NCBI GenBank assembly: GCA_030536315.1
Contig: JAUNQF010000008.1
Span: 1 to 46,303, forward strand
From: Coriobacteriia bacterium
GTDB taxonomy: Bacteria; Actinomycetota; Coriobacteriia; Coriobacteriales; Eggerthellaceae
DNA: 46,303 nucleotides
Reading direction: 5' to 3'
Shown: in pieces, positions 1 through 46,303 of the stretch
How the letters are laid out: each line of letters starts with the position of its first letter
Position numbering within the stretch: the first letter of the stretch is position 1
The notes under the pieces: model-generated
What the model was told of the DNA's origin: nothing
What the model saw: the letters and a program-made list of their open reading frames with translations, nothing else
Database searches by the model: none
Position numbers and translations under genes: made by a program

Positions 1-1549
1 ACTTCGGACACTTGCACTTGCTAAAACTTTTATGCTCGGCGAGGGTCTCGCCTTCAGCCAAGTTAATGTCCTCCGGCAAAGTAACAGGCAAATCAGCCTC
101 TGGAACAGGCACAATGCCACACTTCTCGCAATGAATAATCGGAATCGGGTTGCCCCAATAACGCTGGCGGCTAATCAGCCAATCACGCAGGCGGTATTCA
201 GTCTTGCGATGCCCCGTGCCGTCCGCTTCAAGCTTATCAATAACGGCCTGCTCACCCTTACTATGCTTACCACCGACCATTCCAGTGAATTCGCCAGACT
301 GGACAAGCACGCCTTCGGCCTCCATAGCGGCATCCCAATCGACCGAAGTCACCTTGCGGCCCTTCTCATCTTTCAAATCGGCGAAGAGGGGGTCATCCTC
401 CTTCAAAATTATCGGGATAATTGACAAGTCGTATTTGCGAGCGAATTCAAAGTCGCGCTGATCACCACACGGAACCGCCATAACGGCGCCGGTTCCATAA
501 TCGGCCACAACATAATCAGCAACTCAAACAGGCACTTTCTCGCCATTGACAGGGTTAACAACAAAACGCCCGGTAAAGGCACCATGCTTTTCCTTATCTC
601 CTTGAGCACGCTCAAGAGCACTAACCTTCGAAGCATCTTCGATAACTTTCAAAACGGCCGCCTCTTGTTCGGTCCCAGCAACCAGCTCTTTCAAGCCCAC
701 ATATTCCGGAGCCAAAACAAAAAAGCTGCAACCAAAAAGCGTATCCGCGCGAGTGGTGAAAACTTCCAGCACATCGCCAGCGGCAAAATCATCTTTGTTA
801 AACCCATCATCGGCCGGCGAATTTCCAGCCGCATCGCACATCGTAAAATTGACAGCAGCACCTTCGGACTTTCCAATCCAATTAGCTTGCTGCATCCGAA
901 CGCGCTCCGGCCAACCGCCAAGCTTATCAAGGTCGGCCAGCAACTGATCAGAATACTTCGTAATTTTGTAATACCATTGAGTTAGATCGCGCTTCTCAAC
1001 TTCGCTACCGCAACGCCAGCATTTACCCTCAGTGACCTGCTCATTTGCAAGTACGGTCCCGCACTTCGGACACCAATTAACCGGCGAATTCTTGCGCTCA
1101 ACCAAGCCAGCCTCGTACATCTTAAGAAAAATCCACTGGCCCCATTTGTAATATTCCGGGTCACACGCAACAACCTTGCGGCTCCAATCGTATGAAAAAC
1201 CCATGCGCTTAAAACTGGCCAACTGCTTTTCGATGTTGGCATAAGTCCACTTCGCAGGGTGACTTTTATTCTTGATCGCGGCATTTTCGGCAGGCAGACC
1301 AAAAGCGTCCCAACCCATCGGGTGAAGCACATCAAAACCCTGCATTTTGGCATAACGAGCAATCGCATCGCCAATCGCATAATTGCGAACATGCCCCATG
1401 TGGATGTCGCCGCTCGGATACGGAAACATCTCAAGCACGTACTTTTTCTTCGCCGAAGCACCAGCTCCATCTGCAACTTTATGCGCGCCAGTCTCTTCTC
1501 AAACCTTTTGCCAGCGCGGCTCAATTTCTGCAGGATTATACTTCTTCAT
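1..1549 (-). CDS. leuS: Leucine-tRNA ligase, N-terminal part (runs off the window)
   Basis: Class I aminoacyl-tRNA synthetase charging tRNA-Leu in the cytoplasm. The start ATG (1547-1549) follows a good ribosome site (AAGGAGAGGG). The product opens MKKYNPAEIEPRWQKVW and carries the class I HIGH-type motif in FPYPSGDIHMGHVRNYAIGD. A zinc-type CPKCG...CWRCG pair and the editing-domain stretch VADYGTGAVMAVP follow. Two TGA codons (complement of 1499-1501 and 524-526) fall where LeuRS has Trp (QKVW-EETG and VPVW-VADY), so the gene is intact only with UGA read as Trp. The frame stays open to base 1, giving about 516 residues of a protein usually over 800 long; KMSKS and the anticodon domain lie outside. 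Identification is very secure. Confidence 0.97.
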
Positions 1550-1575
1550 CCCTCTCCTTAAATTCGCAACCTCGC

Positions 1576-1589
1576 ATTATAGCATTATA
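1576..1589 (-). promoter_or_regulatory. Tandem TATAAT -10 boxes upstream of leuS
   Basis: Two exact TATAAT hexamers on the minus strand (complement of 1576-1581 and 1584-1589) overlap the end of yacP. The nearer one is 26 nt before the leuS ATG, leaving room for a short leader with the Shine-Dalgarno site. No convincing -35 was seen. Confidence 0.5.
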
Positions 1590-2136
1590 ATGAGTCGCGG
1601 AGGTGGCGAAGTTTTGCCGCGGTTTCGGCGTCGACCGCATCTTCAATTTTCGTCCGCATTGGTTTCGAAGCCGAGGCTCCAGCTTCGGCGTTTACATTTT
1701 CAGCAACATTGTTCACAAATTCGCGAGAACTGGTGCGCACAACACCTTTATTCATCGTGGCGTCCTGAATGCCAAGGTCGCTCGTCACAACCTGCACTTC
1801 CAGCCCCTTTTGCCGCGACGCATAAACCAGCTTTTGAATCCGCGCATCCGCGCTCTCGCCAGGATCGGTAAAAATCACCTGCACATTTTTCATCTTTTGC
1901 GAAGGCAATTCCACCGAAGCCCCCTGCCGCTTCGCCGCATCATAAACAATTATCGCCTGGGAATTTTTATCGAGAGTTTTCAACACATCGTTGAGCAAAG
2001 CCTCGCGTGCCGCATTCCAAACCTCCGAAGTCCAGTCCTCGAAGTTTGGCGCCTCCCCAACAAAATTGGCATAACGCTCCGAATTCCGAAGCACGTTATA
2101 ACCATCAATCACAACTATTTTCTGCCGTTTCAACAT
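1585..2136 (-). CDS. yacP: YacP/Rae1-like NYN-domain ribonuclease
   Basis: A 183-residue protein of the NYN (PIN-like) nuclease family. It opens with the strand and acidic residue of the fold (KIVVIDGYNVLR) and has a second acidic cluster in VTSDLGIQDA. In Bacillus, Rae1/YacP is a ribosome-associated mRNA endonuclease; the role here is inferred by family. It reads toward leuS and its TAA overlaps the leuS promoter. The start is odd: ATG (2134-2136) lies directly behind the U-tract of a strong terminator hairpin, with no Shine-Dalgarno site and no -10 box in the usual place. There is no better start, because the catalytic strand begins at residue 6. Confidence 0.85.
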   Translation of the reverse strand: MLKRQKIVVIDGYNVLRNSERYANFVGEAPNFEDWTSEVWNAAREALLNDVLKTLDKNSQAIIVYDAAKRQGASVELPSQKMKNVQVIFTDPGESADARIQKLVYASRQKGLEVQVVTSDLGIQDATMNKGVVRTSSREFVNNVAENVNAEAGASASKPMRTKIEDAVDAETAAKLRHLRDSL

Positions 2137-2138
2137 AG

Positions 2139-2163
2139 AAAAAAGGGGGCCAAATGGCCCCCT
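2139..2163 (-). terminator. Rho-independent terminator of the giant surface-protein gene
   Basis: A perfect 7-bp stem GGGGGCC/GGCCCCC (145-151 with 156-162 after 2000), plus one flanking A-T pair, has loop AAAT. It is followed on the minus strand by six T (complement of 2139-2144). It sits 5 nt after the giant gene's TAA. A weaker T-run on the other side could serve plus-strand transcripts. Confidence 0.9.
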
Positions 2164-2168
2164 AAATT

Positions 2169-5100
2169 TTAGCGAATATGCAATCCTTGAACTTTCTTCG
2201 GTCTACGCAAGAACAAGAATGCGCCAATTAGTGTTAATGCCATAAGCGCAAATCCAGCAATCGGAGTGCTATCGCCAGTCTGTCCAGGAACATATTCCGG
2301 AACATCTGGCTCCGGCTGCGGCGGAACAGGCGCTTCCGCAATCTTCAAAGTAACATTCTTAACAATATTGTAATTAGTAGCTCGCGTTCCACCTACAGAC
2401 TCAAAAGTTACCTCAACAACTTCAGGATCTTCTTCCTCATCTGGATCATAAACATAAGTACCAATCTCAGCACTATTTGTTACATACTTATATTCAAATG
2501 CTTCAGTTCCAATGCCAGTTTCCTCAGTTCCACTAACTTCAAGAACTTCACCATCAAATGGCTTCTCTGAATCAATATTCAAAGTAAAGTTTGCTTTCTC
2601 AATATTTCAAGGAATATTAGCGATTGTGTCATCTGTATAATTGCCCATACCTTTAATTGTTGCTGAGTAACCACTTTCATCTCAATTTGTTTCAGAACCA
2701 CTAGTAATTTCAAAATCCTTACCTAATACCAATGTTGCTTGAGGAGTCAAACCAGTATCTTTAACAGTCAATACAGGGAATTGTTCTTGGCCATTATATG
2801 TTGGGTTCGCAGGAGTTACTAAAATCTTCGAAGGATCGAAGGTGCGCTTCGTAATTTCAACTTGACCAGTAAATGTTAGTAATTTGTAATTTCGAGTAGT
2901 AACACCCTGGTCCGTATCAGAAAGCTTTACAAATGCAATATTGTGGCTGTCGTCATTTGATAATTGCATTGTGTAAACTCCAACATCACCACATTTGGTT
3001 GTGTCTTTGTAAGTAACAATTCTGGCCTTTAAGACATCAGGCGATATCAATCCATGAGCCGCCGTAATATCAATAACATCCTCATAAGGTTTTCCATCAA
3101 ATTCATGAGTCTTTGTACCATATTCAACATTAATAGGGGCAGGATCTATATTCCATGTAACTGTAAAGCTACTACCAGCATAATTATTCAAACCAGTAAT
3201 AACAGCCTTGTATTTCTGTTCATATTCAGGTTTAACATTTCTGCGTGTAGCATCAGGATAAGATACCGAATAATCCGTTCCTACAGTAAGTGCAGATCCT
3301 TTATCATTAATTACCAAAGTTTGCAATTCTCTATTATCATTACCATCATATACTGGGTTAGTCTTTTCCCAAGTTATATCTGGATTCTCCGAAGGATCAA
3401 TTGACCTAGGATTAATGGTAAGCTTACCAGCATAAGTCATATTGTAATTAAGAGCTACACCTTCATCTGCCGAAGTCTTTACAAGATGCTTTCCAGTTGC
3501 CTCAGCACCATATACATAATCTCCAATAGCGCCACTTTTTGAGTCATTATCATAAGTTGTAAACTCTACATTAAATGTATCACCTTCAATAATGCCAGTT
3601 GCGGTCTTGTTATTTAATACAAAGCTCTTAGCAAACGGAGTATTGTCATCATAATTTACAGAACCTGCTATGCTTACAAACGAAGCATTCTTCTTTGTAA
3701 TAGCAAGCTTGCCACCACTTATTTCAGGAATATTATAGTTGCTTAACAAAGTGCTTGCATTTCCTGCAGCCCATTCATAAGTCAAGTTGTCATCAGTATC
3801 GGTATATTCGCCAACATTAATTGCAGGACCGCCATTTTCTTTTGCCGTAGCTGTAACCAAAAGTTTCTCACCAGCAACAAGGCCATAAGCAGAATCAACA
3901 GGCTTTGTTACAAAATATCCATTTTGATTTCTGTCATATGTCTTTGATTCATTAAATGTAGGTGCTATAATATCTTTTTTGTTAATGTTCCAAGTTTGCG
4001 CAGGTGTTTCACCAGTGTAGTTTCCGCCAACCTTTGCCTTAACAACAAAGCTATATTCACCTACATTCTTGCCATAATCACCAATAACTTCATATTCAGA
4101 TGGATCAACTTCGTTTGTATATGTATCAAGTACTTTAAAGCCTGCAACTTGGTCAGGTCGTTGATCTAAACCGTTATAAGTAAAATTATTAGTATAAGTA
4201 ACAGTGAAACTACTTAAATCAATAGAGCCTATAGTAACCTCCCCTGTAAAGTGATAAGTATAGTTTGATTCTTTTGTGGTACCTCAATTAATTGTAAAGT
4301 CAAGTGTAGACCTGTCAGTTCCATCGTATCTATAAACACCCACAGTAGATCCTTTAGTAGTTGCAGTTAACGAAACTGTCTCGCCGGTAACTAAATTATG
4401 GTCTGGTCCAGTTAACGTTGTATTTGCTGTCGCAGCACTTCCAGTATAAGGTGACGATCCTGATAAGCTATACGGCTCTATAGTACGCTTCAATACTCTT
4501 CATTCTTTATTAACTGTTCCAGAATAATTTCCATGACCAGTTATAGTTATATTGTATGTTCCAGCATCGATAGTTGTGGTCTCAACCTTATCCCAAGTGT
4601 AATCTGTAGGATTAGTTAGGGTGTTGTTTCCATCTTTAACAACAACATTCAAGCTATCGTGATTTGTACCATCGTAAGTTTCGTCATCTACAGTAATAGT
4701 AAAGTCAGCAGAACTTGGATCAATTGGCTTAGGATCAATAGTCAATGTAACATTCATATTAATATTGTTAGTATTGTAATTTACTAACAAAGTTCCTTCA
4801 CCTTCAGCTCAAGAACCTACTTGAGATGCATGGCTCTCTGATAATTTGTAAGTACCTACGTCAGAATCATCAGTCTCCCAAACACCAATAAGTTTTTCAT
4901 TAAAGATTCCTGTAGAAACTGCCACTTGTCCAGTGTTTAACACTTCGCCATCGTAAGTCTTAGATTTTTCTACGTTTCCGCTAAAGCCAATTTGATTAAT
5001 ATTCCATTCCTTTGGATCAGCAGAAAGATTGTAGTTTGGACCCTTGCCAGTAACAGTCAATACATAATTAGTTGATGAATGGTCTTTTTTATTTATATCA

Positions 5101-8100
5101 CCAGATAATTCGTAATCAACACCTTCTACTAGAACTCTTCCCTTATCAGTAACACTAAATCCTGATAATGTTTGTGTTTGGCCATTATAATCTGGGTTTG
5201 TTCCATTAACAACAATATCTGAATGGTTAAGCGGTTTTACGTGAATAGATAATGAAATTGTAAGGTCAAATACGTAATTACTTAATAAAGAATCAGTTTC
5301 ATGTCCTGATGTAGGAACAATTTCACATGTAGCATAATTTCCTGTAGGATCAGTTGCAGGATATTTGTATTCTCCCGCATCTACACCCTCAGAATCACCA
5401 TGCATTGTTGCACTATTAACATCAAAAGATTCGCCAGCGATAATATCATGGCTTTCACCTAAAGTAAAGGTTTTTGTATATTGAGAACCAGTGTAATAAT
5501 CACCACTCTCCATTAAATCAGCTTTAATTTCTTTAGGTTGAATCATCCAGAAATTATTTGTGATTTCACCATAATATGCACCCTTACCAACAATCTTAAA
5601 GGAGAAAACATCTGAAGAAACATTAGTTTCTGAAATATTTCCTGAAGTTGCAACTACATCATAATCTGTACCCTGTTGTAATGGCGTAGAACCTGCAGAT
5701 TCCTTTACAGAAAAATCATGTTTGCCATCCAAAGGACCTTGAGCGTCTCCATTATATGTATAATCAGAATGATAAGTAACAATAAAGTCGCTCAAGTCTT
5801 TAGAATCTTGCTTCAATACAGTCAGCTTTAACGGAAGTCCAGAATTAAATGTTACGGTAACGTTATCATTATCAATTGGTGTGAACTTAGCTACGTCAAT
5901 TGTTTGCGTAAACTCATGGTCGATATCATGTGGGCTCAATTCTGGATCTTCGGAGTTTTTAGAAATCATAAATTCAAACTGCGAAGGTCTGTTAACAAGC
6001 GACTTAACAATACCTGTCATATTAGGATAATTTGTACATGTTAAATTGTAACCGTTAACAGAATATGTTGGTCTAACTCCGTCGTAAGGGATTGCGATTT
6101 GCTTACCATCTACAGTAACTTGCAAATTGGCTTTGTCGATATACCACTTTACATTAGCCTTTTGGCCACTATAGTTGTTAATACCCTCAATAGTTGCAAT
6201 ATATTCACCAACATTGGTTCCTTTAATGTTGTATGCAACAAAGTCTTCACCTTGTACTAACTTGTTACCGCTATCATAAATATCAAGTTCGGCTTCAATT
6301 TCATAACCTGAATAAATATAATGAACAGGATAATCTTCAATGGTAGGATCATTAATATCTTTTGGAGTAATTACAAGTTGTAAGTCATTATTAATGATGA
6401 AGTTTGCAGTGATATTAGAATCATTGTAATCAAAATCAGCGGAAGTAAGCCCTTTCTTGTATGTACCAACATCTTTTCTTGTAAGAGTTATTGTTTCTCC
6501 ACTATTCTTATACAAAATCTTAGACTTTAGAATCAATTCTTTTGTTGCATCAGGCAAGGATGTTGTAAATTCATAATCTGAAATTGTAATATCAGAACCG
6601 CTATATTGTTTACTCTCCTGAGTACCGTTAATATAGATATCTGCCGCAAGTGGAATAATGGTCCATTCAAAAGTCATTGTTCCGGTATAGTTCTTGCTGT
6701 TTGTGGAATCAATTGTTAATGTGTATTTATCAATCTGTCCTTCAGCGTCATACTTAACGTTTGTTGCGGACTTTTCGCCATTTAATACATAATCTGTATT
6801 CTCTGTTAATTTTACAGCGGCATTATAAAGCTCAATTGTAGGTGCTTGCTCTTGACCGTTATAAACAATCTGTTCTGGATAACCAACAAAGTTAATATCA
6901 TTAATATCACATTTATTAATAGTAAGAACGCCATCGATTACCTGGAATTCTACAGCCACATTGTTAGGATCACCATAGGCAAAGTCACCTTGCTTTAGGT
7001 TCATTCTGTAAACGCCAACATCAGTTCCTTTAGCAACACAAGAACCCGAAGCTGGGGTAATCAAGCTTGTGTTTACAACCTTTTCTTCGGAAGCCTCAAC
7101 TGCTGTTCACCCAACAACAGATTGCTCAATTCCTTTATAAGTTACCGAAGCACTGTTGCCTGTAACTGTAACCGTACGCTGAGCTTTTAGAATCTTCCAA
7201 TCTACAGTTGCTTCTCCAGTGTAATTACCTTTACCAGTAACTTTAAGTACATAATTTTCTTGAGCAAATGTATTTGCATTTACTTCGCTGTTTCCAGTAA
7301 TGTCATATCCCTCTACTGGAACTGTAACATCGCCTTTAGTAACACTTAATACTTTAGGACCTTGAGCCTTTGCATTATAAACAAATTCAGTTTCGTCAAC
7401 CGTGACAACAAAGTCACTAATGTCAACTTTATTAATTGTCAAAACACCATCTGTTACAACAAAACTTACATCAACATAAGCTCTATTTGCGCCATTGTAA
7501 TATAGCTTAGAAGCATCTAAGTTCATTGCATATGTACCAGCATTTATACCAGACGCAGATGGCCAAGCCGGAGAGTACAAAACGGCACTCTTATCAATTA
7601 CGTCTGTCTCTTCAGCAGAATGCTGCTCAACCACTTCGTGAGTAGTAATGCTATGAGAACTTCCGTCATAAGTTACAGTATCACTTTGTCCAATAACTTG
7701 AACAACGCGCGAAGCCTTAACAATCTCATATGACAAATATACAGAATCTTTATAGTTGCCCGTACCTTTAAGTTCTAGTGAGTAATGTCCAGGAATAACA
7801 CTACTACCTTCAACTGGAGTAACATATTCATAGCTCTCTCCAGTTAAAGGAGAACCAAAGTCTTTAAGAGTAAATGAACTTTGAGCAGGATATTGGTCCT
7901 TATTATTATATGTATAAGTTTGTTGATCATAAGTGAGTTCAGCCTTAGTCAAGGAACGCTTTTCTATAACAAGTTTTGACTGAGTAACATTAACAGTAGC
8001 TTCGCCATCATATGTTGCAGTTACAGTACTTGTTGATTCCCCAACATCTTGTCCACTTAAATTAAATGTACCGGTAATATGAAGCTTGTCCATATCAAAA

Positions 8101-11100
8101 TCAGTCATGTTTGTTGTAACAATATACGCACTATCTTCATCAGCAGCAATGGTTTGGGCTTGGCCATTATATTCAACAGTCTTAGTAATACCAGTAACAT
8201 TAATAGCCGAAGCCTCAGGTCCTGTAATTGTAAGTTTAGACTCATTAATAATTTCATAATTATCTGTAGGATCATCCGCGTTAGCATTATCTAATGGTTT
8301 ACCATCAATCTTTAAGTTAGCTAACTTCAACATATTTCCAGTATATTCGCCTGCTCCAGAAGCAACAGTAGAAACAGTTCCACTTAATACCTGACCAGCT
8401 ACTGTTCCATCTACATCAGCAGTAGAAATCCTGTGCTCAAGTACCGAAGCATCTTCGCTCTTAACATCAACCGCATGAATTACTAGCTCTTTCTTTGTAA
8501 TGTGAAGCTTATTAACCGCGATAGCGCCATTTGCTTCATCATTTGATCCAACAAATGTTGCATTAATATTTGGATTATCATAAACAAAGAATGACGAATC
8601 CAAGTTAAGTGTGTAATCACCAACATCTGTTCTGGTCAAAATTGCTTGCTTACCTTGAACAAGCAAAATGTCACTTGCTACAAACAAGTTGGTAGCTCCA
8701 CCTGATGCTGTAGCTGAATAACCGCTAACACTTTGAGAATAACCATTGTATTCAACAGTCTTTTCATTAGCAATAATTTGTATGGTTAAATCCGCTTTGG
8801 TAATGTGCCAAGGAATATTAATAATAGAACCCTTATAGTTTCCAATACCAGTAGCCTTGGCTAAATATTCTCCAACATTTATGCCGCTTAGCTGTCCTTC
8901 AAGAACAAAATCAGTTCCAAAAACAAGCTCTTTCGTTCCGTTTTTAACAGAAATGCTTGTTGTTTGTTCTGCAGCATTATATACAGTGTCTGTGGCAGTT
9001 GCTGTGAACTTCGAAATATCAGCTCTATCAATTTGCATATATGCATCGGTATTAAGAACAAATTGAGCATTGATATTATCATCGTTATATTCAAACTGAC
9101 TTACATCTAAACCAACAGTGTATTTACCAAGCTCTGTTCCCTTAGCTTGTGGAGCATAACCTTCTGCTAACGAAATATTTGCTGGGTTAAATAAACCAGT
9201 TGCCGAAGTTTCAATTGCGCTGCAAAGCGTATCTACACTTACAGTTTCTGGGAATACTTGCTCTTGGCCATTATATTCCTTAACGGTATTCTTGCCGTTT
9301 ACAGCTATAGTCATGTTGGCTTTAGTAATTTGCCATGAAGCTTCTTTAATTGATCCAGCATATTTACCTAGACCTTGAACAGTAATAGGATAGGTACCAG
9401 CATCTGTAGCTGAAAGTTTAGTTCCGCCACCTAATTCATTAAAGCGATAATCTTTATTGAAGGTTAAAACAACACCATTTACACTTACCACAACATCAGT
9501 TGTCTTAAGCTTACCATCGTAAACAAAATCACGTGTCGTAATAACAGCAGCATCTAATGTATTCCTTGTAATTGTTAATGAACCATCAACATATTCAATC
9601 GCCTCAACATCAACATTTGAATCGCTGTAAACGAAATCAGTACTATCAACCCCCATATAATAAGGATTGTACTGAGCATCTACAGCAGTTACCTTGCATT
9701 CTTTATTGCAAGTTAATTTAGATTTATCAAATAAACCTGTTACTAAATCTGATCCTTCAACAGGCACTTCCCAAGGAGTATAACCTTCAGCCGTATGAGG
9801 AAGGCCATCATAAGCGAAGGTTTGCTTGTCACCTTCAACATGAATCTTAATAGTAGCTTTGTTGATTATGATACTTGCAGTTTCAAAATCAATCAAATAA
9901 TTATCTGTGACAGGTTTTTGAGCAGCATCTAATATTGTAACTTTAGAAACAGCAACATTATCCTGTTTACCAACATTGGTCAGACCGTTGTTGACTCATT
10001 CATTAATCGTAATAGAGTGATTATCCGCAAGGTTATCAAACTCTACTTCATCATTAGAAAGCTTTTGCTCAACACCTGAATAAGTAAATTCTTTAGAAGC
10101 TGGGGTAACAGTTAAATGTCTCTTTTCAATTGACAAAACAATCTTTGGAATAATATTATAGTTATTAGCGCCTTCGCCAGTTACATTGCAATAAGCCCTA
10201 TTTGTTGGGTCACCATATTTATAAATACCAACTTTTGCATCACTTGTGGATAAGGTAACTTCGATGCCATCTCTATCTTGAGCACCCTCAATTTCGCTCT
10301 CGTCAACAACATAATTAAAGATTTTGCCAGAGAATTCCATGCTGCTGTTAACCGTTATGGTTAAATCTGCCTTAGCAATTTCTCATGCATAGGAGCTAGA
10401 AGTTCCAGTGTAATTACCTTTACCTGTAACAGTTAAAACATATTTTCCGGCATCTATAGCAGAGCCATTTACTACATCATAATCTTTTGGTGTTAAATAG
10501 GTATCGTCGTCAATAACAGTAACACCTGGACCTTGTGAATTACCATTATATGTAAATTGTGTTGGTGATACAGTAATCGAAGTAGTGGTAATATCCTTCG
10601 GGTTAATTTGCAAATAGCCATCAACATATTCTACTTCGTAAGTTCCAGGTTCTAAACCTGAAACATTAAAATCACTAGCACTTAGACCCATATAATATGT
10701 ACCAGCATTTGTCTGCTTAATTTCTGTGCTCTTTGTTGTTGTAATTTCATACTCAGCAGCAGGATCAGATGCTGAATGTGTAAATCCTGAAACTGTCTTT
10801 TGTGTTCCGTCATAAGTATAAGAACCAGTTTTTCCGTAAACATAAATGATTGTCTTTTCACTTGATTTAATTGTTAATTCAACATCATAATGTAAATCAT
10901 AATTCATGGAAGCATCTGCCGCTTCAATTGTGCGCCAAGTAAGTGTTGGGGTAACACCAGTTGAAACTTCGTCATTTAACCTATATACACCAGCACTAGC
11001 CTGTTTAGTAATCAATTGTAGAGAAGTTAAATCACCCTCATAAATTCCTGTTTTTACAATTTGATTTTCATCTGGCGAGAAAGGATTACTATCAAATTTA

Positions 11101-14100
11101 TGAACAGCTTTACTGCTAATTAAAGCATAAGCTTTTTCTACTGTGATACCTCCATTTTCTACATTAAATGTACAAGTAACATTAGTATCGTTATATGAGA
11201 AGTCACCAGCATTTAATGTAAATTCATTAAATCCGGCATTTGTTTGCTTAACAGGTGAAATAACCTGACTATAACTTACCTTGCCTTGATTAAATAACAA
11301 ACTGTCTGAATATACAGAATACCCACTAACAGAATGTTCCTGTTTGTCATAAGTAACTTTAACATTGTCACAAACTACGGTAGCTGTAATGGCAGCTTTA
11401 AGCATTGACCAATCAATAGTAGTCTCACCGGAGCATTTACCTAAACCTTTGATAGTTGCAGTAATACTATCTGCGGCATCAATTGCAGAATAGCCTGAAA
11501 CAACTTCGTAGTCTTCGCCTTCGGTGTATACATATCCCGAAGCATCCTTAACAACAATCTTGGTATATTGCTCTCTTCCGTTGTAAGTTCTGTTTTCTGC
11601 AGTAACAGTGCACTCCTTAAGATCAATACCAGTAATTTGTAGATATCCATCATCCACATCATAAGTAAAGTCAATATTGTCTGGATCACTGATACTGAAA
11701 TTCATGTGATCTAATTTCATTGGATATGTTCCAACTTCAGTACCGTAAGCAGCTACACTGTCAGAAGTTGGATAAACCGTGAAGTTATAAGTTGTTACAG
11801 AAGGTGTATAGGTAGCCTCCCACCCAGAAACACTTTGTTGAACTCCATTATATGAATATGATGCATGCTTGCCTTTAATATCAGCATGTAACTTAGCCTT
11901 TGCAATACTCCAAGAAAAGTCTCTAGATTCTGTGAAGTTACGCGACCCACTTACAGTTAATGTGTAATCACCTGCATTGGTAGCCTTGGAACCATATAAA
12001 TAGTAATCTGTATTTTCTGCAAGTGTTATGCCATTATATTTCACAACAACATTAGGTCCTTGAACAGAACTTGTATATATAAACTCAGTTGGGCTTACTG
12101 TAATGTTTGCATTCTTAACAGAAATTGGTTTAATCTCTAAGCAACCATCAGCAATAACATTAAACTTTACATTTACACTTTCATCGCCATAATAGAAATC
12201 GCCAACTTGCAACCCCATATAGTATTTATTAGCATTAGTTCCAACAACATTAGCCTTGCTTGGGTTATTAAGCTTAACCAAGCCTTCGCTATAAACTTCC
12301 AATGGAGTTTCATCATGCAAAACAGAAGTATAGCCTGCAACATATTTTTCAGTTCCATCGTAGTCAAATGAAGCAGAATTTCCAGTTATGTCTACTTCAA
12401 TAAAGGCTTTATTAATAACCCACGGCAATGTAACAGTTCCAGTGTAGTTTCCTTCGGTGTTTGAAGGAGTAACACTTAAAGCATAATTTCCAGCAGCAGT
12501 TGCAAACGAAGTCCCACTTACAACAAATGAATCATTGTCCAAAGTCTTTACGCCATCAACAATCTTTAAGGTTGGGCTTTGCGAAGATCCATTGTAAGTA
12601 AACTCGTTAGGTGTAAGTGTGATTTGAAGTTCGCTTAAATCCTTCGGATTAATCTTTATGAAACCATTTGTAACATCAAATATAGGTGTAATGTTTTTAT
12701 CTACATAATGAAATACTGAAGAATCCAGTCTCATAGGATACTTTCCGGCGTAACTCGCAGTCACTGTATCCTTGCCTTCGTCAACTGTTAACTTGTTCAT
12801 GTCAATATACGGACGAAGCTTATTAACAGTGCAGTTATAACCCGAAACTGTTTGCTCTTCTCCGTTGTAAGTTCTTTCGTCACTATTTCCAACAATTGTA
12901 AACGTTACTTTAGCAGGGACAATCTTCCAATATACAGGTCTAATTTGGCCAGAATAATTTCCCTGCCCCTCGATAATTGCAGTGTAAGTATTAACTTCCA
13001 CACCAGAACCACCAGTAATCTTATAATCTCTGTCAGTTAAATAGGTACCTGTAGCTTCGTCGCCATTTCTAATAATGAATGTTGGTCCTTGGTTTTGACC
13101 ATTGTATTCAAGCTCTTCTGGCTCAGCCTTAATAAGCATACTGTCTTCAAGCTCTTTAGGTTGAATTTCTAAACGGCCGTCTTCAACCTTAATTTCATAA
13201 GGGTCAGTACCATAGTCATAATAGAAATCACTGGGCTTTAATCCCATCCAATATGTACCAGCATTTGTACCAGTAACTGTTAGCTTGTAAGCACATTCTG
13301 GTTTAACATGGAAATTTTCTGGCTTAAAGAAGTCTGGCTTAGATGAAGATACTTCATATCCGGATTCAGATTGTTCATAACCAGTGTAGTACTTCTTCAA
13401 ACTATCATTAGTTCTGTGGCCGGTTACTGTAATTATCTGAAGCTCATCAATTGTAAGAACAACATAGTATTCCAAAATATAATTGCTTTGGTCAACATCG
13501 CCTCAATCTATTACAGAAGTAAACTCTTTATTTAGTTCGTCGTATTTGCCCTTTTCTCCAGAAACAGTTTCAAGCTTAATTGAGTTTATTTCTTCACCTT
13601 CGGCTAATCCATCTACCTCATAAGATGGCGAAGTCTTATCAACATTTACCCAGTGAACAAATTTTTCATGTGTTGCTTCTTCTGGATCATAATATTTTGA
13701 ATCGTTAACATTAATTGTAAGAACTTTGGCTTGAATAACAACATAACCAGGTGCCAAATTCCAAATTACATTAATGTTAGGATCATCATAACTTCAGTTA
13801 GCGGTATCTCCAAAGTCAACCTCAGAACCGTCTTCCTTAATAATTTTCATAGTGTGTGTTCCTACCGAACTGCCTTGAGCAATGCACTTTTGAGGACTTG
13901 GAGAAATCTTCGATGCATCAAATTCTTCTTTTAGTGTGGCACTAGTTTTTGCATAATCAACACTAACTTTATATTCAGAAACAGTTTGAGTTTTACCTGT
14001 GTAATATAAAGGATTTTCTTCATCAGCACCCAATGTATTACCTGTAATATCAATATACATATCTGCTTTCTTTATAAGCAATATTGCTTTAGCAGAATGA

Positions 14101-17100
14101 ATAATATTGTAGTTTGCAGAAACATCTTTTGTAGCTTCTGTTTGTGCGTTAGCATTTGTAACAACAACCTTAGTAATGGTTACTTCTTGGCCAGGATCAT
14201 TTACTTCGGTTGCAGAATTGTTGGCCCAAGTAACAGGATTATTATCAGGGTCAAGAATATGACCTGGGCAAAGTTGATTCTTATCATATGTATATTCTGT
14301 TAGTTTATGCTCATCACCGTCGTAGGTAAACTCTGCACTCACAGGAGAAACAACTAAATCGCGCTTATTGATAGTAAGTTGAATATCATTTTGAGTAATT
14401 GCGAAGTTACTCAATAAAGTTCCCTCCGCAGGAATTGTTTCACAAATTAAATTTTTGCCATTTATTGTATAAGAACCCACATTGCTAGAGTTAGTTGTAA
14501 GTCTAATAGTAATGGTGTCTTTATCCGCACCGAAGGGTTGCTCAACAATTTCCTTAACGAAAACTTCACCACTGTAAGTTTCAACATACTCATCATGTGA
14601 AATAGTTAATGGACATTTTGCAATTGATCAAACAATATTAGTTACGGTGCCAGAATAATTACCTATACCTGTAATTGATGCAGAATACTTATCCGAAGCA
14701 TCTTTACCAGTGTTTCCAGTGATTGTATAATCTTCCGCTCTAAGTGTAAGCTCATCTGCATCGGCTGGTTTGTATTTAACAACAAAATCTTTTGTTTGAG
14801 TGCTACCGTTATAAATAAGATCTTCGACCGGAGTAACAGTCAATGTTCCATCTTTAGTAATGTCGGCTGGAGTGATATTTAAAATACCGCCTTCAAACTC
14901 TCATGTTACATGAACATTTGTATCGCCGTCCAGATAAGCAAAATTTTCCTGAACACTTTCTGGTAATGATTCCGAAGTTCCAATATCTGTTCTAGAAGCA
15001 GAAATCTCTGCTGAAGTTGGTTTAACCTTGCCTTCGGTTTGAAGACCTTGAGGGTTGGAAACAGCAATTAAGTCGTAACCATCGATACTTCTCTCAGTTC
15101 CATTATATTTATACGAAGCCGAATGCCCCACAACCTTTAACGAAAGACTTGCAGGTGTAATTTTCCAGCCATATTGTGCTGTCTTCGAAGTTGAGTAGTT
15201 TGAGCCTTCCTGGCCAGTAACTTTCAAAGTATAATCTTGAGCATCTTTTCCAGTATCGGAATTCTCAACTATAACGTAATCTCTATCTTTAACTAGAGTC
15301 TTTCCGTTTTCTCCAAAGCGTGTATCAACAACACTAACCCTTGTAGTTTGGATTTGCGCGTTATAAACTAAGTCGGTTGCAGTAACTTCGATATCAGAAC
15401 TATCAAGTTCGTAAGGATTGATAACAATTTGTGAATCTTTCCCGTAATTTATATTGTAATTGTTAAGATTCGTTCCTTCATTAGGAGTAATAGCTACCTG
15501 AATGCTTGTATCGCCTGAACCAGAATTATGATAATAAGTCTTGGCGTCGGCACCGAGCGTTGTGGCTGTAGCGGTTGCTAGGCCTTCGTCGCCAATCCAG
15601 CCAGCACCTTCATAATTAAAACAAGATTTAATATCATGGGTTTTTACTTGGCCATCATAATCATCACTAAATTCAAAAGCTTTCGCATTTATATTAACTT
15701 TCTTGATTTCAAAACGAACAGTATGTGTAGTGCTCTTGTCTGCTTCGATATTCCATCTATACCAAGGTTTTAGAGTAACGGTTGAATAATAAACGCCGGC
15801 ATCTGTAGCCTTAAAATTATCATCTATGGTCATACATCCGGAATCATAATTAACACCTTGCTGAGCAGTACCATCATAGAATAAGTCATCTACAGCGGTT
15901 GGATAATCAACACCAGTGTAATCAACTTTAATATTCGAAGTAGATTTGCCATAAATTCCTTCTTTAACGGTACTACTCTTTTGAATAGTTCCATTTGCTT
16001 GAACATTATTTATGACAAATCCAGCTTCAACATTTTCTCCTAATACTTTATATGTGCCTAAGTCTATAGGCTCAGATACCTCGCCAGCAAGCAAAATACC
16101 ATGATCTGGCTCTCCATCTTTATAAATAATTGCTTTATTTCCAGTTAGGCCTAACAAATCAGACGTAATAACTGTTTCGTAAACATTTACATTAGAATTG
16201 TTTCTTATTACTGCGGAATACTTAATTTCATCATTAATGTGAACAGGTATCGTAGCTGGATCTTGAGGTACAGCCGTGATTTCTACAACAATATCTTTTC
16301 TAATGTCTTCTGTAGGTATATAAATTTCTTCTTCATTCGAATTACACTCTCCACCTCAGTAGGGACTTTCTTCAGGAGTATTATTGTAATAAGCTGTAGA
16401 AGTAAATCATAGACTTAACTTACCAAAAGCAATATCTTCAGATGCGACAGTATATTCAAATTTCTTAGTTATAGTTTCACTAATATCTAAGAGACCCTTG
16501 TCCATTTTTAAGTCATCTCTCTCACCCCAAGCAGAATAATATGAAAAACCAAGAAGATCTCCTGGTGAGTATCATTGGGTTGCTCTAACAGGAACGGAGC
16601 TATTGTTTGTAATTTCTACAGTAAAAAGAATTTTTTCACCCAAGGAAACTTTATGCCCCTCAGGAACATCCGAAGTAACGTGTAGATTTAAGTCCATGAC
16701 AGGTATTGGCCATAAATTTACACCATAATGAAATACGCCAGCACTAGTAAAAGAATATATGTGACCAGTGGAAATCTTTTGGTCATCAGGGTCTAGCATA
16801 TTTAAATACTGATATTCATTAGTATTTGTAAGAACATAATGAACATTGATTGATGATTTCCAGCTATCTTCTGTAAAACTTAAATAACTATTTGCAGGAT
16901 TCTCTGTGTCTACATAAGCCCTTTCTTGAGAATTTTTTGTGCTAATAAGTTTTAAATTAAGACTTTCAATTTTTTCTCCAGCATCATTTTCTCAATGTCC
17001 ATTTTCATCAGACATGAAATTAATATTAGCTTCTTGAATATTAAGAACAATATATCCTGTTATTATTTTAAAGTTTGTGCCATGAGGCGGAGTGTCGTAT

Positions 17101-20100
17101 TGAACGCCCAAATATTCAGGATTACTTCCTTCTACTGGATCCACATTAACGTCATCAAGCTTAGTAACATAAATATTAATTTTCACACCATAAATCTTTT
17201 CTTCTGGAGATGGTTCAATATCTGTAAGCTCAACAATTCTGTCATCACTTATAGTACTATTTGCAGTAAAAGAATTTCCTGAGATGGTTCCTACACCATC
17301 GTATTGAAATTCTGCAACTGGAGAATCTGCATATGTAATTACTGGATTAGGAGCTATACATGCTGGAGGATCAGCTTCTGGGTCAGTTAAAGCATTTAAC
17401 AAGCTAACTGATTCGCCAGGGCTTACTTTAAAGCTGGTAGGCTCAACACTTTGCTGTAATGGCAAGATAGAAACAAAACCAACAACCTGCCCTATAGAAT
17501 ATTTATGTAATAAATCTCCTTCGAGGCTAAAATCACTAGCTTTGTAAGAAACAATATTATTAACACCAACAAATTTAGAATCGCAGTAAACAATAGCGCC
17601 TTCTTCCATCTTTACTGTTACAGAATTAACATCTTCGCCAACAAGTCCATCAATAATATGCGCTTCTTGCGCAACGGCTTCTGTTGTTCCATCATAATGT
17701 TTTTCAATAGTAGCTATTTCTACAGTAACTTCACTACCCTTAATACAATATTCATTACATTCAATGGTGTATGTTTTTGATTTATCGACAACTATTTCAC
17801 CATTAACGACTTGAACGTCATAAAATGAAATACGCGCTTTGTATCAACCTGGATCAACTGGAACAAAGTCTATTGGTTCTCATGACTCTTTCTTGTTAGA
17901 CTGAGATTGTCTATGAGAACCAGTAGTGCTTTTCATATACTGAATATCTGTAGCTGGAACAGCAAATGTATGATTTATAAACTCATAATAGTTTACGATC
18001 TCGACAGGGTGTTCTTCACCATCATAAATAATTGGGTCTTTATACCATTCGCCTTGGCGTCCCACGCTTTGAATTGTGGCTGGAAGTTTATCATTGCCAT
18101 ACTTACACTTTGAGAAAGTGTATGTGCCGTCTGCATAATTTCGTTGCACAAAACCCACATCGCACTTTAAAGAAATTGTATCATCAGGACCATCATATTG
18201 TGGAAGCTCTGGATATAACGAATATGTAAAGTTATGCTCATGCGGAACAATCCACAGTTCAAATGAGCCTAGGGCATTATCTACCTTCGTATTAATTAAA
18301 AGTTCATACGATAACCTTCCTACAACTTCATCCAAAACAAAACATTTAACGCTTGGATCAGTTAAATCTTTACTACCTGGAGTCAAATTTAGCATTGAAG
18401 CGCCATAACCTTCAGAAATATCAATATCAGTATTCTTTGCATAGTTAACACCAATTAAACTACGAGTATCTAATGGTTTATTAGGATCGATATGAACATA
18501 TCCTTTTGTGTTGTCTTGTAGTTGTAGAGCAAGGTTGTCTTCATACACTTCGTTATATTCACGAGACATATTATTTGTAACATTCATTTTGCCTGAAAGA
18601 TATAAATCACAGGAGTTAAAGTTTGTACTTCCGTAGCCAGTATAAACGTTAATTCCGCCACCGTAGTTATAGCAAACACTTTTGTCAGTAATGGTATCAT
18701 GCTTTAAACCACTCATATTGTTTTGAACAGTGCAGCTATCCATATAACAAGTAGTGCCATGGAACAAGAATATAGCACCAGCACGATAATTAGATGTGTT
18801 GTCATAAAAATTAGAGCTATTAATATTTACAACAGGAGATTTATTCTTAGAAAAAGTTGCAAGTGCACCGCCACCTCATGGACTGTAATAACCCGATGTT
18901 GATGTACTTTCTCCAATTTGCTTATTATTCTTGAATTCACAATAATTAATATTAGCGGTACCGGCATAACATTCTGTATTCATCATACCTATAAGAACGG
19001 CACCACCACCACCCATTGATACATTACCGGTAAAATAAACTGCGGATAAATTACATTTTGGGTTTTTTGTGAGAGAGCCGCTTCGAATTGCTCCACCACC
19101 GCTGCCAGCCGGATAAGTCCACTTATGAGTCATGGAAGAGTCTCCACGATACTTATTTTCATTACCAACAAAATTGACTGCATAAGCATCTAATGTGCCC
19201 TCGTTATAAATAGCAGAATAATTAGCGCCAGTTATCACACCGCCGTCCACATAATAATCAGTTGTATTTCCGCTTGTATCTAAAACTCATTTACCATCAG
19301 AATTTGGATTAAAGTAATGCCTGCAGTACTCTTCGCCAAACTTACAATCAAAAATTTCTAGACTGCCTTTATTTTGAATAAATAAATGAGTTGGAACAGA
19401 TTCATTATCTACTTCATTTCCTTCCCAATATAAGGCATAGCCATTAAGATCAAGATGCAAGGATTCTGAAGAGGTGATAGTGGCAGTAGCATTGATTCCT
19501 ATATCACTATCCAAATAATAATATCCATTTGTTGGAAGTTTATGAGTAGCTGAACTGAAAGTTAGTTTAGTGTATGTTTGACCTTCATGTACATGTTGAC
19601 GTTCTCGCTCTGTTGTAAGTTGATATGTTTGTTCAGAAAATACATTCTTTTTTGTAAATGATGCCGTATATTCAGTCAGACCAGGTTCTGCAGAAGTAGC
19701 TCTTTTTATTACGTTTTCAGTGACTGAATGATCATCCATTGTGCATAACTCAGTAACATGAACAGATATCCCTGCAGCAAGAACCTCACACATTCCAAAA
19801 CATGTAACATTTTCTGGGTCACTAAGATCTCAGATATAAGAAGGAATTTCTGCTATAAGGGTTAAGTTTTCAGTTATAGTAAATTCACGTTCATAAGAAA
19901 CGGTAGGGGCTGCTTCGGTATGAAACCAAATAACACCTTGCATTGTTTCTAATTTAACCTTGTCCCCAGAAACAAAATTATATTTACCATCAGCGTCAGG
20001 TAAAACCTCAACATAAAATAGAAGAATATCTTGAAATAAGGGGATGCCCCTAAATACTTTAACATTGTTTTGAATAGTTTCTGTTTCAGGATGGGAATTA

Positions 20101-21704
20101 AGAGTAAGTGCAACTTTTTGCCCAGGATCAGCTTCAGCTTCAATTGTTAAAGTAAGTTGCACGATATCACGAACATTATATTTAACATACATTTCTGAGT
20201 TTTTATATTTTTTCCCAGGATCTTGGATGTTTCTAACATTAAGTTTAATAATGCCATCTGAAGAAAAACAAGGAATGACACACTCAATTTGCTTTCCGCC
20301 AGCCTGGAACGTAATTTCATCTGTCACATAAAAATCTTGCCAGAGTACAGTAACACCCAAATTACCCGTATCGGCACCTGCTCCTCTGTTTACAACTACA
20401 TTAATCTTATGACACAAGTCGTAATAAGAAATATCTCCTATATCATATGTAGACCCGTCATCTGGAATTATTGGCAAATTGTGTTCGCTTTGTCCGAAAA
20501 TTATTGTATTACCAGTTTTTTCAGAATATATTTGTAAGCCTTTAAGCTGGCCACTTGAAACGCTTTCTGATTCAAATTCAAAGTTTCCTTTATGGTCGTC
20601 TCCTGCAGAAACGCTAATATCTTTTTGAGTAAATATTTGACCGCTAGAATCTTGATAAGCAATGTTAATAATGTCGTCTGAGCAAATATTGTTTAAATTT
20701 AGCTTAAATTTGCCTGTGTATCCTTCGGTTTTAATGTTGTTAATTTTAATTCCACCATATTTGTAATAATCGCTTTTTCCTGAATTGTATGGGCGTGAAT
20801 AAATATAATATTCAGCATCTTTTTCAAAGAAACCGTCTCCATTGGTAAATGTAACCGTTTTGTAATTTGTAGAATTTAACGTAAACTCTTGAATATAATT
20901 TTTCGAATAAGTGTCGCCTGTTGCTGCTTTTTTAACAATACCAACAACAGCATACCTTTGACTGTTACTTGTGTATACACTTGCAACGTTTAATGAAATG
21001 CTTCTTAGATTTTGTTGAGGAATTATTTTTATATAGTTATTAAAAATTGTTCCGTGTGTATTTTTAGAGCCGCCATCAGATTTAAGCATGTGTTGCTTAT
21101 TCATTACGTATCCATTAGAATCGATGGTAGTGCTTCCTCCATCAAGAGTTGAATAATTAGCACTATAAGGACCAACAAAAGTTATACGCGCAGATTTGTT
21201 TGTAGCAAAATAATCTTCGGTATTGAGTGTTGAGCTAGAGCTAGTATTTAAAGTTGTCTTTGAACCAAAATAAGCACTAAAATCCCATTCATAAGGTCCA
21301 CATTGCTCATCTTTTGCATCGTTTAAAGAATGAATGTTTTCATCATTTGTTTCTTCGTCAGAAGAATCGGATTCGAGGACTGGGCCTGCAACTTCGGGTT
21401 GGTCGGGCGTTTCGGGGTCGACTTCGGAGTCGTCGGATTCTTCGCCACCGCCACCTGGATCTGGCGATTCTGGATCAGGATCCGTTGCGCCTTCTTCGGT
21501 GGTTTGAGCTGCTTCGGTGTCATTAGCCCAGGCAGTAATGGTTTTCGCGGCATCGGCCGGCCATAGCAAAAAGACCAATAAAAAAGCAACGATTGCCGAA
21601 ACAACACGTTGCCAGATTGGCATTTTGCGAAGCGTTGCAGACGCCCCCCCCCATGAGGTTTTTCCGAGTTTCTTTCCTAAATTCAAATTCTTCAACGATT
21701 TCAT
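2169..21704 (-). CDS. Giant cell-surface adhesin-like protein with about 50 MBG/YDG-type repeats (6,511 residues, 21 UGA-Trp codons)
   Basis: One frame of 6,512 codons, ATG at 21702-21704 to TAA at 2169-2171. Under the standard code it breaks into 18 long pieces, but all share one frame and every break is TGA. Layout: charged N-region and signal peptide (hydrophobic near residues 32-52); acidic Asp/Glu/Pro linker to about 130; beta-rich region; a Gly-Gly-Ala-Ile-rich segment (about 700-1070) resembling a right-handed beta-helix; then about 5,000 residues of MBG/YDG-like repeats of 75-80 residues with YNG/YDG, GNYTG and W-x-I-x-KA signatures. It ends with VPGQTGDST, a hydrophobic helix and RRPKK, a degenerate sortase-type anchor. 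Trp in the repeat signature is UGG in some copies and UGA in others. Probably secreted and wall-attached; ligand unknown. Confidence 0.9.
21644..21652 (-). repeat. Run of nine G in the coding strand near the 5' end of the giant gene
   Basis: Nine consecutive C on the plus strand, so G9 in the coding strand, encode Trp-Gly-Gly-Ala at about residues 18-21, before the signal-peptide core. With nine G the frame joins ATG to the rest of the protein. Gain or loss of one G would send translation into a short dead-end frame. Such tracts are typical slipped-strand phase-variation switches. Confidence 0.8.
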
Positions 21705-21710
21705 AATAGC

Positions 21711-21717
21711 TCCTCCT
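21711..21717 (-). promoter_or_regulatory. Ribosome binding site of the giant gene
   Basis: Coding-strand AGGAGGA lies 6 nt before the ATG at 21704. It fixes the start upstream of the poly-G tract and is one of the strongest Shine-Dalgarno sites in the window. Confidence 0.85.
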
Positions 21718-21787
21718 AAACATAGAGTTTTAGACTATGGAGTTCTTTAGAACATAAGCAACTTGAGTGCGTTTATAGCCACGTGAA

Positions 21788-21793
21788 ATTATA
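21788..21793 (-). promoter_or_regulatory. Putative -10 box (TATAAT) of the giant gene
   Basis: Exact TATAAT on the minus strand, 83 nt before the start codon, in the gap after typA. No good -35 is visible. The leader of about 75 nt contains small inverted repeats (GTTCTAAAGAAC and CATAG...CTATG) that might fold. Confidence 0.5.
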
Positions 21794-21832
21794 GCATAGA
21801 AATTAGGCCAACGCAGGCACAATTAGCAAGTT

Positions 21833-23683
21833 TTAAAGTTGGTGGGCTTTTTTGCGTTCGGTTGCTGTAAGGAGTTTTTTACGAAGGCGGATGTGCTTCG
21901 GAGTTACTTCGACAAGTTCTGTGTCGTCGATGTATTCGAGGGCCTCTTCCAGGGTAAATGTGACAGGCGGAGTCAGCTGAATTGCCTTGTCGCTGCCAGA
22001 TGCACGCTGATTTCCAAGATGCTTGGTCTTGGCCACGTTAACCACAATGTCTTGTTCCTTCGCGCTTTCGCCAACAATCATGCCTTCGTAACAAGCATCG
22101 CCCGGACTAATGAAAAGATGCCCGCGCTCTTGCAAAGTGTCGAGCGCAAATGCGACGGCTTTCTCGGTACTCATTGACACAAGTGCGCCATTTTTGCGGC
22201 CGGTGTATTCAAAATTGACAGGACCGTATTCTGCGAAGTGATGGAAAAGTGTGGCGCTACCATGGGAAACGTTGAGAAGTTTGGTGGCCAGGCCCATGGT
22301 GCCTCGGCTCGGGATCTTAAACACGAGGTGGGTCTGATCGGCCTTGGCGTTCATCTCGGTCATCTCGCCACCGCAATTGCCGAAAACCTCGATGACCTTT
22401 CCACTGTATTCGTTATCCACGTCGACCACAGCTTCTTCAATCGGTTCAAGCGTGTGGCCGGCTTCGTCAGTCTTGACCAAAACGCGCGGACGCCCGACCT
22501 GAAATTCGTAACCTTCGCGACGCATGGTCTCCATCAAAACACTCAAGTGCAAAACGCCGCGGCCGGCAACTTCCATCGCAGTGCTGTCCGCGACTTCGGT
22601 GATGCGCATACTAATGTTGCTTTCTTTCTCACGAAGCAGACGCTCCTTGAGTTGACGCCCGCCAACGATCTCGCCGTCCTGACCAACAAGAGGGCTGGTC
22701 GAGGGTTCAAAAATTACAGCCATGGTTGGCTCTTCAACTTCGATTGGCGCAAAAAGGTTCGCGGCACGCGCGGCAGCTTCGTCGATCGCAGCAGCATCAT
22801 CGCCCGACACGTCCACAATCACATCTCCAATGTCGGCATCATCCACACCAACAACGGCAACAATGTCACCCGCGGCGGCCTCGGTCACTTCGTTCTTGCC
22901 AAGATTCTCAAAAACGAACAACTGTTTGATTTGCGTCTTGTATTTTTTACCATGATTGTTCACGGCGAGGACCTGCTGGCCCTTTTTCAGCGTTCCGAAG
23001 CCGAGGCGCCCAACTCCAATTCTGCCTTGATAGCTGGAGTGATCAACCGTTGATATTTGAAGAGCGCAGGGCTCTTCGGCCTCAACTTCGGGGGCCGGAA
23101 CTTCGTTGATTATCATATCCAAAAGCGGGAACATGTCGGTGTTTGTGTCGGTCAGTTCCGCGCGAGCGTAACCTTGCGCCGCACTTGCGTAAATGATTGG
23201 GAAGTCCAGCTGCGCGTCGGTCGCGTTAAGGTCGACCATCAAATCGAAGACCTCGTCGACAACCGCATCCGGGCGCGCGCCATCGCGGTCAATCTTGTTA
23301 ACGACCAAAATTATGCGCATACCCTGGGACAACGCGTGCTTGAGCACAAATCGAGTCTGAGGCATAGGACCTTCGAAGGCATCAACGATGAGCAGCGCCG
23401 CATCGGCCATGTTAAGCACGCGCTCGACTTCGCCACCAAAATCAGCGTGGCCAGGCGTGTCAATGATGTTGATTTTTTTGTTTTTGTAATTTATCGCGAC
23501 ATTTTTCGAAAGAATTGTGATGCCGCGCTCGCGCTCCTGATCATTGCTGTCAAGGACGCGTTCGTCAACTTTCTGATTCTGGCGAAACACATCGGTCGCC
23601 TTTAGCAAGCAATCAACCAGAGTTGTTTTCCCATGGTCAACGTGCGCAATTATCGCCACATTTCTAATATCATCTCGTCTCAT
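21833..23683 (-). CDS. typA: Translational GTPase TypA/BipA
   Basis: A 616-residue ribosome-binding GTPase acting in ribosome assembly and stress adaptation. The G domain is complete: AHVDHGKTT (G1), [12 protein letters not shown] (G3) and NKID (G4). EF-G-like domains and the BipA-specific C-terminal domain follow ([11 protein letters not shown], then [11 protein letters not shown]). The length is normal for the family. The ATG (23681-23683) is preceded by an exact TATAAT only 9 nt away and has no Shine-Dalgarno site, suggesting a leaderless transcript. No TGA codons occur. It is followed by the giant gene with no clear terminator. GC content is visibly higher than in the giant gene or the rpmH region. 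Confidence 0.98.
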
Positions 23684-23692
23684 AAGCCGTGC

Positions 23693-23698
23693 ATTATA
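23693..23698 (-). promoter_or_regulatory. -10 box of typA, next to the start codon
   Basis: TATAAT on the minus strand ends 9 nt before the typA ATG. Transcription starting about 7 nt downstream would begin at or just before the ATG. The box is also just past the stop of the small upstream gene, so typA can be transcribed separately from the dinB operon. Confidence 0.6.
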
Positions 23699-23701
23699 CC
23701 A

Positions 23702-23869
23702 CTATTTTTTAGAGGCTTTGTCGATTGATTCTTCGAAGCCGTTTAACGCTGCGAATGGTGCAAATTGCGCGGCGCGATTATAACGAGGCATACGAGGATG
23801 CTTCGCTTCGTCGGGCTCATGCCTTGGCATATCAATTATGTCTTTGTATTTTTCTCTTGCTTCTTCCAT
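23702..23869 (-). CDS. YolD-like small protein, translationally coupled to dinB
   Basis: A 55-residue protein ending in TAG. The sequence contains YKDIIDMPRHEPDE, then RMPRYNRAAQFAPFAALNGF and a charged tail. The RAAQFAPFAAL...GFEE core is the hallmark of small proteins found beside Y-family polymerases in Firmicutes and Coriobacteria (YolD-like group). Its ATG shares one base with the dinB stop codon (TAATG), which indicates translational coupling. It may regulate or assist the polymerase; no biochemical role can be read from sequence. Confidence 0.85.
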   Translation of the reverse strand: MEEAREKYKDIIDMPRHEPDEAKHPRMPRYNRAAQFAPFAALNGFEESIDKASKK

Positions 23870-25440
23870 TATGCCTTATGTCCGCCTATCTGCGCGTTGC
23901 GTTCTTTCATGGTGGCGCCTTCTTGCAGGTTCATACCTCGTAGAATAGCGTTTTTGCCAAACTTTTCCTTGACCGCAAGCATCACACGTTGAAGTTCAAG
24001 CTCGCGTTCGAGCTTTTCATCTTCGGCAGCCTTGAGTTTTTCCTCCAGCTCATAATTAGTAAAAATATTCATTTGCGTAACTTTTGGAGGCGCGGCTGCT
24101 GCGGCTTCGTCAACTTGCTGCTTTGGAAGCACAGCCTCGGCCGTCACATTGAAACGGCGAATCAGCAGCTGCTTGTCTACCACTTGGTCAAACGCATCGG
24201 CAACCGCATCCATAATAATAGTGGCCGACGAAGTTCATCGCGGCAGGTTAATTGTCTTGCGAGCATATTTAGGCACCTTGCGCCCATAGTGATCAGTGTC
24301 TATTTCCCCAGCGTAGGCGTTCACAATTCCCTTTTCAATATCCATGATATTTTTGATGTCGTAACCAACATGAATCACAAGCTTCTTGGTCACCAAATTT
24401 TTCGAAACCAATTCCTGCGAAAGCGCATCCGCCATCTCGCGAAGCACCAGCCGGCCTTCGTCATTTTTATAAGGACGATGCAAAACCTGACCGCTGCTTA
24501 CACTATTAGTGACAGGCTTGTAAGCCTTAACATCCGCGATGGTGCACGGCTCTCAACCTCAAGCGTGGTCGATCAAAAGCTCGGCGTTAATGCCGAAGAT
24601 CTCGTAAAGCAGGTCTTCGTTTTCAACCGAACAACGGGCAATGTCTCCCATCGTGTGCATTCCATAGGCCTCCAACCTGCGAGTATACCCAGCTCCAATC
24701 ATTCAAAAGTCCGAAAGCGGACGATGATTCCACATATGCTGCCGGTAGCCCTGCTCATCCAAAAACGCAATGCGCGCGCCATTTTTATCCGGCTCCATCC
24801 GCTTGGCAAAAACATCCATCGCAATTTTGCACAAATACATGTTCGTGCCAATGCCAACGGTCGCGGTGATTCCGGTCTCGGCCAAAACATCGGCAATCAT
24901 GCGGCGCGCCAGTTCTTCGGCGGTGCAATCGTGCATCATCAAATAAGGCGTGGCATCGATAAAAACTTCGTCGATGCTGTAAACGTGAATATCTTCCGGC
25001 GCAACATAGCGCAAATAGATTTCATAAATTTGGGTGCTGACCTGGATGTATTTCGCCATTTGCGGAGGCGCAACAATATAGTCAAGCTCATATTCCGGAT
25101 GACTTTTCAGCTCCGCATCGAAGGTACATTTCTTCGTGAACTTTTTCGAAACCGCGCCATGCCGACTTGTGGCATCGACATCATCATAAAGCTCAAGAAG
25201 CCGACGGCCTCGAATCCTGTTAATCTCATCCACCGCTTCGATAACTTCGAAGAGCCGCGCGCGACCCGAAATCCCATAATCCTTCAGTGCCGGCGTTACC
25301 GCCAAGCAAATTGTCTTTTCAGTGTGAGATTTATCAGCAACTACCAGGTATGCATCAAGCGGGTCAATGTTTCTCTGAACGCATTCGACCGACGCATAAA
25401 AGCTCTTCAAATCAATCGCAATGTAAGTGCGGTCCTCCAT
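23869..25440 (-). CDS. Y-family DNA polymerase (DinB/UmuC type), 523 residues
   Basis: Translesion DNA polymerase. Catalytic acidic residues are visible in IAIDLKSFYASVE (residues 8-20) and YSIDEVFID. The palm, fingers and little-finger regions are present, including DHAWGWEPCT, typical of the UmuC-like branch. A charged tail contains MNIFTNYE, which resembles the clamp-binding region in this group. Four TGA codons (complement of 24703, 24559, 24553 and 24235, first bases) must be read as Trp; two of them form the conserved W-G-W. Without recoding the gene would be in pieces. The start ATG overlaps the stop of the upstream CofE-like gene by one base. The tail makes it longer than a typical 350-420-residue DinB. 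Confidence 0.95.
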
Positions 25441-26621
25441 TACATGGAGTAGTTTTTGAAGTAGTTTTGAACAACGATGATTGGCGTGCCCTTATCGCCG
25501 CTTCCACTTGTGAGGTCGCAAAGCGAACCGATGAGGTCAGTAATTTGGCGAGGCGTTGTGCCCTGCGATGCCATGTTGCCCTTAAGGTCGCTTTCTTTTT
25601 CGCTGATTGCTTTTTTCACTGCGGCTTGGAGTTCTTCGCCACTCAAATCGGCGAAGTCATTGTCCGCCAAATATTTTAGCTTAAGTTCGTTCGGAAGACC
25701 GGTCAAACCTTTAGTGTAACCTGGGGAAACAACGGGGTCAGCAAGCTCCCAAATTTTACCGACAGGATCTTTGAAAGCACCATCGCCATAGACCATGGCC
25801 TCAATTTGCTTGCCAGTAATTTCCGATAATTTGTTCGAAATTGCTTCGGCAACTTCTTGAGCATTTTCCGGGAAAAGCTTAACCGTGCTTTCAGTCGCTT
25901 TGTTCGAGCCGAGCAATCCGTACTTCGAATTGTAACCGCTACCATTAACAGATGCATTCATAATGTCAGCCATTGTTAGAACTGTTTCGCCGCCAGCCTT
26001 CTTAATTCGGCGAGCGTTTCTATCGCGACTGTGAGTATCACAAACCAAAACATTTTTGGTGAATTTCAAAATTGCCTCAGGGCGGTTCGCGAGGATGACC
26101 TCGGCTTCGGCGCCTTCGTCTTCGATGAGCTCTTTATAATAGTCGAGGTAATCGACGCCTGTGAACTCGTGTTTTATGTCGCCGAACTTAGCGTGGAATT
26201 CATCGGCGGTCAGGACATCGCTGTAGGGGTTTACGCCGCTGTCGTCAATTTGGTCTTCGGTTACAAGGTGGTTGCCAACTTCGTCACTTGGATAGCCCAT
26301 CTGGACCACAACTTTTTTAGCGCCGCGAGCAATTCCACGCAGACAAATTGCAAAACGGTTGCGGCTAAAAATTGGGAAGACGATGCCGACGGTTTCTCCG
26401 CCAAGCTTTGCCTTGACGTCCGCGGCAATGTCATCTGTGGAGCAATAATTTTTGGCAGCGCGAGCAACAACACTTTCGGTGACGCAAACTACGTCCTTAT
26501 CGCCCAGCTCAAAGCCATCTTCTTTGCATGCGACGAGGACGCTGTCCACCGTGATTTGAACAATGTCGTCGCCTTCGCGAATTATTGGCGCACGAACGCC
26601 CCTACTTATCGTTGCTGCCAT
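25440..26621 (-). CDS. CofE-like coenzyme F420-0:L-glutamate ligase family protein
   Basis: A 393-residue protein of the F420-0:gamma-glutamyl ligase family. It opens with RAPIIREGDDI, has the family segment DKDVVCVTESVVARA, and contains SRNRFAICLRGIARGAKKV and YGDGAFKDPVGKIWELADP. Archaeal and mycobacterial CofE proteins of about 250 residues add glutamates to F420. Many anaerobes without F420 have longer homologues like this one, whose substrate is unknown. Ribosome site AAGGAAGTG precedes the ATG. The gene lies 13 nt after malic enzyme and overlaps dinB by one base, so it is mid-operon. No other F420 gene is visible, so an F420 role is not supported. Confidence 0.85.
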   Translation of the reverse strand: MAATISRGVRAPIIREGDDIVQITVDSVLVACKEDGFELGDKDVVCVTESVVARAAKNYCSTDDIAADVKAKLGGETVGIVFPIFSRNRFAICLRGIARGAKKVVVQMGYPSDEVGNHLVTEDQIDDSGVNPYSDVLTADEFHAKFGDIKHEFTGVDYLDYYKELIEDEGAEAEVILANRPEAILKFTKNVLVCDTHSRDRNARRIKKAGGETVLTMADIMNASVNGSGYNSKYGLLGSNKATESTVKLFPENAQEVAEAISNKLSEITGKQIEAMVYGDGAFKDPVGKIWELADPVVSPGYTKGLTGLPNELKLKYLADNDFADLSGEELQAAVKKAISEKESDLKGNMASQGTTPRQITDLIGSLCDLTSGSGDKGTPIIVVQNYFKNYSM

Positions 26622-26634
26622 TTAAATCACTTCC

Positions 26635-27810
26635 TTATTTTTTCTTTGCAACTCCACTTGCAATTGCAGCTTCGGCAACAGCCTTGGCTACAACTTCGCC
26701 AACACCTTCTGCGAAAGGCGAAGGAATAATGCATTCCGGACCAAGCTCATCTTCGCTGACCATGCCAGCGATTGCTTTTGCAGCTGCCATTTTCATTTCT
26801 TCGTTGATATCCGTTGCGTGAACATCGAAGGTGCCTCGGAAAATTCCTGGAAATGCCAAAACGTTGTTAACCTGGTTCGGGAAATCAGAACGGCCGGTTG
26901 CCATAACAAACGCACCAGCTTCTTTGGCATCATCAGGGAAAATTTCAGGCGTTGGATTCGCACAAGCATAAACAATCGATTTCTCAGCCATGCTTGCAAC
27001 CATATCTTTGCTAACAGTGTTTGGCGCGCTACTTCCAATAAAAATGTCCGCACCAACCATCGCATCGGCGAGGCTACCTGTAATTCCCTCAGGGTTTGTG
27101 ACCTCGGCCATCTCTTTCTTAATCCAGTTAAGATCGTCGCGATCCTTATGAATAACGCCCTTGCTGTCGCACATAGTAACGTTCTTAAAGCCATAGCTGA
27201 GAAGCAGCTTAACAATTGCAGTTGCAGCAGCACCAGCGCCACAAGTGACAACCTTGCAATCCTCGGCCTTCTTATCAACAACTTTAAGCGCATTAATAAG
27301 ACCAGCTAGAACAACAATTGCTGTACCGTGTTGGTCGTCGTGAAAAATAGGAATGTCGCAAAGCTCCTTGCACTTGCGCTCAATTTCAAAACAGCGAGGC
27401 GCCGAAATATCCTCAAGATTAACGCCTCCAAAACTTCCAGAAATCATGTGCACAACGTGAGCAACTTCGTCAGGGTCTTGACTCTTAACGCAAATTGGAA
27501 TTGCGTCAACGCCGGCGAACTTCTTGAAAAGCGCACATTTGCCCTCCATAACAGGCATGCCAGCTTCCGGACCAATGTTTCCGAGGCCGAGCACCGCGCT
27601 CCCGTCAGTAATAACCGCGCACAAATTTCCGCGCATCGTCAAATTATAACTTTGCTCAATATCATCCTTGATAGCAAGGCAGGGCTCGGCAACACCAGGC
27701 GTGTAAGCCAGCGAAAGGTCAGTCGCATTCTCAAGCGGACACTTTAGCTCAGTGCTAATCTTACCCTTCCATTCAGCATGTTTCTTTAAAGATTCTTTAG
27801 CGTAATCCAT
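26635..27810 (-). CDS. NAD(P)-dependent malic enzyme
   Basis: Oxidative decarboxylation of malate to pyruvate in central metabolism. The 391-residue size is that of the small bacterial malic enzymes. Visible signatures are [32 protein letters not shown], the metal-binding [11 protein letters not shown], the dinucleotide-binding GAGAAATAI and ANPTPEI. The ATG is preceded by AGAGGA. It is the first gene of an apparent operon (malic enzyme, CofE-like, dinB, YolD-like). The grouping of a metabolic enzyme with a translesion polymerase is probably only co-transcription. Cofactor preference (NAD or NADP) cannot be settled by eye. Confidence 0.96.
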
Positions 27811-27848
27811 AATATTCCTCTCTTTTAAACGAATTTAATAGCAGCGCA

Positions 27849-27854
27849 ATTTTA
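27849..27854 (-). promoter_or_regulatory. Putative -10 box (TAAAAT) of the malic enzyme operon
   Basis: TAAAAT on the minus strand lies 38 nt before the malic enzyme ATG, in the 84-nt gap after the LCP gene. This allows a short leader that includes the ribosome site. No -35 at ideal spacing was recognised. Confidence 0.4.
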
Positions 27855-27894
27855 CCACAAACGCCACATAGCAAGTCTAAATTTTTGTCGAAAT

Positions 27895-29424
27895 TTATTC
27901 GAAGTCGAGGCCGATGATAACCAAAATGTCAGTGTCAAAATCATAATCGCCGTCATTTTGTTGGACACGCCCGCAACCGAGTTTGTCCGCGATAGCTTCG
28001 GCGGCATCTTCCTTGTCATCGTCCTTATATATAATTAGTGTTTTCGAATAATTGTCTTTGTCCGCGTTGCCAGTTGTGGCCGTGAATCCAAGCGCGATGA
28101 TTTTCAACGAAGCCGAAGCCGCAGCTCCATCAACTCCCGATCCATTTTTAACGCTGACCGTTCCTTCCCAGTCGCCAGATCCAGAAGTGCTCATAACCGT
28201 GCCTGTAGCAGGGTCGATGTATGGCTCTTCGTTAGGTGGAAGACCGGCATCCATGCGCTTCATCATCGCTTTCCACTCAACTTCGTCAAGCTCTTCGTAT
28301 CAACCACCATTTTTATAAACGCCTTGAGTTGGAGTCATTGCTGTGTAAACATCCTTCGCGGGGTTTAGGCCCTTCATCAACTGGGCAAGACCAATCATGT
28401 CGTTGATGGCAAGGTCAGTTTTTATGTAGCCAGACATATCCATAACGGTTTGCGCAATTGTCATGATGTCCGAATCAAGAGCCTTTTGCGCAATTGCCGA
28501 AAGAAGCATGCGCTGGTTTGCCGCGCGGAATTTATCGCCGTCACCATAGGCGTCATAAGCGTGGCGCGACCTGGCTAAAATCAAAGCTTCTTGGCCATTA
28601 AGATGCTGCGGACCAGCTGGAACGTAGCCGCCAGCTTCGGGGTCATTTATCTCAATTGGCACATTTACATCAACTCCGCCAAGATCATTTACCGCAGCTG
28701 TGAAACCGTCGAAGTTAATTTCGGCGTAATGGTTAATTGGAACGCCGGCAAGTTTTGACACATTTTTGATGACAAGCTCCGGCCCGCCAATCGAATGCGA
28801 AGCATTAATTTTTTGAACGCCATATTCACCACCCATATCCATTTCGATGTCGCGGTGAATTGACATGAGCGTAACTTTTTTCTCGTTAGCAGCAACGCGA
28901 GCAAGAATCATGCTGTCGGAACGGTAATCCGAATCATCGCCGCCGCTTTCGGCTTTGCGAACGTCCGAAGAATCAACACCCATGAGCACCATGTAAAAAG
29001 GCTTGTCCAAGCTGGTTGGAGTGAGTCCGATGTTGCCCATTCCAGCGTTTAAATTACAACTTATAATGCCGAAGGCAATCGCTCCAGCAGCAACCAAAGC
29101 CCCAAGAATCGAACACACAATTATTATGATCTTCTTTTTGCGCTTTTTCTTATCCTGAGCCTTGCGCGCCGCAGCGTATTTTTGTTGTTGCCCACGTCGC
29201 GAATAATCGCTGAGCGATTCCTGAGGCTTAAAGCCCAGGTCGGCTCCTCGTCTTCGGCTCTGCTTTTTAGCATTTGGATTGCCAGCGTATCCAACAGTGT
29301 TTGTTGGGTCAATTTGTCCGGTGCGCCCGGTTGGGCTGGCTTCGTAAGTTCGGCGGTTAAGTTCACTGAATCCAGTGGTTGGTTTTTTGCGTCCGCCCGC
29401 GCTTTTTCTGTTAAAAATTCCCAT
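27895..29424 (-). CDS. LytR-CpsA-Psr (LCP) family wall-polymer ligase with LytR C-terminal domain
   Basis: Membrane enzyme of the LCP family, which transfers lipid-linked wall polymers to peptidoglycan. 509 residues: a basic, glutamine-rich cytoplasmic tail (1-97), one membrane helix (about 98-122), and an extracytoplasmic LCP domain with MGVDSSD, RSDSMILARV, MSIHRD, DLGGVDVNVP and ALILARSRHAYD. A LytR_C-type domain (about 405-509) begins WEGTVSVKNGSG. One TGA (complement of 28300-28302, residue 375) reads as Trp and joins the LCP part to the C-terminal part in one frame. The start ATG lies 10 nt after TATAAT with no Shine-Dalgarno site. It is a paralogue of the LCP half of the fusion protein at 43.7-45.7 kb. 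Confidence 0.95.
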
Positions 29425-29434
29425 AACGCACTAT

Positions 29435-29445
29435 ATTATATTATA
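29435..29445 (-). promoter_or_regulatory. Overlapping -10 boxes (TATAAT) of the LCP gene
   Basis: Two overlapping TATAAT hexamers on the minus strand (complement of 29435-29440 and 29440-29445). The nearer ends 10 nt from the ATG, so transcripts would have almost no leader. Confidence 0.55.
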
Positions 29446-29546
29446 ACCATCGGGGCCGGGGGCACTGAGATTTAATTATTTTTTATTTTTGTTAATTCTT
29501 ATTTAATATTTTTTAAATTTTTTTTATTGTAAAATATAGCTTACAA

Positions 29547-29552
29547 TATAAT
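29547..29552 (+). promoter_or_regulatory. -10 box (TATAAT) of galactokinase
   Basis: Exact TATAAT 7 nt before an in-frame ATG at 29560. It lies in a very AT-rich divergent gap between the LCP gene and the kinase. A TTGTAA at 29527-29532 is the only -35 candidate but is too close (14 nt). Confidence 0.55.
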
Positions 29553-29559
29553 ATAGGTA

Positions 29560-30738
29560 ATGTCTGAAAGGGAAATCATGGGTAAGAACTTTAAAGCTTT
29601 CGCGCCGGGGCGTACTGAAATTGCAGGCAACCACGTTGATCATCAGCACGGAATTGCTGTTACAGGAAGCCTCAAGCAGGGGATTTCGGCCGATGTTGAG
29701 CTTCGTGATGACAAAATCATACATATTAATAGTGAGGGTTTCGAGCCCTTTGATGTTGACATTGACAAAGTCGCCGAAGCCATGGCGCCCGACCCTTCGA
29801 AGTTTAATACCACCGAAGCCCTGGTCGCCGGCGTTGCGCATAAATTCATCGAAGCTGGCGTTCCAATTTCTGGCTTCACCGCGAATTGCTCGTCAACCAT
29901 TGGTGCAGGTATGGGCTTGTCTTCGTCAGCCGCTTTTGAACTTTTGATTGCCGTAATCCTAAACGATGCCTATGCAAGCGGCAAGTTCAGCAAGATGGAG
30001 CTTGCGCAAATTGGGCATTTTGCCGAGGTTGAATATTACGGCAAGCCTTGCGGGCTTTTGGACGAAACTGCAATTTCGTATGGCGGCATTATTAAGATTA
30101 ACTTTGCAAACCCCGAAGTCCTGGACGTCAAGCCGATTGACTTTAGCTTCGAACGTGCTGGTCTTGGAGCTGTTTTGGTCGATAGCGGTGCCGAACATGG
30201 TGACATTTCGCATATGTATGCGGCAATTCCTGGCGACATGAAAAAGGTTGCCGAAATGTGCGGCGTTGAATTTTTAAACGAAACTAATATTAGTACGCTT
30301 TCGAAAAATTTGATGAATGCCGAAAAAGTTTTGGGCGACAAAGCTGCCAACCGAGGCATCAATTACTTCCATGAGATCAATCTTACAAAAGAACGCATCA
30401 AAGCAATGGAGGCTGGCGACGGCAAGTTGTTTATGCAACTTCACGGGCTGTCTGGTTCTTCGTCGGCACAATTTTTACAAAATGTTACAGTCAGCGAAGA
30501 AGACCAGCAAGCCACTTTGTGCCAAGCTATTTGCGAGCTTTGTTTAGACCAAGCTTGCGAAGGCGACTACACAAACCGCGGTGCAAGTAGAATTCACGGA
30601 GGTGGTTTTGGAGGCTGTATGCAGGTCTTTTTACCGATTGAACAAGTCTCCAAATTCTGCACGCTGGTAAACGAAATCTACGGCCGCGAAGCCGCCACCG
30701 AAATCCAATTCTCCGACACCGGCGCAACAACACTCTAA
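29560..30738 (+). CDS. galK: Galactokinase-type GHMP kinase
   Basis: GHMP-superfamily sugar kinase, most likely phosphorylating galactose for the Leloir pathway. Motif 1 is APGRTEIAGNHVDHQHG, where galactokinases have PGR...GEHTDY. Motif 2 is the phosphate-binding STIGAGMGLSSSAAFE, and motif 3 is IHGGGFGGCMQVF. The N-G-x-H variant of motif 1 is common in Clostridia-type galactokinases. Two starts are possible: ATG 29560, 7 nt after the -10 box (leaderless), or ATG 29578, with AAAGGGA upstream. The longer form has 392 residues. It is the only plus-strand gene on the left arm, so it faces the replication fork. No galT or galE is visible, so the exact sugar is a family-based inference. Confidence 0.88.
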   Translation: MSEREIMGKNFKAFAPGRTEIAGNHVDHQHGIAVTGSLKQGISADVELRDDKIIHINSEGFEPFDVDIDKVAEAMAPDPSKFNTTEALVAGVAHKFIEAGVPISGFTANCSSTIGAGMGLSSSAAFELLIAVILNDAYASGKFSKMELAQIGHFAEVEYYGKPCGLLDETAISYGGIIKINFANPEVLDVKPIDFSFERAGLGAVLVDSGAEHGDISHMYAAIPGDMKKVAEMCGVEFLNETNISTLSKNLMNAEKVLGDKAANRGINYFHEINLTKERIKAMEAGDGKLFMQLHGLSGSSSAQFLQNVTVSEEDQQATLCQAICELCLDQACEGDYTNRGASRIHGGGFGGCMQVFLPIEQVSKFCTLVNEIYGREAATEIQFSDTGATTL

Positions 30739-30790
30739 TTCCCCGGGGCCAGTACTCGATTTACTCGTGGCATTTACTCGATTTTGAAAA

Positions 30791-31378
30791 TTATGATCGA
30801 ATCGTCAGCGGTTCGTTTTCTATGCAGGAGATTATTTGGCTGGGTTCGCCAGATGGTTTTTGTTTTTTCTCATAAACAAAATCTACTTGTTCAAGCAATT
30901 TTTTAGGAACTCGGTCGAGAGTTTTTGGAGCATGGTCTCCGCTTAAGTTGGCGGAAGTGCAAGCAACAGGACACCCAACAAAATCGATTGCGTTGATCAG
31001 CTCTTCGCAATTTGGAATACGAAAAGCAACCGTGTGCTGGTCCTTCGCTGTGTTGACTCCCAAACCCTCAGGAAGCCTGTCATTAACTTCAAACACTAAA
31101 GTTGTAGCGCCAGGTCATTTTTCTTTAATTAAATCTTCTGCGTATTCATTAATGTTTATCGCCCATTCATTTAACATTTCTTTTGATGAAATTAATCATG
31201 GCAAAGCTTTACTCTGATTTCTGTTTTTGATGTTATAAATTCTTTGGATATTATTATTTATTTTACCGTCACATAAAATTGTGCAAGCAACGCCAACTAC
31301 GGTATCAGTTTCAAACACACAAAGTTTACCCGCGTTTAAATATTCTATAAATTCTGAATATTTTGAAGAAGACTTCAC
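30791..31378 (-). CDS. YrdC/Sua5-family threonylcarbamoyl-AMP synthase
   Basis: A 195-residue protein of the YrdC/Sua5 fold, which makes threonylcarbamoyl-AMP for the t6A modification of ANN-decoding tRNAs. Visible features are an early Thr-rich nucleotide site (FETDTVVGVACT), IYNIKNRNQSKALP, WPGATTLVF, TVAFRIPN and TSANLSGD. Two TGA codons (complement of 31196 and 31115, first bases) read as Trp. The second gives the conserved K-W-P-G. The start is GTG (31376-31378), 2 nt after the stop of the L,D-transpeptidase gene and without its own ribosome site, so translation is probably coupled. The length matches the short YrdC form without the Sua5 C-terminal domain. Confidence 0.92.
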
Positions 31379-31380
31379 TA

Positions 31381-33084
31381 TTAATTATGAACAACAACGA
31401 TGTCGCCAGAACTACAACAACCATATAAACTTTGAGCAGCACTATATGGCAAATTAATGCATCCGTGACTTCCATTTGTAATCCACCAATCACCACCGAA
31501 GGTTGGCTGCCACGTGGCATCATGAAAACCAATGCTGTTTCCAACAAAGCCCATCCAATATTGAACAGTGGTTTCGTATTCGGGCTTGCCTGTTGCAGGG
31601 TCAATGTTTCCAATCAAAGTCGAAGGACTGCTCTTCGCCTTAATTGTGTAAACTCCTGTCGGAGTATTCTTGCCCGGCTTACCAGACACAATCGCGCTCG
31701 ACCAAATCATGTTTCCGGCATCATCATACATTCTTGCCATTTGCTGACTCAAATCAACATCAATATAACGAGCGCCCCAATCGCGCTGGCCAGGACCTCC
31801 ATAACCATTAAGTGTCGAAGAGCACGGAACGGTCAGGGTTTGAACTTTTCCAAGAGGAACCTGAGTTGCAACCAAAGTTTTTAGCGCCTCTTGATCGATT
31901 TGCCAACCGATGTTGTCACCGCCTTTTACAGTGCAACTTTTTCCATACGGCGTAACAAAATGTCGCTCTTTCCCGAGCGTGTCACACTGGTCGGCCAAGT
32001 TCACAGCCCAGGCATTCAGCAATTCGTCGTTAAGCCCTGCAACATAATTCGGCTTGAGCTGCAACCAAGAAACCCATGTGGTCAAATTAAGAGTTGACAC
32101 AATCGATCCGCCCATATTTAAATTAAGCAAGGACTCAACTAAAACTTTAGCTTGCTCGATTGCGTCTTCGCACCTGTCGTCATCGGCAAAAAGCGTTGGG
32201 AGGACTTGCTCGTCTTCGCCGCATTCTAAATGGCGCCTGCCCGATCCAATATATCCAAGTATCGAAGCCAAGGTCTTATCCGGGTCAAGAGTGTTTCCCA
32301 TGACTTCGTCTTTGATACTTATGTCCTTTGTCATTGGGTCACAAACCAAGTTTGCGTTTTCTGGCGGAGTAGATTTTTGATTATGAGCCGCAATGGCTGG
32401 AACAGCAAGGTTTGTTGCAACATCTTTATTAAAACTTACAACCGAATCAGTCATAAAATCATGAACCATAAAAACCTCATAAGGCCAAGCGAGCGGATTT
32501 TTCTTCTCAATTACGCGGTCAACTACCTGGTCAATGTCGAAGTTATAGTCCATCGCCTTTCCGTCAATTTCAAGTTCGAAGTCCAGGCCGTCCGCTTTAA
32601 AAACATATTCGCCAGCGTTTGGGATTAACGAAAGTTGCATAACATGCTTTGTTTGAAACGACAGATCCGTGTCAGCAACTATTGTTCTTGGAAAACAAAC
32701 AAAGGAAAAGAGGAGGCAACCTAAAACGTAAACGCCGGCCAAAGACGCTCCAACAATTGCTGCAATTTTCTTTCTCCTTTTTGCAGCGCGTAATTTTTCG
32801 AGCTTTTGTAATCTCTTTTCTTTATTAGTTTTTGGTTCTGGTTTCTTTTTTGGTAATTTATCTTTAAGATAAACACCAAAATCTTTAATATTTTTTGATT
32901 CTTTTTTATTTGAATCTTTTTTAGTTGATTTAGGCTTAGTGCTTTTTGTTTCTTTTTTAGTAGTTTTTGCTTTAGTCTTATTATTGTTTGTTTTCTTCCC
33001 AACATTTTTTGAAGAATGCTTAGGAGTAGTTTTTTTCTTTTTAGTTTCAGTCTTTTTCTTTGTATTTTTCTTAGATGTGGCCAT
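31381..33084 (-). CDS. Membrane-anchored L,D-transpeptidase (YkuD family)
   Basis: Peptidoglycan 3-3 cross-linking enzyme or relative. The 567 residues comprise a very lysine-rich, low-complexity cytoplasmic tail (about 1-104), one membrane helix (about 105-130), an extracytoplasmic region like the peptidoglycan-binding domain paired with YkuD domains (about 140-420), and a C-terminal YkuD domain from about 430. The catalytic motif is NGSHGCINLP with the nucleophile near Cys542; upstream conserved pieces are SGKPGKNTPTGVY and IGFHDATWQP. No TGA codons are present. The start ATG is 6 nt after a TAAAAT box. It is the first gene left of the origin. Confidence 0.95.
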   Translation of the reverse strand: MATSKKNTKKKTETKKKKTTPKHSSKNVGKKTNNNKTKAKTTKKETKSTKPKSTKKDSNKKESKNIKDFGVYLKDKLPKKKPEPKTNKEKRLQKLEKLRAAKRRKKIAAIVGASLAGVYVLGCLLFSFVCFPRTIVADTDLSFQTKHVMQLSLIPNAGEYVFKADGLDFELEIDGKAMDYNFDIDQVVDRVIEKKNPLAWPYEVFMVHDFMTDSVVSFNKDVATNLAVPAIAAHNQKSTPPENANLVCDPMTKDISIKDEVMGNTLDPDKTLASILGYIGSGRRHLECGEDEQVLPTLFADDDRCEDAIEQAKVLVESLLNLNMGGSIVSTLNLTTWVSWLQLKPNYVAGLNDELLNAWAVNLADQCDTLGKERHFVTPYGKSCTVKGGDNIGWQIDQEALKTLVATQVPLGKVQTLTVPCSSTLNGYGGPGQRDWGARYIDVDLSQQMARMYDDAGNMIWSSAIVSGKPGKNTPTGVYTIKAKSSPSTLIGNIDPATGKPEYETTVQYWMGFVGNSIGFHDATWQPTFGGDWWITNGSHGCINLPYSAAQSLYGCCSSGDIVVVHN

Positions 33085-33090
33085 AGCCGA

Positions 33091-33096
33091 ATTTTA
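33091..33096 (-). promoter_or_regulatory. Putative -10 box (TAAAAT) of the L,D-transpeptidase gene
   Basis: TAAAAT on the minus strand ends 6 nt before the ATG, a leaderless arrangement. The 35-bp tandem repeats begin about 30 nt upstream, where a regulator could sit. Confidence 0.45.
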
Positions 33097-33128
33097 CAAC
33101 ATAAAACTGCATAATGCACAACAATTTC

Positions 33129-33206
33129 CCAAAAGGTGTAATTATTGCCAGGCATGAAATGCACCAAAAGGTGTAATTATTGCCTGGCATGAATTACATC
33201 TTTTGG
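33129..33206. repeat. Two 35-bp tandem repeats followed by an inverted partial copy
   Basis: Copies at 33129-33163 and 33164-33198 share a 21-bp head starting CCAAAAGGTGTAATTATTGC, then differ at one base and in the last few bases. An inverted partial copy (complement CCAAAAGATGTAATT, 33192-33206) overlaps the end, giving 15-bp arms with one mismatch. Inner GCCAGGC and GCCTGGC are also mutually inverted. Placed between the transpeptidase promoter and the DnaA boxes, it could be an operator or part of the origin. Confidence 0.8.
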
Positions 33207-33679
33207 GATTCGGGGTTGTTCGTTTTTTTCGAACAAAGGAAAAGATTTCCACAATAAAATTCAAAAAATTGTGGAATTTGTGGATAAACTACATTTTCCG
33301 AGCATATGGCTGTGGAAATGTGGCCATTTTTGATAACAAAAAACAAAATGTTTGAAATTTTTAGAACAATATATCGGTTTTCTAAACTTCCTGCTTTATA
33401 GATTATTGAGGCTTTCTACCTGGTGTTTTTTAGCTGAATATTTGTTCGTTTTATTGTTGCTTTGTTCGTTTTTCTTGTTCTTTTATATGTTTTTTGATCA
33501 TCAATATTTAGGCCAAATTTCTGCACCCAATTTATCAGGGATTTTATGATTTTAGGCAAAGAAATCAACAAATTTCCGAACAAAATAAGCAAATTTTTCT
33601 CAATTTTCAAGATTTCCACAATTTGTGAATAAATTGTGGATAACTGAGAAAGAACAACTTAAAGCTATAAAAATATTTC
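33207..33679. other. oriC: Probable chromosomal replication origin (oriC)
   Basis: AT-rich non-coding stretch between the transpeptidase gene and the ATPase/dnaA genes. Two perfect DnaA boxes (TTATCCACA on the minus strand) lie at 33279-33287 and 33635-33643. Near-matches include TTTCCACA at 33246-33253, TGTGGAATT at 33269-33277, TGTGGAAAT at about 33311, TTTCCACA near 33613 and TGTGAATAA near 33624. TGTTCG-containing motifs recur at 33217, 33442 and 33462, and in inverse at 33230 and 33578. A 7-bp hairpin TTGTTCG/CGAACAA with a T7 loop is at 33216-33236. Gene orientation flips from mostly minus to mostly plus here, as expected for a bidirectional origin. Confidence 0.85.
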
Positions 33680-33722
33680 TTGCTATTAAATGAATTTTAT
33701 GTATAATAGTTTTCCCTTTCAT
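33680..33722 (+). promoter_or_regulatory. Promoter of the ATPase/HTH gene with TSS-proximal CCCTTTCA
   Basis: TTGCTA (33680-33685), a 16-nt spacer and TATAAT (33702-33707). Exactly 6 nt later is CCCTTTCA (33714-33721), an octamer found at the same spacing at dnaA. The leader of about 105 nt also holds an inverted pair TTGTAA/TTACAA and an ATGAAAG (33784-33790) that mirrors CTTTCAT. Confidence 0.7.
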
Positions 33723-33818
33723 CAAAGATGACTTGTAAGTGGGTGTTTACAAATGTTCGTTTTATGAAATCTTTCAAGTTAAAATGAAAGCAAAGGAAAA
33801 TGTATAAACAAAAAGAAA

Positions 33819-34634
33819 ATGGCTGAAACAGAAACTAAACATAAAAAGATAACTTATAACTCGGTCCAGAGAGAAGACTTTAGCGTGGTCCGAACTCCTG
33901 CTCGCGTTGCAGTATATGATGACCTAAAGGCTCCCCCTCGTGTTATTGATGTATCGCCTGACATAACAAACAACTTTATTGAAAAACTCGCTTCAACAAT
34001 TTATGACGAAGCAAACAAAAAAGGGAGCAAGATTCCATACACTGTAATTAGAGAAATTTCTGAAAACTTTATCCACGCCCGCTTCACTGAGATTGTTGTT
34101 TCAATTCTGGATAACGGAAACACAATTCGCTTCACAGATCAAGGGCCCGGATTTTCAGACACAAACAACGCACAACTTCCGGGCTTCACTTCGGCGACCG
34201 AAGCCATGAAGCAATACATCCGAGGCGTTGGATCAGGCCTTCCTACAGTAAAAGATTATCTTAACTATTCTGATGGCAGCTTAAAGATTGAAAACAACCT
34301 CGAAAATGGCGCCGTCGTTACAATTAGTATGCTCGAGAACCTGAACAATTCTTCGGCGTTTTCTGAATTTGATAAAGCTCAAAGCAAAGCAAAATACACC
34401 GAAAAAATGACGAAGCTATCCCCAACACTTTCTCCAAGGGAACGCGATGTGCTCAAGCTTTTCTTAACCGAAGGCGATTTAGGCGTGTCGCAAATTAAGG
34501 ACTTACTAAACATTCCTCTTTCAAGCACTCACAAAATCTTGACCAATTTAGAACAAAGCGGATTGGTCCAAAGAGTTGGCAACAAACGTCGAATTTTGTC
34601 CGACCAAGGCTTCGCCGTTGCAAATATTCTCTAA
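33819..34634 (+). CDS. Histidine-kinase-type ATPase with C-terminal helix-turn-helix, next to oriC
   Basis: A 271-residue protein with no membrane segment or signal peptide. Residues about 50-175 form a GHKL-type ATPase: N-box in IREISENFIHARF, G1 in DQGPGF and G2 in GVGSGLPTVKDYL. There is no dimerisation/phospho-acceptor histidine domain and no sensor domain. Residues about 205-270 form a winged-helix or LuxR-like HTH (LSPRERDVLKLFL, then IKDLLNIPLSSTHKILTNLE). An ATP-binding DNA-binding protein between oriC and dnaA may tune initiation or dnaA expression. I believe related genes occur beside dnaA in Coriobacteriia, but cannot confirm it here. Ribosome-site evidence for ATG 33819 is weak. 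Confidence 0.8.
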   Translation: MAETETKHKKITYNSVQREDFSVVRTPARVAVYDDLKAPPRVIDVSPDITNNFIEKLASTIYDEANKKGSKIPYTVIREISENFIHARFTEIVVSILDNGNTIRFTDQGPGFSDTNNAQLPGFTSATEAMKQYIRGVGSGLPTVKDYLNYSDGSLKIENNLENGAVVTISMLENLNNSSAFSEFDKAQSKAKYTEKMTKLSPTLSPRERDVLKLFLTEGDLGVSQIKDLLNIPLSSTHKILTNLEQSGLVQRVGNKRRILSDQGFAVANIL

Positions 34635-34663
34635 ATTTTTAGAAAATCTCGCATCAATTCAAA

Positions 34664-34699
34664 ATGAAAGTGATATAGTAAGCCTCCCTTTCACGATTG
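34664..34699 (+). promoter_or_regulatory. Promoter region of dnaA
   Basis: A TATAGT -10 box (34674-34679) is followed 6 nt later by CCCTTTCA (34686-34693), as at the neighbouring ATPase gene. TGAAAG just upstream (34665-34670) forms an inverted pair with CTTTCA around the -10. A TGTGGAAAA (complement TTTTCCACA), a DnaA-box variant, begins at about 34699 before the start codon and could mediate autoregulation. Confidence 0.6.
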
Positions 34700-34708
34700 T
34701 GGAAAACT

Positions 34709-36181
34709 ATGGAACATGATTTTTCTGACATAAACAAAACTTGAGGTACGATAGTTAAAAAGGTCGAAGAACTTGATGTTGGCGGCGCTCAAAAAGTTGA
34801 CGCTTTTTTGCCGCAATTAAAGCCGCAAGCAATTTCAAACGACTTTTTGATGCTAACTACAAACAATTCTTTCATAAAGTTTTGGGTTGAAAGCCACATT
34901 CTTGGTTTGATTAAGCAGGCGCTCTCTTCGCTTTACGGGACAGAATTTAATGTTCAAATTGAAGTTGACCAAACCGAAGACGCCGACACCGAATACACTT
35001 CGGAAAGCTACATCGCTGCAAACTTGGTATCTTCAAACACCAAGCTTGACACTGATCCTTCGAATGTCTTTACTTCTCAAAACTCCGAAGAAGAGGCCTC
35101 ACCCGCAACTCCAAACTTCGATATGAATTTGACCAACTTATTAACTTTTGAGAACTTTGTAATTGGAAGTTCAAACAATATGGCTTTTCAAATGGCTCGT
35201 TCTGTTGCAGAAACTCCTGGTAAGCCTAATTTAAATCCGCTTTTCATTTATGGTAAAAGTGGCGTTGGGAAAACTCATCTTCTTCACGCAATTAAAAATT
35301 ACATCAATATAAATAATCCTGCAATTAACGTTGTTTATATCGATGCAACTGCTTTTGTAAATGAATACACTGCTGCTTCGGCCGCGCACGATGTTGATAA
35401 ATCAAGCTTTATTAATTTTAATAAGAAATATGAAAGCGCCCAAGTTTTATTGATCGACGATCTTCAACTTTTGCAAGATAAGGTTGCAACGTTAAACACT
35501 TTCTTCACTTTATTTAATAATATTACAAATCTTGGAAGGCAAATTGTAATTTCGGCAGACCGTGCTCCTAAAAATATTGATGTTGATGAGCGTTATCAAT
35601 CTCGTTTTAATAATGGTATGTCTTGCGAGATCACTTCTCCCGAAGTCGAGGTAAAACTTGGAATCATTAAAAGTTACATTGATGATTTTAAGAAAGAAGA
35701 ACCGGAAGTTGAAAATTACATATCAGATGACGTTGTTAATTTTATTGCACAAAATTCGTCTTCGAATATTCGTGAATTGAAGAGTGCTGTTACAAAAGTT
35801 TTATATGAAATTAAATATAATCATGAAAATATTCCGGTTGATAAAGTAAAAGAAATTTTGGAAGAGCACTTTAGTAAAAATATAAAGAAAAGAGTTACTG
35901 TAGAAAATATTCAAAAAGTTTGTGAAGAATATTATGGTGTAAGTCATAACGCCCTTGTTGGAAAGAAGAAGGATAGAAACATTGCTTTTGCTCGTCAAAT
36001 ATCAATGTATCTTTGTTATAAAATGCTTGAAATTTCTGTTACTGCAATTGGAAAATCTTTTAATAGAGATCATTCAACTGTACTTCATTCAATTAAAGTT
36101 ATTGAAGATAAGTTAAAAAATAATATAGAAATTTCTGGAGAAATTGAATTATTAGAAAAAAGAGTTTTAGAAAGGGATTAA
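34709..36181 (+). CDS. dnaA: Chromosomal replication initiator DnaA
   Basis: Initiator ATPase that binds DnaA boxes and opens oriC. 490 residues from ATG 34709. An in-frame TGA at 34742-34744 (codon 12, read as Trp in INKTWGTI) would cut the N-terminus under the standard code. Domain III has Walker A GKSGVGKTHLLHAI, Walker B VLLIDDLQLL and sensor I SADRAPKNIDVDERYQSRF. Domain IV ends with the DNA-binding signature FNRDHSTVLHSIK. The linker (domain II) is acidic. The insert around AAHDVDKSSFINF resembles Coriobacteriia DnaA, which supports that placement. Codon use becomes strikingly AT-rich in the last third. The gene has no clear Shine-Dalgarno site. Confidence 0.98.
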
Positions 36182-36394
36182 TTTTTTAGGGTGGATTTGT
36201 TGTTATTTTTTCCCTTATTTTCTTGTTAATTTTTTGTTAATAAAATTTAAAAAATTTTAATGGGATTTAAAATAACATTTTATTGTTAATTTTTTTGATA
36301 GTGTATTTATTTTATTTATAAGGAGCTTTATTAGAAATTAACAATTTTACTAACTTTATTAATATTATTTTTTTGAATTTAAGAAAGGTTAATT
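36182..36394. other. Very AT-rich gap between dnaA and the M24 peptidase
   Basis: A 213-bp stretch made almost wholly of A and T, with repeated TTGTTAAT-type words. No perfect DnaA box, tRNA or convincing hairpin terminator was seen. It could carry an AT-rich unwinding region or a promoter that cannot be picked out from the background. Confidence 0.5.
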
Positions 36395-37480
36395 ATGAAA
36401 AAAGATTTTGAAAATAGAATTATTAAATTAAGAAAAATTTTAGAAGAAAAAAATGTTGATGCAATTTTAATTTATAAAAATAGAGATGTTTTATATACAA
36501 CTGGTTTTTATGATAAAGAAAATAATTCTGTTGCAATAATTTCTAAAGATAAATTAATTTTTATGACAGATGGAAGATTTGTTAATCAATTTCATGAACA
36601 AGTTGAAGGTTTTGATTTAATTTTATTTGAAAATATCTTTAATAAATTTGAAAAAGTTAACGAAGTTTTAAAAGAAAATAATATAAATAAATATTTAGTT
36701 AATTTTGAAGCCATTTCTTATAAAGATGCTCTTTCTTTAGATGCAAATATCGAAAATGTTGTAGATAGTACAGAACTAATAACAAATTTTAGAAGAACAA
36801 AAACTGAAGAAGAAATTAAATTAACCAGAAAAGCATGTGATATAGCAGAACAATCACTTCTTTTTACTTTAGATCAAATTAAAGAAGGAATGACAGAACT
36901 TGAAATCCAAAATATTTTAAATAGTGAAATGTCTCGAAGAGGAAGTTCCAGAGTAGCTTTTCCAACTATTGTAGTTTCAGGTCCGGATAATGGAGCTTCG
37001 CCACATGGAGTTCCAACAGAAAGAAAAGTTCAACAAGGAGATTTTATTACCATCGATTTTGGAGCAACATACCAAAACTATACTTCAGATATTACAAGGA
37101 CTATTGCAATTGGTAAAGTTTCTGATGAAATGATGGAAATATATAACCAAGTTTTAAAAGCAAAAACAGAATGTGTTTCGATGTTAAAACCAGGTGAAAG
37201 CACAAATAAAATTCATAAACATGCAGATAGTGTTCTTAAAGAAATTGGTTATGATTTAGTTCATGGTTTAGGTCATGGAATTGGTTTAGAAAATCACGAA
37301 CTTCCAAAATTAACTATATCAACTGACTATCAACTTCAAGTTAATGACATTCATACAATAGAACCAGGAATTTATGCTCCAGGAATTTGTGGTGTTAGAA
37401 TTGAAGATGATTATTTAATTACTGATGATGGTTATGAGTGTTTAACTCCAAATATTACAAATGAGTTAATTACCTTATAA
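36395..37480 (+). CDS. M24-family metallopeptidase (Xaa-Pro aminopeptidase-like)
   Basis: Cytoplasmic aminopeptidase of the M24 (pita-bread) family. 361 residues, the usual size for prolidase/aminopeptidase P-like proteins. The N-terminal creatinase-type domain covers about 1-130. The metal ligands are all present: Asp in IDFGATY, Asp in TSDITRT, His in HGLGHGIGLENH, Glu in IEPGIYAPG and Glu in VRIEDDYL. AGAAAGG precedes the ATG. The gene is extremely AT-rich (runs of AAA, TTT, ATT codons), much more so than typA or galK, and it lies between dnaA and rpmH, where such a gene is not usual. It could be an import, or reflect local mutation bias. Xaa-Pro specificity is inferred. Confidence 0.92.
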   Translation: MKKDFENRIIKLRKILEEKNVDAILIYKNRDVLYTTGFYDKENNSVAIISKDKLIFMTDGRFVNQFHEQVEGFDLILFENIFNKFEKVNEVLKENNINKYLVNFEAISYKDALSLDANIENVVDSTELITNFRRTKTEEEIKLTRKACDIAEQSLLFTLDQIKEGMTELEIQNILNSEMSRRGSSRVAFPTIVVSGPDNGASPHGVPTERKVQQGDFITIDFGATYQNYTSDITRTIAIGKVSDEMMEIYNQVLKAKTECVSMLKPGESTNKIHKHADSVLKEIGYDLVHGLGHGIGLENHELPKLTISTDYQLQVNDIHTIEPGIYAPGICGVRIEDDYLITDDGYECLTPNITNELITL

Positions 37481-37485
37481 AACAG

Positions 37486-37513
37486 TTGAAAAAACTAAAT
37501 AATTTGTTATAAT
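37486..37513 (+). promoter_or_regulatory. Promoter of the rpmH operon
   Basis: TTGAAA (37486-37491), a 16-nt spacer and TATAAT (37508-37513). This is the best canonical sigma-70-type promoter in the window. It starts right after the M24 peptidase stop and leaves a leader of about 53 nt ending in an AGGAGGATATA ribosome site for rpmH. Confidence 0.8.
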
Positions 37514-37572
37514 ACTCGTCCACTCGCGAAAAAACGGGAATTAGATATAACCTAATGTTTTAGGAGGATATA

Positions 37573-37707
37573 ATGAAAAGAACATATCAACCAAACAAGA
37601 GGAAAAGAGCCAAAGTTCATGGCTTCCGTTCTCGCATGTCTACAAAGGGTGGACGTGGTGTTTTAGCATCCAGACGTGCAAAAAACAGAAAGAAAGTCTC
37701 TTTATAA
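37573..37707 (+). CDS. rpmH: Large ribosomal subunit protein bL34
   Basis: A 44-residue ribosomal protein, full length. It begins [20 protein letters not shown] and includes [20 protein letters not shown], the classic L34 pattern. A strong ribosome site AGGAGG lies 7 nt before the ATG. It is the first gene of the conserved rpmH-rnpA-yidD-yidC-jag-rsmG block near bacterial origins. Confidence 0.99.
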
Positions 37708-37710
37708 AAA

Positions 37711-38031
37711 TTGGAGACTATAAAATCAAGCAAAGAAATTGATTTAATATTTAAAAATGGAGAAAAAATTAACCTTCCATTTTTAAGTTTATATTTCTAT
37801 AAAAGTGAAAATATTAAAGGGGAAGTAGCTTTTATTGCAGGAAAAAAGAACGGGAATGCAGTTTGAAGAAACAAAAGTAAACGCAGGTTAAGAGAAATTT
37901 ACAAAAAATTAAACGTTAATAAGGAATATAAAACATTATTGATAGCAAACAAAAAAACATTAGAAGAGGAATTTGGAAAAATAGTTGAGGAAACAAAAAA
38001 GAAGATAAAAAAATATGCAGAAAATAATTAA
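37711..38031 (+). CDS. rnpA: Ribonuclease P protein component
   Basis: Protein subunit of RNase P, which matures tRNA 5' ends. 106 residues starting at a TTG (37711-37713) 3 nt after rpmH: (M)ETIKSSKEIDLIFKNGEKI. The RNA-binding signature follows as AGKKNGNAVWRNKSKRRLRE, in which the Trp is a TGA at 37864-37866. The gene has no uninterrupted ATG-started frame, so standard-code gene finders would miss it. There is no clear ribosome site; translational coupling to rpmH is likely. It overlaps the next gene by 17 nt. Base composition is AT-rich and lysine-heavy. Confidence 0.93.
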
Positions 38032-38299
38032 AAATATTAAAAAATTACCTAACTGGATAGCGCTAATGCTTCTTCGTTTTTATCAAGCTTGCATTTCTCC
38101 TATGTTTCCAGGATGTTGTAGATTTAGACCAACTTGTTCTGAATATGCAGTTCAGGCCTTTCAAAAATACAACTTCCCTAAAGCTTTTGTTTTAACTATA
38201 AAACGTTTAAGTAAGTGTCATCCATTTGGAGGACGAGGTTATGATCCCGTTCCAGAAGATTATAAATTTAAGCATGAATGTAAGTGTGCTAAAAACTAG
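38015..38299 (+). CDS. yidD: Membrane protein insertion efficiency factor YidD
   Basis: A 94-residue YidD-family protein that assists YidC-dependent membrane insertion. It has the family pattern LRFYQACISPMFPGCCRF, PTCSEYAVQAF, and KCHPFGGRGYDPVP. An amphipathic N-terminus precedes. It overlaps the end of rnpA by 17 nt and ends in TAG. This is its standard position between rnpA and yidC. Confidence 0.97.
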   Translation: MQKIIKNIKKLPNWIALMLLRFYQACISPMFPGCCRFRPTCSEYAVQAFQKYNFPKAFVLTIKRLSKCHPFGGRGYDPVPEDYKFKHECKCAKN

Positions 38300-38314
38300 G
38301 AAGAGCAGGTAGTT

Positions 38315-39103
38315 ATGAACCCATGAGATTTATTTAAAGATGGAATTTTCATGTTGATAGAGTGGGTCAATACCCTCGTTGGTGATTGGGGCCTCGCTAT
38401 TATTATTGTTACAATCATTTTTAGAGGCATCATGCTGCCTATCATGCATAAGCAAACCAAATCATCTTATATGATGAAGAAAATGAACCCAGAGATGAAT
38501 AGGATTAAAGAGCTTTATGCAGATGATCAAAAAAGACAAAGCGAAGAACTTCAAAAAGTTTACGCCGAAGCGAAGTTCAACCCAATTTCTGGTTGTATTC
38601 CTATGTTTATTCAAATGCCTATTTTTATTGCGCTCTTCCAGGCACTTCGTGAAGTTCCAGACCGCATTGGTGATGTTTCAAACTACTGTTTTTTCAATCT
38701 TGTTCCTAACCTTGTTTGTTCGCCTCAAGATATGTGGAATGAGATTGATGACATTGGAATTTTGCCAATTATTCCATACATTATTTTGATTGTAATTTTT
38801 GCTGGTGCAACATTTTTACCAATGATTCTTCAACAGCAAGGTGGTGATCCTAAGCAAAGAAAGCAAACCTTGATTATGTCTGGAGTTATGTCGGTAGTTA
38901 TGTTGTTTGTTGGGTGGAGCTCTCCAGCAGGCGTTTTGCTGTTCTGGGGAACTTCGTCAATCCTAGCTTTGATCCAGCAAAGAGTTAGTATGAAAATTCT
39001 CGAAAACAAAGATAAACAAATCGAGGAAGAAAAAGAATATCAGCCAGTTAAAGTTGATGTTGTTCGCAAGGAAAAAACCAAGCGTCCTCGAAAGAAAAAA
39101 TAA
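38315..39103 (+). CDS. yidC: Membrane protein insertase YidC (short Gram-positive form)
   Basis: Inserts proteins into the cytoplasmic membrane with or without SecYEG. 262 residues. The start ATG (38315) gives MNPWDLFKDGIFMLIEWVN, in which the Trp at codon 4 is TGA (38324-38326). Without recoding, the first membrane segment would be clipped. The ribosome site is GAGCAGG. About five membrane segments are visible, and the hydrophilic-groove Arg lies in IIFRGIMLP. The C-terminal tail is strongly basic (KRPRKKK), typical for ribosome contact. It lacks the large periplasmic domain of Gram-negative YidC and any lipobox. Confidence 0.97.
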
Positions 39104-39118
39104 TATGAGGTGATTGAT

Positions 39119-39688
39119 ATGGTTGATGAAGAAAAATTAGAGCAAGAAAAGATCGAAGAATCTCAAAAAGAAATGGCCGAAGAACAGGAAGCCATTGCTA
39201 AACGTGAGATTCCGCAGTTAAGCGACGAGGAACTTGATAATGTTGCGGACACTGCTATTGACTATATTCAAGAGATAGTTAGCAACTTCAACCTTGGTGA
39301 GATTACAATTAACGAATATGAAGGCGCTGATAAAGAGCTAATTTTGGACATTAACGGCAACGATTTAGCTATTTTGATTGGTAAGCATGGTGCAACGCTT
39401 GATTCAATTCAGCATATTGTTGGCGTTTTGTCTTATAAAAAACTTGGTTTTTACTACCCTGTTGTTATCGATGTCGAGGGCTATAAGAGCAGGCAGCGCA
39501 TTAAATTAGAGAATCTTGCGAAGAATTTAGCCAACCGTGTTGCTCGCAATAAAAAGCCATATTCAATGCATCCAATGAACCCATTCAAAAGACGCATTGT
39601 TCATACATATTTGAGCTCGGATGATCGTGTTGAGACTCACTCCGAAGGCGAAGGTCGCAACAGACACCTTGTAATTACACCTAAATAA
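39119..39688 (+). CDS. jag: KH/R3H RNA-binding protein Jag (KhpB-like)
   Basis: RNA-binding protein of the Jag/KhpB family, linked in other Gram-positives to cell elongation and division control. The ATG at 39119 is chosen because GAGGTG precedes it; a GTG at 39110 in the same frame is the alternative. 189 residues: an acidic coiled N-terminal part (about 1-50) replaces the usual Jag-N domain, then comes a KH domain with GKHGATLDSIQ and an R3H domain with MNPFKRRIVH. It follows yidC by 15 nt, its usual place. Confidence 0.95.
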   Translation: MVDEEKLEQEKIEESQKEMAEEQEAIAKREIPQLSDEELDNVADTAIDYIQEIVSNFNLGEITINEYEGADKELILDINGNDLAILIGKHGATLDSIQHIVGVLSYKKLGFYYPVVIDVEGYKSRQRIKLENLAKNLANRVARNKKPYSMHPMNPFKRRIVHTYLSSDDRVETHSEGEGRNRHLVITPK

Positions 39689-39694
39689 GGCAAT

Positions 39695-40360
39695 ATGGAA
39701 ATCACAAAGGAACAGAATGCATTGTTAGAAAAGCATCTGGACCTTGTGCTTTTTAAAAATCAGCAACTAAATCTAACTGCAATTAAAGATAAAGACGAAG
39801 CAAAGGTCTTGCATCTTGAAGACTCTCTTGCTGGGCTTGAAGAATTAAACTCTGTTGAAGGAGAGTTTGTTGATATGGGGACGGGGGCAGGTTTTCCTGG
39901 CATCCCATTAAGTATTGTTAGCGGAAAGAAGGCTACTTTAGTTGAAACTGTTGGCAAAAAAACTGATTGTCTAAAATCCTTTATTAATGAGCTTAATTTA
40001 GAAGCACAGGTTTCTGTCAGTAATAAAAGAATTGAAGAACTTGCTGTTGAGAGGCCAAATTCTTACGGAGCTGCAACTGCAAGAGCATTATCTTCGTTGT
40101 CATCGTTACTTGAGCTTGCTGCTCCCCTTTTAGTTGTTAACGGGCTTTTAATTTGCTATAAAGGTAATAAGGTCGGAGAAGAGTTAAACACCGCTTTAAA
40201 TATTAGTGAGAAGTTAGGCTTTGAGTTTGTTTCTAATAGAAAATACGTGTTAAGTGATAGAACCGAGCATAGAATTGTTGTTTTTAAGAAAGTTAAAGAA
40301 CCTGAAGTCAAACTACCAAGAAAGCTTGGTTTTGCTCAGAAAAAGCCTTTTACTAACTAA
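39695..40360 (+). CDS. rsmG: 16S rRNA (guanine-N7) methyltransferase RsmG
   Basis: Methylates G527 of 16S rRNA using S-adenosylmethionine. 221 residues. SAM-binding motif I is DMGTGAGFPGIPLSI; other family pieces are NLTAIKDKDEAKVLHLEDS and ATARALSSLSSLLELAAPLL. It starts 6 nt after jag. A perfect parS site begins 2 nt after its stop codon. Loss of this enzyme gives low-level streptomycin resistance in other bacteria. Confidence 0.97.
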   Translation: MEITKEQNALLEKHLDLVLFKNQQLNLTAIKDKDEAKVLHLEDSLAGLEELNSVEGEFVDMGTGAGFPGIPLSIVSGKKATLVETVGKKTDCLKSFINELNLEAQVSVSNKRIEELAVERPNSYGAATARALSSLSSLLELAAPLLVVNGLLICYKGNKVGEELNTALNISEKLGFEFVSNRKYVLSDRTEHRIVVFKKVKEPEVKLPRKLGFAQKKPFTN

Positions 40361-40362
40361 TA

Positions 40363-40378
40363 TGTTTCACGTGAAACA
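40363..40378. promoter_or_regulatory. parS: parS centromere site 1
   Basis: Perfect 16-bp palindrome TGTTTCACGTGAAACA, the universal ParB binding site of bacterial chromosomes. It lies between rsmG and parA, about 6.7 kb from the origin. Confidence 0.98.
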
Positions 40379-40393
40379 TCTTTAAAATAATAG

Positions 40394-40423
40394 TTGAAAA
40401 ATAACTGTTTTGTATTATTATAC
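40394..40423 (+). promoter_or_regulatory. Putative promoter of parAB
   Basis: TTGAAA (40394-40399) is followed 18 nt later by TTATAC (40418-40423); a TATTAT at 40413-40418 is an alternative -10. It sits just after parS, so bound ParB could influence it. Confidence 0.5.
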
Positions 40424-40457
40424 CAAGTGTAAACGTAGCTTAAACGAAGGAGGATAT

Positions 40458-41486
40458 ATGGGTTTCTTTGACTCGTTCAAAAAGAAGAATCAGCCCGAAA
40501 CGTCTAATTACCAGCAAGAAGACAATAATGTTGAAGAACAAGATCAATATGATGCTGCTGTTACAAAACGTAAAGTTGTTGAAGATGAACCAAAGAAAGA
40601 AGTAGTAGAGTTTGAAGCTGAAAAGCCTATTGAACAGGATAAGCCTCAAGAACCAGAGCCTGTTGAAAAGCAAAAGCCAGTTGAAGCTTCTCTTCCAAAG
40701 GAATTTGCTAAACCATCTGGTGGACCCTCGAAGATATTAACTATTATTAATCAGAAGGGTGGCGTTGGTAAGTCGACAACAGCAATTAACCTTGCTGCAG
40801 CTTTAGGCGAAAATAAAAAACATGTGTTACTTGTTGATTTGGATCCGCAAGGGAATTCAACAAGCGGGCTTGGTATTGACAAAAGGAGCATAAAGCGTTG
40901 TATTTATGATGTCCTACTCAACGATGCAGGTATTGAGGATGTTGTAGTTAAGGACGCATATAAGAATGTTGATGTAGTTCCTGCCACAATTAATCTTGCA
41001 GGAGCAGAAGTTGAGCTTGTAACAGAGATAGCAAGGGAAAACAGGCTTAAAGAAGCTTTGGGTAAGGTAAAGGCTAATTATGATTACATATTTGTTGATT
41101 GTCCACCTTCCTTAGGCTTGTTAACTGTAAATGCTCTTGTTGCTGCAGATAAGCTATTTATTCCTATACAGACAGAGTTTTATGCACTTGAAGGAGTGAC
41201 AAAACTTCTTGATTCAATGAAACGTGTCAAAACTCGCCTAAATCCGAAGCTTGATATCTTCGGTGTTCTGTTAACAATGTTCGATGGACGCACTACATTG
41301 GCTAAACAAGTATCTGATGAGGTGCGCAAATACTTTAAAGACCTTGTTTTTGATACTAAAATACCAAGAACAGTAAAGATTTCCGAGGCTCCAAGCTTCG
41401 GCCAACCAATAACGCAATATGAACCATCATGTAAAGGTGCTATTGCATATAAAAATCTAGCAAAAGAGGTGATGAAACGTGGCTAA
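40458..41486 (+). CDS. parA: Chromosome-partitioning ATPase ParA/Soj with N-terminal extension
   Basis: ParA/MinD-type ATPase that moves ParB-parS complexes. 342 residues from ATG 40458, which follows AGGAGG; an ATG at 40410 has no ribosome site. The deviant Walker A box is NQKGGVGKSTTAINLA, followed by DLDPQGN and DCPPSLGLLTVNAL. About 85 residues precede the ATPase domain: MGFFDSFKKKN, an amphipathic-looking start, then an acidic Glu/Pro/Lys-rich linker. Most Soj proteins begin directly at the ATPase fold, so this tail is unusual and may tether the protein to the membrane or a partner. The end overlaps parB by 8 nt. Confidence 0.97.
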   Translation: MGFFDSFKKKNQPETSNYQQEDNNVEEQDQYDAAVTKRKVVEDEPKKEVVEFEAEKPIEQDKPQEPEPVEKQKPVEASLPKEFAKPSGGPSKILTIINQKGGVGKSTTAINLAAALGENKKHVLLVDLDPQGNSTSGLGIDKRSIKRCIYDVLLNDAGIEDVVVKDAYKNVDVVPATINLAGAEVELVTEIARENRLKEALGKVKANYDYIFVDCPPSLGLLTVNALVAADKLFIPIQTEFYALEGVTKLLDSMKRVKTRLNPKLDIFGVLLTMFDGRTTLAKQVSDEVRKYFKDLVFDTKIPRTVKISEAPSFGQPITQYEPSCKGAIAYKNLAKEVMKRG

Positions 41487-42489
41487 AAAAGGACTTGGAA
41501 GAGGGCTAAATTCCCTGTTAGGAGGAGACTCCTACGAAGAAGACATCAGGTATAACATTGATTCTGTAGATCAGGTTGATGATTATACTGATGAAATTGA
41601 AGGTTTTGATGGCGAAGTAAAAATTCGTGAAGCAGAACCTAAGAAAACTGTTAAAAAACCAGCTAAAAAGGCAGAAACTAAGAAAGCAAAGCCAGCTGGT
41701 CAAGGTGTTTTGGAAGTTTCAATTTCTCAAGTTGTTGCTAATCCTGATCAGCCAAGAAAGAACTTTAGCCAGCAAGAACTTGATGAACTTGCTGATTCAA
41801 TCAAAAGAAATGGTCTCTTGCAGCCAATTTTGGTTAGTGCAAAAGATGATAAATATGAAGTTATAGCTGGTGAAAGGCGTCTTCGTGCTTGCAAGATTGC
41901 TGGTCTTAAGAAAGTTCCAGTTATTGTTAAGCAAACAAGCAAGAATAAGAAGCTTGAGCTTGCTTTGATAGAGAACATCCAGCGTGAGGACCTAAATCCT
42001 ATGGAAGAGGCCTATAGTTATAAGAAAATCCTTGATACGCAGGGCATTTCTCATTCAGAACTTGCTTCGATAGTGTCAAAGGCCAGGTCAACGATAACAA
42101 ATTCACTTCGTCTATTAGAGCTTCCTGAAGATGCTCAAAAGCTTTTATATGAAAATAAGATTACAGCTGGTCATGCAAGGGCAATTCTTTCGGTTTCTAC
42201 ACAAATGGGTAAGGAAAAACTTTCAAAAAAGATTGTTGATGAGCATTTATCTGTTCGTGAAGCAGAAAGTCTTGCTAATTTATACAATGGCCAAAACACA
42301 AAAGCATTAACTACGGTGCGTCCTGCTGCTCCTAAATCATATAAAAAGGCAGCTAAACTATTAAGAGACCACCTTGGCAACAACGTTAGAGTTAAAAAAG
42401 CAAAAGGCAAGAATAAAATTGAAATTGAGTTTAGCGACGAGAGGGATTTAGAAAGAATCTTAGGCCTTATAGTTAACGATAAAAAATAA
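41479..42489 (+). CDS. parB: Chromosome-partitioning CTPase/clamp ParB (Spo0J)
   Basis: DNA-sliding CTPase clamp that loads at parS. 336 residues from a GTG start inside parA, with GAGGTG upstream. After an acidic then Lys/Ala-rich N-terminal region (about 75 residues, longer than usual) come the ParB domain NPDQPRKNFSQQELDELADS, the CTP-binding motif GERRLRA, the ENIQREDLNPMEEA motif, and the HTH around HSELASIVSKARSTITNSLR. A C-terminal dimerisation domain ends IEFSDERDLERIL. Two perfect parS sites flank the operon. Confidence 0.97.
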   Translation: MAKKGLGRGLNSLLGGDSYEEDIRYNIDSVDQVDDYTDEIEGFDGEVKIREAEPKKTVKKPAKKAETKKAKPAGQGVLEVSISQVVANPDQPRKNFSQQELDELADSIKRNGLLQPILVSAKDDKYEVIAGERRLRACKIAGLKKVPVIVKQTSKNKKLELALIENIQREDLNPMEEAYSYKKILDTQGISHSELASIVSKARSTITNSLRLLELPEDAQKLLYENKITAGHARAILSVSTQMGKEKLSKKIVDEHLSVREAESLANLYNGQNTKALTTVRPAAPKSYKKAAKLLRDHLGNNVRVKKAKGKNKIEIEFSDERDLERILGLIVNDKK

Positions 42490-42510
42490 AACGGCCTTAA
42501 ATAGCATTTA

Positions 42511-42538
42511 AGAGGCTCGAAATCGGGCCTCTTTTTTT
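42511..42538 (+). terminator. Rho-independent terminator of parAB
   Basis: A 9-bp stem (AGAGGCTCG with CGGGCCTCT, one G-T pair) with an AAAT loop is followed by seven T. It begins 22 nt after parB and ends just before the second parS site. Confidence 0.9.
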
Positions 42539-42539
42539 A

Positions 42540-42555
42540 TGTTTCACGTGAAACA
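42540..42555. promoter_or_regulatory. parS: parS centromere site 2
   Basis: A second perfect TGTTTCACGTGAAACA, between the parB terminator and the rlmN stop codon, 1 nt from the latter. With site 1 it brackets parAB. Confidence 0.98.
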
Positions 42556-42556
42556 T

Positions 42557-43612
42557 CTAATTTAGATTATTTAGAAGCTGTCCACAAGCGGCATCTATAT
42601 CAGAACCGCGAGAAGCTCGTAGTGTGGCTTCGATACCTTTATTATTTAGATCTTTAATTCATTTATTAACTACAGCATTAGAGGAAGCTTTAAACTTCGA
42701 ACCGTTAACATCGTTGAATTTAATTAAGTTAATATGGCAAAGCATACCTTCGCAGAAATTAATTAAAGCATTTAGATCTTCTTGAGTGTCGTTTACGTTG
42801 TTGATTAAAAGATATTCAAACGTTGGGCGTCTATTTGTTTTTTCAATATAGTTTTTAATGCTGTCCTTAAGCTTGTTTAATGTGTAATTCTTAACGCCCG
42901 GCATTAATTGATTTCGTTTTTCTTGAATTGCGCAATGTAGAGATATTGCAAGTCCGTATTGTTTATCTACATTAGAAAACTTATCAATACCTGGAATAAT
43001 ACCGCACGTTGAAACAGTGATCTTTCGCGCTCCAATTCCAATTATTTTTGGATTGTTAATAATATCTAAAGCGTCTGTTAAGTTTTCGAAGTTAAGGAAA
43101 GGCTCACCTTGGCCCATGACAACAACATTAGAAACTTTCATTCCCAAATTATTTTGAATAAATAAAACTTGTTGAACAATCTCTCCGCAACTAAGGTTTC
43201 GAACAAATCCTTGTTGTCCTGTCGCACAAAATTCACAAGCCATAGGACAACCCGCTTGGCTTGAAATACAAACAGTTAATTTGTTAGAGCTTTCTTTTAA
43301 GGAAGGAATAGCAACACACTCAACAAAGACTGGTTTTTCGTTTTTGACGTGAGATTGCATTTCTAAAACGTATTTTTTTGTGCCATCAGACGATAATTGT
43401 GAAGAATGGAGCTGGGGCTTCGTAATGACAAAACTATCAGTAAGTTCAGAAATTAAATCTTTAGGTAAATTTGTCATTAACGAAAAATCATCGATCTCTC
43501 GCCCATAAACTCATTCTAAAATTTGCTCAAGCCTATAAGACGGCTGCTTGTTCTTCTCAAGAAAAGCACGCAAATCTTCAAACCGCAAATTATTAAACGA
43601 AACTTTATTCAT
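42557..43612 (-). CDS. rlmN: Dual-specificity 23S rRNA/tRNA methyltransferase RlmN
   Basis: Radical-SAM methyltransferase for A2503 of 23S rRNA and A37 of some tRNAs. 351 residues, ATG 43610-43612 to TAG 42557-42559. The radical-SAM cysteine motif is CPMACEFCATG; other marks are VVMGQGEPF, ITVSTCGI and the C-terminal LRASRGSDIDAACGQL. Two TGA codons (complement of 43511-43513 and 42659-42661) are Trp: the first in EQILEWVYGR near the N-terminus, the second before the C-terminal block. Under the standard code both ends would be lost. The start lies 8 nt after TATAAT with no ribosome site. It is head-on to replication and divergent from the Ddl-LCP gene. Confidence 0.96.
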
Positions 43613-43620
43613 AGGTGAGC

Positions 43621-43626
43621 ATTATA
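43621..43626 (-). promoter_or_regulatory. -10 box (TATAAT) of rlmN
   Basis: Exact TATAAT on the minus strand, 8 nt before the rlmN ATG, so a leaderless transcript is likely. Confidence 0.6.
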
Positions 43627-43657
43627 CCTTAAATGGCAAAAATGAGAGATTTTTTGG

Positions 43658-43663
43658 TAAAAT
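43658..43663 (+). promoter_or_regulatory. Putative -10 box (TAAAAT) of the Ddl-LCP gene
   Basis: TAAAAT follows a T-run, 8 nt before an in-frame GTG at 43672 and 18 nt before the ATG at 43681, matching the leaderless layout of other genes here. Confidence 0.4.
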
Positions 43664-43671
43664 ATATGCCC

Positions 43672-45741
43672 GTGGCTGAGATGAAAAACATAGCCCTACT
43701 CTATGGCGGAACCAGTTCGGAGCGCGATATCTCCCTTCTTTCGGGGAAGAATGTTGGCGAAGCGCTTACATCCCGAGGTTACAACGTCACATATATTGAT
43801 CCAAAGCAAAACGAAGACATGGACAAGCTTCGCAATGAAAAGTTTGACATTGCTTATATTGCTTTGCATGGTAAAGGTGGCGAAGATGGGGCTATCCAGG
43901 CGGAACTTGAAAAACTTGGTATCCCTTATACTGGGTCTAAAGTTCAAGCCAGCAAAAACGCCATGAACAAAGCCGTTACTAAGGAAATTTTCAAGCGCGG
44001 AAAAGTTTCTTCGCCAAAATATTTTGTTGTTAACAAGCATCAAAAAACTGATCTTGAAAAGCAGATCAAAATTACCGGCGACGATGTTGTTGTTAAGGCT
44101 GCAAACGAGGGTAGTAGCATCGGACTTTATTTTGCAAAAGGCAAAGAAGAAATTGAAAAGGCCATTGAAAAGGCTAAGGATTTTGACGACACGATCATTG
44201 TTGAGCAGCGCATTTCTGGTAGAGAGTTTACTTGCGCTGTAATTGAATTTGACAGCGAAGACAAAGAACACCTTGGTGATAAGTTAACTTTCGACGGCAA
44301 CAACGCCGCGCTTCCTGTCATCGAGATTGTTCCGAAGAACGAGTTTTACGACTTCGCTTCTAAATATGACGAAGGCGGATCTGAACATATTTGTCCGGCT
44401 GAAATTGATGACGAGCTTGCTCAAAAGATTCAAAAACTTGCACTGAAGGCTCATAAAAGCCTCGAATGCAGCGGTTTTAGTAGAACTGATATATTGGTAA
44501 GTGACGAAGGTCAGGTCTACGCGCTCGAAACAAATACAATTCCAGGAATGACAAGCAAGAGTTTGGTTCCGGATGCAGCACGTGCTGTTGGGATTTCGTT
44601 TGAAGATTTGTGTGAACTTCTAATTAATAACGAACTTAAAAAGTCGGCTGGAGCTTCGCCGCTTGACCCTAATAATAGAGCGGCAAAATATGCAATTGCT
44701 CGCGAGGAAGCAAAAAAAGCCAAGAAAAAGAAGATAATTATTGCCGCAATTACTATTGGAATTTGTCTTTTGAGTATTTTTGGCGCGTGGCTTTTCAGCT
44801 TTTTGAATACCTCGTTTGAAGACAGTGATGAATTTAAGATTCGCGAAGAGCTGACCGAAAGCAACTTCAACGAGCCATTTTATATGCTCTTAATTGGTAC
44901 TGACACGCGAGAACACGGATCTTATAGCTTGGAGGACGGGCGTTCTGACAGCTGTATTTTGGTTCGCATCGACCCAATCAATTATATTGTTACGATGATC
45001 TCAATTCCTCGCGACACAAAAATTACTGATGATAGCGGAACGTATAAGTTTAATGCGGTTTATGCCGAAAGCGGAGTTAAAGGAACAATTAAGGCCGTAA
45101 AGAAGATGATGGGAGTAGATATTGCCCATTATGCAGAGGTTAGTTTCAATGGTTTGACCGACATGGTTGATGCGGTTGGCGGCGTTGAGGTTAATGTTCC
45201 TGAAGAAATTAATGACCCAAATTCGGGCGTTTTTGTTCCGGCTGGACCGCAAACTTTAAATGGTGAAGAAGCGCTATCGTTTTCTCGTTCACGAAGATTT
45301 GGCGATGGGGATTTTACAAGAACCGCTGATCAACGCGTGTTAATTGATGCGCTAATTCGCAAAGCATACAAGATGGGAGTCGGCGAAGTCCCGAACCTCC
45401 TTCGTGCAGCTAAAAATTTCGTTAAGACCGATCTTCGTTTGGGAGACATGATTGGTCTTGCGATGCAATTCTTAAACGCGGATAAAGAATTAACTTTGTA
45501 TTCGGCGATGGTTCCGTCATACACTTCTGGCGAAGGCGGAGTTTCCTACGTTATTACTGACAAGGATGCGCTTAAACGCATGATGAAGATGTGCGAAAAC
45601 GGCGAAAACGTTCTATATGTAGAGATCAATTCGGGCGCTTCGGTATGTTCGAGCAGAGACGCAACAAACCTCGAAGCCGAACGCCAGGCGTATTACCAAC
45701 AGCATCCCGATTCTCCTGGCAAAATCTCCAATTCATACTAA
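43672..45741 (+). CDS. Fusion: D-alanine-D-alanine ligase + membrane helix + LCP wall-polymer ligase domain
   Basis: One uninterrupted frame with no TGA. The frame opens at ATG 43633, but GTG 43672 (8 nt past a -10) or ATG 43681 (MKNIALLYGGTSSERDIS, the normal Ddl start) fit better. The first ~330 residues form a complete ATP-grasp D-Ala-D-Ala ligase: ALHGKGGEDGAIQ, KAANEGSSIG, DILVSDEGQVYALETNTIPG. A basic linker and one membrane helix (IIIAAITIGICLLSIFGAWL) follow. The rest is an LCP domain: MLLIGTDTREHG, GRSDSCILVRID, ISIPRDTK, DAVGGVEVNVP and [14 protein letters not shown]. The ligase half would be cytoplasmic and the LCP half outside, coupling precursor synthesis with wall-polymer attachment. 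The LCP half resembles the separate LCP protein at 27.9-29.4 kb. Confidence 0.93.
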   Translation: MAEMKNIALLYGGTSSERDISLLSGKNVGEALTSRGYNVTYIDPKQNEDMDKLRNEKFDIAYIALHGKGGEDGAIQAELEKLGIPYTGSKVQASKNAMNKAVTKEIFKRGKVSSPKYFVVNKHQKTDLEKQIKITGDDVVVKAANEGSSIGLYFAKGKEEIEKAIEKAKDFDDTIIVEQRISGREFTCAVIEFDSEDKEHLGDKLTFDGNNAALPVIEIVPKNEFYDFASKYDEGGSEHICPAEIDDELAQKIQKLALKAHKSLECSGFSRTDILVSDEGQVYALETNTIPGMTSKSLVPDAARAVGISFEDLCELLINNELKKSAGASPLDPNNRAAKYAIAREEAKKAKKKKIIIAAITIGICLLSIFGAWLFSFLNTSFEDSDEFKIREELTESNFNEPFYMLLIGTDTREHGSYSLEDGRSDSCILVRIDPINYIVTMISIPRDTKITDDSGTYKFNAVYAESGVKGTIKAVKKMMGVDIAHYAEVSFNGLTDMVDAVGGVEVNVPEEINDPNSGVFVPAGPQTLNGEEALSFSRSRRFGDGDFTRTADQRVLIDALIRKAYKMGVGEVPNLLRAAKNFVKTDLRLGDMIGLAMQFLNADKELTLYSAMVPSYTSGEGGVSYVITDKDALKRMMKMCENGENVLYVEINSGASVCSSRDATNLEAERQAYYQQHPDSPGKISNSY

Positions 45742-45757
45742 TTTAGTATTTATTTAA

Positions 45758-45766
45758 TGTTATAAT
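45758..45766 (+). promoter_or_regulatory. Extended -10 promoter (TGTTATAAT) of the YtxH-family gene
   Basis: TGT directly before TATAAT (45761-45766) makes an extended -10 element, 35 nt before the start codon, with an AAGGAGG ribosome site in between. Confidence 0.6.
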
Positions 45767-45801
45767 ACGAAGTCCAAATTGCTATAAAACAAGGAGGAAA
45801 A

Positions 45802-46303
45802 ATGGGTAAAGGTCTTAAAGGATTAATTCTTGGTGGCGCCGTTGGTGCTGCAATTGGAGTTTTATATGCACCACGAGCAGGTAAAAAGACTCGTGAAATG
45901 CTTGCAAAAAAGACAGACGCTCTTTGGGGCGAAGAAGCTCAAAAACAAGGAACAATTTTAGGCGAAGTTGCAAAAACAACTAAGACTGCTGTCGAAGCCG
46001 GACAAAACATTTTCAACGAAGCTCAAAAAGGCAAGTTTGGCGAGATCACTCGCGAAGCTACAGAGCGCGGTCAACAAATTTTCAATGAAACAAAAACTTA
46101 TGTAAATGATTTCACCGAAGAAAACGTTCGTCCTGTTTTTGCCGAAAAGAACGATGAACTTCGTAAAAAGATTGATGTTGCACGTGCAAAAATTGCCTCG
46201 CAAGTTTCTCAAAATGCGAAGACATCAGCGCCGGTTCGCAGCGTAACTCCTGCTACAAGGAAGGCTCCAGTAGCTAAACCTGCTGCTAAACCAGCTGCAA
46301 AAC
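45802..46303 (+). CDS. YtxH-family small membrane-associated protein (runs off the window)
   Basis: The ATG follows AAGGAGG by 5 nt. The N-terminus has a glycine-rich hydrophobic segment (GLILGGAVGAAIGVLYAPRA) and then GKKTREML, the YtxH/general-stress-protein pattern. The visible 167 residues continue as a helical, charged region and end in an Ala/Pro/Lys-rich low-complexity tail (PAAKPAAK) at the window edge. YtxH proteins of Gram-positives are stress-linked but of unknown function. The stop codon is not in the window. Confidence 0.85.
   Translation, partial: MGKGLKGLILGGAVGAAIGVLYAPRAGKKTREMLAKKTDALWGEEAQKQGTILGEVAKTTKTAVEAGQNIFNEAQKGKFGEITREATERGQQIFNETKTYVNDFTEENVRPVFAEKNDELRKKIDVARAKIASQVSQNAKTSAPVRSVTPATRKAPVAKPAAKPAAK

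Follow-up and report, generated by a model that had tools for sequence, protein, structure and literature searches.

A 19.5-kb stretch of minus strand that the standard code breaks into pieces is a single gene when UGA is read as tryptophan, and codon usage indicates that the whole draft genome carrying it is recoded in the same way. The host is, by its sequence placement, an uncultured bacterium of the family Eggerthellaceae (Coriobacteriia, Actinomycetota). We consider it highly probable that this is a recoded member of the Eggerthellaceae which has lost RF2 and reads UGA as Trp, and in which positions 2169-21704 of the window (the whole stretch of 46,303 nucleotides analysed here) form one gene for a stalk-type surface protein. 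The recoded host is the larger result. The giant protein taken alone is a further member of the already known repeat-built surface proteins.

A single open reading frame of 6,511 codons

Translated with code 4, the minus strand from 21704 to 2169 is a single ORF with an ATG start, a TAA stop and a product of 6,511 aa, here called the giant surface protein. Its tryptophan codons comprise 43 TGG and 21 TGA, and there are no internal TAA or TAG codons. Given the base composition of the gene, a run of 6,511 codons free of TAA and TAG would arise with a probability of about 10^-158, which excludes chance; the other five frames of 2169-21704 each contain between 171 and 556 such codons. An AGGAGG ribosome-binding site (21712..21717, minus strand) is found upstream, 7 nt before the ATG, and a strong terminator-like hairpin followed by a T-run (2144..2163, minus strand) lies directly 3' of the stop codon. 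The initial annotation had described a single gene of 19.5 kb for about 6,500 residues that is broken up under the standard code, and both statements were borne out, as table 11 yielded 15 main ORFs of at least 80 aa, all on the same strand and in the same frame. The 18 long minus-strand segments it had counted do share one frame, but the number itself depends on the length cut-off. The observation that this is one gene with UGA as Trp is confirmed.

UGA is read as tryptophan

The leuS gene (2..1549, minus strand) is encoded on this contig, two genes downstream of the giant gene, and is cut by the contig end. When it was aligned with relatives, both of its TGA codons fell at columns where the relatives have Trp (29/29 and 29/30). 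The rlmN gene (42557..43612, minus strand) also has two TGA codons, one of which, codon 34, is at a conserved Trp and aligns with the Trp of E. coli RlmN and of another solved RlmN. On another contig, TGA163 of an ABC-F protein occupies the Trp position of the SGGW signature. Within the giant gene, Trp is found in the W-x-I-x-K-A motif column of 18 of the 19 type-A repeats, encoded by TGG in 14 units and by TGA in 4. In-frame TGA is present in dnaA, yidC, prfA and many further genes. All informative columns indicate that UGA encodes Trp, in agreement with the residue assigned by the initial annotation.

To define the extent of recoding, about 152 kb from eight contigs of the bin (31 contigs; genome 75% complete) were sampled. 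Coding density over this sample was 0.83 with code 4 compared to 0.65 with table 11. The 109 ORFs contained 208 TGA and 261 TGG codons in frame as Trp, and in-frame TGA was found in every one of the eight contigs. Gene calls made with code 4 were coherent with TAA and TAG ends alone, these ends being taken from the calls and not compared with aligned C-termini. RF1 is present, its gene prfA itself containing one TGA, and the genome has one clear trpS. RF2 gave no match above cut-off in this draft genome, in which a gap may hide the gene, while it was found in 56 of the 61 genomes searched. The absence of RF2 is weak alone because the genome is 75% complete, yet it agrees with the codon evidence. 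From these sequence data we conclude that the whole draft genome is recoded; RF2 would be gone and RF1 would end translation at UAA and UAG.

The host and its standard-code sister

The upstream neighbour of the giant gene, bipA/typA (21833..23683, minus strand), has its best matches in Coriobacteriia and Eggerthellaceae and places the contig in Coriobacteriia. The host belongs to one family with 36 of the searched genomes and is alone in its genus among these. In a leuS tree it is sister to Coriobacteriia bacterium S32M_St_metabat_43 (hereafter G014) inside Eggerthellaceae with 99/100 support, and its leuS is 77% identical to that of a close relative with RF2. Since this TGA-containing leuS is encoded on the contig of the window itself, bin mixing cannot account for the result.

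RF2 is present in G014, which reads as a standard-code genome. TGA ended 13 of 145 ORFs in G014, and 37 of 177 in relatives that are further removed. The ORFs were called mechanically in genomes of differing GC, and this is weak evidence that UGA may have been rare before reassignment. Directly downstream of bipA (11872-21088 of the G014 stretch analysed), G014 also encodes large surface proteins, of at least 1,976 aa, whose repeats are of other kinds and whose genes are free of TGA. Near selA on contig C6 of G014 (15597-15693 of the stretch analysed) is a tRNA-Sec-like gene with a CUA anticodon, which ARAGORN annotates as Pyl; this suggests that UAG may specify selenocysteine in G014.

Elsewhere in the window, dnaA, rnpA, yidC, jag, rsmG, parA and parB (33819-42489) are grouped as around a replication origin, and GC drops to 26% at 36-38 kb.

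The 36% GC of the giant gene beside 50% in leuS and bipA raised the possibility of horizontal transfer. This was rejected, as other stretches of the genome have a GC of 0.36-0.42 and the TGA share of Trp codons in the giant gene (33%) is much like that elsewhere (44%). A second genome of the family (G013, 97% complete) also had no match to RF2 (prfB) and was considered as a recoded candidate, but its leuS and prfA are without in-frame TGA and the missing RF2 is probably an assembly gap.

Two readings would keep the standard code for the host. Splitting of 2169-21704 into many pieces by table 11 is what a decaying pseudogene, or a series of several separate genes, would give; however, 21 TGA codons occur over 6,511 codons without one TAA, TAG or frameshift, in-frame TGA is shared by leuS, rlmN, dnaA, yidC, prfA and many other genes, and RF2 was not found. 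We rejected the pseudogene, and the probability that either form of this reading is correct appears negligible. Alternatively, a Mollicute or a phage might have contributed recoded contigs as contaminants to this metagenome bin of 31 contigs. Against this, the TGA-bearing leuS on the contig of the window is placed in Eggerthellaceae beside G014 and all eight sampled contigs use in-frame TGA, so that contamination is just as hard to credit. A recoded Eggerthellaceae host is the reading that we retain.

A candidate UGA decoder

Among 37 tRNA matches in the genome there is one with a UCA anticodon, on contig C4, whose genes carry in-frame TGA. It scored 58.3 bits against the ordinary tRNA model, to which it aligns with 23 nt inserted at the variable region, and it folds with acceptor, D, anticodon and T stems of 7, 4, 5 and 5 bp plus an extra arm. 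The UCA tRNA has A1-U72 and G73, as does the tRNA-Trp(CCA) of the genome, which is the only other member of the set with A at position 1. A long arm together with G73 is favoured by SerRS. The UCA tRNA has C2-G71 and is without G2-C71, G3-C70 and A9. The last three are among the bacterial Trp identity elements, and C2-G71 counteracts SerRS in E. coli tRNA-Leu (PMC9976931). No counterpart of the UCA tRNA was found in 60 relatives.

The long variable arm and G73 resemble those of tRNA-Ser and tRNA-Sec, and ARAGORN labelled the UCA tRNA SeC by its anticodon. These features would suit a sense UGA that stands for serine or selenocysteine, or for glycine as in code 25. Every informative column is Trp, however, and although the UCA tRNA is like a selenocysteine tRNA in anticodon, arm and G73, it differs in its ordinary 7-bp acceptor and 4-bp D stems, which are not of the Sec form, in A1-U72 and in its fit to the ordinary model. 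In addition, selA was not found in the host genome, where the missing quarter implied by 75% completeness could hide selA or a second UCA tRNA. We consider a residue other than Trp very improbable.

With Trp as the residue, UGA would be read by the UCA tRNA of contig C4 or, less likely, by tRNA-Trp(CCA), and from its sequence the likeliest assignment is that the long-arm tRNA carries Trp. It is possible, if the less favoured view, that the decoder is instead tRNA-Trp(CCA), or an ordinary tRNA-Trp(UCA) encoded in the unassembled part of this incomplete genome, and that the long-arm tRNA has another task. Recoded bacteria elsewhere use an ordinary tRNA-Trp(UCA) or a tRNA-Trp(CCA) with a 4-bp anticodon stem, according to the main text of a 2026 survey (PMC13092985), and the long-arm tRNA is without part of the Trp identity set. 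On the other hand, the tRNA-Trp(CCA) of the host has a full 5-bp anticodon stem, and the long-arm tRNA is the sole UCA tRNA of the 37 matches and is found in the recoded genome alone. If the long-arm UCA tRNA does carry Trp, its structure would be unusual for a decoder.

Architecture of the giant surface protein

All features of the protein are given with their minus-strand coordinates. The N-terminus (aa 1-59; 21528..21704) is signal-peptide-like by hydropathy, with a hydrophobic segment at aa 28-50, in agreement with the signal peptide named by the initial annotation. No family match was found for aa 60-1300 in Pfam, NCBIfam or the PDB, and the N-terminal part has no homologue in 60 relatives. 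Within it, a part rich in GGGA and N (aa 730-1130; 18315..19517) suggests, by its pattern, a possible beta-helix. The beta-helix-like part described earlier gained no support from Pfam, NCBIfam, the PDB or AlphaFold; modelled with no alignment, aa 669-1175 reached a pLDDT of 33, and this model was left out of fold searching.

A YDG domain at about aa 1325-1418 (17451..17726) was recognized by Pfam PF18657 above cut-off and by an internal profile. It is followed by a DUF7507/DUF11-like domain at aa 1823-1914 (15963..16238), for which PF24346 (36.3 bits) and TIGR01451 (26.1 bits) were both above cut-off. From aa 2003 to 6460 (2325..15698), internal repeat profiles resolved some 50 MBG/YDG-like beta-domains in tandem. 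Nineteen are type-A units, each some 75 aa long, and about 28 are type-B or YDG-like units with a length of roughly 90 aa; the B profile picked up four more. This agrees with the figure of about 50 MBG/YDG-type repeats given by the initial annotation. In Pfam searches of the giant protein YDG was above cut-off once and most repeat units were below threshold; the MBG match, with an E value of 3.4e-4, was the best among nine repeat pairs. An A-B repeat pair was modelled as beta-domains with a pLDDT of 88. Foldseek found no match to this model below E = 0.001, the best having E 5e-3, and the weak, non-significant fold matches included Sap S-layer, RbmA, intimin and lactobacillus adhesin domains. 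The repeat profile had no match in the PDB.

The C-terminal tail (aa 6462-6511; 2172..2321) consists of a proline spacer, the sequence EYVPGQTGDS, a hydrophobic helix and RRPKK, and resembles a sortase signal without LPxTG. The membrane anchor proposed earlier has its counterpart in an anchor-like C-terminal hydrophobic segment. That the giant protein is a secreted surface protein is supported by its sequence. The whole protein has no counterpart in the bipA loci of relatives.

Anchoring and possible role

LPxTG is absent from the tail, and Pfam and NCBIfam found neither an anchor family nor an S-layer anchoring domain in the giant protein. The genome does encode a sortase, with the motifs TYGHN and FSTCD. 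A second surface protein of the genome (2-2338 of the stretch analysed from contig C21; about 778 aa as read) ends in PEYVNGQTGDS and a hydrophobic tail resembling that of the giant protein. We infer that the giant protein is sortase-anchored via a lineage-specific signal, its hydrophobic, basic tail with the QTGD motif probably being processed by the sortase of the genome. The roughly 50 tandem beta-domains would form a long stalk, which most likely keeps the N-terminal module off the wall for binding other cells, mucus or matrix. By analogy with other surface proteins built of repeats, the giant protein may serve as an adhesin stalk.

A biofilm scaffold or an S-layer-like coat, as opposed to a partner-binding adhesin, is the other role to be considered. 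Besides adhesins, the repeat pair has Sap S-layer domains and RbmA among its best, though weak, fold matches, and the N-terminal part is without a homologue among the relatives. These fold matches are not significant, however, and the lack of an S-layer anchoring domain and the sortase-like tail also argue against such a role, which we consider unlikely. From the share of the window devoted to this gene, the initial annotation had read a strong attachment, be it to a host or to a partner cell. This was a guess, as a single gene of such size within 46 kb does not reveal how much the genome as a whole invests. The account that the initial annotation gave of the giant gene as a whole is partly supported.

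Comparison with known systems

The giant protein resembles the MBG/YDG/DUF11-repeat surface proteins (PF17883, PF18657, PF24346) in having beta-domains of 75-95 aa in tandem that carry YDG/YNG motifs, a signal-peptide-like N-terminus and a C-terminal membrane segment. It differs from them in that its repeats are diverged, single units alone reaching Pfam cut-offs, and in its N-terminal part, which has no relatives in that family. With sortase-anchored (LPXTG) proteins it shares a proline spacer, TGD, a hydrophobic helix, a basic tail and a sortase in the genome; unlike them it has EYVxGQTGDS in place of LPxTG, a feature common to one more protein of the genome.

Most bacterial UGA-to-Trp changes described so far are from symbionts that are tiny or AT-rich, from Mycoplasmatales and from Patescibacteriota. 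A screen of more than 250,000 genomes reported them in Mycoplasmatales, Entomoplasmatales and a few insect symbionts, and did not name the host group among these cases (PMC8629427). The 2026 survey, based on 42,109 genomes, extends the list in its main text by a single family of Patescibacteriota and mentions cases in Mycoplasmatales, Pseudomonadota and Verrucomicrobiota; the word stems Coriobact, Eggerthell and Actinomycet are absent from that main text (PMC13092985). No relevant paper emerged from literature searches that combined Coriobacteriia or Eggerthellaceae with UGA recoding. The type of change is therefore known already, the phylum looks new and the form of the tRNA is probably new. 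We lean towards a UGA-to-Trp change that arose independently within Actinomycetota, in a gut-type family of moderate GC, with a tRNA-Trp(UCA) that has a long class-II-like arm and beside a sister that keeps RF2 and is poor in UGA stops. Gene sets made with table 11 would be wrong for the host genome and would leave the giant surface protein invisible. Together with its close RF2-bearing relative, the recoded host would provide a before-and-after pair for testing stop-codon capture.

The host is like the code-4 bacteria described to date (Mycoplasmatales/Entomoplasmatales, Hodgkinia, Nasuia, Zinderia, Stammera, Pinguicoccus and the Patescibacteriota family JAKLIH01) in having UGA at Trp columns, gene calls coherent with UAA or UAG ends, a UCA tRNA and no RF2 found. 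It is unlike them in belonging to the Actinomycetota (Eggerthellaceae), in a GC content of about 38-39% in the stretches read and in the long variable arm of its UCA tRNA.

Follow-up and report, generated by a model that had tools for sequence, protein, structure and literature searches.

Near the end of the window, which is the whole 46,303-nucleotide stretch of DNA analysed here, a single gene joins a D-Ala-D-Ala ligase (Ddl) to a LytR-CpsA-Psr (LCP) domain. For comparison we used G014, the closest relative available, which belongs to the same family and to a different genus. The features referred to below are the following.

43633-45741, + strand: ddl-lcp fusion gene, ATG at 43633, TAA at 45739-45741, 702 codons
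43681-43683, + strand: Met17, possible true start, aligned with the start of the G014 Ddl
43684-44643, + strand: D-Ala-D-Ala ligase (ATP-grasp), residues about 18-337, from Pfam, NCBIfam and alignments
44638-44733, + strand: linker, residues 336-367, ending KKAKKKK, from alignment with the tail of the G014 LCP protein
44734-44802, + strand: single predicted transmembrane helix, residues about 368-390, strongly hydrophobic
44941-45366, + strand: LCP domain, Pfam core residues 437-578, from Pfam, alignments and Foldseek
39110-42489, + strand: upstream block of jag-like gene, rsmG, parA and parB, gene order as in G014
42557-43612, - strand: rlmN, divergent upstream neighbour with two UGA codons read as Trp, placed likewise in G014
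45802-46303, + strand: YtxH-like gene, downstream neighbour running off the window, also downstream of lcp in G014
27895-29424, - strand: stand-alone second LCP gene, 509 aa with UGA as Trp, orthologue of G014 C7:106839-108332
34697-36181, 38315-39103 and 1-1549: dnaA, yidC and leuS, window genes with UGA as Trp
Contig C5 (L173), between 11752-12141 and 12258-15041: gap where prfB sits in G014

The frame from 43633 to 45741 has no internal stop under either table 11 or table 4, and it contains no UGA codon. Its 702-residue product begins with a complete Ddl, which is followed by a lysine-rich linker, then by a single membrane helix and lastly by a complete LCP domain. A preliminary description had claimed one uninterrupted frame holding an ATP-grasp ligase, a membrane helix and an LCP domain, with the key motifs kept in both halves. 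This is borne out, with exact coordinates and with Pfam and NCBIfam matches above their cut-offs, and both the DdlB positions and the LCP motifs align with those of solved structures. Since the G014 Ddl begins at the position of Met17, the ligase may start there (43681).

In the Ddl half, the Pfam domains Dala_Dala_lig_N and Dala_Dala_lig_C cover residues about 64-331 above the curated cut-offs (PF07478, 170.5 bits with a cut-off of 24; PF01820, 73 with a cut-off of 34.6). The NCBIfam D-Ala-D-Ala ligase models NF002378 (349.9 bits, cut-off 243) and TIGR01205 (294.2 bits, cut-off 245.65) agree, and family models match both ATP-grasp lobes. We take the catalytic and binding residues of E. coli DdlB to be Glu15, Lys97, Lys144, Ser150, Lys215-Tyr216, Arg255, Asp257, Glu270, Asn272 and Ser281. 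In an alignment to the Yersinia Ddl 4zqi their counterparts are all kept, as E30, K113, K155, S161, K244-Y245, R284, D286, E299, N301 and S310. The omega-loop Lys-Tyr pair is thus present (K244-Y245), and Tyr245 presumably fits D-Ala-D-Ala, not D-Ala-D-Lac. A 14-residue insertion at residues about 212-225 (about 44266-44307) is absent in G014. Searches with Pfam and NCBIfam find no Mur ligase domain in the fused protein, unlike the MurC-Ddl type.

The LCP half matches PF03816 at 132.2 bits (cut-off 24.6) and TIGR00350 at 129.1 bits (cut-off 62.3). When aligned to the TagV and EF0465 structures, the family motifs GRSD, PRD, RxR and DFxRxxxQ are found as GRSD, IPRD, SRSRR and GDFTRTADQR. Ahead of this domain lies one hydrophobic helix (368-390) with a basic stretch before it, from which we infer the sidedness of the protein. 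The part that would lie on the cytoplasmic side of the helix is a complete enzyme, whereas a short tail is typical, though not required, of the LCP family. Structure prediction is consistent with these assignments at middling confidence. The best Foldseek matches of the predicted model include LCP crystal structures of the TagV/TagT type (TagV 6uf3 for the LCP part, E 7e-22, TMt 0.80) as well as Ddl structures; the AlphaFold2 model was built from a shallow alignment, and with a mean pLDDT of 59 and parts of Ddl poor it is too weak for detail.

The gene order in G014 is jag, rsmG, parA, parB, rlmN (minus strand), ddl, lcp, a flavoprotein-like gene and ytxH; the flavoprotein-like gene between lcp and ytxH is absent from the window. 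In G014 ddl and lcp are two genes, 16 bp apart and in different frames, with the TGA stop of ddl at L043:10296-10298 and the ATG of lcp at L043:10315. In the alignment the linker of the fused protein corresponds to the cytoplasmic tail of the G014 LCP protein, which it resembles (P-x-DP ... KKK), and the C-terminus of Ddl matches to within a few residues of the linker. The fused LCP half and the tandem lcp of G014 are reciprocal best matches. Identity to G014 is 55.4% for the Ddl half and 54.8% for the LCP half. Since the 124 gene pairs compared have a median identity of 55.5%, neither half appears relaxed or decaying. From codon 327 to codon 379, between the two domains, there is no ATG, GTG or TTG, and the other two frames of this region are full of stops. 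No true fusion other than ddl-lcp is present among 155 gene pairs compared with G014. Another candidate in the same genome, at C9:11104-12483, looks like a MATE-type transporter that is split in G014.

Searches of related genomes for the same domain order did not find a second fusion. No fused frame was seen among the matches listed for 99 relatives searched with the protein. Two relatives had been flagged for a long Ddl frame: G080 (713) is read as carrying an ordinary 294-aa Ddl, and G023 (811) has two genes divided by UGA. In searches across the family (138 genomes), the order (395) and the phylum (396), restricted to strong matches, the genome studied here was alone in matching the whole query; a divergent fusion split into two weak matches could escape the thresholds of these searches. 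Among 29 relatives with flanking DNA examined, only G014 and G023 have lcp immediately after ddl, and the G023 pair has a different LCP (34% identity) and a different gene neighbourhood. At L044 2825-5233 of G023, lcp lies in the frame of ddl and only one UGA intervenes; read-through of this UGA would yield a Ddl-LCP fusion. A named Eggerthellaceae Ddl groups with those of the family to which the window belongs, and the organism is therefore probably a member of Eggerthellaceae or close to it. We found no published Ddl-LCP fusion in the literature.

The genome that carries the fusion appears to read UGA as tryptophan. A comparison with G014 over 155 filtered gene pairs (six contigs, about 465 kb) shows Trp opposite UGA at 80 of 102 conserved positions and opposite UGG at 141 of 174. 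Translation with table 4 makes window genes whole, including DnaA, YidC (NPWDLF), a Y-family polymerase, RlmN, a Sua5-like protein, LeuS and the stand-alone LCP protein, and none of the main genes of the window ends in UGA. RF2 is not found in this genome, which has only RF1, and it is present in all 10 relatives tested. On contig C5, the gene found after prfB in G014 comes immediately after secA, and prfB is thus cleanly missing. Readings of UGA as Cys or Sec were rejected, the 13 UGA-to-Cys matches being reduced to 2 by the removal of antisense shadow frames. The tRNA-Trp(CCA) has, by inspection, a normal five-pair anticodon stem; neither a tRNA-Trp(UCA) nor a SelB match over the cut-off was found in the incomplete assembly. 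The sole UCA tRNA found is a tRNA-Sec gene at L075 1498-1593 (contig C4), present despite the reading of UGA as Trp. Reassignment of UGA in this group is not mentioned in the large surveys PMC8629427 and PMC13092985, nor did we find it in further literature. Elsewhere in the window, the minus-strand region 2169-21704 forms a single frame of 6511 residues when UGA is read as Trp, with 21 UGA codons, many repeats and a C-terminal hydrophobic anchor. Under table 11 this frame falls into many pieces; it likely encodes a giant surface protein.

The assembly of this genome comprises 1.09 Mb in 31 contigs and is estimated to be 75% complete. No separate Ddl is found in it: the two other PF07478 matches, both on contig C9, represent the two parts of CarB. 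A separate ddl could be encoded in the portion that the assembly lacks. MurF, the consumer of D-Ala-D-Ala, is present in the genome, and because no other Ddl is found, the fused gene is probably the cell's Ddl. There are three LCP genes, namely the fused one, the stand-alone gene on the minus strand at 27895-29424 and one on contig C23. The stand-alone protein, earlier given as 374 aa, is corrected to 509 aa, as its frame reads through one UGA. It is the reciprocal best match of the other lcp of G014. The preliminary description had also taken this second gene as a hint that the fused LCP has a special role. This does not follow, since G014, which is without the fusion, has orthologues of both LCP genes; the second LCP gene therefore predates the fusion and is silent on any special role.

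Taken together, we suggest that this is probably a genuine, lineage-specific fusion of tandem ddl and lcp genes, and that its product is a bifunctional, single-pass N-in/C-out membrane protein whose two reactions are most likely independent. Points that weigh against this reading are its reliance on one incomplete draft genome, the 14-residue insertion in the Ddl half and the middling confidence of the structure model. The ancestor would have had ddl followed directly by lcp, an arrangement retained in G014. The two frames would then have been joined when the stop codon of ddl, the short spacer and about 20 initial codons of lcp were lost. In the resulting protein, the N-terminal Ddl would be cytoplasmic and supply MurF with D-Ala-D-Ala; outside, the C-terminal LCP domain would transfer a lipid-linked polymer to peptidoglycan. 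The physical effects of the fusion would be equal dosage of the two enzymes and a Ddl anchored at the membrane.

A link between the fusion and the altered code is conceivable, and we consider it unlikely. By this route, the ancestral ddl would have ended in UGA, and the fusion would have been driven by a genome-wide loss of UGA termination, with RF2 lost and UGA reassigned to Trp: Ddl would have run on toward the adjacent lcp until an in-frame join was fixed. In line with this, UGA is the stop codon of ddl in G014 as well as in G023. Eight comparable genes have a G014 partner that ends in UGA. Seven of them terminate here with UAA or UAG at the corresponding position, and ddl, the remaining one, is fused. 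Fusion thus affects one of eight UGA-ended genes of G014 and none of about 109 that end in UAA or UAG (one likely shadow frame omitted), an enrichment that is weak, suggestive and not significant, and G014 is not the ancestor. The fusion junction itself contains no UGA. Direct read-through of a junction like that of G014 was rejected as the route, since the frames differ and a TAA stands eight codons beyond the UGA.

A different possibility concerns function. The fusion could have evolved because the tether delivers D-Ala-D-Ala where wall polymers are attached, or because one side regulates the other. Both domains are intact and as conserved as the median gene, and in Chlamydia MurC-Ddl the ligase needs the fused structure for its activity (PMC4803751), so that Ddl fusions can matter. 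However, Ddl and LCP have no intermediate in common and would act on opposite sides of the membrane, and therefore there is nothing to channel between them; moreover, the fusion is seen in a single lineage and in none of the relatives searched. We thus regard functional coupling as improbable, and direct coupling across the membrane is unsupported. Of the earlier proposal that the protein puts precursor synthesis and polymer attachment on opposite sides, the placement is supported, with a topology presumed from the helix and the basic stretch, and both halves look intact; the mechanistic tie between the two processes does not. We give just as little weight to the idea that the polypeptide is cut, or that two proteins are made, leaving a soluble Ddl and a separate LCP protein in the cell. 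The linker is predicted at low confidence and could be accessible to a protease, but a usual internal start codon upstream of the helix is absent, which speaks against separate synthesis. Weakest is an error in sequencing or assembly, by a lost stop or a chimeric join near 44.7 kb: the fusion is known from one draft assembly, the single genome available for its genus, but the unbroken gene order shared with G014 on both sides disfavours a chimeric join, and for two ordinary genes to have been misread as one, a stop as well as a start must have been lost, as the linker has no usual start and the other frames are closed, hence at least two separate errors, so that an assembly join or a single indel is a very unlikely source of the fused frame.

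Though both families are known, Ddl-LCP is a new combination of them, found in one genome. In Chlamydia, Ddl forms the C-terminal part of a MurC-Ddl protein. The two cases are alike in that Ddl is fused with another peptidoglycan-related protein in one polypeptide. They differ in that MurC is cytoplasmic and shares the compartment of Ddl, whereas here Ddl is N-terminal and its partner is an extracellular, membrane-anchored LCP domain. Chlamydia MurC-Ddl has ligase activity, according to McCoy and Maurelli (2005) as cited in PMC4803751 and PMC12283558. The MurB/C fusion of Verrucomicrobium, which complements both E. coli mutants (PMC4803751), is likewise a lineage-restricted fusion of two wall-synthesis genes, but both of its domains are cytoplasmic and catalyse consecutive steps of one pathway. 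With TagT/TagU/TagV, Cps2A and LcpA the fused protein shares the LCP domain and the single-helix layout. The cytoplasmic tails of LCP proteins have 6-19 residues in eight of those analysed and 121-123 in CE2746 of C. efficiens (PMC2632651); in contrast to the short tails of known LCP enzymes, the fused protein has a whole enzyme of more than 330 residues. The tandem genes of G014, and those of G023 with a different lcp, place the same two kinds of gene side by side. They encode separate proteins, set apart by a 16-bp spacer and a change of frame in G014 and by one UGA in the same frame in G023.

If made as one protein, the product of this gene would be a membrane-anchored Ddl, of which we found no report in the literature. 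It would then offer a natural test of how a soluble precursor enzyme fares once it is tethered both to the membrane and to a wall-polymer ligase. It is also a possible footprint of stop-codon reassignment, located where two relatives stop with UGA. Should the UGA route be true, unlikely as we consider it, gene fusion would be a by-product of codon reassignment.
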